Shown here: positions 1 to 64,000 of the stretch, in pieces
Position numbering within the stretch: position 1 is the stretch's first letter
Layout of the letters: the number at the start of each line of letters is the position of its first letter
Assembly (NCBI GenBank): GCA_015178975.1
Contig: WHVD01000051.1
Span: forward strand, 1-64,000
Direction: 5' to 3'
Origin: Hysterangium stoloniferum
Lineage: Eukaryota > Basidiomycota > Agaricomycetes > Hysterangiales > Hysterangiaceae
Length of the DNA stretch: 64,000 nt
Made by a program: the position numbers and the translations under genes
The notes under the pieces: model-generated
Told to the model about the DNA's origin: nothing
Database searches by the model: none
Seen by the model: the letters and a program-made list of their open reading frames with translations, nothing else

Positions 1-1540
1 GAGTGGAGCTGGATGGCATCACAGGGTCAGTGTGAGGAGTATGCTTTTACCACAGTTTCATTGTGGTAAAACACTCCTTTTATTTTATTTATATTTTACA
101 CATTCTATTCATATTTTTCTATCTTTTATATTCTTCGAATATTGCATCATTTCATTAGTTCGAAGCATTGTGTATACTTGTGGGTGCACTCGGCACCAAT
201 TAGAACTCAGACACACTTTTACCCAAGAACCACCACTTGTAAGACATAAACTAGGTCTACTACGAGTGGTGATCAGGGTAACGTGTCAGCTACTACATAG
301 GTAGCAATATCTGAACTATCTAACACTTCAGGCCTCGAACTATAGCAGTCGAGGCCTCCACTCGAATCATCCTTCTTGAATCATCCTTCCCCCCATTCTA
401 CTCATTTCTTCGTATATAGACCGGTCAGAACTTATACCACTCTTCACAGTCAGATACCCCCTCCAAACCCTGATGGAAGTCGGCAATTTTCATTGTTGGT
501 TAGAGTCACTTGTGAAGAAGTGAATGTTGTCAGGAAGTAAAAAACCTTCATGGCAATCAGCGCCGAGGTACTTGTCGTTGTAGGTAGGATAGCGCGGTTG
601 GTCATCCTCTGAATCGGATGAAAAATTGTTGGGCCCCATCCAGGAGGTTCGTTCCTGGAGCCCACATTGGGAAGGAGGTCTGGGAGGTAGTGCGACTCCG
701 TCCCCACATCACAATGCAATGCTTTGTAGTTTGATCCTCTGTACTCTGTCCCAATCGTAGAAGATGACCCCGTCTTTTCCTTTCCTGCTTTTCTGTCCCA
801 CACTCTGAACACATGGCATGCCCCCGTCGCTGCAATCTGTCTCAGTGAAATCCGTCCACTTATGGCCCAAGGGGGGGAGCGATGGTTGGAGGGTTGTTGC
901 TTCCTTCCATTCTCCTCCATTCCTGCTGTGTCTGCTTTGAGGGGACATTACCCCTAGCACCCATCTTTCACTGTCCTTCTAAGTACTCCTCCCTCCTCTT
1001 CCTCTTGAGTGTTTTCAGTTCCTCCTGAACCTGCACGGAGAAAGCCTCGGACTGCTGTTTTTCCCTGATCTCCTCCTTGGTGGAAGGGAAGATACTACGA
1101 GGGGGTGGGGGGGTTTCACTCCATATTCCTGAGGGACCCCCCCAAGCATCAGAGGACAGGGGTGCAGCTTTTGGAATGGGGTCCGTCCGCGTAGGATATG
1201 TGGACAAAGAGGCCTCCCCCAAGTGCTCGACAATCTCTGTTCAAGGTAGTGGGGAGGGAGGAACCGTTGTTTGGGGTTGAGGTATCCTTTTAAAGTTGGG
1301 AAGTCGGGGTCTGGGGAGAGGAGTATATGGAGTGAAAACAGTTCCACTCCCCGAGTTGGTGGAGGTTCCTGCCATGTTGTCCTGTGTGGTGGAGTGCATT
1401 GATGATGGTATCCCAGAATTACCCGTACAGTGCTCGACATTTTCAGTACGAGATGACATCGTAGAAGTATTGATAGGTTGGGGTCACGGTATTCTTTTGA
1501 AGTTGGGGAACTTGGGTTTGGGTTGTTGTTCCTGCGACAT
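1..1540 (-). pseudogene. ORF3 (accessory 3' frame) of family-I retroelement copy A1, partial
   Basis: Reads leftward from an ATG at 1540 (start M-S-Q-E-Q-Q-P-K) and runs off the left edge. No known domain recognised. Visible parts are a proline-rich start with the motif FPNFKRIP occurring twice, a basic helical stretch (EELKTLKRKRREEY) and a segment around GQKSRKGKDGV. The same frame recurs in copies B (22473-25628) and C (44811-61513), so it is an element gene, not host DNA. In this copy it is broken by a TGA at 492-490, where copy C still has a sense codon, and by an LTR at 31-448. It lies downstream of the integrase/chromodomain piece at 7486-8813; GY1 has been inserted between them. Function unknown; it could be a structural or envelope-position protein, but no signal peptide or membrane segment is evident. 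Confidence 0.7.
31..448 (+). repeat. Solo LTR, short variant of family I (LTR1b)
   Basis: Starts TGTGAGGAGT, ends CTCTTCACA, and is flanked by the 5-bp duplication GTCAG (26-30 and 449-453). Its termini match the longer family-I LTRs but the interior is shorter and largely different. It sits inside ORF3 of copy A1; the empty site is visible in copy B near 23930. Confidence 0.9.
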
Positions 1541-1569
1541 AGTGTACTGACTTGTGAGGTTGACGTGGA

Positions 1570-1870
1570 TGTCAGGGGACAATCTTAAGTTTTCCATTTT
1601 CTCTGACTCTCCTTAATATAGTTCATAAGTAAAGACTGAGAGGGGCACCTTGTTGTTATCACATTTTCAAACTCAGCTGCACCTTTAGTTAGTCACTCGC
1701 TAGCTGAGGATTCCTTAGACTTTTCTCTTCGGATTTCCTCTGCTAGGTAAGTAATATTGTATTCTACATGTATGTAATTAGACAGGTATAAACTCACTTC
1801 GGATTTCCTCTGCTAGGACCCCAACTCAGTCATAGTGCGAGTTAGTGTAGTCTAGAGAGTCGCCCTTACA
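1570..1870 (+). repeat. GY1 5' LTR
   Basis: TGTCAGGGGA to CGCCCTTACA, 301 bp. It contains a 21-bp direct repeat (1727-1747 and 1797-1817, period 70). The first copy is followed at once by GTAAGT, a perfect fungal 5' splice signal. The 10-mer AGACTTTTCT at 1717-1726 is the complement of the sequence just after the LTR, which suggests self-priming. Confidence 0.95.
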
Positions 1871-1882
1871 GAAGAAAAGTCT
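1871..1882 (+). other. GY1 candidate primer binding site (self-priming type)
   Basis: The bases directly after the 5' LTR do not begin with the TGG expected for a tRNA primer. Instead AGAAAAGTCT (1873-1882) is the exact complement of AGACTTTTCT at 1717-1726 in the LTR. That is the arrangement known for Tf1/sushi elements, where the 5' end of the mRNA primes itself. Confidence 0.5.
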
Positions 1883-2009
1883 CACATCGAGTGACTGAAA
1901 TTACCGCTGCTATTTTTCGAACCATATTCAAGATTGCAAGTTCAAACATTTATACAGATCTAATCGACTTCGAATTTACGTGCGGTTCCCTTCCCTCATT
2001 TTTACCATC

Positions 2010-3188
2010 ATGTCGGCTTCTATAACTGATCCTCACCAGGTGCTGGAACAGCACAGTAACGAGATTCGCGAACTCCAAGCCTCCCAGAAGCAAAACACGG
2101 ACTTGCTGCAGCAAATCCTCCAGCAACTTACCGTACAGTTGCAACCACCAGCGAATCCTCCACAGCCGACAGTGTTACCTATGTCGATTCCTTCTGCCAC
2201 TTCGACGAACTCAGGTCCGAAAATCCCACTCCTGAATGTGTATGATGGCGATCGATCCGGCGGATGCACCTTTTACAATTTGTGTCTGTTATACATTAGC
2301 ATGAATGGGTTGAAATTCCAAACGGACGAGACGAAGGTACAGTGGGTGGTGTCGTTCATGAAAACCGGCCAAGCCGCCCTTTTTGCGAACAGGCTCATGA
2401 AGTTGTGGAGTCAAGGAGAGACAGTGCCTTTGTGGGAGACCTTCGTGCAGACATTCGAGCGCGAATTCTTTCCAGCTGACGAAGCAGCGACGGCCCGTAT
2501 CAAACTAGAAGGAATGACATAACATCAAGCCCAAAGAACCGTCGACTAGTACACTGACGAGTTTCGCAAACTCGTTGACCTTGTGGGTTACAAAGATTCA
2601 TTAGCTATCGTAATGAAATATCGACACGGCCTCTTACCGAATATCCAGACCCAGGTCGCGATGATGGAGAACTGCCCGAAGGCCGACGACGAGCAAGGCT
2701 GGTACGACGCCACTTCCCGCTTTGACCGAAACCGAAACGCGAATGAAATCCTTCATTCTGCAGGCGTCACCACACAACCGGTCGCACTGAAATCCACGAC
2801 ATTTCCTCACATCATACCCGCATTGCTCCCCCGCGTCGTACCCACGTCGATTACCTGTGTCGTTCCCCCACATCCTACGCCGACTCTACCCTCCTCTAAG
2901 CCAATCGACGCGATGGACGTCGATGCAACCAAAGGCCGTGGCCTTCCTTCGACCCTCTGCTTCGAATGTCGTCAACCGGGTCACTTCAGTCGAGACTGCC
3001 CTCGTAAACTGCAGAGGATCCGTTCATTACTCACTAGCCTTGATCAGGAAGGACAGGACATGGCCATGGATATCCTGCTTGCTGAAGCAGATGTCCGAAT
3101 TGCTTGTAGTAGGGTGGCCGAAGCTGATGATTCTCCGAGAGGGGCTGATCTACAGCCTGTTTCGGGTTTTCCCGACAGCAGCAAGTGA
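2010..3188 (+). pseudogene. gag: GY1 gag polyprotein
   Basis: Nucleocapsid/capsid precursor. The ATG at 2010 opens a frame with a glutamine-rich, coiled-coil-like start (residues about 10-50), a retrotransposon gag core, and a classical zinc knuckle CFECRQPGHFSRDC (C-x2-C-x4-H-x4-C) near 2960-3000. The frame is kept for its whole length, but two stops interrupt it: TAA at 2520-2522 and TAG shortly after, both explicable as CAA/CAG to TAA/TAG transitions. The frame ends with TGA at 3186-3188; the pol frame is -1 relative to gag and its first ATG is at 3194, 6 nt after the stop. Confidence 0.9.
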
Positions 3189-3193
3189 AGGGT

Positions 3194-6100
3194 ATGCCCT
3201 CGCTGCCACTTTCAAATAGATTCAGTGTTCTCTCAGTTGATGATGTATGTACAGTTAATACATCTGAAGTTGAACCTCCATTGAGTGAGGACACTGGAAT
3301 TCAAGTCATACCTACCCCATCCAAGCCCCTTTCTGTCCATTTGCATCGTAGAAGACCAGTTTGGGAACGCCGTCTTCCAAAATCTTTCATTATTGCCTCA
3401 ACTGCAACTGCCAAATCATTACACCTGAAAGTTGAACTCCAAACAACTGATACAGGTCTCCTCCGATCAACTCGTGCATTGGTTGATTGTGGTGCAACTG
3501 GTTTGTTCATTGACTGAGACTATGTGCATGAAAATGGAATTGCCACACGATCACTTCTTTACCCAATCCATGTGTACAATGTAGATGGGACACCCAACGA
3601 AGCAGGTTCAATCACTGAAGTTGCTGAACTGGTCCTCCGTTACAAGGACCACTCAGAGAAGGCACTATTTGCAGTCACCAAGCTTGGGAAGGAATCCCTT
3701 TTGCTTGGCTATACCTGGCTTTGGGATCACAATCCTGAGATAAATTGGCAGACACAAGAAGTCAAGATGACTCGTTGCAACCCACACTGTAAAGAGTGTA
3801 AAATATCAACCCTCCAGGCACATGAAGAGATCAGATGTTTACAAGCTTGCAGAGATGCCCCAGCCCCAACCTTCATATTGGAGGAAATAGAAGAGCCAAT
3901 TCTTGACTTGCTACCTGATCAGTCTGATGAGGTGGAGGACCAAATGGATGACTCAATTGAAGATGGAGATTGGGTATTTGTCACAGTGATGCACCCAGAA
4001 CTGACTCCAAGTCAGATTCGAGCATCTGCTACAGTGTCTCAGAGATTAGCAGAGGCTAGTGCAAGGTTCAACACACTGAGTCCAAAAGGTTTCCAACATG
4101 TTGTCCCAGAGTATCTCCACACCTTTGAAGATGTGTTTTCTAAGGAGTCATTTGATTCACTACCAGATCAAAAGCCTTGGGACCATGCAATTGAACTAAT
4201 CCCTGATGCAAAATCAACCAATTGCAAGGTCTACCCTATGTCCCTCAATGAGCAGACAGAGCTGGGTATCTTTATTGCTGAAAACTTGGCAACCGGTCGG
4301 ATACGTCCTTCTAAGTCACCCATGGCATCCCCAGTTTTCTTCACCAAGAAGAAGGATGGCTCCCTTCGACTTGTCCAAGATTATCGTATACTGAATGACC
4401 AAACCATAAAAAATTGATATCCACTCCCACTCATTTCAGAGCTGGTAAATCGATTGAAAGGGGCATGGTATTTCACAAAGCTTGATGTTAGATGGGGCTA
4501 CAACAATGTTCGCATAAAAGAAGGGGATGAGTGGAAGGCTGCCTTCCGAACAAATAGAGGGTTGTTTGAACCCTTAGTCATGTTTTTCAGTCTCACTAAT
4601 AGCCCAGCACCCTTCCAGACTATGATGAATGATATCTTCCAGGATTTGATTGCTGAAGGAGTCGTATGTGTCTACCTGGATGACATCCTCATCTTTACCA
4701 AGACACTTGAGGAACATCGCCGTGTCCTATTACTGGTCCTTGAGCGTCTTCGTGAGTATAAACTCTACCTTAAGCCAGAGAAATGTGAGTTCGAAAGAAC
4801 GAAGATTGAATACCTGGGCCTAGTCATATCTGAAAACCAAGCAGAGATGGACCCAATTAAGGTGTCAGGTGTGCGTGATTGGCCCACTCCAACTAGCCGG
4901 AAAGAGGTACAAGCCTTCCTTGGGTTTACCAACTTCTATAGGCAATTTATAGTGGATTTCTCCCACCATGCACGACCACTGTTTGACCTCACAAAAAAGG
5001 AATCAGCTTGGAGGTGGACTATAACAGAGGACCAAGCTTTCCTTTTCCTCAAGAATCTGGTTATAAATGCACCGATTCTGACAATGCCCGATGACTCAAA
5101 ACCATTTCGAGTTGAAGCTGACTCATCAGACTATGCCACTGGAGCAGTCCTCTCACAACAGCTGGATGATGGAAAGTGGCATCCTGTTGCCTTTTACTCA
5201 AAAAGCCTGTCAGCTGTTGAACACAATTATGAGATCCATGACAAAGAGATGCTTGCAGTGATCCATGCCTTTGATGAGTGAAGACATTTCCTAGAGGGGG
5301 CACGACACTCAGTGGAGGTGTGGACTGACCACAAAAACCTGGAGTACTTCATGTCTTCAAAGAAGTTAAATCAAAGACAGGCCAGATGGTCCCTGTTCCT
5401 GGCACGTTTTGATTTCCAACTGCACCACCGACCAGGACGCTCGATGGGCAAAACTGATGCACTCTCTTGCCGGCCTGACCATGGCTCTGGTGAGGGTGAC
5501 AACTCAGACATAACCCTACTTAAACCAGAGTTTTTTGCAATTCGAGCCATGGAGGGTGTGTCAATACATGGGCCAGAACATGAATTTCTCACTGCTATTC
5601 GTCAAGGAAATGAGAAGGGTGAACAGGAGGAAGCAGTGATCACAGCAGTGAAGGAGCTCCGAAAATCTGGTGGCCGATCCATCAGATTAATGGAATGGTC
5701 AGAGGAGGATGGACTGGTATTGTATCGGGGAAAAATATACGTACCAACTGACCCAGAACTGAGGCGTAGAATTGTGGAACAGCATCATGACTGTCGGGTT
5801 GCTGGCCATGCAGGACGATGGAAGACCTTAGAGCTGATCAGTTGCAACTTTTGGTGGCCAGGTATATCATGATATATAGGGCAATATGTCAAGACCTGTG
5901 ACATTTGTATGCGCACCAAGTTCCAACGTCGAATGCCAATTGGGGAATTACACCCAAATGCCACACCAGAAGATCGATGGGATACAACTAGTGTTGACTT
6001 CATAGTTGACCTACCTGAATCCCAAGGGTACGATTCAGTGATGGTGATTGTAGATCTCATGACAAAGCATGGACACTTCCTACCTACACATAAGACTGTT

Positions 6101-7231
6101 GACTCTGTTGGTGCAGCTCGGATCTTTTTCAAGGATGTGTGGAAGCATCATGGACTTCCACAGCGAGTTATCTCAGATCGTGGATCACAGTTTGCAAGTC
6201 AGTTCACTCGGGAATTATACCGACTCCTTGGTATTCAACCAGCCTATTCCACAGCCTACCACCCTCAGACTGATGGACAGACTGAACGAGTCAACCAAGA
6301 GTTGGAGACATGTCTACAGATTTTTGTAAATCAGCGCCAATCAGACTGGGTTGATCTTCTCCCACTTGCAGAATTCCAATATAACAACCATATCCATGCA
6401 TCTACACAACAGACACCATTCATGTTAGACTGTGGACGTCATCCACGAATGGGTTTTGAACCAAACCTTCGATCCAATAAGGTAGAATCAGTAAATGATC
6501 TTCGAGATCGAATGGCTGAAACTCTTGAGGAGGCAAAAGCAGCACTGGCTAAAGCAAAGGATGACATGACAAAGTACTATAACCGTCGGCGAACCCCAGC
6601 ACCAAACTTCAAGGCAGGAGACCAGGTTTTCCTAGATGCCAGTGATATTCAAATGGCCCAGCCCTCAAAGAAGCTTTCACACCTTTGATTAGGGCCATTT
6701 AAGGTACTTGAACAGGTCTCACCAATTGCCTATAGATTGGAACTGCCCAGGTCCATGAACAAACTTCACCCAGGCTTCAATGTGGTGAAACTGACACCAA
6801 AGATTGAGGATCCAATCACTGGCTGCCATGCTAAACCACCACCAGATCCAATAGTGGTAGAAGGAGAGATTGAGTATGAGGTTGAGAAGGTATTGGACAG
6901 TAGATGGAGATATGGAAGAATTGAATACCTCATAAAATGGCAAGGTTTCAGCATGGAACATAATAGCTGGGAACCAGGACATAAGGTATTCGCCCCTGCC
7001 TTGACAGCAGATTTCCACACACAACATCCAGAGGCAGTAACAATTCAGGGCCCTATTCGAGGATCAAGGCAACCTCCAACCACCACAGTACGAGCAACCC
7101 AGACTCCAGGGTTTCGAAAGGTCAAGCCTGGACTCTACTGGCAGCAACACAATGTCGGGACGCCATACCTTAAAGGGGGGGTGATGTCAGGGGACAATCT
7201 TAAGTTTTCCATTTTCTCTGACTCTCCTTAA
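3194..7231 (+). pseudogene. pol: GY1 pol polyprotein (PR-RT-RH-INT-chromodomain)
   Basis: One continuous frame. Aspartic protease motif VDCGATGLFID (about 3480); RT with VYLDDILIF (about 4670); RNase H with a TDHKNLEYF block (about 5325); integrase zinc finger H-H..C-x2-C (about 5790-5910) and the D-D-E core (VDFIVDLP, ISDRGSQF, TERVNQELE; 5995-6300); C-terminal chromodomain with IEYLIKWQGFSMEHNSWEP (about 6920-6980). Stops at 3515, 4415, 5279, 5870 and 6686 all fit single transitions (four CGA to TGA, one TGG to TGA). The frame ends 47 nt inside the 3' LTR. With these stops the copy cannot make full-length Pol. Confidence 0.92.
7171..7184 (+). other. GY1 polypurine tract
   Basis: TAAAGGGGGGGTGA lies directly upstream of the 3' LTR, where plus-strand DNA synthesis is primed in LTR retrotransposons. 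Confidence 0.8.
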
Positions 7232-7485
7232 TATAGTTCATAAGTAAAGACTGAGAGGGGCACCTTGTTGTTATCACATTTTCAAACTCAGCTGCACCTT
7301 TAGTTAGTCACCCGCTAGCCGAGGATTCCTTAGACTTTTCTCTTCGGATTTCCTCTGCTAGGTAAGTAATATTGTATTCTACATGTATGTAATTAGACAG
7401 GTATAAACTTACTTCGGATTTCCTCTGCTAGGACCCCAACTCAGTCATAGTGCGAGTTAGTGCGGTCTAGAGAGTCGCCCTTACA
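7185..7485 (+). repeat. GY1 3' LTR
   Basis: 301 bp, same ends and same internal 21-bp repeats as the 5' copy. It differs from it by about five C/T or G/A changes. Confidence 0.95.
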
Positions 7486-8813
7486 GTGGAGGGAAAAGAC
7501 AGGGGGATAAAATTTTCTTTAGCAGATTTACATATTTTATATTAATTTTAAGCTCCACTCGGTTATTGAGGTGAAAGGCTGAGGGGGATGAATAGTGAAG
7601 AGTAGAGTTAAAAGTAAATAAACAGTGTTGTCATCGTGAGAAGGTAAAATGATCATTAGATTCAATAAATAGTTTTGTAAGCTCTGAGAAGAGCAGGGGC
7701 ATTACAAAGGTCATTGCCGTTTAACCAGGTGTCCTCTTCTGGTCCATATCCTTTCCATCGAACTTGGAAAAGAAGTCAATTTCAATGCTTTTTGTGTCCT
7801 AATATAGCCTCTACTTCGTACTCCTCATCATTATGGTCTAGTTCCTGAGGATTTTTGAGTAGCACCCTTGATCCAAATTCCTTGGGGGAGAGATGGTACT
7901 TTTTAAGATGGTCTCGGTTGATTACTGGGTGTAGTTGATATTCCAAGGAAATGTGGAGTTGAAAGACTTGAGGATTGATCTTCTCCAAGACTTCGAATGG
8001 CCCTATCCGTCTTTGTATAAGTTTCCTCCCAGGTCCTTTGGCTTCGACAAGCTCGAGGGAATGGGGATTGATTAGAACATACATAATCTCCTTCTGAGAT
8101 ATCTTCCACCGATCTCCTTTTCTTATTGTAGCTGTGAGCTTGCATTTCTTGTGCTCAGGCGATCAAATCCCGCACCACCTGTCGATGGTTCTCCAATTCT
8201 AAGATCCATTGGTTGGCTAAGGGGCTATCCGACAATTCCCTAGGAACCACGGGGTCATCCCTTCCTAGGCAGCGAAACATCCCTCTTGGTAAGTATCCCA
8301 TCAGCAAAAAGGACAGTGCATAGTTTGTTGAACTCTGAACCATCAAATTGTAGGTATGAGCCACCACCTGAGTCCATTTAGACCATTCCTCTTTCGAAGA
8401 AGCGCAGTAGGCTCTGAACATTTGCTCAATGATAACATTGGCATTCTCTGTTTCACCATCAGTTTGAGGATGATGGGATGAGGATACCGCGAGGGTGCTT
8501 CTGTATACCTTGCAGACCTCTCTCCAGAACCTACAGGTCCATCTCTTGTCTCAATCACAGATTATCCTTGAGGGTAGGCTGAAAGGAGCAGCTACTTTAT
8601 TCACAAAGATTCATGCAAATCCTTCTGCAGATAGATCTGAGGTCATGGGCTCACAAATTAAAAAACGCATGAGTTTATCCACAGTGACAAAGATGGCTGA
8701 GTAAGCACCCTCTGCAGAAGGTGGCAATCTGGTAATCAGGTCCATTGAGACAACCTCAAACAGCCTTAAAGGTACATCTGTGGGTTGAAGAGCTCCCTGA
8801 GAACAAAGGGCGG
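7486..8813 (-). pseudogene. pol: Integrase C-terminus and chromodomain of family-I copy A1
   Basis: Minus-strand frames match copy B residue by residue: integrase first Asp block (SMDLITRLPPS, about 8745), second Asp block (near 8565), third part with TENANVIIE, an SH3-like tail (ISEGDYV) and the start of a chromodomain (EEYEVEAILGHK, about 7800). Several stops and at least one frameshift make it inactive. Homology to the minus-strand element stops near 8813; from about 8905 the sequence is gag of another copy in the opposite orientation, so this is a truncated, rearranged copy. 7486-7700 is the 3' untranslated part leading to ORF3. Confidence 0.8.
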
Positions 8814-8904
8814 AAGAACCTTTATGTCTCAGGTCATATTGCCCCCTGATTGGGAAAAGCAGAATGGTGTTTTCTTCACCTTCCAACAGGGGTGAAACCC
8901 TGGG

Positions 8905-10090
8905 AATGACATCAAGATCAAATGGTCCAATCTCCCTGAATATGATGGGAGTCATTCCAAAGCTTTGAAGTACATCCTCGACATCATGAGCCTTTCAGAA
9001 ATATCAGACTCAATGAGCTCCTTGTTGGGAGTTGCTTTGTCCAAATGACTCACAGGTAATGCAAAAATGTGGTGGAGCATCCTAGACTGTGAGCATCACA
9101 CTGAATTCAGTCAATCTCACAGATCTTTCCTTTGGGGTATCATTGAAGGCTTACTAGGGACCAGGTGGTGTGAATCTCTCACAATCAAATGGGAAGAAAT
9201 GAGGTTTTGTCAAACCCATCACAATCGCAAAACTCCAGTGTAGTACATTCAGTGCCAAATCAAACTGTATCAGTTTCTCTACAGTTTCCACCAGGATTGA
9301 AAAGAGGAAATGCACCATTTGATTTTGACCCTACCTACAGAATGGCTTTACTTGTTGCAAGGACAACCCATCAATGGCATAATGGGGTTGCAAACCTATG
9401 CCAATAACTTACAGGAAGCTCTCATTAATGCCTGGAATCAGACCCATGATTGCTGAACAGGAGGAGTCAGACCCCAGGTTTGAAGAAGAATACTTCAGGG
9501 GAATTGACTCTACCAACTGCAGTCATGTCCTTATCAGTGAAACTGAGAACAAAACTGTCACTAGGAAATCAACTCAATGCATGGTAAGAAGCATGGCAAG
9601 TTCTTTTTCAAACGAAGTGACAGGAAAAGTATTGCTAAGCCCCCTAAGGAGTGCTGGATTTGCAGGAGTTTAGAGCATTTTAAGATCAACTGTCCTCACA
9701 CAGGCAAGATGTCTCATTATGTCTCCATTAATAAATGTTCCATGCAGAATCCAGTTGAGGAGGCTGAGGATCAGAGGTCTTATGAAATGGTCTATGGATT
9801 AAGCATACAAGGACAAGTACATAATGTTGATGAAGAATCAATTTTCATTTCTGTTTACCTTCCTCGATCAGAGGACAATATCATTTTAGATGCAAGTTTA
9901 CCTTCAAATGAGAATGAAGTGTCAGAAGTCTACATACATCTCCATATCAGACTGTGACTTTCTTGAGAAGGGAGACTGGCTAGATACTCATCATCAGAAC
10001 TGGAAAGGTCTGACTGAGACAGAAGCCTTATTGCAATATAAACTTCCTACCATTGAGAAAATTGTCAACAAGGAAGTGTCTGCAAATTGA
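8905..10090 (+). pseudogene. gag: gag region of family-I copy A2
   Basis: Translated fragments in several frames match gag of copy B: a block near 8905-9200 (IKWSNLPEYDG; WGIIEGLLGTRWCESL) and the zinc knuckle CWICRSLEHFKINC (C-x2-C-x4-H-x4-C) near 9652-9700. Downstream come acidic linker sequences leading to the protease. Multiple stops and frameshifts are present. The 5' LTR and start of gag are missing; the left end abuts the inverted A1 piece. Confidence 0.75.
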
Positions 10091-10144
10091 TCCAAGGAAA
10101 TAAGTCAGAACTACATTATAGAAGACCCCTCTGGGTTAGAGGAA

Positions 10145-11620
10145 TTGGAGGAGAACCTCCCCTTTGACACAGGACCACTACCCACCTTAATTCCTTACAA
10201 GGGTTCAGATTCAGAAGCAGACAACCCCATCCAAAGCACTGCTCCCAAGGTACTTAACAGTAGATGTGTCAGGAGGGATGTCAAACTGGCTGCAAAAAGG
10301 AAAGCAAAAGACCCAAAGTCCAATATCCTCAATCCAGTCAGCTTATGAAGGAGGATTCAACCATCATTTATTGCAAAAGCAATCCTCCCAGTGGATACTC
10401 TAGTATAGGGAGCTTGGCATTACATGTCTACAGGCATGTAGGGAATTCAGAAGCCTCTAACCTTATCAAAATCAGGCTGGACACTGGGGCCGACCTCTCC
10501 CTAGTTTCAGAGGATTTCTATAAGGAACTAGAAGATCACCCCAAGCTCAAACAAGGACTCAAACTGTGCCTCATTGTGAGAGGTACGGTGAAATATGTTC
10601 AGAAAATATAGTCTGGATGAGCCCATACCATATTTCCATTATTATTTCTTCCTTCTCTCTATTTTATTATACACTTATATTTAGTTCGATGACCTATGTA
10701 TGTGATACGTCGACTCTTGTGGGCACATACATGCCAGACTTATGTATGTATTCTAGCACCCGTAATTAGAACTCAGACACTTTTTACCCTGCAACCACAA
10801 CTTACCCAGACACCCAGTTAGTGTCCTGTAAGTTGTGATTGGGGTATCGTCTCGACCGTCACAGACAGGCTTTAACTACCTACGCAATCAGAGTTTCGAA
10901 CTGTACCAGTCGAAACTCCATCTATATCTCAATCCGTACAGACCGCATCCACGCTACTCTATTATTCAACTCTCATTACTCTTTTCTACACTTGAGCAGT
11001 CATTCAGAATCATACTTAACAGTCGATTCCCTGTATTCATTTTAGCTCTCTACTCTACTTTAGATAGCTACTTCACTCAATCTTATTGAACTAAGTAGTC
11101 AATACCCATTCAGTCTGTATTAGACTTAGACGGTCAATACATCTACGTGTCATACCTAAACAGTCAATATTCTTCATATATAGAACGGTTAGAACTTCCA
11201 CCACTCTTCACACTCATTCAGCTTACCAGTAATGCTAAAGTCTCAGGATACATCAACATCCCCATCTACCTTGAAGATGAAACCAGTACATTCCTTAAAT
11301 TTACAGCTGAAACATACATTGTGCAATGTATGACTGTACCAATTCTTCTTGGGGAGGACTTCCATGTGAACTATGAGATTGGGATGCTACAAGATCAGCC
11401 ATTGGGTTCCAGATTGATTCTCCCAGGAAGAGTGGGGTCTATCTCAGCCAGTTCCTCTAAAGAGCTGCAGCCCTTGACTTTCTCGATTAGCAAAGCTCCC
11501 CTTGAAGAATGAGCTAGCGACTCACCTGAATTGACTTCCAAACTGGACAAAGGGGTGCATACTGAAAGAGTCACACAAGCCCTACAGGATTATACTATAG
11601 AACCAGAATCAGCTTGATTA
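10145..11620 (+). pseudogene. pro: Protease region of family-I copy A2, split by an LTR
   Basis: Retropepsin-like domain with active-site block IRLDTGADLSL (about 10470-10500), continued after a 638-bp LTR insertion (10575-11212) by the flap and C-terminal part with IPILLGEDF (about 11340). The reading frame on both sides of the insertion matches copy B. The element is inactive. Confidence 0.75.
10575..11212 (+). repeat. Solo LTR, family I
   Basis: TGTGAGAGGT to CTCTTCACA, 638 bp, flanked by CTCAT (10570-10574 and 11213-11217). Inserted in the protease region of copy A2 only about 15 bp from the place where copy B carries an independent insertion in the opposite orientation relative to pol. 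Confidence 0.93.
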
Positions 11621-11657
11621 GTACCAATCTATGTCAGAGATCCTATGGGTGCCCAAT

Positions 11658-12049
11658 TGTGAAGAGTCGTGTAAGTTTGGACCATTCTATATATGAAGTA
11701 TATCGACCTTTTCAGTGCAATATTAGAGAGAGTGAGAGAGAGAGCACAAGATGATGCAAGAGTCAACAAGTGCAATGGATCAAGTGGAGGCCTCGACTGT
11801 TACAGTTTGAGGCCAGAAGTGTGTTAGTCAGCTCAGATAATACTACCTATGTGGTAGCTGACACATTACCCTGATCACTGCTCACTGTAGACCTAGTTTA
11901 TGTCTTACGAGTGGTGGTGCTTGGGTAAAAAGTGTGTCTGTCCTTATTTGGCACTGAGTGCACCCACAAGTATACACAGGGCTTTGAACTAATGAAATGA
12001 AAGATGTATTTTACTGTAGTGAAACTGTGATAAAAGCATACTCCTCACA
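11658..12049 (-). repeat. Solo LTR, short variant of family I (LTR1b)
   Basis: Reverse orientation, TGTGAAGAGT to CTCCTCACA on the plus strand, 392 bp, with target duplication CCAAT (11653-11657 and 12050-12054). Interior similar to 31-448 (share the GGTGATCAGGGTAACGTGTC block in opposite orientation). Confidence 0.9.
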
Positions 12050-13578
12050 CCAATAGATAGTCAAGGCAATCGTCTTTCAGAATGACGATGGAAGTATACT
12101 AGCTGTGATACCTCTTGCTAACCCCTCTTTGATATTGCAAATCATTAGGTGGGGGGAAACTGTTGGACTAATTCATGATGTGAACAAATAGGCCTAAACA
12201 CCTAAGTCTCCGATTGAAAAGGAATTAATGCAATCAATGGCAACCAAAGCCACTCACCTCATTGAGAGCCATTCAAGGATGGAAGAAGAACACATTCTCA
12301 ATCCTCAATTGTTCAAACTGTCCCTAGAATGGGAGTCCATGGACGATTTCGACCTGGCAGGCCCTAAAATGTCAGAGGTTGCCACTATGGAAATGTTTTA
12401 TTCAGAAGACTTGCATAAGTTAGTTAACCTAGGGCCTGACATTCCTGCCAACATCTCCCTTCACTTGGGGTCAGTCTTGACTAAGAATGTCCAAGCCTTC
12501 AGGATGGATGGACATTTGGGACAAGTAGACATTAAGGCCAGCATTCCACTGAAGGATGGCACACAACCTATCTCAATGCCAATGTTTCAAACTTCCCCAG
12601 CCAATAGGAAAGTCATTGATGAACAAATGGATATGTAATCCTGGCCGTCTTACCACACATGCAGAGCCACATCATTGACCACTGGCCACTCCTGGCCGAC
12701 TTACCAATTGCCCGTGTCACCGAGTCCCAACCTGCTATTGGGCTCAATCAACAGCCATTGCCCTAGTGATACATACACCTGGTGGAACCCGATCAGGATC
12801 TCGAATCCCTTCTCATCTCCTTGACCACCACATTATAGAACCCTGGTTTCTCCTTTTTTAATTCTGTCGTCACAAACATTCAATGGTTCCGACTCCTATA
12901 AATTAGATACACCATACATCTGTAAAGCTAGCGAAAACCACTCACAACACGATACTTTTGTCCTGTCTGTTACCGACTGAGTGAGGCTGATACCTCAGCC
13001 TTACAGGATACCTGGTTTCAACAGGGAGTTATTAAACCATTGAAGAGTCCTTGGGGGAGCACCAGCCTTTGTAGTCTATCACAATGGGAAACTGTGAGTA
13101 GTAATAGACTATCGGCAATTGACCAGCCTCATGGTCCCCGATGAATTCCCATTTCCATGTTAGTTGCAGATCATGCAAGCACTTTCCAGATCCAACATCC
13201 TATCCTCATTTGATGCGTTAGCTGGTTTCACTCAACTTGAAATGCTAGAAGAGGATATACTGAAGACCACCTTCAGATCCCACTGAGGACTGTGGCAATT
13301 CAGGAGAATGCCATTCAGACTCCAGAATGGACCCTCCATCTTCCAGAGGGTTATGCAAACTGTACTTGCACTCTACTTGTGGATCTTCTGCCTAGTTTAT
13401 ATTGATGACATCATGATCTTTTCTAAGGCATGGGACAATCATCTAGAGCATTTAGATCAAGTCTTACAGGCCATAATCACAGTGGGAATCACTCAGAACA
13501 TATACTTCTAATCACTGACCATGTGGCATTACAATGGGCAAATCTTACGAGAATACCAATTGTCAACTAGCTGCATGG
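12050..13578 (+). pseudogene. pol: Reverse transcriptase region of family-I copy A2
   Basis: Continues the pol frame: linker (about 12060-12620), RT fingers/palm after the LTR at 12634-13005, and the catalytic block CLVYIDDIMIF at about 13385-13420. Compared with copy B, about 0.6 kb between 13490 and 13505 is deleted, joining the RT connection directly to the RNase H block containing ITDHVAL (here shifted). Stops and a frameshift are present. The YIDD motif is still intact here, unlike copy B (YIDN). Confidence 0.75.
12634..13005 (+). repeat. Solo LTR of a further family (LTR4)
   Basis: 372 bp, TGTAATCCTG to CAGCCTTACA, with TG..CA ends and the duplication GGATA (12629-12633 and 13006-13010). 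The uninterrupted target is visible in copy B. No other copy of this family occurs in the window. Confidence 0.85.
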
Positions 13579-14196
13579 TGTGAGAGATACGGCGAAATAT
13601 ACTCAGGAAATATAGTCTGGATGAGCTCATACTATATTTCCTTTATTATTTCTACTCTCTCTATTTTATTATACACTTATAATTAGTTTGACGACCTATG
13701 TATGCGGTACATTGACTCTTGTGGGCACATACATGCCAGACTTATGTATTCTAGCACCCATAGTTAAAACTCAGACACTTTTATCCCGCAACCACGACTT
13801 ACCCAGACACCCAGTTAGTGTCCCGTAAGTTGTGATTGGGATATCATCTTGATTGTTACATATGGGCTTCAACCATCCACACAATCAGAGTTTCGAACTG
13901 TACCAGTCAAATCTCCATCTATATATCAATCCACGCTACTCTACCATTCAACTCTCTTGTTACTCTTTTCTACACTCGAGCAGTCACTTGGAATCGCACT
14001 TAACAGTCAATTCCCTTTATTCGTTTTAGCTCTCTACCTTACTTTAGATAGCTACTTCACTCAATCGTATTGAACTAAGTAGTCAATACCTGTTCAGCCT
14101 GTATTAGACTTAGACAGTCAATACATCTATGTATTGCACCTAAACGGTCGATATTCTTTGTATATAGAACAGTTAGAACTTCCACCACTCTTCATA
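13579..14196 (+). repeat. Solo LTR, family I
   Basis: Starts TGTGAGAGAT and ends CTCTTCATA (last bases mutated from TTCACA), with target duplication CATGG (13574-13578 and 14197-14201). Inserted in the RNase H region of copy A2. Confidence 0.88.
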
Positions 14197-14257
14197 CATG
14201 GGGGGCAGTATATGCTGCATACCCTGGTCTGGAAGTCCTACACTGAGCAAGACAAAT
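14197..14257 (+). pseudogene. pol: RNase H remnant of family-I copy A2
   Basis: About 60 bp matching the AWGAVYTAYPGLEILH segment of copy B, stranded between two LTRs. Confidence 0.65.
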
Positions 14258-14507
14258 TGTGAGAGGTACTGTGAAATATATTCCGAAATATAGCCCAGAC
14301 AGGTCCACACTATATTTTAATTATTATTTCAATTTTCTCTCTATTTTATCATATGCATATATTAGTTTGATGATCTATGTAATCCTATGGTACATAGACT
14401 CTTGTGGGCACATACGCACTAGACCTACAGTATGTACTTTAGCACCTATAGTTAAAACTCAGACACTTTTTACCCTGCAATCACGACTTGCCCAGACACC
14501 CACTTAG
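14258..14507 (+). repeat. Truncated family-I LTR
   Basis: The first 250 bp of an LTR starting TGTGAGAGGT. It stops at ACTTAG, where the next LTR begins; the short shared AGTGT suggests a recombination joint. Confidence 0.8.
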
Positions 14508-15157
14508 TGTGAGAGATACTGCAAAATATACTCCGAAATATAGTCCAGAAGAGCCCATGCTATATTTCCATTATTATTTCTATTTTCTCTCTATTTTATC
14601 ATATGCATATATTTAGTTCGATGGCCTATGCATTCGGTACATTGACTCTTGTGGGTGCATATGTGCCAGACTTATGTATTCTAGCACCGGTAGTTACATA
14701 GAACTCAGACACTTTTTACCCCGCAACCACGACTTACCCAGACACCCAGTTAGTGTCCTGTAAGTTGTGATTGGGGTATCATCTCGACCATCACAGATGG
14801 GCTTTAACTACTAGCGCAATCAGAGTTTCAAACTATACTAGTCGAAACTCGAACCATTATCTCAATCCGCACGGACTACATCCATGCTACTCTGTTATTT
14901 GACTCTCTTGTTATTCTCTTCAACACTTGAGCAGTCATTCAGAATTGTACTTTACAGTCAATTCTCCTTTATTCATTTTAGCTCTCTATTCTACTTTAGA
15001 TAGCTAATTCACTTGACCGTATTGAACTAAACAGTCAATACATGTTTGGTCTGTATTAGACTTAGATAGTCAATACATAGCATACATCATCTTGTTGTAC
15101 CTAAACAGTCAATATTCTTTGTATATAGAACAGTTAGAGCTTCCACCACTCTTCACA
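14508..15157 (+). repeat. Family-I LTR at the boundary with host DNA
   Basis: TGTGAGAGAT to CTCTTCACA, 650 bp. No matching 5-bp duplication (left CTTAG, right CTACC), so it probably marks a recombined element end. Host sequence follows. Confidence 0.85.
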
Positions 15158-15810
15158 CTACCCCACCAGCTAGCTGCCTTTCACTGCTCTTCATTGGATC
15201 ATGATTTCTGCTAGGATAATGAAATTAAGTCTGACATTGAATCAGAGTGACTGATACATAACATATGAGACTTTCTACATTGCGATCTTGTAACAACACA
15301 CATGACGGACTAATAATGCGTTTTATTCCATCATCTCGAGCTCTTGAATGGCCACACATGCCCCCTTTTCCTTTGTCTTTAGATCATTTTGTTCTTATTT
15401 ATTGTTCAACGATTATATTAGCGATTTTCTGCTAGAATATTCCTTCCCCTTCTCTTTATTCCTCTAGAATCTAGTGTTTCTTTTGTTCTCCCTTAGTTTC
15501 TTTTCCATCCTATATATTAGAGCCACATATTCCCCTTGTATATAAGTCTCTTTGATTTCTCTTGAAAACCACCACATTTCCTACCTCTCATTTCTTCGAA
15601 GCACCTGCGTTCGGCCCCACTCGCTTAGTTCTTTGTCACATATATTCGCATAGAGGATCTTGTGCTCACACAATACTTGATACCTTAGGCAATAACCATC
15701 ATTCACCCCCCTCCCCATGCGCTTGTGCCAAATTTAGAGAGGGAAATATAATGGTGATAAAATATTGCCGAATCAATCCATGTACATAACTCGAAAGCAT
15801 TGAAATCGTA
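15158..15810. other. Intergenic host DNA
   Basis: No convincing gene. AT-rich, without the repeats seen elsewhere. It forms the 3' flank of the F-box gene and the left border of the host island. Confidence 0.5.
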
Positions 15811-17523
15811 TCATGTCACCATGATGGAGTTATTGATAGCTCCAGGCTGTCGACCAGCGGAAGAAGTGAGTATATCTACCAACTTGCGTACACCTTTAAG
15901 TCCATGTTCTATCTCTGACCACCTCGACTCGTAAGGCTCCCCTCTTTCGAAGTCGATTCTGTTCAAATCAGGGAAATTGTAGGTCAGAAAACATGCCATC
16001 ACCACCGTGAAACCCTCGCTGATCGGCGAGGAACCGACAACCATGTACGTTAAAGGACAGCGAGTAGACGATTCATGTGTTAAAAGCAATTCCGTTGGAT
16101 CTTCTGTTATGATAAGAACAAGTTTGAGCGTCTCCAGCATTGTACAAACCGATAGGTGCGCGATCCCTCGAAGTGTCAAACGCCTGGAAAATTCGGGGAA
16201 TAGCACACGACTGCCCAAATCTAACGCAGTTATTTTGGGCCAAGAAGAAGCTATAATCTGAAGATCTGCATCTTCCAGATGCATTGGGACGCCGGTGTCG
16301 TGAACGAAGACTTGTAAATTCGCACACCTGAGGAGAGGGTGGAACATTTCCAACGTCGTGAGAAAAGGAAAATCTCCCTCCCATTGCATAGAAGACCCTG
16401 ATGATGATAACCGGAAAGCCTGTAAATCAGTACTGATCTCAGGATGCAGGATTATTTTAATGAATGAATGGAAGTCCTGTGCTGTGGGACATTCGACGCA
16501 TTTGATTGTAATTGCAGTGCGGGCAAAACAATTATGTCCCGTCAACAGGGATGTAATGGTCGAAAGTGATGCCGCATGTACCGTGAGTGTTATCAAGGCT
16601 GAGAAGGGGACATGGGGCTTTGTAGGATGAACGCTTGAGATAGGTTCGCCATGCCAAGTTCTAACATGAAGCTCTAGGGAATGTAAATTGGGTAATGTGC
16701 CCAGGACTTCCAACAACTCGGGGGATGGGACGATTGCAACATTAACGAGGAGTATATTTCTAGAGATCAAGGACAGAAGTGGAACCCTGTACGAATTGTG
16801 CAAGGTGGCGTTAGGAGGAACGGGTATCACACGAAGTATTTCGAGTTGAGGTTCAAGGTCCAATAGAAACCAAAGTGGGTTATCGACTGCTTCTTGATAC
16901 GAAGCCTGGTCAAATGGAGCTAGGCTAAGGTCAAATGTGTCCTCAATCTTAAGATCGAAAGAAGTTAAAGCGGATCCCATTACGAGAGGAAGACCCAGTA
17001 ACTCATGGAATGATCGTGGAGAATACGTGAGACGCTGCAAGTTCGGAAAGAGGGCCTCTGAATGCCGATACATCCCTATGGAATGTAAGATACTCCCTGG
17101 ATAGTACTGTATTTTGGCGCTTTCTGCCTCGGATGCGCCAGAGGTGGGAGTGGTGGTAGTGCTCCTCCATTTGAGAACCTTCACTCGCCTCGTGTATGAG
17201 GTTACTCGCAGTAATGTTTTCCGTGGTAAGGGTCTTGCGAGTGACTCCAAAGAGTTCTAGGAAATTTCCAAGTCAGCTTATGTACAAGTATTTCCAACGG
17301 TTATACGATGCCGCACCACTCCTGATGGGACATGTTTAACTGCATCCGCTGGGAGGAGGAACAGTATAGTCCCAAAAAATATCTCTTCCCATAAAATGTC
17401 TAGTGCAATTGTGCTTATATCTTTCCGCACACATGCCATACTTGCTAAGCTGGCACTACCTTCAACGGAGAGCTGCCTGCAGATACGTCGCAAGAGCTCG
17501 TCCACTTGGAATAGGCGATGCAT
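15811..17523 (-). CDS. F-box-like / leucine-rich-repeat-like protein
   Basis: Two exons proposed: 17523-17299 and 17256-15811 (intron 17298-17257, 42 bp, GT..CTAG with a CTGAC branch-like site), predicted 556 aa. The N-terminal residues about 5-50 look like an F-box-like domain (FQVDELLRRICRQL; later CVRKDIS and LDILWEEI). That pattern is very common in Agaricomycete F-box proteins, which act as substrate adaptors of SCF ubiquitin ligases. The long C-terminal part has irregular leucine-rich stretches (PNLQRLTYSP, LPNLHSLELHVR, WPKITALDLGS) as expected for a substrate-binding LRR region. ATG at 17523 chosen because upstream in-frame codons offer only GTG. The intron is short for the phylum, so the junction is less certain than the two coding blocks. 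Substrate unknown. Confidence 0.8.
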
Positions 17524-18095
17524 TTCGACTCGTGTGTTGTCCCGGTGGCGGAGCCCCGAAATTTCTGAGATGCGAAATAGTGGTTTCACAACCTAGTAGT
17601 ACACTTTGAAATAGACAAAACTCACGGTGAGGTGAGACAGAATCCTCAGAGGTATATTCGAGAGATAACAGTGGATGACTAGAGATAGTCACGACATGAG
17701 GGGGACACGCTTCGCGTGGGAATAGTCACAGGTCTAGCGATCATCTGTGGCTAATCAGTACTTTCGCTACATAAATTTGTGGAAGTCTCAAAAAGTTCCT
17801 TCCAGTAGGCCTGAGAGCATATACTTCTGGAAAGAGTGGGATTTCAAAATGTCGGAACTGAAAATTGCACGCTGCCTGTATTGTTATATTCGGTTCAACA
17901 TACATATTTCAGGCAGTTTAAGAGCTAGTGAAATCCGGTCCAGAAAGAAAGATAAACCCACAAAGCTGCAGTTACCCCCAGTATCCCAGAATTATCCACT
18001 TAGACCATTTCCCTTTGACTGTGCAGCGTGATTATTTAGACCTAATGTAAGAATTATCTGTTCTACCGAGTGGTTAGCGGGCTTTACAAAATTAT
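17524..18095. other. Intergenic region between two host genes
   Basis: Both neighbours are on minus, so this holds the 3' flank of the lipase gene and the promoter of the F-box gene. No further gene or repeat seen. Confidence 0.5.
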
Positions 18096-20058
18096 TCAAC
18101 CAGGCATACTTTTAGATGGAAGCTCAGTCCCGACGGTGTTCATGCCACCTTCGGTATCAAGTCTAGGTTCTGATGTATCGGGAGATTTCTCCGAAAATTT
18201 ATCAAGTGCACGCAGTACTTCCGGAATAACGACCTTGTGAACATCTTTACCCCACAACACGTCTATGTGCTCATGCTTGGGGATCTGTTACGGTGATGGG
18301 GATGAGTCTAAATGGACACAAATTAAGAAAGATATATGATCAAACTAACTAACCCCTTTAGCTATTGTATGGTCTGGCAGTTCGGACAACATTGCTTGAA
18401 TGTCGACGAGACTATCATTTTCGCCGTAAAGGAGTACAATAGGGGTCGCTATATTTCTTGTCGGAAACTAGATTCAATTTGTTTTTGATTAAATCAGGAT
18501 GATATGGAGGACATCAGAGGTACCTTGGCAGGATGGTAAAAGTTCCTACTGTATAGGACTCCCGACACATCGTCATCGTACCTTGATTTCCATTAGGTAG
18601 GTTCGTTCATGGTACATAAGACAGTTAGCTCACATCAAGAACTGCCCTCCTCTCATGATTTGGAACCAGTGTACCACTGATTTAACGGAAGCAAAGGAGT
18701 ATAAATGTGCGTATGCAGCGAGCTTCTGTCCAGCACTGATGTTTCTACCGTGCCAACCAAACAACCACTTTAGGGAGCCATCTATGACAGAGACGAAAAT
18801 AGGAGGATCTGCCGAAAATGTAATCATGGAATGAAGCAGGAGAAATATAAACTGACACAAGATGGACTGCCACATTGTTGTGGAAGAAAGGATCGATTTA
18901 CGGCCGAAAAATAGGAAGACGAGCGTTGGTGAAGCTTTCATGAGAGCGTCTACCAACGGCGCAGCAAGGCCTTTTGTGATAGCATGTTATTAATGCAATC
19001 TACTTTATTGAAGGCAAAAAAAATACCTATAGGACTCATGGCCGGGGCAAGAGCTACAAATAAGTTTACTTTCTGGTTCAAGTATGGGTGTACGCTTAAT
19101 GAAGCGAATGCCTGGGCGGTCCCTTGACTGAACCCTATGTAGCTTAGAGTCTTCGCATGTGTAGTCTCCAATACATATTGAATAGTATCGGGAATATCAT
19201 AGATGCAGAAATCATCGAGAGAAAAGTCCCAGAAGGCTATGGATGTAGATTTGTGCTTGGCATGTTTCTTTGAATACTTATTTCCACGATTATTACCCAG
19301 CTATGCAAGTTTGCATAAAGTCAACTGTCATGGTAGGGTTATGCTTAACATACCCAGACGTCGTATCCTTTCTCAACTAACACAAATGGGAGTGTCCTTT
19401 CTGCCGTAGTTAGGCACACCCAAACCTCGCTATTCATGAGGAGGCCTGTAAAGAAATAAGTATAATAATATTAAGCGATAAACAGAGTGTACACTAACCA
19501 TGATGCAGATAAACGACAGGCTTCCCAACACTTTTACCTTGGCGGCTGGATTTCCCTCTGATTCCCTTTTTATTAGGCAGACGGTGGATGCCTAGCATAA
19601 ATCCATCTCTGGTTTGGACGATGTGTTCTTCGGGGTGATAGCCATAAATAGCACATAATGTTTCGAAATCCGAGGCTGTCCGTATACGTTCAATGCGATT
19701 GCGGTCTTTAGCGGCAACTTGTAAGGTTGAGGAAGGTTCTAAGGCATTGAACAGTTTCCGAGAACGATCGTGGAACCAAAAGAGGACCGGGTCGGGGAGG
19801 GCGATGGTAACTAGTCGGACGAAGGACTCGAGTCCGATAAGAAGTAAACCTAGAAGTAGGGAAGTGTATTCCCACCTGTCAGAAGATATCAATTAAAGAT
19901 TGCAAACCAATAGACAATAAACGCTTTGAAATAAACGCGCAGATATTACTATCAATAGCATACGGCACGACGCCCGAGACACCGTGGCATACTTAACGTC
20001 TGGGCGTTTTCATAACTACTCACCAAAAGAGACGACCAACAACAGGTATTCTAGGCAT
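18096..20058 (-). CDS. Acid lipase / steryl ester hydrolase family protein (alpha/beta hydrolase)
   Basis: Eight exons give an uninterrupted 491-aa protein: 20058-20024, 19875-19499, 19445-19354, 19300-19027, 18970-18634, 18581-18524, 18467-18354, 18284-18096. All introns are GT..AG (52-69 bp, the first 148 bp) and all phases fit. A hydrophobic segment at residues about 13-33 suggests a membrane anchor or signal-anchor, as in yeast steryl ester hydrolases. Family landmarks: N-terminal lipase block YGYHPEEHIVQTRDGF, oxyanion block HHGLL (about 136-140), nucleophile GFSQG (Ser about 226), acid YGENDSLVD (Asp about 409) and His in KHEHIDVLWG (about 435). It probably hydrolyses steryl esters or triacylglycerols at lipid droplets or the ER. 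Exon-intron structure and catalytic set look intact, so this is a functional host gene between two transposon blocks. Confidence 0.9.
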
Positions 20059-20656
20059 GAGGTATAAGTTTCTGTGTGTGATAGTTGTGTTTATTTCACA
20101 TGGGTGTGTCCATGATGTAAGTCGTTTCAAAGCGCTAGATCGGTTGGCGCGCGTGGGGTCTGAACTTCGGCAATCCCCTCTACCAAATAAAGCCACCACC
20201 CAGTATATACAAATCCTTTTATTTCAGCTAAGATAGGTTCTACCCCGAATTTTGTATTCTCGCATAATCTTTGTGATTTTAACCAAGAAATTTCATCTAC
20301 TTTTCAGTACTACATTTCTTCCTTTTTCTTTTCAAACAAGCTAGAGGGACGAGAATGAAGGGCTGCTGGAGACATACTAATCACATGAATAGGTCCAACT
20401 TTTGTCAACTAATTTGCATTAAAAATAGTATGAGTTGACTTATTGTAATACTCAATCTACAAAGGGTTTAATAGACTTGTAATAGAAGTACTTGTGTGTC
20501 AGTCTATGTGTCAGTTAGTGTATCACCTTCTGACATGATAGGTTTAATTGTTAGTTTAGGCATACATCAGTAAAATCATGCATTAGCCTCCAAAAAAATG
20601 GTCCACTATTGGCATTTCCATATAAAAAGTTGAGGGAATAGGTGAAGCACTAGGAG
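20059..20656. other. Intergenic region upstream of the lipase gene
   Basis: Contains the lipase promoter side and AT-rich sequence up to the copia LTR. I see no gene, and no clear TATA box that I would commit to. Confidence 0.5.
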
Positions 20657-20967
20657 TGTTGGAATACAGTGCGACGTGTCTGTGTCACATGCGTGTTTTG
20701 GTCCACTACGGTCTACAACTTCCACATACATTTGTGGATGTGATGTCAAAAGCATTATATATGCTGTAAGTCTGAGTTAGAAAGTTTTTCCTCAGTTCTT
20801 GTTTACAACTACGAGACTGAGGTTAGTAGATCTTTATCAAATAATGCACAGTAACTAGGTACTGATACTTCTATTAGTATTATTGTTATAGGTTAGCCAT
20901 TATATAATTTAGTTCTTGTTTACAACTATGAGACTGAGTATTATTGTTATAGCTTCATATTACAACA
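20657..20967 (+). repeat. 5' LTR of a Ty1/copia element
   Basis: 311 bp, TGTTGGAATA to ATTACAACA, the termini typical of copia-type LTRs. A block TTCTTGTTTACAACTA..GAGACTGAG occurs twice inside it (about 20797 and 20912). The element is cut off at 21194, so no 3' LTR or target duplication can be checked. Confidence 0.85.
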
Positions 20968-20979
20968 GGTTATGGGCCC
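20968..20979 (+). other. copia-type primer binding site
   Basis: GGTTATGGGCCC directly follows the LTR. It matches the known copia primer site that pairs with an internal part of initiator methionine tRNA. Confidence 0.8.
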
Positions 20980-21006
20980 CACTAGCACACTCACTGCACA
21001 TTCAAA

Positions 21007-21193
21007 ATGTCAACTTCCCAAAACACAAACTCCACTGAGAAGCCTTCATCTCGTCTCTATGACATCCCATATCTAGATGACACCAGATCAAATTTCCAGT
21101 CATGGAAATATCACACTCAAACAGTTCTTGAAGTTCGTGGATTGTCAAAAGCCCTCGATGGCACAGAAACAGATCAGACAAAAATCCGGGAGG
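21007..21193 (+). pseudogene. gag: copia gag, N-terminal fragment
   Basis: The ATG at 21007, 28 bp after the primer site, opens a frame with the copia gag N-terminal pattern (PYLDDTRSNFQSWKYHTQTV, then GLSKALDG). Only about 62 residues remain before the partial LTR starting at 21194 cuts the gene; the rest of the element is absent. Confidence 0.8.
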
Positions 21194-21837
21194 TGTTAGG
21201 GTACGTACACGGCGGGTTTCCAGAGAAACCTGCAGGAAATCCGGTAGGACTTGGCTTCAGCTTATAGGCTGCACCCTCGTGAGATCGTGTTGTCCAATTT
21301 CAGACAGGTGGATGGGAATCCTGGGGAGTCCGGGCGGGGTTCATGGGTCGAGGGGTCGTAGGTCGGAGGTTGTGGGTCGAGAGGTCGGGGAGTCGAGATA
21401 AATAAGTGAGATAGATGCGTCGGAGCCTGTGGGCTCTGACTAGCAAGAGCGGTGTAATTCAAGGAGGAGTTTAGAGCGGAAAATGTATTATATTACTGGG
21501 GGGAATCTAAGCCGATTTTTCTGACTGGATTGTTGTACAACATCTGCCAGACTATATAGACCATGGAATTAATGACATACCAAATCCAGTAATGATGAAA
21601 TGAAACTAGCAAAACATAAAACAAGAATAGTAAACAGCAAATTTGGTGTTAGGAGTGGGACAGAATGGAGTGGAGTCCGAATTGTGACAAATCATAAACC
21701 ATAACGGGATACGGAGCAGGAGCAGAGTCCAAATTGTGACAGGTCATTTGACTAAAATGGGAATGGGGCTCAGTTAGAGGGATGACAGGTTTTCCGAGCA
21801 GGGTCCAGTGACTGACGCATGGGATGAGGTCGGACAT
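21194..21837 (-). repeat. Partial LTR of the GY3 family (LTR2)
   Basis: About 640 of the 820 bp of LTR2, in the same orientation as the other copies (plus-strand start TGTTAGGGTA). It is more diverged than those at 30123, 49010 and 59632, therefore older. Its right part is replaced by the 3' LTR of family-I copy B. Confidence 0.85.
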
Positions 21838-22472
21838 TGTGAAGAGTGGTGGAAGTTCTAACCATTCTATATACGAAGAATATCAACCGTTTAGGTATGA
21901 CACAAAGATGTATTGACTATCTAAGTCTAATACAGACCAAACATGTATTGACTGTTTAGTTCAATACGGTCGGGTGAAATAGCTATCTAAAGTAGAATAG
22001 AGAGCTAAAATGAATAAGGAGAATCGACTATGAAGTATGATTCTGAGGGACTGCTCGAGTGTAGAAGAGAATAACGAGAGAGTCAAATAACAGAGTAGCA
22101 TGGATGTAGTCCACGTGAATTGAGATAAAAGTGGAGTTTTGACTAGTATAGTTCGAAACTCTGATTGCATCGATAGTCAAAGCCCGTCTGTGATGGTCAA
22201 CACAATACCCCAATCACAACTTACAGGACACTAATCGGTGTCTGGGTAAGTCGTGGTTGTGGGGTAAAAAGTGTCTGAGTTCTAACTACGGGTGCTAGAA
22301 TACATAAGTTTGGCATGTATGCACCCACAAGAGTCGATGTACCACATACATAGGTTGTCGAACTAATTATAAGTGTATAATAAAATAGAGAGAAAGTAGA
22401 AATAATAATAGAAATATAGTATGAGCTCATCCAGACTATATTTCCTGAGTATATTTCGCCATACCTCTCACA
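21838..22472 (-). repeat. 3' LTR of family-I copy B
   Basis: 635 bp in reverse orientation. Internal sequence reads GGAGGGCAC directly up to the LTR. Copy C has the same junction (GGGGGGCAC at 61505-61513), which shows that ORF3 is internal to this element and fixes the 3' LTR border. Confidence 0.9.
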
Positions 22473-25400
22473 GTGCCCTCCAGGTTGAAGAGCTATGTCA
22501 AAGAAGGTGTCGAAGGATGCTTGGAACTCCTCCCCATGCATCCTGCGACGAACCTCCAAGGTGCAGGATAGTGTTTCCCCAGGCGAGACGCTTGGCATGA
22601 AAAGAAAGGGCAATGCCTTCCTGCTTCAAAACATCATTGGCAGATGTCAACCCATCCAGTTTCTGGATTGAAAAGACCCAACGACCGTAGGCCTTCTGAC
22701 GCATTCTAATGATGGCGCAAACATGATCAGCAGAGGCATCAGTGATGTGGGTGATGAGAGGAGGCCGGGGGTGTAGTGATGGCAGGGCAGGAGTGAGAAG
22801 TGGTGCACAGCTCACATCTCCACCAGAGGGAAGTCCTCCTGAGGTGTCGGAATCCAACAACAGATGCTCCAACAGGTTGACTAGGTCCACAGCTGAGTGG
22901 ATCAATGCATGCTCAGGAAGGATGCAAGAGGAGTGAACAAGCAGAGACCGAAACATGGAGAGCTCAACCCACTCAATATCCTCTGCTAAATGCAGCTGTC
23001 CCTTAGGGTCATTGATGCATAAGTAAAATGTACTCATGCGGTCCAACAGCATGAGAGACCCACTATACCCTTGAATATGCCCTTTAAGAAGGGGGTGCTG
23101 TAAGGTTGGCCCTAATCATGTTAGCGTGTGTCCCACAGTGAAAATGTCAGAGGGGTAGTTAATGGACATGCACATCCAACTTGCCTGTAAGAAATGAGCT
23201 GAGTTGGCCATGTCCCGAGAGTGAGGGGGAGAGGGCGGCTGTGGCGGGGGGCTGTGAATGGGGTCGGCTGGGAAAGGGTCAATGACATGGGGCTCATCGG
23301 CCTGAACATCAGCCTTCCACTTCCCCTTCACCTTTTTGCTTAAGGGGGGAGGCTCCTCGAAGACTTCCATGGCTGGGGGAGGTTCCTTGAAGACCTCCGT
23401 GGGGGGGGGGGGGGTTCCTCGAAGACATCCATGGCTGAGGGAGGTGCCTCGGTGCCTCCCTCAGTCATGGAGGACATCCTTGCAAGGACTTCCAGGATAG
23501 GGTGATCAACATCCATCAATGTAATATTGGGTTGATGAATGGGGCTCCCCAGGGAAATGCAAGGTGAGTAGGGAGAGATGGGTGGTGGACTCCACACTGG
23601 CAGGGGAACCAGGGGAGTGTCCGACACTGCAGGGGACAATGGCATCAGGGTAGAGTGGGTGGTGACAAGGGGGCCAGGTGACATGCATGGGGGTGGGGTT
23701 GGCCGCGGTGCTGGAGTGGGCTTGGGTGCAGGTGGGGGTGGTGGTATGAGGGAAGGTCCTGCAGAGGGGAGGGGTAATGGTATGAGGGGAAGAGAAGGCA
23801 GGTCGGTGGATGGTTCACGACCTCCCGGCAGCTCTGAAAAGGGTGTAAAGTGCTGCAGTGGGGGTGTGGAAGAAATGGGCGGAGGTGGAGGTAGGTGAGA
23901 GGAGCTAGACAGCATCGCAGGGTCAGCTGGACGATGCCCCCTCCAAACTCTGACGGAAGTCAGCAGTTTTCACCGTTGATTAGGGTCACTTGTGAAGAAG
24001 TGAATGTTGTCTGGAAGTAAAAAACCTTCATGGCAATCAGCACCAAGGTACTTGCCGTTGTAGGTGGGGTAGTGCGATTGGTCATCCTCTGAATTGGATG
24101 AGAAATTGATGGGCCCCATCTGGTAGGTTCGTTCCTGAGACCCATGTTGGGAAGGAGGTCTGGGAGGTAGTGCAACTCCATCCCCACATTGCAATGCAAT
24201 GCTTTGTAGTTTGATCCTCTGTACTTTGTCCCAATCATAGAAGGTGACCCCATCTTTTCCTTTCCTGCTCTTCTGTCCTACACTCCTAACACATGGCATA
24301 CCCCCATCACTGCAATCTGTCTCAGCGAAATCCATCCATTTATGGCCTGGGGGGGAGCAATGGTTGAAGGGTTGTTGTTTCCTTCCATTCTCCTCCATTC
24401 CTGCTGTGTCCGCTTTGAGGGAACATTATCCCTAGCACCCATCTTTCGCTGTCCTTCTACGTACTCCTCCCTCCTTTTCCTCTTGAGCATTTTTAATTCC
24501 TCCTGAACCTGTGCAGAGAAAGCCTCAGACTGCTGTTTTTTCCTGATCTCCTCCTCGGTGGAAGGGAAGATGCTATGAGGAGGTGGGGGGGTTTCGCTCC
24601 ATGTTCCCGAGGGATCCCCCCAAGTGTGAGAGGTACAGTGAAATATACTCAGGAAATATAGTCTGGATGAGCTCATACTATATTTCCATTATTATTTCTA
24701 CTTTCTCTCTATTTTATTATACACTTACTGTATAATTAGTTCGACGACCTATGTATGTGGTACATCGACTCTCATGGGTGCATACATGCCAGACCTATGT
24801 ATTCTAGTGCCCGTAGTTAGAACTCAGACACTTTTTACCCTGCAACCACGACTTACCCAGACACCAGTTAGTGTCCTGTAAGTTGTGATTGGGGTATCGT
24901 CTCGACCATCACAGACAGGCTTTAACTATCTATGCAATCAGAGTTTCGAACTGTACCAGTCGGAACTCCCTCTATATCTCAATCCACATGGACTACATCT
25001 GCACTACTCTATTACTCAACTCTCTCATTACTCTCTTCTATACTCGAGCAGTCATTTAGAATCGTACTTAACAGTCGATTCCCCTTATTCGTCTTAGCTC
25101 TCTACTCTACTTTAGATAGCTATTTCACTCACCCGTATTGAACTAAGTAGTCAATACATCTTCATGTTGTACCTAAACGGTCGATATTCTTCATAAATAA
25201 AACAGTTAGAACTTCCACCACTCTTCACACCAAGTACCAGAGGATAGGGGCACAGCTTTTGGAACAGGGTCCGTCCGTGTAGGGTATGTGGATGAGGAGG
25301 CCTCCCCCAAATGCTCGACAATTTCTGTTCGAGGTGGTGGGGAAGGAGGAACTGTTGTTTGGGGTCGAGGTATCCTTTTAAAGTTGGGAAATCGGGGTCT

Positions 25401-25628
25401 GGGGGAAGGAGCATATGGAGTGAAAGCAGTGTCACTCCCCGAATTGGTGGAGGTTCCTGCCATGTTGTCCTGCGTGGAGGGGTGCATCGATGATGGCATC
25501 CCAGAATTACCCATACAGTGCTCGACATTTTCAGTACGAGACAGTGTGGTAGAAGTATTAATAGGTTGGGGTCACGGTATTCTCTTGAAGTTGGGGAACT
25601 TGGGTTTGGGCTGTTGTTCCTGTGACAT
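22473..25628 (-). pseudogene. ORF3 of family-I copy B: proline-rich protein of unknown function
   Basis: Starts at the ATG at 25628, about 230 bp downstream of the chromodomain, and runs to the 3' LTR. After removing the LTR at 24625-25229 it would code for roughly 840 residues. In order: two copies of an FPNFKRIP..PQ..RTE(N/I)VEH module; a basic helix (EELKMLKRKRREEY); a segment with SDGGMPCVRSVGQKSRKGK and KYLGADCHEGFLL; a long proline/serine-rich stretch; tandem VFEEPPP repeats followed by EKAKGK-like basic residues; and a compact C-terminal part (LCINDPKGQLHLAEDIEWVE; HALIHSAVDLVNLLEHLL; KLDGLTSANDVL). Lesions here are a TGA after F-T-S-D-P-N-Q-R, a 14-G run frameshift near 23401, and the LTR. 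Copies A1 and C share the frame. No family recognised. Confidence 0.72.
24625..25229 (+). repeat. Solo LTR, family I, in ORF3 of copy B
   Basis: 605 bp, TGTGAGAGGT to CTCTTCACA, target duplication CCAAG (24620-24624 and 25230-25234). The empty site is present in copy A1 near 1145. Confidence 0.95.
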
Positions 25629-25859
25629 TGTGTACTGATTTGAGAGGTTGATGTGGAGGGAAGAGACAGGGGGATAAAATTTTCTTTAGTGGATTTACAT
25701 ATTTTATATTAATTTTAAGCTCCACTTGTTATTGAGGTGAAAGGCCAAGGGGGATGAATAGTGAAGGGTAGAGTTAAAAGTAAATAAACAGTGTTGTCAT
25801 TGTGGGGAGGTGAAATAATGATTAGATTTGATAAATAGTTTTGTAAGCTCTGAGAAGAG

Positions 25860-28172
25860 TGGGGGCATTATGAAGGTCATTGCCATTTAACCAGGTGTCC
25901 TCTTCCGGTCCATATCCTTTCCATCAAACTTGGAAGAGGAGTTGATTTCAATGCTTTTTGTGCCCTACTATAGCTTCTACCTCGTATTCCTCGTCATTAC
26001 GGTCTAGTTCCCGAGGATTCTCAAGTAGCTCCCTTGATCTGAATTCCTTAGGGGAGAGATGGTACTTTTTAAGATGGTCTCAGTTGATTACTGGGTGTAG
26101 TTGATATTCCGATGGAATGTGGAGTTGAAAGACTTGAGGATTGATCTTCTCCAAGACTTCGAACAGCCCTATCCATCTTTGTATAAGTTTCCTCCCAGGT
26201 CCTTTGGCTTCGACAAGCTTGAGAGAATGAGGATTGATTAGAACATAATCTCCTTCTGAGATATCTTCCACCGATCTCCTTTTCTTATTGTAGCTGCGAG
26301 CTTGCGTTTCTTGTGCTCACGCAATTGAATCCCGCGCCACCTGTTGATGGTTTTCCAATTCTAAGATCCATTGGTTGGATAAAGGGCTATCCGACAATTC
26401 CCTGGGAACCATGGGGTCATCCCCTACTAGGCAGCGAGACATTCCTCTTGGGAGGTATCCCATCAGCAAAAAGGCCGGTGCATAGCTTGTTGAACTCTGA
26501 ACTGTCAAATTGTAGATATGAGCTACCACCTGAGTCCATTTAGACCATTCCTCTTTTGAAGAAGTGCAGTACACTATGAGCATTTTCTCAACGATAGCAT
26601 TAGCATTCTCCGTTTGACTGTCAGTTTGAGGATGATGAGATGAGGATACCGCGAGGGCACTTCCATATACCTTGCAGACCTCTCTCCAGAACCTACAGGT
26701 CCACCTCTTGTCTCGATCACAGATTATCCTGGAAGGTAGGCCAAAAGGAGCGGCAACTTTATTCATGAAGATTCACGTGAATCCTTCTGCAGATAGATCT
26801 GAAGTTGTGGGCTCACAAATTAAGAAATGTGTGAGTTTATCCACAGCAACAAAGATGGCTGAGTAAGCACCCTCTGCAGAAGGAGGTAATCTGGTAATCA
26901 GGTCCATTGAGACAACCTCAAACGGCCTTACAGATACATCCGTGGGTCGAAGAGCTCCTTGTCGAGTGGTATGATCAACCTTAGTTTTCTGGCATATGTC
27001 ACAGCTGCGAGCATATGCCACACAGTCCTGCAACATCCTCGGCCAGAAAAACCGGTCCTTCATCAGCTGGAAAAGTCTGTGACCGCCTGCATAAGCTCCT
27101 TCAAAGGGGTTGTCATGTATCAATTTGAGTATGGTTGACGTCATGCTGCCAGGTACACAGATTCGACTTTTCCAGTCCAAATCTTGAAAGAACAATAGCT
27201 TATTCTTGCCAATGAAATAGTGTGAAGGGGTAGCTACCATATTTGGGGAAATGGGATTGGCGGCATAATGATTTCTGAAAGCGGGATCTTTCTGATATCC
27301 ATTGCTGAGTTCCTTAGCATAGTTCTCATTGATTTCTATAAGCAATTGGGGGTTCAAGAGAGTAAATTTTGCCTCGTCAATTTCATCATTTCTGGGGAGT
27401 TTGTGCAAATCCCAATTCATTTGGGGGACTTCTTCCATCATTCCAATTGGTTTAACTAACTCGTGATGAGTGAGAAAAATGGCCTTTTCCACTGGTTTGT
27501 GCTCCCATAACATCTCGTTGTCATTCCAGTTGTAAGAATCTGCTACGATTGGTAAGAGGTCATCTCTCGCAGGACTAGCACAGTCAGGTACTAAAGGAAG
27601 TCTAGACAGTGGATCAACATTGCTGTGTATCTGTGCTGCTCGATGTAAGATTTCCAGACCAGGGTATGCAGTGTATACCGCCCCCCATGCAGCCAGTCGA
27701 CAATTGGTATTCTCATAAGATCTGGCCCATTGTAACGCCACATGGTCAGTGATCAGAAGGATATGTTCTCCCTTGATAAAGGGCTGGAAATGGACTAGTC
27801 CCTCTTTAGCAGCTAACACTTCTCGTTCTGTGGCCGAGTAATTACATTCTGCTTTCTTGAGCATGTGGCTCCAATAGGCGATGACACACTCAACAGTGAC
27901 ACTGGTGTCATCAAAATCTGAGGCCCAGGAATCCATCCAAGTGAATTCCGGCTCCTTGGTTTTATAATGAGTAACAAAAATGGGCATGTCTTGTGATTGA
28001 TCAAAGGCTGATCTTGCTTGGGCGTAGATTTAGTATCTTTTAGGTCTTTGAGCATCATTTTCTGTATTTGTTGAAGACAACATCCCAGCGTGAAGTCCGA
28101 AGTGTCCGTGTATAACCAATAAGGCATGCCACTCGCAGGGTGTCCGACTACTGGAGCAGAGCTCAATGCCAC
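25860..28172 (-). pseudogene. pol: RNase H, integrase and chromodomain of family-I copy B
   Basis: RNase H starts near 28110 (LYTDTSDFTLG) and includes ITDHVALQWA (about 27745). The integrase zinc finger follows (HDNPFEGAYAGGH...CDIC, 27105-26990), then the core with SMDLITRLPPS (about 26910), ICDRDKRW (about 26715) and TENANAIVE (about 26610). The C-terminal chromodomain has EEYEVEAIVGHKKH, two stops where CGA to TGA changes are likely, then WKGYGPEEDTW (about 25910). One long frame (27987-26773) is still open. Gene is inactive through stops at 26769 and in the chromodomain. Confidence 0.85.
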
Positions 28173-29985
28173 CTTGATGTCTTCAAAAGCTCAGGTGTGT
28201 TCAGAATCCCAAGTCCAATGGACTCCTTTCTTTAAGAGGTTGAAGAGTGGAGCAACCGTCCAGGAATAAAATGGTATGTAAGTGGAGAAGTACAGGACCA
28301 TCCTGAGGAAATGTTGAAGATCTGCTATCTTGGAAGGCATAGCTAGTTCTAGTATGGCAGCAACCTTTTCTTGATGGGTCGAAAAACCGAGTCTAGACAC
28401 CTTATGTCCTAGTAATAGAATCGAGTTATACCCAACATATGTAGCACTTTTTGGGCGAGAGAGTGATTCCCACTGCAATTATGGCTTGTAGGACCTGGTC
28501 TAAATGCTCTAAATGATTGTCCCATGTCTTAAAAGATCACAATGTTGTCAATATAAACTAGGCAGAATATCCATAAGTAAGGTGCAAGGACAGTTTGCAT
28601 AACTCTCTGGAATATAGAGGGTCCATTATGAAGTCCAAAGGGCATTCTCCTGAATTGCCACAGTCCTCGATGGGATCTGAAGGCAGTCTTCAGTTTGTCT
28701 TCTTCTAACATTTCAAGCTGGGTAAAGCCGGCTAGTGCGTCAAAGGAAGATAAGATGTTGGATCCTGAAAGCGCTTGCATGATTTCAGACTGGCATGGCA
28801 ATGGGAATTCATCGGGAACTGTTAGGCTGTTCAACTTCCTATAGTCAATCACCACTCACGGTTTCCCATTGCGATAGATGACAAAGGCTGGCGCCCCCCA
28901 AGGACTTTTGGACGGTTTGATTACTCCCTGTTGAAACCAAGTATCCATTTGTTCATCAATGACCTTCCTATTAGCTGGGGAAGTTGGAAACATTGACATC
29001 GAAATAGGTTGCATGCCTTCTTTCAACGGGACTTTAACTTTGACATCTACTTGTCCTAAATGCCTGTCTACTCCAAAGGCTTGAACGTTCTTAGTCAATA
29101 CTGACTCCAAGTGGGAGGAGACGTCAGTAATAATGTCAGGTCCTAAGTTAACCAACTTATGTAGGTCCTCCACACGAAATGTTTCCATGGTGGCAACCTC
29201 TGACATTTTAGGGCCTGCTGGGTCGAAATTGTCTGCGAGTTCCCGTTCTGGGGGCTGTCCGGAAGGTCAAGGATTAAGGACATGCTCCTCTTCTATTCTT
29301 GATAGGCTCTCTATGAGGTGAGTGATCTTAGTTGCCATTGACTGCATCGATGCCTTCTCAGTTGAAGATCTAGGTGTCTGAGCCCATCTGTTTGTGTCAT
29401 GAATTAATCCAACAGTTTCCCCTTGTCTAATGATTCTTGGTGTCAGAGAGGGGTTAGCGAGAGGTATCACAGCATGTTCCCTAGAGATAGCAGTGGTGGG
29501 AGCAGCTAGTATACTTCCATCGTCATTCTGTAAGACAACTCCCTTGACTATCCATTGGTCACCGAAAAGATCTCTGACAAAGATTGGTACTAATCAAGCT
29601 GATTCCGGCTCTATAGTACCATCCTGCAGGGCCCATGTGACTCTTTCAGTACGCATTCCTTTGTCTGGTTTGGAAGTCAGTTCAGGTGAGCCATTGGCTA
29701 CTTCCTCAAGGGGAATCTTGCTGATCGAAAAGGCTAAAGGCTGTGGCTCCTTGGAAGAACTTGCTGGGATAGACCCCACCCTCCCTGGTAGAATCAGTCT
29801 AGAGCCCAACGGTTGGTCTTGTAGTGTCCCAATCTCATAATTCACATAAAAGTCCTCTCCAAGAAGAATTGGGATGGTCATGCCTCGGACAAGGTACATT
29901 TTGGCGGTAAATTTAAGGAGCATACCAGTGTCATCTTTGAGGTAAATGGGGACATTGACGTATCCTAAGACCTTAGCACTGCTGG

Positions 29986-31445
29986 TGTGAGAGGTATGGT
30001 GAAATATACTCAGGAAATATAGTTGGGATGAGCCCATACTATATTTCCATTATTATTTCTACTTTCTCTCTATTTTATTATACACTTATAATTAGTTCGA
30101 CAACCTATGTATGCTGTACATCTGTTAGGATACACACTCAGGCCGGGTTTCCGGAGAAACCCGTGGGATATCCGGTAGGACTTGGCTTCAGCTTATAGGC
30201 TGCGCCCTCGCTAGATCGTGTTGTCCAATTTCAGACAGGCGGACGGGAATCCCGGGGAGTCCGGGCGGGGGTTCGTGGGTCGTGAGTCGTAGGTCGTGAG
30301 TCGTGAGTCGTGAGTCGAGATAGTCGAGAGAGATAGATGCGCCGGAGCCCGTGGGCTCCGACTAGTGCGAGCGGTCTGATGAGAGTAGGGTTTTAGAGAG
30401 GAAAATGTATTAGATTACTGGGGGGAATCTAAGCTAATTTTCTGACTGGATTGTATGTACAACATCTGCCAGTTTATATAGACCGTGGAATGCATGACAT
30501 ACCGAATCCAGTAATAATGAGACGAAACGAGCAAAACATAAAACGGGAATAGTAAACACCAAATTGGTGTTAGGAACGGGACGGAATGGAGCGGAGTCCG
30601 AATCGTGACAAAGCATAACCCATAACGGGAAACGGAGCGGGAGCGGAGTCCTAAATCGTGACAGGTCATTTGACTAAAACGGGAACGGGGCTCGATTAGA
30701 GCGGTGACGGGATTCTAAGCGGGTCCGGTGACTGATGCGTGGGACGAAGACGGACATAGACAGAGACGGGGTCCGGGGGAAGTCCGGTGACTGATATGTG
30801 TCTTAATGAGGTCGAACGTAACGAGTCTTGACGTAACGGAGTCCGGGTGGGAAATCCTATAAACAGACGATTGGTGCTTGTAGCGCGTGGGGGCGTACGA
30901 GTTAGTGCCCGGAGTCCGGCGGGATTTGTCCGGGTCGTAACAACATCGACTCTTGTGGGCGCATACATGCCAAACGTATGTATTCTAGCGCCCATAGTTA
31001 GAACTCAGACACTTTTTACCCCACAACCACGACTTACCCAGACACCTGTTAGTGTCCTGTAAGTTGTGATTGGGGTATCATCTCGACTGTTACATACAGG
31101 CTTTAACTATCTACACAATCAGAGTTTCGAACTATACTAGTCGAAACTCCACTTTTATCTCAATTCACGTGGACTACATCCACGCTACTCTGTTATTTGA
31201 CTCTCTTGTTATTCTCTTCTACACTCGAGCAGTCCCTCGGAATTGTACTTCATAGTCGATTCTCCTTATTCGTTTTAGCTCTCTATTCTACTTTAGATAG
31301 CTATTTCACCCGACCGTATTGAACTAAGTAGTCAATACCCATTCGGTCTGTATTAGACTTAGACAGTCAATACATCTTCGTGTTGTACCTAAACGGTCAA
31401 TATTCTTCGTATATAGAACGGTTAGAACTTCCACCACTCTTCACA
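29986..31445 (+). repeat. Solo LTR, family I, itself split by an LTR2
   Basis: TGTGAGAGGT at 29986 to CTCTTCACA at 31445, in the protease gene of copy B. Flanks GCTGG and ACCAG differ by three transitions and may be a decayed duplication. Contains the LTR at 30123-30942. Confidence 0.85.
30123..30942 (-). repeat. Solo LTR of the GY3 family (LTR2)
   Basis: 820 bp, plus-strand TGTTAGGATA to GTCGTAACA, duplication ACATC (30118-30122 and 30943-30947). Contains the conserved GGACTTGGCTTCAGCTTAT block, the hairpin CGGGTTTC-CGGA-GAAACCCG and a short GAGTCGT array (about 30290-30320). Confidence 0.95.
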
Positions 31446-32321
31446 ACCAGTAAGCTGTATGAGGTGCAACTTGAGTCCTTGCTTGAGCTTAGGGCGGTCC
31501 TCTAGTTCCTTATAGAAATCCTCCAAAATTAAGGAGAGGTCAGCCCCAGCATCCAGCCTGATTTTAGGGTTAGAGGCTTCTGAATTCCCTACACGTCCAT
31601 AGATGTGTAATGCTGAGATCCCAATACTGGAGTATCCACCTGTGGGATCCCTTCTGCGGTAAATAATGGTCAAATCCTCTTTCATAAGCTGACTGGATCG
31701 AGGGTATTGGACCCTGGGTCTTTTGCTTTCCTTTCTTGTGACTAGTTTGACGTTCCTCCTGACGTGTCTACCGCTAGGTACCTCAGGCGTAGCTTTTGGA
31801 ATGTAGTCGTCCACTTCAGAGTCTGACTCCTCACAAGGAATTAGGTTGGGTAACTGTCCTGGGTCGAAGGGGAAGTTCTCCTCCTCCGATCCCTCTAACT
31901 CAGAGGGGTCTTCTATAATGTAGGTCTGACTTATTCCCTTATATCAGTTCATAAATACTTCCTCGTCGACAATTTCCTCAATGGTAGGAGGTTCAGGTCG
32001 CAATAAGGCTCCCGTCTCAGTCAGACCTTTCCAGTTCTGACAATGACTGTCCAGCCAGTCTCCTTTCTCGAGGAAATCACAGTCTGATGTAGAAACATAG
32101 ACTTGCAATGCTTCATTCTCATTTGGAGGCAAACTTGCGTCTAAAACCACATCATCCTCTGATTGAGGACAGTAGACAGAAATGAAAATTGATTCCTCAT
32201 CAATGTTATGTACTTGTCCCTGGATGCTTAATCCATAAACCACTTCATAAGCCCTCTGATCCTCTGCCTCCTTGGTTGGGTTCTGTGTGGAGCATTTGTT
32301 AATAGAGACATAGTGCAACAT

Positions 32322-34690
32322 CCTACCCGTGTGAGGGCAGTCAATCTTAAAATGCTCTAAACTCCCACAAATCCAGCACTCCTTCGGGGGTTTAGCGACA
32401 CTTTTCTTGATACTTCATTTGAAAGAGAACTGCCTGCCGTGTTTCTCACCCTGTTTTGTGTTAGATCTCCTAAAGACGGTTTTATCTTCAGCTTCGCTGA
32501 GAAGGATGTGGCCTCAATCAGTGTGGTTGATTCCTCTAGAGTGTTTTTCCTCATGCCAGGGATCCAACTCTTCCTGTTCAGCAATTATGACTCTGGGCTT
32601 TTAAAACCGATAATGCTCTCAATTTGTTTGGACCCAAGCATTAATCAGAGCCTCTTGTAGATTGTTAGCATAAGTCTGCAAGCTCATGATGTCGTCGATG
32701 GGTTGCCCTTGTAGAAGGTAAAGCCATTCTGTGGGCAGCATCAGGATGAGTCTGCACATTTCATCCTTTGGATTTTGGTGGAACCCATACAAGAATCGAT
32801 AAAGCTTAATTCTTCATTGAATGTAGTGAACGGGTGTCTCACGGTCGTGGCCAGCTTGTCGAAATTTCATGGCTTCCCATTCTAAGGCTAAGGATTCATG
32901 CCAACGAGTTCCACGTAATCCCTCTACAATGCCCCAAAGGAACAATCCATGAGATCGACTGAATTCAGTGCGATGTTCATGGTCCAGGGTGCACCACCAG
33001 ATCTTGGCATTGCTGGTGAGTTGTCTTGGCAGAGCGACTCCTAACAACATGCTCATGGAGTCTGATGTCTCCGAGAGACACATGATATCCATGATGTAGT
33101 CCAAAGCCTTCGATTGAGTTCCATCGTATTTGGGAAGGTCAGACCATTTTATCTTGATGTCGTTGGTGTTAAGAGTGATCGATCTTTTTATCCTTAGGTA
33201 AGTCATTGATAAGCCTGCTGGCTCCAGGCTGTGTCAGAGTTCGAAAGGGAGAGTTAGGTACTCTACCATGACACCCCCCACGTCCCGAATTCCCTCCATA
33301 GTCAGAACTTTTAGAACTCCCAGATGAACTGCTTGGGGGTCCTCCTGGTGGCAGAAAGGGGTTCAAGGAGATCAGCAGGGAATGGCGGGGATCATCTGGA
33401 TTCAGCAATCCTCGACCAGCAACCTGACCAGCTATACCCTTGGTGAATGCGGTAGAGAAGGACGGTCGACCACTGTTGGCGACTGATCGATTCCTAATTG
33501 CAGGTTGTTTATCACCAAAGTTAGGATTATCTGAAACTCTTTCGAACGTGACACGAGAGTGATGGGTCCCCTGATGGGGTGCAGGGCTGGGTTCCATTGT
33601 GATTTCTCTCTTGATTTCGATTGTATTCAAAGGCCGATGCAGCTGAGGCTGATGGAAGGGAGTGCAGATTTCAATCCCCTTTTCCTGAAGATGATCTGCA
33701 ACTTGCATCCTCATATCCAATGGGAAGTCTTGCAAAATGGCAGGGTGATTGAGCGAATGGAGAAAATGAGTATCAGGAGACCCATTCAGGTTGCGAACAA
33801 ACGAATTAGTCATGGAGATGGGTGAATTGGGCACTTGAATCGAATTATTATAAGGGTAAAGTACCTCCAAAACCATTTTATCGAGCCTCCTCTGATTTCA
33901 CTTCAACTGGCCCCTTAGAGTAAAGTACGTGAACGATAGATTTGGCATGACTCTGTTAAGAGATTCCTCCAACATTCGGATGTACATATACTGGTAGTCA
34001 ACCTTGGGCATGATATGATCCCTACCAAGTAGGACGTGAAGGATTTGCAGCGCATCATTATGTGTGCAAAGCACTTTGAGGAATAAAGAGAACACTTCCT
34101 GCCTAAAAATCATCCTTCCCCCTTCCATAATGGATGTAACATCATTAGACCATTCGGGAATTGAGCTTGTCAGATCCTCAAGGGTTCCTGGTCATGTGAA
34201 TAAATCCTGTGCCAATAAGATGGCCTGATAACGACCTAACCAGACTGCTATAGTCACCAGTAAAGAAGGGTAATCTGTATAGTACTCCTCCAAGAAAGAG
34301 TAAGCTGATCAGCGGGGATTTGATCAGCATAGTACATGTCCCATTTCACATTGATAGGCTCAGCATAAACCATATGACCCCCAAGGAACTGCTTGAGGAT
34401 GACCTGCCTTGGTGGAAACGAGAGAATGGGCTCAGGTGCACAGGTAGGCTCGACATTAGCTCCAGGGGTGCTCAACCGCGATGTTCCTCATGTGGATCAG
34501 GGGGAGTATCTGTCAATGGTCCAGCTGCTGCTCCGGGGGAATTCCCAGGAGGGGCTGGTCTTTGAAAAGTCAACGAAGACTTCCTCATGGTGACATTACA
34601 GGGTGGTTCCAGACTAGCAGGTCTTTGACGAGGTTTTGAACTACTCAGGATTGTTGAAGATCTCGGTATTTGGTTCTTGCCAGTGGTCAT
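32322..34690 (-). pseudogene. gag: gag of family-I copy B
   Basis: First ATG at 34690, 76 bp after the 5' LTR. Fragments in changing frames cover a proline-rich start (34690-34472), a capsid-like middle (MEGGRMIFRQEVFSLF, 34128 down; 33876-33169), a conserved block (IKWSDLPKYDGTQSK; GLFLWGIVEGLRGTRWHES; about 33140-32880) and the zinc knuckle CWICGSLEHFKIDC (about 32380-32335). Several frameshifts and stops. Copy A2 has the same order. Confidence 0.8.
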
Positions 34691-34751
34691 TTACATGCTT
34701 AGAAATTAATAGTTATAGAGTAACGTTTTCTTTGTAGGGAAAGAGTGGTCC

Positions 34752-34765
34752 GGCCCAGATCACCA
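34752..34765 (-). other. Primer binding site of copy B (tRNA type)
   Basis: On the minus strand TGGTGATCTGGGCC starts one base after the LTR. The leading TGG is the complement of a tRNA CCA end. I could not assign the tRNA. Confidence 0.5.
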
Positions 34766-35305
34766 CTGTGAAGAGTGGTGGAAGTTCTAACCATTCTATA
34801 TATGAAGAATATCGACCGTTTAGGTATGACACAAAGATGTATTGACTATCTAAGTCTAATACAGACCGAACGTGTATTGACTGTTTAGTTCAATACGGTC
34901 AGGTGAAATAGCTATCTGTTACGACCATGCTGCAACCCTATCGGTCCCGAGGTTATCGCCACTTATCAATGTTTTCAAGTCACCATTTCGGAAACCATCG
35001 GCCCTGAAGCTGATGTATGTTTTCATGAAGATCAAACTCCGTTTACGCCCACGTCAAAATAACTCGTATTGTTTGGTCAAACTTTTGATACGTCCCTTTT
35101 ATTATGTTGATCCATTCAATCTTATGTTTCACATATGTCTATCTATATTTGTAGTCCTTGAACTATTTCCTTTTATAATAATCCTGCTCTCGGTTATCAT
35201 TGGCCTCTGAACTAATCATAAACTTCCCGTTCCTAGTCAAGCTTATTGTTAATGCCATTTTCCGCCCTTCTCCCCATTAGTATTTTCTAGATGCCTGTTA
35301 CTTGT

Positions 35306-35935
35306 TGTGAGAGGTATGGCGAAATACACTCAGGAAATATAGTCAGATGAGCTCTTACTATATTTCCTTTATTATTTCTATTTTTTCTCTTTTATTATAT
35401 CTATAATTAGTTCGACGACCTATGTATGCAATACATCGACTTTTGTGGGCGCACACACGCCAGACTTATATATTCTAGCACCCGTAGTTTAGAACTCAGA
35501 CACTTTTTACACCGCAACCACGACTTACCCAGACACCCATTAGTGTCCTGTAAGTTGTGATTGGTGTATCGTCTCGACCGTCACAGACGGGCTTTAGCTA
35601 TCTACTCTATCAGAGTTTCGAACTGTACCAGTCGAAACTCAATCCTCATCGCTACTCGTGTGGACCACATCCACGCTATTCTATTATTCGACTCTCTAGT
35701 ACTCTACTTTACTCTCGAGCAGTCATTCAGAATCGCACTAGACAGTCAATTCTACTTATTTGTTTTAGCTCTCTACCTTATTCTAGATAGCTACTTCCTC
35801 CTACCGTATTGAACTGAGTAGTCAATACGCATTCGTTCTGTATTAGACTTCAACAGTCAATACATCTTGGTGTCGTACCTAAACGGTCGATATTCTTCGT
35901 ATATAGAATGGTTAGAACTTCCACCACTCTTCACA
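35306..35935 (+). repeat. Solo LTR, family I, at the TATA box of the GY2 5' LTR
   Basis: 630 bp, duplication CTTGT (35301-35305 and 35936-35940). The insertion lies directly upstream of the TATATGAA box, so the GY2 promoter core now follows family-I LTR sequence. Confidence 0.95.
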
Positions 35936-35939
35936 CTTG

Positions 35940-35983
35940 TATATGAACCCGCTGTAGTTGTAGTTACTAGGCAATCAGAATAT
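35940..35983 (+). promoter_or_regulatory. GY2 core promoter and predicted self-primer
   Basis: TATATGAA (35940-35947) lies 33 bp upstream of AATCAGAATAT (35973-35983). That 11-mer is the exact complement of the sequence just after the LTR and is therefore the predicted mRNA 5' end. Confidence 0.65.
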
Positions 35984-36279
35984 CGACTCAGAATACCCTC
36001 ATACATCTGTAACAGTCCCATACTAAGAACCCCCCCCCCCATCCACCTTCGCGTGCGCTCGCCCACTTCCGGCCCCGACCCCTTGGCCCGACGCTCGACT
36101 GGTCCTTCGGTTCCAATCAGTATCTCGCCAAAAGGAGCTCGTTAGGATTAGTCTTCACCCACCCGAAATCTAAGGACACCCTATGGATATTTGCGAGGGC
36201 GCAGCACATAAGCTGAAGCCAAGTCCTTCTGATTGGTCCCTGTCGGCCACCGACATTAGTCAGTTTTCAGTTCTTAACA

Positions 36280-36294
36280 GTATATTCTGATTTC
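36280..36294 (+). other. GY2 primer binding site (self-priming)
   Basis: ATATTCTGATT at 36282-36292, two bases after the LTR, is the complement of AATCAGAATAT at 35973-35983. There is no TGG start as for tRNA primers. Eleven pairs is the length used by Tf1. Confidence 0.7.
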
Positions 36295-36317
36295 ACACTC
36301 ACATTTTCTGTTTAATC

Positions 36318-37616
36318 ATGCCTCCGAGAAGAAATGCCAAGCCAAGCGGCGAAGCAGAATCTTCCACTCTCAAGTCTCCTTTCCTGTATACAGCCTGAGC
36401 TACTCAGAGAACCCCACTACCAGAAACCTCCGAAGAATCTCGCTTTGTGGAGATTACCGGCAATGCTGAAGAAGTATCTGAAGCAACCGAACCCGAAGCA
36501 ACTGAAGAGATTCACAATCAACCAGTTTTGGAACACGAACCCGAGGATGGCGACCAACCTCAGGCTAGTGGCTCCAAGAAGTCTGCAAAAAAGAAACCGG
36601 CTCTCGACCCTGAAGAGACATGGGAATTGTTTTCAGGTACTCTAGGATCCCTTAATGAATTCCTTGAAATCAAGATCAAGGAAAAGGAACCTGGGCAAAC
36701 CCGAGTCAACAAACCCGAGCCATTCATTGGCTCAAACCCGAAGAAATTGCCGACATTTCTTATGCAATGTCGATTCAACTTTCGGGACTGCCCGGCTGCA
36801 TTCGCAACAGATGACCGAAAGGTAAACTTTGCACTCTCATACCTTAAGGATTCCACAGCAGCCTGGTTTGAACCCACATTCTCTGGCCTCACCTCTGAAG
36901 ACCCCGATTGGCTTCATGATTGGGATGCCTTTGTCGAGGAACTCGAAACCAACTTCGGTCCCTACGACCAGACCGGCGATGCCAAAACCACACTTTCTAA
37001 TCTCAAAATGAAAGACACTCAGCGCATCACCGATTACATCGTCCAGTTCAACAACCTCGCCGCGCATTGCGACTGGGGCGATTCGGCCCTCCATTACCAG
37101 TTTTACTCCGGCCTTCCGTCTCGCCTCAAAGATGAAGTTTCCAAAGGAGAGACCAGCAAGCCAAAGACCCTCCCTCTCATGCGTCTGAAAGCCCAAAACG
37201 CAGACGCCCGATACTGGGAACGATGTTCGGAAATTAGTTGCGAAAACCCTTTGGACAAGAAATTGTTGGACAATAAGAACACCAACAAGTCTGGTAATCA
37301 AAACACCAACAGCAGTGGCAACTCGACCTCCGATAAGAAGTCCGAAAACAAAGGGGCTAATGACAAAAAAGGCAAGGGAAAACAGTCGAATAAGTCTCAA
37401 GACAAAGACAAACCCGACTTAACTGGCAAACTCGGCTCCGATGGCAAGCTCCTACCACAGGAAAAGCAACACCAAATGGACAACAACCTTTGTTTGTTGT
37501 GTGCAGATCCCAGACACCGAGTTGCTGCATGCCCAAAAGCCACAAAAGCCCGATCGGCCAATACAGCCACGACCTCACCACTGGCCAAGCTGGCTGCCGA
37601 GTCGAAAAAAGACTAA
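36318..37616 (+). pseudogene. gag: GY2 gag polyprotein
   Basis: Frame of 432 codons from the ATG at 36318 (M-P-P-R-R-N). It carries a single early stop (TGA 36396-36398, likely from CGA); after it the frame is open to 37616. Contents: acidic N-terminus, retrotransposon gag core (FIGSNPKKLPTFLMQCRFNF; YIVQFNNLAAHCDWGD), an asparagine/lysine-rich low-complexity linker and the zinc knuckle CLLCADPRHRVAAC (C-x2-C-x4-H-x4-C, about 37490). GY3 gag has nearly the same length and the same start. The run of six A directly before the stop (37605-37610) is shared with GY3. Confidence 0.9.
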
Positions 37617-40600
37617 GCAACTCTCTGGATTCCGTGCGGTTGGAGAGTTGTGTTGAATCTCCTCGCACACCGGAAAATTGTCACCTTAACGCATCTGCCT
37701 TGTATGATCCTAATTCTTTGTTCATAAATCTTACTTCGGAACCTCTCAGGAATCTCACTTTTCGAGCACTCATAGATTCAGGTTCAACCCATTGTTTTAT
37801 AGATACAAGTTTTTCCCAAAGAAATCAGTTAAAAACCTATGCAATAGACCTGATTCCACTCCGACTCTTCGATGGTACCTCAAACTCTGTAATCTCACAA
37901 GCCTGCGAACTCCGACTTCGGTTCCTGTGTGGAACCTTTCAGACAGTTACGTTTTTTGTAACACAGTTGGACCCGAGTTGCTCCGTGGTTCTAGGACATA
38001 ACTGGCTCACCCGCTACAATCCGTTGATTGATTGGGTATTGGGCAGTATCCATTTCCGAACCCTGTCGGCACCCGATACGACTGGTCCGTTTCCACCTGT
38101 TTCGGCAAATATGGCCTCTACAGCACCTCCGGCCCCCGTGGCAAATCCGAGCTCTCCGCCACCTGTCTCTCTAATAAACACCGCAGCCTTTATGAGAGCC
38201 ATCAAGTTGGACGGCTCCCGAGCATTTACAGTCAATCTTAAAGTTGACGAAGTCACCGGTCGCTTTGCATCCCCGGTGGCCGAACTGATCGCAGATTTGG
38301 AAGGTCTTCCCAAAAAATACCATGAATCTGCAGATGTCTTCAGTAAACAAAAAGCAGATCGACTCGCCCCTCACAGGCCTTACGATTTGAAAATTGATAT
38401 TGAAGATGGTTCACATCCGCCCCTAGGCCCAGTTTATCCTCTCTCGCAGTCTGAATTATCGGCTATCCGAGATTTCTTGGACGAAAATTTGCTATAGGTT
38501 TTATCCGACCCTCAAAGTCTCCTTATGGAGCCTCTGTCCTATTTGTTCGAAAAAAAGACGGTTCCCTTCAACTTTGCGTTGATTTTCGAGGACTAAATGC
38601 AATCACTCGAAAAGACAAGTACCCATTACCACTAATCTCCAATTTACTCGATGCCCCTCAGAAGGCCCGAATCTATACAAAGATAGATCTCAAGCATGCC
38701 TATCATTTGGTTCAGATCACTGAAGGCAACGAATGGAAAACGGCTTTTCGCACTCGCAATGGCTCCTTTGAATGGTTAGTAATGCCTTTCAGCCTCACCA
38801 ACACTCCGTCGGTCTTTCAACGTTTTATCAACGACGTTTTCTCCGACCCCCTCGACGTTTTTGTCATTGTGTACTTAGACGACATCCTCATATTCTCTGA
38901 AGATCCTACACTTCATGACGAACACGTTTGTGAAGTTCTCTGAAGACTCCGAAAACATGGTCTTTTTGCAAATGGTAAAAAATGTTCTTTTGATATCGAC
39001 ACAGTTGAATATTTAGGGTTTATGATGGGACCTGACGGTCTCTGCATGGACAACTCTAAAATTCAAGTCATTCAAGATTGGCCAGAACCCCGAAAGGTTA
39101 AGGATATTCAATCCTTTTTAGGCTTCGCCAATTTTTATCGTCATTTCACAACTACTCAAAAATTACCATTCCGCTCACTCGTCTTACTCGCAAAGACGCC
39201 CCATGGATTTTCTCCGAAGAATGCCGATCGGCATTCCAGGAGTTGAAAAGTGCGTTTACATCTGCCCCTATTTTGTCGCACTGGAAGCCCGACGTTCAAC
39301 TCATCGTGGAAACTGATGCCTCGGACTATGCGCTTGCTGCGATATTGTCCATTCTGGACACTGATGGTGAAGTACACCCAGTAGCTTTTCTGTCTCGCAC
39401 ATTTTCGGCACCCAAACTCAACTATGACGTTCACGATAAGGAACTACTCGCAATATTTGAAGCTTTCAAGACATGGCGACATTATTTGGAAGGCTCGGCC
39501 CACCTGGTAGATGTTATTACAGACCACAAAAATTTAGTTTACTTTTCAACCACAAAACTTCTCACCTGTCGACAAGCTCGATGGTCCGAATACCTCTCTG
39601 CTTTCAACATGGTAATTCGGTTCTGCCCCGGCCACCTTGGTGGAAAACCCGACGCTATGACTAGATGATGGGACGTCTATCCTAAAGAGGGGAGTAGCGA
39701 CTACGCCACAGTTAATCCGCATAATTTCAAGCCTATGTTTTCATCAGAACAACTGTCCGCATCTATCTGAGCCACTTACCTCATTCATCCAGTCTTGCGA
39801 AGTGTTATCCTTATGGATACCGAAAAATTACATCAAGACATTCTATCGGCAATTCCATTAGACCCAGTCACCAAAGCACACCTTGATAACCCGTCCGACC
39901 CCGATCAACCCCGATGGTCATTAGACTCACAAGGTTTCATTAGACTTGACAATCACATTTATGTACCGGACTCCGACACCCTTCGGCTGCGAATCCTACA
40001 ACATAAGCACGACCACCCAATCTTAGGACATTTTGGCCTCAATAAGACCCTCTCACTCATTAGAAGAGAATATACATGGCCCGGCATCCGAGATTTTGTT
40101 AAGCACTATTGTAAATCCTGTACTACATGTTTACGCTCTAAATCACAGCGACACAAACCATATGGCCTACTCAAACAATTACCGATACCAGAAAAACCTT
40201 GGAACTCAATTTCTATGGATTTCATCGAGCACCTCCCGGCATCCGAAGGTCACACAGCAATCCTAGTTGTTGTGGATCGGCTCACAAAACAAAGTATTTT
40301 CATTCCAACATATGACACGATAACATCTGTACAGTTAGCTGAACTATTCGTCACCCATGTATTTTCCAAGCATGGCATTCCATCGCATCTCACATCCGAT
40401 CACGGATCCGAGTTTGTCTCTCACTTCTTTAGGTCACTTGGGAAAGCACTAGACATGAAGCTACACTTCACTTCCGGCTATCACCCGGAAGGCGATGGCC
40501 AAACTGAACGCATGAATCAAACCTTGGAACAATACATCCGTGTCTATTGCAACTATCAACAAGACAATTGGAAATCACTACTACCGCTAGCCGAATTCGC

Positions 40601-41297
40601 ATATAACAATGCACCAAATGCCACTACTGGCATTTCACCTTTCTTCACAAATAAAGGCTACAACCCCAACATTGCAATCCACCCGGAATGTGATCTCACA
40701 TCCGCCTGTGCTCAAGACTTTGTTATAAACCTTGACGAGCTACATCAAGAACTTCGTAAAACTATCGCAATGGCTCAAGAATGATACCAACGGTCTGCAG
40801 ATAAGAACTGACTTCTGCCTCCTGACTTTAAGATCGGAGACCGAGTATTCGTTAAAGCTGAGTTTTTCCGAACTACTAGACCCTCTAAGAAGCTCTCTGA
40901 AAAATATTTAGGTCCTTTTGAAGTTATAGCACAAGCCGGCACACTTTCATGGACGCTTCGGCTCCCCGACAACATGTGTGCAGTGCACCCGGTATTTCAT
41001 GTATCTACGTTAGAACCTTGTGTTCCTAACAGTATACCGGATCACATACAACCACTACCTCCACCCGTGATTATTGATGGGGAACCCGAATTTGAGATAT
41101 CAGAGATCCTAGACTCCAAAATCAACAATTGCCGACGCTCATGCAAATTACTTTATTTGGTCAAATGGGCTGGCTATGAAGGTACAGATGAAGAAACTTC
41201 ATGGATCCTAGCTACCGAGCTTGGTAATGCCTCGGAAATCCTTTTAGGGTTTCACCAAGCTTATCCGAACAAACCCGGTCCTCTCAATTCTTTATAA
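37490..41297 (+). pseudogene. pol: GY2 pol polyprotein (PR-RT-RH-INT-chromodomain)
   Basis: Overlaps gag in the -1 frame. Protease ALIDSGSTHCFID (about 37770); [15 protein letters not shown] (about 38860); RNase H with ETDASDYALAAIL (about 39310) and DHKNLVYFST (about 39520); integrase zinc finger H-x..H..CTTC (about 40010-40130), core MDFIEHLPASEG, LTSDHGSEFVS and GQTERMNQTLEQ; chromodomain LLYLVKWAGYEGTDEETSW (about 41150-41210). Lesions: frameshifts near 38494 and 39155, stops at 38941, 39666, 39769, 40782 and 40810. Compared with GY3 most stops are transitions. Confidence 0.9.
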
Positions 41298-41395
41298 GTC
41301 CATCATGCGGTATCCGACCTTTTCTCGACTATGCCTTATGATTTCACGCTATGATTTGTTTGTTTAAAAAAAAAAAAAAACAATCTATTTACTAT

Positions 41396-42363
41396 CTAAG
41401 TTTCTTCCTCTCCAGCCTCCGAACCCTCTCCCGCACCAACAGCCACCGATACCGCACCACCGACCTTTTCTGACACCCCAATCTTGTGCCCAATTCCATC
41501 GCAACTCGAGACTTCCAAGTATTGCTCAAGCTGACCTCCAAGAGACTCGATAATGCTGGTCTGCTTCTCCAACCCGACACCCAAAAGTCGCAAGTGCTCG
41601 GTCATGAGCCCTTGATGTCGCAGAGTCTTGTATCGGAACCAAGTCGTCTCCGAGAAGTATGTCCGCATAAGGCGGTTTTGCTCTTCTAGAGCATCAGCCT
41701 GTCGCTCCTGGAACGATCCATCGGCCCCCGGGAAGACACACCCAAGCTTCTGATCAGCGCACTCTTGACAAGTGCAGCCCCAACCATTGGCCCGGGGATG
41801 ACAGGTTTGACCCCGTTTCATGCACCGATTGCACTTAGGGTCGTTTTCAGGCCCCACCTTGGGGGCCTGCTTTTGTTTCTATAGGAAAATTATTTAGGAA
41901 AGTTTTTATTTAGGGAAAACTGAACCCACCTTGGGGCTCGACGGCCCCGGTGCATCCTCCTCATCCTCCTCTCCCTCTTCGTCATCCGACTCCGAAGGCG
42001 TCACAGCCTTGCGCTAACAATGTATGTCAGTAAGGTTCGCAAAAGATACCGGAGCCGACTTACCTTTCCCTCCCGCTTCTTTTTTGTCGCCTCCTCCCGC
42101 ACCCGATCGGCCTCCTGTTGCTTATTCTTTGCAAGCACTGCTTCCCAGTGCTTACGTGCGGCCTCTTCCACCGCCTGTTTCTTCTCCTCGGCCTTGATGG
42201 CCGCCAACTCCTCCTTCTCCTTCCGCTCCTCCTCTTCACGTGCCTTTCTCTTCTGCTTGAGTATACGCTGACGCTCCTGCATGTTCACCGTACCACTCGG
42301 GACCGACATGGGTGCAACTGTTAACCTAACTGGGAAGGGTTTCGACCCCGAGCCTATGGTCAT
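41396..42363 (-). CDS. Antisense spliced gene of GY2: coiled-coil protein with paired C-x2-C-x6-C motifs
   Basis: Encoded opposite to gag-pol between the chromodomain and the 3' LTR. Three exons: 42363-42064, 42013-41930, 41878-41396. The introns are 50 and 51 bp (GTAAGT..TTAG and GTGGGT..ATAG); both fall between codons, giving 288 aa without a stop. Residues about 28-98 are a highly charged coiled coil (RQRILKQKRKAREEEERKEK and on), residues 101-128 an acidic linker (ESDDEEGEEDEED). From about residue 143 comes a cysteine cluster, CNRCMKRGQTC then CQECADQKLGC, resembling zinc-binding clusters of fungal regulators. The C-terminal part has a second helical region. The ATG sits in an ACCACCATGACC context, 57 bp below a TATA box. 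GY3 has a decayed homologue with identical intron positions. It converges on pol, the two stop codons being about 100 bp apart. Function unknown; possibly a DNA- or chromatin-binding regulator, or a Gag partner. Confidence 0.75.
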
Positions 42364-42412
42364 GGTGGTTAAGGGAAGAGAAGTAGAATTTCAAGCGCCA
42401 GGACCCCTCGAA

Positions 42413-42457
42413 TTTTTATATGTAAAATTTTGCCGAGTCACATGATGTTTTGACACA
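42413..42457 (-). promoter_or_regulatory. Promoter of the GY2 antisense gene
   Basis: On the minus strand TGTGTCAAAACATCATGTGA (42457-42438) is followed by TATAAAAA (42420-42413), a CT-rich stretch and the ATG at 42363. The 20-mer matches the GY3 counterpart (49929-49948) at 17 of 20 positions, and the TATA-to-ATG distance is 57 against 58 bp. Confidence 0.6.
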
Positions 42458-42537
42458 CCCAGCCGTACCCGACAAGTTTTTACGTACGGGATCTAGATTT
42501 TCGGCCTCCTTGGGATTTCGGCCAAAAGGGGAGATAC

Positions 42538-43270
42538 TGTTATGACCGTGCCGCAACCCTATCAGTCCCGAGGTTATCACCACTTATCAATGTTTTCAAG
42601 TCACCATTTTGGAAACCATCGGCCCCAAAGCTGACGTATGTTTTCGCGAAGATCAAACTCCGTTTACGCCCACATCAAAATAACTCGTATTGTCTGGTCA
42701 AACTTTTGATATGTCCCTTTTATTATGTTGATCCGTTCAATCTTATGTTTCACATATGTCTATCTATATTTGTAGTCCTTGAACTATTTCTTTTTATCAT
42801 AATCCCACTCTCGGTTATCATCGGCCTCCGAACTAATCATAAACTTCCCGTTCCTAGTCAAGCTTATTGTTAATGCCATTTTCTGCCCTTCTCCCCATTA
42901 GTATTTTCTAGACACCTGTTACTTGTATATGAACCCGCTGTAGTTGTAGTTACTAGGCAATCAGAATATCGACTCAGAATACCCTCATATGTCTGTAACA
43001 GTCCCATACTAAGAACCCCCCCCCCCCCCCATCCGCCTTTGCGTGCACTCGCCCACTTCTGGCCCCGACCCCTTGGCCCGACACTTGACTGGTCCTTCGG
43101 TTCAAATCGGTATCTCGCCAAAAGGAGCTCATTAGGATTAGTCTTCGCCCGCCCGAAATCTAAGGACACCCTATGGATATTTGCGAGGGTGCAGCACATA
43201 AGCTGAAGCCAAGTCCTTCCGATTGGTCCCTGTCGGCCACCGACATTTAGTCAGTTTTCAGTTCTTAACA
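42538..43270 (+). repeat. GY2 3' LTR (LTR5)
   Basis: 733 bp, TGTTATGACC to GTTCTTAACA. TATA box at 42926-42933; conserved block at 43183-43216; hairpin TGTCGG-CCA-CCGACA at 43231-43245. A run of C at about 43016-43030 is longer than in the 5' copy. Confidence 0.95.
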
Positions 43271-43718
43271 CTATCTAAAGTAGAATAGAGAGCTAAAACA
43301 AATAAGGAGAATCAACTATGAAGTACAATTCTGAGGGACTGCTCGAGTGTAGAAGAGAATAACAAGAGAGTCAAATAACAGAGTAGCATGGATGTAGTCC
43401 ATGCAAATTGAGATAAAAGTGGAGTTTCGACTAGTATAGTTTGAAACTCTGATTGCATCGATAGTCAAAGCCTGTCTGTGATGGTCAAGACGATACCCCA
43501 ATCACAACTTACAGGACACTAATCAGTGTCTGGGTAAGTCGTGGTTGCGGGGTAAAAAGTGTCTGAGTTCTAACTACGGGCACTAGAATACATAAGTTTG
43601 GCATGTATGTGCCCACAAGAGTCGATGTACCACATACATAGGTCATCAAACTAATTATAAGTGTATAATAAAATAGAGAGAAAGTAGAAATAATAATAGA
43701 AATATAGTATGAGCTCAT

Positions 43719-44763
43719 TGTTAAGAACTGGAAACTGACGGATGTCGGCAGACCGACGGGGACCGAACGGAAGGACTTGGCTTCAGCTTATGTGCTGCGC
43801 CCTCGCAAGTTACCATCAGGTGTCCTTAAATTTCGGGCAGGCGAAAACTAGTCCTGTCAAGTAAACCTCTCGGTAAACTACCGATCGGAAACCGAAGGAT
43901 AAGTTGAGGGTTGGGTTGAGGGGTCGGAGACCAAGAGTCGGAGACTGAGAGAGTCGGAGACTGAGAGAGTCGGAGACTGAGAGAGTCGGAGACTGAGAGA
44001 GTCGGAGACTGAGAGAGTCGGAGACTGAGAGAGTCGGAGACTGAGAGAGTCGGAGACTGAGAGAGTCGGAGACTGAGAGAGTCGGAGACTGAGAGAGTCG
44101 GAGACTGAGAGTTGGAGACTGAGTGGACTGAGACGGTCGGAGACTGAGAGTTGGAGACTGAGAGTGTCGGGGACTGAGAGTCGGAGATTAGAGGTTGAAG
44201 TCGTAAATGTAGGTTGAATCATAAATCGGATGGAGTCGGAATGTGGTGGTCGTGAATAGATAATGGAGTCGGAAATTAGAGGGTATCTAAGTTGATCTAA
44301 GTCGATATTCTGATTATCTAGTAGTTACATTACAATGGGTCTTATATACAAGTTATCGGCGTCTAGAAACTACTAACTAAGGGAAGAGCGGAAAACGGCA
44401 TTGACAAATAAGCTTGACTAGGAACCGGAAAGTTACGATAAGTTCGGAAGCCAAGATTTAGCCGAGAGCGGAATTACAAGAAAAGGGAATAGTCCACGGG
44501 CTACAGGTATATATGGGCATATGTGAAACATAGAGTAAAACGGATCATCATAATGAAAGGGGACGTATCAAAGCATAACCAGATGGTAGAGTATATTTTG
44601 ACAGGGGCGTAAACGAGGTTTGATCGCCGTGAAGGTATACGTCAGTGTCGGTGTTCCGAAGGTTGCCGAAATGATGACTTGATCAATAACTTCGAACATT
44701 GATAGACTGTAGTATTCTCGGAGACCATCGGGTTGCGACATGGGTTACGACACGGTCGTAACA
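43719..44763 (-). repeat. Solo LTR5 (GY2 family), enlarged by a tandem array
   Basis: Reverse orientation, TGTTAAGAAC to GTCGTAACA on plus, duplication CTCAT (43714-43718 and 44764-44768). It is 1045 bp instead of about 740 because of the repeat array at 43935-44110 and flanking degenerate units. Confidence 0.92.
43935..44110. repeat. 16-bp tandem repeat, 11 units
   Basis: Unit GAGTCGGAGACTGAGA repeated 11 times without interruption, then degenerate units to about 44190. Other LTR5 and LTR2 copies have only short GAGTCG-like runs here. It produces a meaningless Leu/Ser-rich open frame. Confidence 0.95.
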
Positions 44764-45088
44764 CTCATCCAGACTATATTTCCTGAGTATATTTCACTGT
44801 ACCTCTCACAATGACTGACCACACTACCCCACCTACAATGACAAGTACCTCGGCACTGACTGCCACAAAGGTTTTTTACTTCCTGACAATGTTCACTTCT
44901 TCACGAGTGACCCTAACCAACGAAGAAAATTCCCAACTTCTATCAGGGTTTGGAGGGGATATCATCCAGCCAACCCTGCGATGCCCTCCAGCTCCACCCA
45001 CCTCTCTCCACCTCCATCCATTTTGCCCCCACTGCAGCACTTCACACCCTTTTCAGAGCTGCCAGGAAGTCTTGAGCCATCCACCACT

Positions 45089-45723
45089 TGTGAAGAGTGG
45101 TGGAAGTTCTAACCGTTCTATATATGAAGAATATCGACCATTTAAGTATGATATGTAGATGTACTGACTGTCTAAGTCTAATACAGACCGGACAGGTATT
45201 GACTACTTAGTTCAATACGATCGAGTGAAGTAGCTATCTAAAGTAAGGTAGAGAGCTAGAATGAATACAGGGAATCGACTGTTAAGTGCGATTCCAGGTG
45301 ACTACTCAAGTGTGAAAAAGAGTAATGAGAGAGTTGAATGGTTGAGTAGTGCAGATGTAGTCCGTGTGGATTGATATATAGATAGAGTTTTGACTGGTAC
45401 AGTTCAAAACTCTGATTGCATGGATGGTTGAAGCCCATATATAACGGTCAAGACGATACCCCAATCACAACTTATGGGACACTAACTGGGTGTCTGGGTA
45501 AGTTGTGGTTGTGGGGTAAAAAGTATCTGAGTTTAAACTATGGGCACTAGAATACATAAGTCTGGCATGTATGCACCCACAAGAGTCGATGTACCGCATA
45601 CATAGGTCGTCAAACTAATTATAAGAGTATAATAGAATAGAGAGAGAGTAGAAATAATAAAGGAAATATAGTATGAGCTCATCAGACTATATTTCCTGAG
45701 TATATTTCGCCATACCTCTCACA
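45089..45723 (-). repeat. Solo LTR, family I
   Basis: 635 bp reverse copy, TGTGAAGAGT to CCTCTCACA, duplication CCACT (45084-45088 and 45724-45728), within ORF3 of copy C. Confidence 0.95.
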
Positions 45724-46231
45724 CCACTGACCTGCCTCCTCTTCCCCCTATACCATTACCTCTCCCCTCCACAGGATCTTCCCTCATACCCCGCCCTCAC
45801 CCATGCCCAAGCCCTCTCCAGCACCACGGCCAACTCCACCCTCCCTCACATCACCTGACCCCCTTGTCGCCTGCTCTACCCTGATGCCATTGTTCTCTAT
45901 GGTGTCAGACACATCCCTCATTCTTCTGCCAGTTCGGAGTCCACTGCCCACCTCTCCCTGCTCACCTTGCATTTCCCTGGGAAGCCCCATTCATCAACCT
46001 GATATTACATTGATGGATGTTGATCACCCTATTCAGGAAGTCCTCAAGGAGCCTCCCCCAGTCATGGATGTCTTTGAGGAACCCCCCCCAGCCACAGAGG
46101 TCTTCGAGGAACCTCCCCCCGCCATGGAAGTTTTTGAGGAGCCTCCCCCCTTAAGTGAAAAGGCAAAGGGGAAGCAGAGGGCTGATGTCCAGGATGACGA
46201 GCCCCTTGCCATTGACCCCTTTCTGGCTGAC

Positions 46232-46980
46232 TGTTAAGAACTGGAAACTGACTAATGTCGGTGGACCGACAGGGACTGATCGGAAGGACTTGGCTTCAGC
46301 TTATGTGCTGTGCCCTCGCAGTAATCTGTCAGGTGTCCTTAAATTTCGGGCAGGCAAAGACTAGTCTCAATGAATACCTCTCGGTGAACTACCGATCGGA
46401 ATCAAGAGATACATAAGTTGAGTGTCGGGCCAAGGGGTCAGGGACCGAAAGGGGGGGGTGAGCACATGCGAAGGCGGAAGATGGAATTCCTAGTGTGAGA
46501 CTTCTGGAGGCATAAGAGGGTATTCTGAGTCGATATTCTGATTGCCTAGTAACTACAACTACAGCAGTTTCATATACAAGTAACAGGCGTCTGGAAAATA
46601 CTAACTAGGAGAAGAGCGGAACACGGTATTGACAAATAAACTTGACTAGGAACGGGAAGTTTATGATTAGTTCGGAGGCCGATGATAACCGAGAGCGGAA
46701 TTACAGTAAAAGGAAATAGTTCGAGGGTTACAAATATATATAGACATATGTGAAACATAGGATAGAGTGGATCATCATAATAAAAAGGGACGTATCAGAG
46801 TTTAACCAGATAGTTCAAGTATATTTTGACGTGGGCGTAAATGGGGTTTGATCACCGCAAAAGTGTACATCAGCGTCGGGAGGCCGATCGTTTCCAATGT
46901 GGTGACTTGAACAGTAACTTGAATCGTCAATATGTGGCGATAACCTTGGGGACTGATAGGGTTGTGGCACGGTCGTAACA
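46232..46980 (-). repeat. Solo LTR5 (GY2 family)
   Basis: 749 bp reverse copy, TGTTAAGAAC to GTCGTAACA, flanked by CTGAC (46227-46231) and CCGAC (46981-46985), one transition apart. Confidence 0.92.
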
Positions 46981-47178
46981 CCGACCCCATTTGCAGCCCT
47001 CCGCCACAACTGCCTTCTCCCCCTCCCTCTCAGGACACAGCCAACTTGGCTCATTTCTCACAGGCAGGTTGGATGTGCATGTCCATTAACTACCCTTCTG
47101 ACATTTTCACCATGGGATGCACACTAACATGACTGGGGCCAACCTTGTGGCAACCCCTTCTTAAAGGGCATATCCAAG

Positions 47179-47778
47179 TGTGAAGAGTGGTGGAAGTTCT
47201 AGCCATTCTATATACAAAGAATATTGACTGTTTAGGTACAACATGAAGATGTATTGACTACTTAGTTCAATACAGTTGAGTGAAATAGCTATCTAAAGTA
47301 GAGTAGAGAGCTAAAAACGAGTAAAGAGAATCGACTGTTAAGTACGATTCCAAATGACTGCTCAAGTGTAGAAAAGAGTAACAAGAGAGTCAAATAATAG
47401 AGTAGTGTGGATGTAGTCTGCACAGATTGAGATATAGATGGAGTTTCGACTGGTACAGTTCGAAAGACTGATTGCATAGATAGTTAAAGCCCATCTGTGA
47501 CGGTCGAGACGATACCCCAATCACAACTTACAGGACACTAACTGGTGTCTGGGTAAGTCATGGTTGTGGGGTAAAAGTGTCTGAGTTCTAACTACAGGCA
47601 CTAGAATACATAAGTCTGGTGTGTGTGCGCCCACAAGAGTCGATGTACCACATACATAGGTCGTCGAACTAAATATAAGTGTATAATAAAATAGAGAGAA
47701 AGTAGAAATAATAATGGAAATATAGTATGAGCTCATCCAGACTATATTTCCTGAGTATATTTCACCATACCTCTCACA
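47179..47778 (-). repeat. Solo LTR, family I
   Basis: 600 bp reverse copy with duplication CCAAG (47174-47178 and 47779-47783). Confidence 0.95.
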
Positions 47779-47798
47779 CCAAGGGTATAGCAGGTCTC

Positions 47799-48540
47799 TG
47801 TCACGACCATGTCACAATCTGACAGTCCCTGAGGTTATCGCTGCCTATCAACATTTCAAGTTATCGTTCAAGTCATCGCATCAGAAACCATCAGCCTCCC
47901 GATGCTGACGTATGCTTTCATGGCGATCAAACTCCGTTTACACCCCCATCAAAATATACTTGTACTATCTGGTTAAACTCTGATACGTCCCTTTTTATTA
48001 TGATGATCTGTTCTACTCTATGTTTCACATATGTCTATATATACTTGTGACCCTCGGACTATTTCTTTTTCTCATAATCCCACTCTCAGTTAGTTCATGG
48101 CCTCCAAACTAATTGTAACTTTCCCGTTCCTAGTCAAGCTTATTTGTCAATGATGTTTTCCACTCTTCTCCTAGTTAGTATTTTCTAGACACCAAATACT
48201 TGTATATGAACCCACTGTAGTTGTAGTTACTAGGCAATCAGAATATCAACTCAGAATACTCTCATACATCTCTAGAAGTCTCTTACTAAGTATTCCGCCC
48301 TCTGCCTTCGCATGTACTCACCCACTCTCGGTCCCTGACCCCTTGGCCCAATACTCGACTCATCCTTCGGTCCCAATTGGTGACTCGCCAAGAGGTACTA
48401 ATTAGGACAGGTCTTCGCCCATCTGAAATTTAAGGACACCTGACAGATATTTGCGAGGGCACAGCATATAAGCTGAAGCCAAGTCCTTCCGATCGGTCCC
48501 CATCAGCCTACTGATATTAGTCAGTTTTCAGTTCTTAACA
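47799..48540 (+). repeat. Solo LTR5 (GY2 family)
   Basis: 742 bp, TGTCACGACC to GTTCTTAACA, duplication GTCTC (47794-47798 and 48541-48545). It lies 16 bp of ORF3 plus a target copy away from the preceding LTR. Confidence 0.95.
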
Positions 48541-49009
48541 GTCTCTCACACTGTTGGACCGCATGAGTATGCTTTATTTATGTGTCAATGACCCTAAGGA
48601 ACAGCTGCATTTAGCGGAGGACATCGAACAGGTTGAGCTCTCCATGTTTTGGTCCCTGCTTGTGGACTCCACTTGTGTCCTTCCTGAGCATGCACTGATT
48701 CACTCGGCTGTGGACCTGGTTGACCTGTTGGAACATCTGTTGTCAGATTCTGACACCCCAGGAGGACTTCCCTCTAGTAGGGACGTGAGCCGTGCACCAC
48801 CTCCCACTCCTACCCCACCATCACTGCACCCCTGGTGTGAGAGAAATATACTCCAAAATATAGTCCAGAAGAGCCCACGCTATATTTCCATTATTATTTC
48901 TATTTTCTCTCTATTTTATCATACGCATATATTTAGTTCAACGGCCTATGCATTCGGTACATTGACTCTTGTGGGTGCATACACGCCAGACTTATGTATT
49001 CTAGCACCA

Positions 49010-49829
49010 TGTTAGGATACACACACAGGCCGGGTTTCCGGAGAAACCCGCGGGATATCCGGTAGGACTTGGCTTCAGCTTATAGGCTGCGCCCTCGCTA
49101 GATCATGTTGTCCAATTTCAAACGGACGGACGGGGATCCCGGGGAATCCGGGCGGGGTTCGTGGGTCGTAAGTCGTAGGTCGAGGGTCATGGGTCGTGAG
49201 TCGAGTTGGTTGTGAGAGATAGATGCGCCAAAGCCCGTGGGCTCCGACTAGTGCGAGCGATGTGAATCGAGTAAGGTTTTAGAGCGGAAAATATTATTAG
49301 ATTACTGGGGGGAATCTAAGCTAATTTTCTGACTGGATTGTATGTACAACATCTGCCAGTTTATATAGACCGTGGAATGCATGACATACCAAATCCAGTA
49401 ATAACGAAACGAGAACTAACAAAACATGAAACGGGAATAGTAAACACCAAATTGGTGTTAGGAACGGAACGGAACAGAGTGGAGTCCGAATCGTGACAAA
49501 GCATAACCCATAATGGGAAACAGAGCGGGAGCGGAGTCCTAAATTGTGACAGGTCATTTGACTAAAACGGGAACGGGGCTCGATTAGAGCGGTGACAGGA
49601 TTCTAAGTGGGGACCGGTGACTGATGCGTGGGACAAAGACGGACATAGACAGAGACGGAGTCCGGGGGAAGTCCGGTGACTGATATGTGTCGTAATGAGG
49701 TCGAACGTAACGAGTCTTGACGTAATGGAGTCCAGGCAGGAAATCCTATAAACAGACGATTGGTGCTTGTAGCGCGTGGGGGCGTACAGGTTAGTGCCCA
49801 GAGTCCAGCGGGATTGTCCGGTCGTAACA
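49010..49829 (-). repeat. GY3 3' LTR (LTR2)
   Basis: 820 bp; the sense strand is minus, so this left copy is the 3' LTR. Same length as 59632-60451. Confidence 0.93.
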
Positions 49830-49928
49830 GTATCCTCCCTTTATGCCGAAGTCCCAAAGAGGCTCTAGACCTAAATAAGGTTCTTGTCGGCTACGCGCAT
49901 GTGTCAAAAGTCATGTCGGTTACACGTA

Positions 49929-49989
49929 TGTGTCAAAGAGTCATGTGATCTGGAAGGTAAGGTTCAAACGCGACGAGCCTATATAAAAA
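49929..49989 (+). promoter_or_regulatory. Promoter of the GY3 antisense gene
   Basis: TGTGTCAAAGAGTCATGTGA (49929-49948), a related partial copy about 30 bp upstream, then TATATAAAAA (49980-49989). The ATG follows at 50040 after a CT-rich leader. Confidence 0.6.
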
Positions 49990-50039
49990 TTTGAAAAAAT
50001 AGAAATTTCTTCTTCTTCATTACCCCCATCTTCGTCACT

Positions 50040-51013
50040 ATGGGACCAAAACCAACACCACGCAAGCCAATGCCTATAGCAGGGCCCTCCACAAGCACTC
50101 CGTATCGGGCGCCTTGGAGCGCGGCCCAATTGTTGGCACGGTGAGAAGAGCAGCGCCAGCTTCGTGAAGCAGCAGAGAGAGGCGAGGGAGGCTGAGGAGG
50201 CCCTGGACAGAGAGTACCAGGAAGCGTTGGCCACGGAGGAAGAGGCCGCGAAGGAGAGGGAACGTGAGGTGGAGGAGGCTGCGCGAGTGGCCACGGAGAA
50301 CGCCTGGGTGGCTGCAGAGAAAGCCCGGTTGGCCGCGGAGAGGGCCGCCATTGTTGCGGGAAAAGTAAGTCCCAAATTTCACTTGTCGAACTTTTACTGA
50401 CTTGTGATTTTCAGCGCAAAGCGACAGAGGTGGAGTCCGAGTCCGAGGGGGAGCCAGAGAGCCCCCAAAAGGTAGGCCTCATGTCCGTGGAATACCTGCG
50501 GAAACTGACCATATCAACAGAAGGCAAGGAAGGCGGCGCCAGTCCGTCTTCCGACGCGGAACGAGCCGCGGTGTTCCGGTTGCAACGACCGGAACACGGA
50601 ATGCAACCAAAAGGCCGGGATGTTACCAATGCACGCACCTCAAGGCGAGGTGCTCGCTTGTGCATGAGCAGGCCACGGGGTCCGGGACGCGAGACATAAG
50701 CGGAATGGACAGGTTGTCCGGGTTGGATGTGGTCCTTGGACGGATCGCCGAGGGCATCGAGGCCCAAAACGAGTTGCTCCGGAAGAGCAACAAGGTCCAC
50801 ATAGTGGTGGCGAAGGAGCTGTGTGGACTCCGCGAGGAATTTTGGAAGTTCCTGGCGGAGTATGGCGGCTATGTTTATGAGGAGCTGCAAGTCGGGAGTT
50901 CTGAGGATGCCGGATCAGATGATGATGGGGTTGACGCAGAGGTCGCGGAGCTTCCTGAGGAAGTAGCTGAGGCGGCGGGGAAAAAGGACAGCCCCATAGA
51001 AGTAGATGAATAA
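50040..51013 (+). pseudogene. Antisense spliced gene of GY3, decayed homologue of 41396-42363
   Basis: Opposite strand to GY3 gag-pol, same place as in GY2. Proposed exons 50040-50364, 50415-50471, 50521-51013. Introns of 50 and 49 bp (GTAAGT..TCAG, GTAGGC..ACAG) fall after a Gly-Lys and a Gln-Lys, as in GY2 (Gly-Lys and Pro-Lys). Encodes a charged coiled coil (EEEAAKEREREVEEAARVA), an acidic linker (ESESEGEPES) and the cysteine cluster CSGCNDRNTEC ... CYQCTHLKARC, then a long helical/acidic tail ending at TGA/TAA 51013. Lesions: a TGA near 50142 and a frameshift near 50180 in exon 1, and a frameshift near 50620 between the two cysteine motifs. Confidence 0.72.
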
Positions 51014-51997
51014 AATAATAGAAATAATAGAACTTGATAATAATTTGAACATAAAAGTAAAGCGTGAAAACATAAAAAATAAAAGTCAAAGCCAAAGTCC
51101 GCGGAGAGTCCGCTTAAAGACTTGACAAGACATGTCAGAACCTGTAAAAGCAAAGAGAGACATAGGGTGACAGGGAATAATGAAAATGAGTCCAAACGTA
51201 ACACGGGTCCGTGGAGTGCAGTCAGAGAGAAGATAATGGTCCAGGTTTGAGCGGGTAAGCTGTATGAAAGTCAGTAACGATTTCCGTGGCATTACCGAGT
51301 TCCATGGCCAAAATCCATGAGGTTTCTTCATCGGTGCCCTTGTAACCCGCCCACTTGACCAAGTAAAGCAGTTTACAAGTGCGTCGACGCTTGTCTATTT
51401 TTGAATCTAAAATCTGTGAGATTTCAAACTCGGGTTCTCCGTCAATGATGACAGGAGGAGGCGGAGATTGCACGTGATCCGGGATAGTGTTAGCAGTACA
51501 AGGTTCAAGCATAGAAACATGAAATACTGGGTGTACCGCACACATGCTATCCGGAAGCTGTAGAGTCCAAGAAACTGAACCTACTTGTGCGATAATTTCA
51601 AATGGACCTAAATATTTTTCAGCAAGCTTCTTTGATGGACGGGTAGTCCGGAAGAATTGAGCTTTGACATAAACACGGTCGCCAATCTTGAAGTTGGGTG
51701 GCGGGATCCGGTGTTTGTCCGCTGAATGTTGGTATTGCTCTTGGGCGGACAATATTGCAGTCCGGAGTTCCTCGTGGAGCTCGTGGAGGTCCGTGGTGAA
51801 CTCTTGAGCACGAACAGAGGCGAGATTTCGTTCTGGATGTACTGTAATATTTGGATTATATCCTTTATTTGCAAAGAACGGGGAAACACCAGTAGTGGCG
51901 GAGGGTGCATTGTTGTAAGCAAACTCTGCAAGTGGTAACAAGGTTTTCCAATTGTCCTGTTGGTAGTTGCAATATACGCGGAGGTATTGTTCCAAAG

Positions 51998-52717
51998 TGT
52001 TACGACCGTGTCGCAACCCTATCGGTCCCGAGGTTATCGCCACTTGTCAACGACAAGTCACCCTCTCGGAAACCATCGGCCCCAAAGCTGACGAATGTTT
52101 TCGCGAAGATCAAACTCCGTTTACGCCCACATCAAAACAACTCGTATTGTCTGGTCAAACTTTGATACGTCCCCTTTATTATGTTGATCCGTTCAATCTT
52201 ATGTTTCATATATGTCTATCTATATTTGTAGTCCTTGAACTATTTCCTTTTATCGTAATCCCGCTCTCGGTTATCATCGGCCTCTGAACTAATCATAAAC
52301 TTCCCGTTCCTAGTCAAGCTTATTGTTAATACCGTGTTCCACCCTTCTCCCCATTAGTATTTTCCAGACGCCTGTTACTTGTATATGAACCCGCTATAGT
52401 TGTAGTTACTAGGCAATCAGAATATCGACTCAGAATACCCTCATACGCCTGTATCAGTCTCATACTAAGAATCCCCCCATCCACCTTCGCGTGCGCTCGC
52501 CCACTCCCGGCCCCGACCCCTTGGCCCGATGCTCGACTTGTCCTTCGATTCCGATCGGTATCACGCCAAAAGGTACTCACTAGGATTAGTCTTCGCCCGC
52601 CCGAAATTTAAGGACATCCTACAGATATTTGCGAGGGCACAGCACATAAGCTGAAGCCAAGTCCTTCCGATCGGTCCCTGTCGGCCACCGACATTAGTCA
52701 GTTTCCAGTTCTTAACA
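51998..52717 (+). repeat. Solo LTR5 (GY2 family) in GY3 integrase
   Basis: 720 bp, TGTTACGACC to GTTCTTAACA, duplication CAAAG (51993-51997 and 52718-52722). Confidence 0.96.
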
Positions 52718-54381
52718 CAAAGTCTGGTTGACGCGTTCGGTTTGTCCGTCACCTTCTGGGTGATGTCCAGACGTGAAATGTAATGTCATGTCCAAGGATT
52801 TTCCGAGGGATCTAAAGAAGTGAGACACGAACTCTGATCCTCGATCAGAAGTCACGTGGGATGGAACTCCGTGCTTGGAAAATACGTGGATAATGAAAAG
52901 TTCCGCTAGCTGCACGGATGTAATTGTATCATAAGTAGGGATGAATATACCTTGTTTTGAGAATCTGTCAACAACGACTAGAATAGCAAAAAAGCCTTCG
53001 GAATCCGGTAGGTGTTCAATGAAATCCATAGAGATAGAATTCCACGGGTGTTCCGGTACCGGGAGTTGTTTCAAAAGGCCGTATGGCTTGTGTCGCTGAG
53101 ATTTCGAGCGGGGACAAGTAGTGCAAGATTTACAATAGTGCTTAACGAATCCACAGATTCCGGGCCAAGTATATTCTCTTCTTATTAATGATAGAGTTTT
53201 GTTGTACCCGAAATGTCCTGAGAGTGGATGATCATGTTTGTATTGAAGGATCCTGAGGTGGAGGCTGTCGGAGTCCGGTACATAGATCCTATCGTCAAGT
53301 CTAATGAAACCATGTTGATCAAGAGACCACTGAGGTTGATCGGGGTCCACGGGATTGTCCAGATGAGCTTTAGTAACTGGGTCTAGCAGAATTGCCGATA
53401 GAATATCTTGATGTAACTTCTCGATATCCATAATGATAATTCCACGGACAATGGGATTGACGAGGAAAGTTGCGCGGACCGATGGGTAAGTTGTTGATTC
53501 GTGAAAATAGGTTTCAGGTTGTGCGGATTTACTGTTGCATAGTCGTTGCTCCCCTCTTTAGGATAGACGTCCCATCGTCTAGTTAAAGCGTCGGGTTTGC
53601 CGCCGAGACGGCCGGGTCGAAAGCAGATAATCATGTTGAAGGCGGAGAGATATTCAGACCAGCGGGCCTGCCGGTGGGTCAAGAGTTTTGTGGTAGAAAA
53701 GTATTCCAGGTTTTTGTGATCTGTTACAACGTCAATAGGAGCTCCTGAACCTTCCAAATAGTGTCGCCACGCTTTGAAAGCTGAAAAGATTGCCAGAAGT
53801 TCTTTATCATGAACGTCGTAGTTGAGCTCTGCTCCGGTAAAAGTCTGGGACAGAAAAGCCACGGGGTGAACTTCTCCGTCGGAGTCCTGGATAGAGAGAA
53901 TGGCTCCAAGTGCATAGTCCGAGGCGTCCGTTTCAACAATGAGCGAGAAGTCCGGTTTCCAATGCGACAGAATAGGAGCTGTAGAAAAAGAATTTTTTAA
54001 AAGATTGAAAGCTTTTTGACACTTATCATTAAAGTTCCACGGAGTACCCTTACGCGTAAGACGGGTAAGGGGTACCGTGATGTCGGAATATCCACGGATA
54101 AAACGTCTGTAAAAATTGGCAAAGCCGAGGAAGGATTGTATATCTTTAACTTTTCGGGGTTCGGGCCAGTCTTTGATGACTTGCACTTTAGTTTCGTCCA
54201 TGCGGAGTCCATCGGGTCCCATCATGAAACCTAGGTATTCCACGGAGTCCGTGTCAAAAAAAAAAGTACATTTTTTACCATTTGCGAATAAACCATGTTG
54301 CCTAAGCCTCCCGAGAACTTCACGGACTTGTTTGTCGTGTTCCACGGGATTCTCGGAGTAGATAAGAATGTCGTCCAAGTA

Positions 54382-57005
54382 CAGTCGACTCTGTTATAAC
54401 CCATACGTCTTGGGATAGGTCCAGGGGTATGGGTTTTGGGAGAGTATGGGTTATGAGGGAGGTTGATCATTGATGAGGCAAAGTTCACAACTGTCTATAT
54501 AAATTCAAACCTACTAACATTACTGAAGGATGCAAACTATTTAGGTTCGAAATAACTATTCAATTTTGTCTCTTTCATGGATTGCATCTCAAGAACCCGT
54601 GTCCTCTTCCCTAATGAGCCCAGCATCGACTCCAACTTACGCACAAATGGATCATCGAATTCTTTGATGTATTTTCCCAAAACTAATGCTGCCTGGAGTG
54701 CTTCACTGCATGTAGGAGCCGGTTCGAGAAGCCCACTGTTGCTGTCTGCTTCATTGCTATTCCCTCCACCATTTGCTTCCTGCAACACTTTTGCATCCAT
54801 TACAGCTTGGTAGATATCTTCATCAGTTGACTCGAAGATATTGTGTATCTCAGCAGCTGGGTTGAGAAGTTCTGCGATATCCATTCGGTTCGAGCATTGG
54901 AGGGCCCCAGTAAGTTCTAAATCATCCAATGCTTCACGGACAGTGTTCTCAGCATGCACAATAGGATCACTCGGGTTGTGTAATTCGGTGGCATGGATTA
55001 GCGATGAGATGGGAAGGGACGGTTGAATGAGGGGTGATGATGGTGATGAGTTGGTGTTGGGAAGGATGTTGGCTTTACGCCAGCAGTTTCGGATCGTTGT
55101 TGTGTCCACCTCATTCCATGCATCATCAGCAAGTCGCATAGCTTCGAGCTGATCAATGTTGTAGATTTGTGATGGGGTGACACCAGCTTCATAGAGGTGG
55201 ATGGCACGGTTGATAAATCGAGCACGATATTTTGCCTTGAAACAGTGAATGATTCCCTGGTCATTGGGTTGAATGTGTGCAGTGAGGTTGGGCTTGAAAT
55301 TAACAACTCGTATGTTGGTGAGGTTCCCTGGGATGATGTGTCCTGAAAAGTTGTCCTGCAAAAGTAAAATCTTCCAGTCTTCATTCCAGAGCTTCCTATC
55401 CCAATCTAATAGCCACTCCTGATAGAGAGTGCCTGTCATCCATGCCTTTGCATTATTCCGATAATAGAAACCAAGTTGTGCACCGGTCTTGTTCTTGAAT
55501 CCCCGTGGCTTTTGTGCTTTTCCAATGATAAAGGGAGGTAGTTTTTTTGAGCCATCGGCATTTGCTGTGAATAGATATGTAAGTCGAAGTTTCTTTCCTT
55601 TGATGCCAGAGTGTTGCTTGTCAGCAAGTCCACGATCTGGAGGCATACTGTAAATATTTTTAATCAAGCCTAATCAACATTCAAAAATCAAAGAGAACTC
55701 ATGCATAGAAGAGAGAAGATTCATCTGCATTAAAAATATTACATGGCTTGTAGCCTTCTGTTTTGATAAGCTCTTGAATTCGCAGCTGCTCCTTTTCAAC
55801 CATATCAGGAGGTGCAGAGGCAGCTTCACCATGCCGCTTCATATCCTTCAATCCATTGCGTGCTTTAAAACTGCTCAACCATCCATCACTCAGGTTGAGA
55901 CGTTCATCATCTGGTATACCTACAAGGTCAGCAAATGTTTTCCATTTCTGGCGAAGAACTTCGCCAGTAAGAAGCAGCTTGTCTGCCATTGCCTTTGAAA
56001 CCCAAAGGTCTAACATCTCCGTAACCTCTGGATGCTGTGTTTGACGAATCCTTTTGGCTGAGCATGCTGAACTTCTGCTGCTTTCATACTCTGCTCACCA
56101 TCTTGCTTCATCCTTGACCCATGCTGAGACAAGTGGCTGCTTGATTTTGAGGCTGGGATAGATTGTACAAAAATGATTTGCTGTTTTCTTCTGGACCTTA
56201 CCATTGGCATTATGCCAATTTAGGATCTCAATTCTTTGTTGAAGTGTTGCATTTTCTTTTTTCCGAGATTCTGCAAATGGCTTGAGGGGTTTCCCACCAG
56301 GTGTGGGAATATCACTGGTAGTTGGGCCTACAAACAATTTACTGAGTACAACCTGCAATGTACATCTATATAACATAGAAATTTTGAAGTCTTACGCTTT
56401 CGCTTCTTTGAAGGGGCCTCATTCTTCCTACCACTCTCCGCAAGTCTCTGCAGCTTCTGTACAACTGTTTTGGCCTGTGAATCCAACCTGGCAAAGCCTT
56501 GTTCATAGTCAGATGCACTATCCAATGTCTCCACCACCCTTTCTTCATCTATCAAATTCCCATCACCATCAAGCCAGTCCTGATCAACCTCTGATATGGG
56601 TTGACCAGCTTTCAACTCGACCTCGAGCCTGGCTCTCCGTTCTTGAATCTGGTCATAAAGCTTAGTTAATCCTTTTTTGAGAACCTCAACAGGTTTCATG
56701 ATGAGAGAGGTTAGTATCTTAGATTGGTTTCCGGTTATTGTTGCCATTTTGGGACACATATATATGTACTGTATGTAAAATCAATGATTATATAACCAAA
56801 TAATTTCCTAATGTATTATGTCAGGGTTATCCGAGTATACATATGTATGGGTTATGATGACCAAAAATCAGTATGGGTTATTGGTTATTGGAGAGTATGG
56901 GTTATCAATACAAAATCCCTGCAAACTGACTTGGGAAATTGAAAATCCTATGGGTTATTAAGGAGTATGGGTTATATGGGGTATGGGTTATATCAGAGTT
57001 GACTG
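54382..57005 (-). mobile_element. pogo/Tigger-like DNA transposon
   Basis: 2624 bp. The terminal inverted repeats match at 23 of the first 25 positions (left CAGTCGACTCTGTTATAACC; right end read inward CAGTCAACTCTGATATAACC). TA duplication (54380-54381 and 57006-57007), the mark of Tc1/mariner-pogo elements. Both ends carry several copies of a TATGGGTTAT motif. It sits in the GY3 RT gene at the YLDD codons. Confidence 0.93.
54537..56759 (-). pseudogene. pogo/Tigger-type transposase (DDE_1 family)
   Basis: Exon 1 56759-56396, intron 56395-56328 (68 bp, GTAAGA..GTAG), then a second exon to about 55680 and a third from about 55645 to the stop at 54537. An N-terminal coiled region and basic patch (KKRKR) precede a helix-turn-helix (RIEILNWHNANGKVQKKTAN). 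A CENP-B/Tc5-type HTH follows (DGWLSSFKARNGLKDMKRHG), then the catalytic domain with FNADESSLFY, LLLQDNFSGH and IQPNDQGIIHCFK supplying the three aspartates. Lesions: an in-frame TGA near 56093 (W-V-K-D-E-A-R-W-stop) and a second intron whose 5' splice site reads ATGAGT instead of GTGAGT. Both are single transitions, so the copy is probably inactive. Confidence 0.85.
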
Positions 57006-58302
57006 TAAACAATGACGCATACATCAAGCATGTCGGAGAAAATGTCGTTGAGAAAATGCTGAAAAACAGACGGGGCATTAGTGAGTCCAAAAGGGATGAC
57101 CAACCACTCGAAGGCCCCATAGCGGGTTCTAAAAGTGGTTTTCCATTCGTCGCCTGCGGCAATCCAGACCAAATGATAGGCGTGCTTGAGATCTATTTTG
57201 GTGTAAATCCGGGCATTCCGCGGAGCATCGAGCAGGTCAGATATAAGTGGGAGTGGATATTTGTCCTTTTTGGTGACAGCATTGAGTCCTCTAAAATCAA
57301 CACATAGTCGAAGGGATCCATCCTTTTTTCTGACAAACAGAACAGGTGCTCCAAAAGGAGACTTTGAGGGTCGAATAAAACCTATGGACAAATGTTCATC
57401 CAGGAAATCACGGATTGCGGATAGTTCCGTGGACGAAAGCGGGTAAATATGTCCTAGGGGTGGCTGGGCACCATCTTCAAGATCGATTTTTAAGTCGTAT
57501 TCTCTATGAGGCGGAAGCCGGTCAGCTTTTCGCTTGCTAAAAACATCCACGAAGTCATGATATTTCTCCGGGATGCCTTCTAGGTCAGCGGCTTGCTCAG
57601 ATTCAGATACCGGGGTTGAAAAACGTCCAGTTGCTTCATCAATTTTTAAGTTGATAGTGAACGCCTGGGACCCATCCATTTTTGAAGCCCTAATAAAAGC
57701 TGCAGCATTAATCAGAGAAATGGACGGAGGTGCCGTGGGTTCCGGGGAAGCTATAGGTGCCGTAGGGATCACAGGAGTCCTCGAGACTGCAGGTGCTGGG
57801 AAGGCCATGGGTGCCGTGGAGGCCGAGATAGGCGCAGTTTCCTCGGTCGCCGCGGGAGTCCGGAATGTTATACTGTTAGCTATCCAGTCAATCAACGGAT
57901 TGTAGCGGGTAAGCCAGTTATGTCCTAGGACCACCGAGCAACTTGAGTCTAACTGGGTCACATAGAAAGTGACCAATTGAGATGTTCCACAAGGGAAATT
58001 GATGGGTAAATCACAAGCTTGGGTAACAACCGAATTACTTGTGCCATCGAAGAGGTGGAGAGCGACGGGATTTATCGAATAAGTTGACAAAGAATTTTTT
58101 TGCGTGAAGTTTGTATCTAAAAAACAATGAGTCGAGCCGGAATCTATGAGAGCTGAAAAAACGAATTTCGGAATCATATTAGACATAAGTTTAACGAAAA
58201 ATGAATCAGAATGTGAAAGAGCGGATGCGTTGAGGCGAGTGAACTCTTGAATGCGCGGAGAGGCAACGCAACCCCTAACCCGGGCGGAGTCCACGGGGTT
58301 GC

Positions 58303-59595
58303 TTACTCTTTTTTCGAATCGGCAGCCGGTTTGTCCTTCGACGGGGTTTCCATGGAGGCTTTGGCTGATTGACCCTTTGAAGAGTTTGCTTTTGCCAGCG
58401 GACATTCCGGGACTCGATGATTGGGTTTCCCGCACAAGAGACAGAGGTTGTTGTCCATACAACGTTGTCTTTCTTGTGGAGTCAATTTGCCATCAGGTCC
58501 GAGTTTGCCTGAGAGGTCAGGTTTTCCGGCTTGCTTGCCGGACTGTTGACCCTTGTTGTTGTCCTTATTGTCCTTATTGTTGTTGTTGTTGTTTGAAGAC
58601 TTTTTATTGTTCTTCTTGTCAGATTGCGTGGAGTTCTGGTTGCTGGTTGACGAATTGTTGTTATTGTTTTTGTCCTTGGACTTGTTTACCTTGTCCGCGG
58701 ATGTCTCGCGGGCAACTTCCGTGCGACATTCCCAATAACGTGCATCCGCGTTTTGAGCTTTGAGGCGCATATGGGACAGGGTTTTTGGCTTGCCATCTTC
58801 TCCTTTCGAGACTTCATCTTTAAGGCGGGATGGCAGACCGGCGTAGAATTGGTGGTGGAGAGCGGGATCGCCCCACTGACAATGAGCTGCAAGATTATTG
58901 AATTGGACAATGTAGTCCGTGATGCGCTGCGTGTCCTTCATACGAAGATTTGTGAGACTATTCTCGGCTTCTCCTGTCGGGTCATACGGGCCGAAGTTGG
59001 TTTCAAGCTCCTCAACAAACGCCTCCCAATTTTCAAGCCAGAGTGGCTCTTCCTCGGATATTCCGCTAAAAGCCGGTTCAAACCATTTCAATGCGGATCC
59101 CGACAAATATGACAGTGCGTAGTTGACTTTTTGGGAGTCCGTGGAGAATGCAGTGGCACGATCACGGAAGTTGAAGCGACATTGCATGAGGAAAGTAGAG
59201 AGTTTGTTTGGGTTGGAACCCGTGAAGGGTTCCGGAGCATTGACTTTTGACCGTGGAGGTTCTTGTTCCTTTTTCTTTCATTCTTCAAGCAGGTGCGTCA
59301 TGAATTTATCTATGGTACCTGCTAAAAATTCAGAAGTAGGATCCCCCAAATGCGGTCATTGAACAGGCGGAGGATTTTCAGGAGGGATTTTGACACCTTT
59401 GCCCTTGTCGGGGGCCACGGAATCGTCCTCGCGCTCGGATTCGTCCAGGTTTTCCGGGACTTCTTCGATGCGGGCTTCTTCCATGGGTTCCGACTGGTTC
59501 GCAAGCGTCTGACTGGTATACAGAGTTAACGGGGAATGAAGAGTCGATGGTCCAGATATTGATGACTGCGCGCGTGTACTTCTTCTTGGTGGCAT
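58303..59595 (-). pseudogene. gag: GY3 gag polyprotein
   Basis: ATG at 59595 (M-P-P-R-R-S), 430 codons, open except for two TGA stops near 59357 and 59280. Gag core (GSNPNKLSTFLMQCRFNF; YIVQFNNLAAHCQWGD), asparagine/lysine-rich linker, zinc knuckle CLLCGKPNHRVPEC (about 58460-58420). Ends TCG-A6-GAG-TAA, with the six A at 58314-58309 exactly as in GY2. Confidence 0.9.
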
Positions 59596-59618
59596 AATGA
59601 AAACAATCTGCGAGTATT

Positions 59619-59631
59619 AGTCAGAAAATAC
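59619..59631 (-). other. GY3 primer binding site (self-priming)
   Basis: On minus, ATTTTCTGACT (59629-59619) two bases after the 5' LTR is the exact complement of AGTCAGAAAAT at 59956-59946 in the LTR. Confidence 0.7.
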
Positions 59632-60451
59632 TGTTAGGATACACACACAGGCCGGGTTTCCGGAGAAACCCGTGGGATATCCGGTAGGACTTGGCTTCAG
59701 CTTATAGGCTGCGCCCTCGCTAGATCATGTTGTCCAATTTCAAACGGACGGACGGGGATCCCGGGGAATCCGGGCGGGGTTCATGGGTCGTAAGTCGTAG
59801 GTCGAGGGTCATGGGTCGTGAGTCGAGTTGGTTGTGAGAGATAGATGCGCTGGAGCCCATGGGCTCCGACTAGTGCGAGTGATGTGAATCGAGTAAGGTT
59901 TTAGAGCGGAAAATATTATTAGATTACTGGGGGGAATCTAAGCTAATTTTCTGACTGGATTGTATGTACAACATCTGCCAGTTTATATAGACCGTGGAAT
60001 GCATGACATACCAAATCCAGTAATAACGAAACGAGAACTAACAAAACATGAAACGGGAATAGTAAACACCAAATTGGTGTTAGGAACGGAACAGAACGGA
60101 GTGGAGTCCAAATTGTGACAAAGCATAACCCATAACGGGAAACGGAGCGGGAGCGGAGTCCTAAATCATGACAGGTCATTTGACTAAAACGGGAACGGGG
60201 CTCGATTAGAGCGGTGACAGGATTCTAAGCGGGGACCGGTGACTGATGCGTGGGACAAAGACGGACATAGACAGAGACGGAGTCCGGGGGAAGTCCGGTG
60301 ACTGATATGTGTCGTAATGAGGTCGAACGTAACGAGTCTTGACGTAACGGAGTCCGGGCGGGAAATCCTATAAACAGACGATTGGTGCTTGTAGCGCGTG
60401 GGGGCGTACGGGTTAGTGCCCGGAGTCCGGCGGGATTGTCCGGTCGTAACA
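59632..60451 (-). repeat. GY3 5' LTR (LTR2)
   Basis: 820 bp, sense strand minus. The conserved block read on plus is GGACTTGGCTTCAGCTTAT and following bases (59687-59720); the hairpin CGGGTTTC-CGGA-GAAACCCG is at 59653-59672. Confidence 0.93.
59946..59989 (-). promoter_or_regulatory. GY3 core promoter and predicted self-primer
   Basis: Minus-strand TATATAAA (59989-59982) lies 33 bp upstream of AGTCAGAAAAT (59956-59946), the same spacing as in GY2. Confidence 0.65.
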
Positions 60452-60796
60452 AGTAACGAGAGAGTCGAATAATCGAGTAGTGCAGATGTAGTCCATGCAG
60501 ATTGAGATATAGATGGAGTTTCGACTGGTACAATTCAAAACTCTGATTGCATAGATAGTTAAAGCCCGTCTGTGACGGTCAAGACAATACCCCAATCACA
60601 ACTTACAGGACACTAACAGGTGTCTGGGTAAGTCTGGCATGTGTGTGCCCACAAGAGTCGATGTACCACATACATAGGTCGTCAAACTAAATATAAGTGT
60701 ATAATAAAATAGAGAGAAAGTAGAAATAATAATGGAAATATAGTATGAGCTTATCCAGACTATATTTCCTGAGTATATTTCACCGTACCTCTCACA
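60452..60796 (-). repeat. Partial reverse family-I LTR
   Basis: The TGTGAGAGGT half of a reverse LTR, ending CCTCTCACA at 60796. Its other half was lost at the GY3 border. It lies inside the plus-strand LTR whose ends are 48836 and 61216. Confidence 0.8.
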
Positions 60797-61513
60797 ACAA
60801 CTTACCCAGACACCCAGTTAGTGTCCTGTAAGTTGTGATTGGGGTATCATCCCGACCGTCACAGATGGGCTTTAACTACTAGCACAATCAGAGTTTCAAA
60901 CTATACTAGTTGAAACTCAAACAATTATCTCAATCCACGTGGACTACATCTGCGCTACTCTGTTATTTGACTCTCTCGTTATTCTCTTCAACACTTGAGC
61001 AGTCATTCAGAATCGTACTTTACAGTCAATTCTCCTTTATTCATTTTAGCTCTCTATTCTACTTTAGATAGCTAATTCACTCGACCGTATTGAACTAAAC
61101 AGTCAATACGTGTTTGGTCTGTATTAGATTTAGATAGTCAATACATTGTCGTGTCGTACCTAAATGGTCAATATTCTTTGTATATAGAACAGTTAGAACT
61201 TCCACCACTCTTCACACCCGGCTCCCTCTCATTGCCCGCATTACAGCCACCTCTGCTGATCACATTCACACCATCATTTGAACGTGCCAAAAGGCCTACA
61301 GTTGTTGGGTCTCCTCCATTCAGAAGCTGGACGGGTTGACATCTGCCAACGATGTTTTGAAGTGGGAGGACATTGTCCTTTCCTTCCGCCCCAAGTGTCT
61401 CACCTGGAAAAATGCTATCCTGCACCTCAGAGGTTCTTCGCAGGATGCATGGGGAGGAGTTCCAAGTGTCCTTCAACACCTTCTTTGACATAGCTCTTTG
61501 ACCTGGGGGGCAC

Positions 61514-62112
61514 TGTGAGAGGTACAGTGAAATATATTCTGAATATAGTCTGGACAAGCCCATACTATATTTCCATTATTATTTCTATTTTATTATATGC
61601 ATATATTTAGTTCGATGACCTATGCATTCAGTACATTGACTCTTGTGGGCACATACGTGCCAGACCTATGTATTCTAGTGCCGATAGTTAGAACTCAGAC
61701 ACTTTTTACCCCATAACCACAACTTACCCAGACACCCACTTGGTGTCCTGTAAGTTGTGATTGGGGTATCATCTCAACCATCACAGATGGGCTTTAACTA
61801 TCAGTGCAATCAGAGTTTCGAACCATACTAGTCAAAACTCATACTGTTATCTCAATCCGTGTAGACTATATCCGCACTACTCTGTTTATTTGACTCTCTC
61901 GTTATTTCCTCAGACACTTAAGCAGTCACTTAGAATCATACTTCATAGTCAATTCCCTTTTATTCGTCTTAGCTTTCTATTCTACTTAAGATAGCTAATT
62001 CTCTCAACCTAATATGTGTTTGGTCTGTATTAGACTTAGATAGTCAATACATTGTCGTGTCATACCTAAATAGTTGATATTATTTGTATATAGAACAGTT
62101 AGAACTTCCACA
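61514..62112 (+). repeat. 3' LTR of family-I copy C
   Basis: Starts TGTGAGAGGT right after the GGGGGGCAC end of ORF3. The 3' end reads CTTCCACA and lacks the usual last bases, so it is slightly truncated where host sequence begins. Confidence 0.85.
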
Positions 62113-63319
62113 GCAGCTTTGCAATGGCAGTGGTGGCCTTTCATCGGTGCCATTGTTTGGCCCATGCCACCAATGTGTTGCATTGCAGTGCTGCTGCACC
62201 GCATCACTTTTCATGCAGGCAGCAGTGTGATTACATAATTGTGCTCACACCTTTACCTGTACTTGTCTTGTAGGTACATAATTAAATTAAATTAAATTAA
62301 ATCAATACCCTGACACCCTTCTTGACTACCCAATTTGAAACATAGCTGACCCATGGGTCAAATAACCTCCAACCCACCTATGTACCCATACCCCCTGTCT
62401 GGGATGGGTACACCTCCAGGTATGGGTGCAGGTAAGGCCATCAATACCCAGGGTATACCTGTGCTGATCCCTATCAGCAATTAGGTGTCCAGGATAATAT
62501 GGTGGCCACCATCCTCGAGTTGATGTGCCAGCAATGCACATGCTTGGAGGGTGGCCGGAGACATATCTTGACCACCTAACTGCTGGACACAGGTGAGAAA
62601 ACCAGTGAACATAAAAACCAAATACTAAACCATCAGATCTGTTGAAATTAAATCTCTAAGTTGGCAAGAATCACAAGCAAAGGCGAATATAATTTCCGTT
62701 TGACCTCTGTGTCTTGTAAGAGGCAAATGGATAGCAAGAAAACTATACTACTTATATACTCCTCAAGAACTCGGAAACTCCCGGCTCCCTACAAAGATGA
62801 ACAATGCAAGCCGGTGTGGCATCTTGTGCATGCTCGCACAGCCCTATATTCTAATAAAATCCACATTGATTCCATGGATGATTATTACATAGTGCCCATA
62901 CCTCACTGTAGGGGCCTTATAGGATAACATTGATTGTTTTGGTCCAAAGTTATTGTTCCGCTTGTGAGGACCTGTTCATGAGATTATGAAGAGGTATTAA
63001 TTAATTGCTCATGCCAAACCTCGTTTTGAACAAGCATCAACGAGTCCAGCCCATATTCAAAGCAAACAGAATTGTAATATATAAGATAGTACACATTCTC
63101 CAGCGATACACCACAGCGCAAATGACAGCCTACATACTTATCATTAGTAATAAGTAGCGGACGTATGCTCACAACAGGTAAAAAAATAAGGTTACGGCAA
63201 GTAAGGAATAGCAAATGAGGAATCAAGACAGTCGTGTTAGCGTACACATACACCCTCCGATGGGAAGTAATCCTGCAAATTGATCATAATGTAGCGCAGC
63301 AGAGAGCAGTGGGACCCGG
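62113..63319. other. Host intergenic sequence
   Basis: No gene supported. Contains an ATTAA microsatellite (62280-62303) and a stretch rich in ACCCATACCC-like words (about 62340-62470). Short open frames here lack codon structure or relatives. Confidence 0.45.
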
Positions 63320-64000
63320 TTACATTCGCGAATGTCCTTCTAGAGTTTTCCGAATCTCTAATAGAGTATCCTTTGTCAAGACCGCAGTTAGTGAACATGC
63401 CTTGGACATAGGCACAGACCACTCACTGCCATGAGTGTTTGTCTCCCCTCATCTCTCACCTCCTTCCATTTATTTTGATAACTATGCATAAGATCTGCCC
63501 ATCCAAGTGTACTTGAGCTCATAGGTACTTTGCCGGCCCTCACAAGCCCTTTCAGCAGCACGCAACCAGCTACCCATTCCACTTCATCCTCCTCCCACAT
63601 GCCATCATTTGCGAGAGCCTCCGCAAGTGACGGGTTGTCCAGCAACTGGATCTCGAGTGCAGCGGCATGTAATCGTGCCCAAAGTATATAATGCTGTCGA
63701 CGGTGTCTGTCGAGGTTTACGCGATTGATCTGCTCTTGCATGTCATGGGAGTGGTGTGAGAATGGCGTGGCCGGCGTCCATACTGATTGTTTGCGGAAAG
63801 TAGTGTGGAGGAGATGCCGAGCAGCCATGGGACCAGTATATGATCTGAAGGCCATAGTACGGGGTAATAAATCCCCTGCGGCGTAGTAGCGATGCAAGAT
63901 ATGATGCAGGGGGTCAACGCCGGGCCCGCCTGAGGAACTTGTAACGGCTATGGCAGCGTGGAGGAGCCCTGTCATCATGTGGCTGAGGTCTTCACAAAGC
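63320..64000 (-). CDS. Host gene, C-terminal part, unknown function (runs off the right edge)
   Basis: The reading frame is open from the window edge to 63427 (about 190 residues: LHHILHRYYAAGDLLP, RQHYILWARLHAAALEIQLL, EVEWVAGCVLLKGLV). A likely 56-bp intron (63426-63371, GTGAGT..AAAG with a CTAAC branch site) joins a last exon 63370-63320 coding DTLLEIRKTLEGHSRM. Alpha-helical, no recognised motif. It might be the C-terminal part of a fungal regulator, but this is a guess; without splicing the frame would end 20 residues after Met-Ala. Confidence 0.6.

What the first reader, a model, noticed from the sequence alone, without database searches (positions are those of the whole stretch)
41396..42363. 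Intact spliced gene on the opposite strand of a chromovirus, with a zinc-cluster-like motif
GY2 carries, antisense to gag-pol and inside the element borders (5-bp duplication CTATC outside both LTRs), a three-exon gene with clean splice sites and 288 codons. It codes for coiled coil, acidic linker, and C-x2-C-x6-C twice. Its pol is wrecked while this frame is intact. I know of antisense accessory ORFs in some plant gypsy elements, but not of this gene in fungal Tf1/sushi elements. Candidate roles are transcriptional control, silencing escape, targeting with the chromodomain integrase, or Gag association; all are inference.
Basis: partly seen in the sequence, partly recalled or inferred. Interest (0 to 1): 0.9.

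Follow-up and report, generated by a model that had tools for sequence, protein, structure and literature searches.

The report
Spliced antisense gene in fungal retrotransposons
A jumping gene of a mushroom carries, on its opposite strand, an extra intron-containing gene that natural selection has preserved in related copies and families, and which looks like a zinc-binding nuclear regulator.

Summary
Confirmed. GY2 (34917-43270) carries an antisense three-exon gene (42363-41396, minus strand, 288 codons). The genome, most likely Hysterangium stoloniferum, holds many copies: 133 of the 150 best chromodomain matches have it downstream on the opposite strand. In 72 aligned copies GT/AG is kept at all but one readable splice site, ATG42363 in 69 of 72, six cysteines in 70-72 of 72; codon positions 1/2/3 vary 0.089/0.103/0.244 and introns 0.23/0.29. 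Against a divergent subfamily (B) dN/dS is 0.11-0.18. A second element in the window (GY3, 49010-60451) has a homologue in the same slot with the same exon plan. The gene types share a C-x2-C-x6-C-x9/10-C-x2-C-x6-C cluster and a TATA/E-box promoter; the protein diverges much faster than pol.

Best reading: a gene with its own promoter encoding a nuclear regulator of the element, HBZ-like in logic (gene shown; regulator inferred). Antisense genes in this slot are known in plants and in Botrytis Boty (brtn): a new variant of a known kind. Not tested: RNA, other fungi. 'Pol wrecked, frame intact' in this copy alone is weak evidence (P about 0.19).

The parts
34912..34916 (.). target-site duplication CTATC, left
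34917..36279 (+). GY2 5' LTR, interrupted by an insert of about 630 bp (about 35306-35935)
36280..36294 (+). putative self-priming PBS: ATATTCTGATT is complementary to AATCAGAATAT at 35973 in the LTR, about 36 bp after TATATGAA
   Evidence: sequence; LTR positions
36399..37616 (+). gag (Retrotrans_gag), longest open frame
37394..41297 (+). pol (protease, RT, RNase H, integrase, Tf2-1-like SH3, chromodomain), broken by frame changes and TGA
41396..41878 (-). antisense gene exon 3: six-Cys cluster, long helix, acidic tail, stop
41879..41929 (-). antisense gene intron 2 (51 nt); donor GT 71 of 71, acceptor AG 68 of 69 readable copies
41930..42013 (-). antisense gene exon 2: RKA..., acidic linker, SSPKK
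42014..42063 (-). antisense gene intron 1 (50 nt); donor GT 70 of 70, acceptor AG 70 of 70; CTRAY branch-like motif in 68 of 72 copies
42064..42363 (-). antisense gene exon 1: start codon and charged, probably helical region
42364..42537 (-). putative promoter/5' UTR of the antisense gene: TATA (CATATAAAA, 42422-42414), E-box TCATGTGAC (42445-42437), two GGCCGAAA (42523-42516, 42506-42499), overlapping the polypurine tract next to the 3' LTR
42538..43270 (+). GY2 3' LTR
43271..43275 (.). target-site duplication CTATC, right
49010..49829 (-). GY3 3' LTR (element on minus strand)
50040..50364 (+). GY3 antisense gene homologue, exon 1 (this copy is broken)
50415..50471 (+). GY3 antisense gene homologue, exon 2 (RKATEVESESEGEPESPQK)
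50521..51013 (+). GY3 antisense gene homologue, exon 3 (six-Cys cluster; frame changed in this copy)
51222..59277 (-). GY3 gag-pol region, broken and with a nested insert
59632..60451 (-). GY3 5' LTR, 97.3% identical to 49010-49829

Best explanation
A clade of chromodomain-bearing Ty3/gypsy elements carries a genuine, spliced, protein-coding gene antisense to gag-pol, between the chromodomain and the 3' LTR. It reads towards pol from a promoter of its own (TATA, E-box) that lies between its ATG and the 3' LTR. Because it is antisense, its introns are not introns of the sense genomic RNA and so survive reverse transcription. The product (about 290 aa: charged helix, basic and acidic stretches that look like nuclear signals, a Zn2Cys6-like six-cysteine cluster, a long helix of coiled-coil type, an acidic tail) most probably works in the nucleus as a dimeric DNA-binding regulator of the element's own LTR and antisense promoter, acting in trans on sister copies. 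Shown: gene, exon plan, position, selection, homology between families. Inferred: transcription and splicing, zinc binding, dimerisation, nuclear location, DNA binding, regulation.
For: Exon plan. 72 copies: readable donors 70/70 and 71/71, acceptors 70/70 and 68/69, ATG 69/72, codon-position diversity 0.089/0.103/0.244 against introns 0.23 and 0.29; six Cys in 72, 71, 72, 72, 72, 70 of 72. dN/dS of five A copies against B 0.11-0.18; of six frames of exon 3 only the antisense frame is free of stops in both A and B, with dN/dS 0.22. Starting from the chromodomain instead of the gene, 133 of the 150 best matches have the gene within 3 kb downstream on the opposite strand. GY3 homologue: same slot, three exons, same GK|RKA junction, same Cys pattern; hhalign 89%, E 2.3e-6, blastp B-C 43% over 37 residues, E 1e-6. 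Promoter blocks shared by A, B and C; TATA word CATATAAAA in 64 of 72 copies. Long helix in exon 3 of A, 56 residues at pLDDT 90 or more. For the regulator step: protein diverges like LTR rather than pol (A-C pol pieces 76-83%, gag 60%, antisense protein about 22-43% in aligned parts); published analogues with nuclear or DNA-related roles.
Against: No RNA data. The cluster never reaches the Pfam Zn_clus cut-off (best 18.7 bits against 21; the first half-motif matches the second half of the profile). AlphaFold is poor for the cluster (pLDDT about 60, then 50). No PDB match of note. Copies with a long open pol frame but a truncated gene exist (2 of 12 deleted, 2 partial), so the gene is not needed in cis; this fits a trans-acting product but also a dispensable one. 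Binding to CGG-type or any other site is untested. No direct evidence of nuclear location.
Confidence: 0.5

Rival explanations
1. The product is an anti-silencing factor aimed at host chromatin or RNA defence (as VANC does for some plant DNA transposons; recalled) rather than a regulator of its own promoter.
For: Fast divergence of the protein against slow pol; heavy transition-type decay of copies (37 of 39 LTR differences) shows that the host or its chemistry attacks these elements.
Against: No domain suggests it; conserved six-Cys cluster with a helix reads more simply as DNA binding; fast divergence is explained as well by co-divergence with the LTR.
Confidence: 0.18
2. The product is an integration or nuclear-import cofactor that works with the chromodomain integrase or Gag.
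For: Gene lies next to the chromodomain; basic stretches (KKKREGKRK, SPKKQK) look like nuclear signals; Vicient and Casacuberta suggest such a role for plant antisense ORFs (PMC7264820).
Against: It would be made from a separate antisense transcript, hence in no fixed ratio to Gag-Pol; it diverges far faster than integrase (83% against about 22-43%).
Confidence: 0.2
3. The antisense transcript acts as RNA (dsRNA or siRNA control) and the frame is incidental.
For: The mRNA would be complementary to about 1 kb of the sense RNA; antisense RNA control of elements is known (PMC7264820).
Against: dN/dS 0.11-0.18 between A and B, conserved splice sites, start and cysteines, frame-specific constraint. 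RNA effects may exist besides the protein.
Confidence: 0.03
4. A captured host gene carried as a passenger, or a domesticated host gene copied into the element, without a role for the element.
For: Spliced gene with its own promoter looks like a host gene; origin unknown; host homologues cannot be excluded because only the best 150 of 519-969 candidates were scored.
Against: Kept in elements of three divergent types and under selection while spreading with them; no homologue outside this genome in three protein searches.
Confidence: 0.07

Closest known systems
brtn of Boty-like elements (Botrytis cinerea, Ty3/gypsy)
   Same: Fungal gypsy element with one extra gene antisense to gag-pol between pol and 3' LTR (named in PMC7264820 and in the reference list and methods passage of PMC8365987).
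   Different: Ascomycete; sequence, introns and domain content not seen here, so homology to our gene was not tested.
Antisense additional ORFs of plant elements: maize Grande gene23, RIRE2, Retand (TRP28), PvRetro13
   Same: Same slot and orientation, kept in most copies, own antisense promoter and nuclear product reported for Grande gene23; DNA binding suggested for TRP28 (PMC7264820 parts 1-2; PMC11963269 passages).
   Different: Plant elements; Retand is described there as non-chromovirus; different protein families by name; the word 'intron' does not occur in the main text of PMC11963269.
HBZ and APH-2/3/4 of deltaretroviruses
   Same: Antisense, spliced gene of a retroelement encoding a (for HBZ nuclear, zipper-bearing) regulator of sense transcription (PMC3185765, passages).
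   Different: HBZ transcription starts inside the 3' LTR and HBZ is a bZIP protein; here the inferred promoter lies between gene and LTR, and there is a six-Cys cluster. No homology claimed.
Fungal Zn2Cys6 (Gal4-type) regulators, PF00172
   Same: Cysteine spacing falls within C-x2-C-x6-C-x5-12-C-x2-C-x6-8-C (pattern recalled), with a long helix after the cluster.
   Different: Below the Pfam cut-off, match in a shifted register, basic CxxCRxRKxKC helix not evident, no DNA-binding evidence.

Membership tests
Antisense additional ORF between pol and 3' LTR (aORF-3R) | lies between the end of pol and the 3' LTR, opposite to gag-pol | tested here: met
   133 of 150 chromodomain matches
Antisense additional ORF between pol and 3' LTR (aORF-3R) | present in most copies of the family | tested here: met
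   133 of 150; 4 of the other 17 were fetched and all 4 hold remnants; 13 not examined
Antisense additional ORF between pol and 3' LTR (aORF-3R) | coding conservation comparable to gag-pol | tested here: met
   dN/dS bins 0.16-0.49 against 0.20-0.41 for the chromodomain frame; absolute divergence is much higher than pol
Antisense additional ORF between pol and 3' LTR (aORF-3R) | antisense transcript | not testable with these tools
   no RNA reads on hand
Zn2Cys6 binuclear cluster (PF00172) | cysteine spacing | tested here: met
   2-6-10-2-6 in A and B, 2-6-9-2-6 in C
Zn2Cys6 binuclear cluster (PF00172) | Pfam gathering score | tested here: not met
   7 of 21 members match at E up to 5, best 0.0019, 18.7 bits against 21; type C 3.7
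Zn2Cys6 binuclear cluster (PF00172) | two-helix zinc cluster fold | tested here: inconclusive
   AlphaFold pLDDT about 60 and 50 in the cluster
Zn2Cys6 binuclear cluster (PF00172) | zinc and DNA binding | not testable with these tools
   needs protein work
Tf1/sushi-type chromovirus (the element) | chromodomain after integrase | tested here: inconclusive
   PF00385 24.2 bits against cut-off 25.1, E 3e-5; Tf2-1-like SH3 PF24626 68 bits, above cut-off
Tf1/sushi-type chromovirus (the element) | self-priming complementarity between PBS and transcript start | tested here: met
   11-nt match; the transcript start itself is inferred from a TATA-like word
Tf1/sushi-type chromovirus (the element) | RT phylogeny | not tested
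HBZ-like antisense factor | bZIP domain | tested here: not met
   no bZIP match in Pfam for the window protein or type C at E up to 1 and 5
brtn (Boty) | sequence homology to brtn | not tested
   sequence not available in the papers seen

The most novel reading that the evidence does not exclude
A clade of basidiomycete chromoviruses has evolved, independently of deltaretroviruses, an HBZ-like layer of control: an intron-containing antisense gene with its own promoter, for a zinc-cluster DNA-binding factor that recognises the element's own LTR or promoter and co-diverges with it, so that each element family carries a private transcription factor. Antisense placement is what lets a retroelement keep spliced genes through its RNA stage.
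Probability: 0.4. Interest if true: 0.82.

Novelty: new variant of a known kind. Interest (0 to 1): 0.64.

Why it matters
LTR elements are usually thought to need only gag and pol. Here a third, spliced, antisense gene has been kept by purifying selection in at least three diverged types of element within one genome, some represented by near-identical and so presumably young copies. It gives a natural comparative series (fast-evolving protein, fast-evolving LTR, slow pol) with which the old question of what antisense genes of retroelements do can be tested directly, and it extends the antisense-gene theme of plant elements, Boty and deltaretroviruses to basidiomycete chromoviruses. It also shows how a retroelement can retain introns.

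Tried and rejected
Chance frame: rejected. Intact frame in this copy as proof of selection: rejected as weak (P about 0.19). Recent one-off capture: rejected, since types A, B and C share the gene. 'Some elements lack it': in part an artefact of divergence; of six loci fetched because the first gene list did not show the gene, L079 and L081 hold a complete diverged gene region (L081 with a frame change in exon 1) and L080, L082, L083, L084 hold remnants. Filing the cluster under Pfam Zn_clus: not done, below cut-off. IMG/VR: none. Solved structures: nothing of note. Structure of the cluster: low confidence, so no fold search was run. Two further loci (C540, C529) could not be fetched.

Limits of the counts: 78 loci were fetched; six were dropped as duplicates or partial (L001, L003-L006, L059), leaving 72 rows, the window copy entering once in place of L009. 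These rows were found by exon-3 or DNA similarity, so exon 3 is ascertained; exon 1, exon 2, introns and promoter are not. Copies with frame changes were read in the columns of the window gene, insertions left out and stop codons skipped, which can raise dN. In one search, 1761 of 2556 pairs fall in the dS bins; the rest had fewer than 200 comparable codons or dS of 0.9 or more or undefined. dN/dS rises to 0.43-0.49 for the closest pairs (dS under 0.05), as expected for copies decaying after insertion; this is against any claim that inserted copies are kept intact. The claim that nothing is printed on such a gene in basidiomycete elements rests only on paper searches of an open-licence library.

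Full report
Setting. The window lies in a 111-Mb genome of 554 contigs. Two predicted proteins of Hysterangium stoloniferum are the only database relatives of the antisense product, and the contig length given for one of them, 381,332, equals that of contig C537, on which its pieces match (up to 98% identity). The organism is therefore most likely H. stoloniferum, an ectomycorrhizal basidiomycete (inference).

The observation. GY2 has LTRs at 34917-36279 (with an insert of about 630 bp) and 42538-43270, flanked by CTATC. The LTRs differ at 39 of 727 aligned sites, 37 of them transitions. Gag is largely open, pol is broken by two frame changes and five TGA. Integrase is followed by a Tf2-1-like SH3 domain (68 bits) and a chromodomain just under the Pfam cut-off (24.2 against 25.1 bits). 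An 11-base word next to the LTR is complementary to a word in the LTR about 36 bp after a TATA-like sequence, as in self-primed Tf1-type elements. Antisense to all this, exons 42363-42064, 42013-41930 and 41878-41396 join to 288 codons with phase-0 GT..AG introns of 50 and 51 nt.

Copies. A DNA search and a protein search of the own genome gave 40 and 150 scored matches, out of 167 and 519 first-look candidates. I aligned 72 distinct copies over 40812-42540. Readable splice sites: donor 1 70/70, acceptor 1 70/70, donor 2 71/71, acceptor 2 68/69; ATG42363 in 69 of 72. Mean pairwise difference at codon positions 1, 2, 3: 0.089, 0.103, 0.244; inner introns 0.230 and 0.292; the 5' flank 0.100. The six cluster cysteines are kept in 72, 71, 72, 72, 72 and 70 of 72 copies. 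23 of 72 copies are fully open by the strict count and 25 of 72 encode at least 255 residues from ATG; many others hold stops, in the listings mostly TGA. So the gene is under purifying selection on its protein, while single inserted copies decay like any other part of the element.

An independent count starts from the chromodomain: of the 150 best matches to GY2's chromodomain (3192 candidates), 133 have an antisense-gene match within 3 kb downstream on the opposite strand; four of the other 17 were fetched and all hold remnants; 13 were not examined. Of 12 rows with a pol frame open over 1286 residues or more, eight have a full-length open exon 3, two a partial one and two a deletion. Distances of gene and chromodomain agree over 59 copies (Mantel r 0.61, 0 of 2000 permutations), so the gene travels with its pol.

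Subfamily B. Loci picked because the first list did not show the gene proved to hold a diverged one (L079, L081). B has 32 rows at 77% identity or more; 11 are full length, 98-100% identical and without stops. A and B proteins are about 61-62% identical, their chromodomain regions 92%. Window against L079: dN 0.25, dS 1.40, ratio 0.18; four other open A copies: 0.105-0.156. Reading exon 3 of window and L079 in all six frames, only the antisense frame is free of stops in both (dN/dS 0.22); the sense frame that shares its wobble positions also has a low ratio (0.29) but six and three stops; the other four exceed 1.2.

A second element in the window. GY3 (minus strand; LTRs 49010-49829 and 59632-60451, 97.3% identical) has, in the same slot and opposite to its own gag-pol, a homologue with three exons (50040-50364, 50415-50471, 50521-51013), a TATA box, and the same GK|RKA junction at intron 1. 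The window copy is broken (a stop in exon 1, frame changes in exons 1 and 3), but a copy elsewhere (L085) reads through 294 residues with cysteines 2-6-9-2-6. 150 of 969 candidates were scored for this type; by my hand count 124 of 150 rows have no stop and 24 rows share one score and identity, as for identical young copies. Homology of type C to A and B rests on hhalign (89%, E 2.3e-6), blastp of B against C (43% over 37 residues, E 1e-6; A against C alone is not significant, E 0.05), slot, exon plan and promoter. The upstream regions of A, B and C align in blocks: AACAGTATC, GCCGAA-TCCCAA-GAGGC, GTCGG-TAC, TGTGTCA, TCATGTGA and TATATAA. The first of these overlap the polypurine tract, so not all of this conservation need serve the antisense promoter.

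Rates. Between GY2 and GY3 the integrase piece is 83% identical, the chromodomain piece 81%, the RNase H piece 76%, gag 60%; the antisense proteins align only weakly (22% over 181 columns, not significant) outside the cluster, and a blast of the GY3 LTR against the window finds the GY2 LTRs nowhere. The antisense protein thus changes like the LTR and not like pol, as a factor that recognises its own cis sequences would; an arms race with the host would look similar.

What it is like. [quoted passage not shown] PMC11963269 and PMC8365987 passages). HBZ and related proteins of deltaretroviruses are spliced antisense products that restrain sense transcription (PMC3185765 passages). The present gene shares slot and logic, but differs in its conserved introns and in a six-cysteine cluster with Zn2Cys6 spacing. 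I do not file it in PF00172: the score is under the cut-off and matches in a shifted register, and the predicted structure of the cluster is of low confidence; only the long helix after it is well predicted.

Verdict. Gene, selection and generality: near certain (about 0.97). Regulator of its own element acting in the nucleus: about 0.5. Novelty: new variant of a known kind.

Noticed in passing
window 49010-60451: A second chromodomain element (GY3, minus strand) carries a homologous but very diverged antisense gene on the + strand at 50040-51013; many near-identical open copies elsewhere in the genome.
   Followed up: yes
window 54537-55673 (-): An open frame inside GY3 that looks by eye like a DDE transposase of the pogo/Tigger kind (name recalled, no family search run).
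   Followed up: no
window 34917-43270 and copies: Decay is transition-biased: 37 of 39 LTR differences, and stops in copies are mostly TGA, as if from CpG or RIP-like C-to-T change.
   Followed up: partly
L080 and L083: Copies with a pol frame open over 1286 residues or more but a deleted antisense gene; they may have been helped in trans.
   Followed up: partly
window 43902-44143: Tandem array of a 16-base unit (AGAGTCGGAGACTGAG).
   Followed up: no
window about 35306-35935: An insert of about 630 bp in the 5' LTR of GY2, related to repeats at 31.0-31.4, 43.3-43.7 and 45.1-47.7 kb.
   Followed up: no
window 1899-7231: A third chromodomain element (+ strand) with no cysteine-cluster frame of 45 residues or more seen downstream on the opposite strand (7200-9800); the gene may be limited to the GY2/GY3 clade.
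   Followed up: partly
window 15811-17256 (-): An open frame of 481 residues that looks by eye like a host F-box/leucine-rich-repeat type gene.
   Followed up: no
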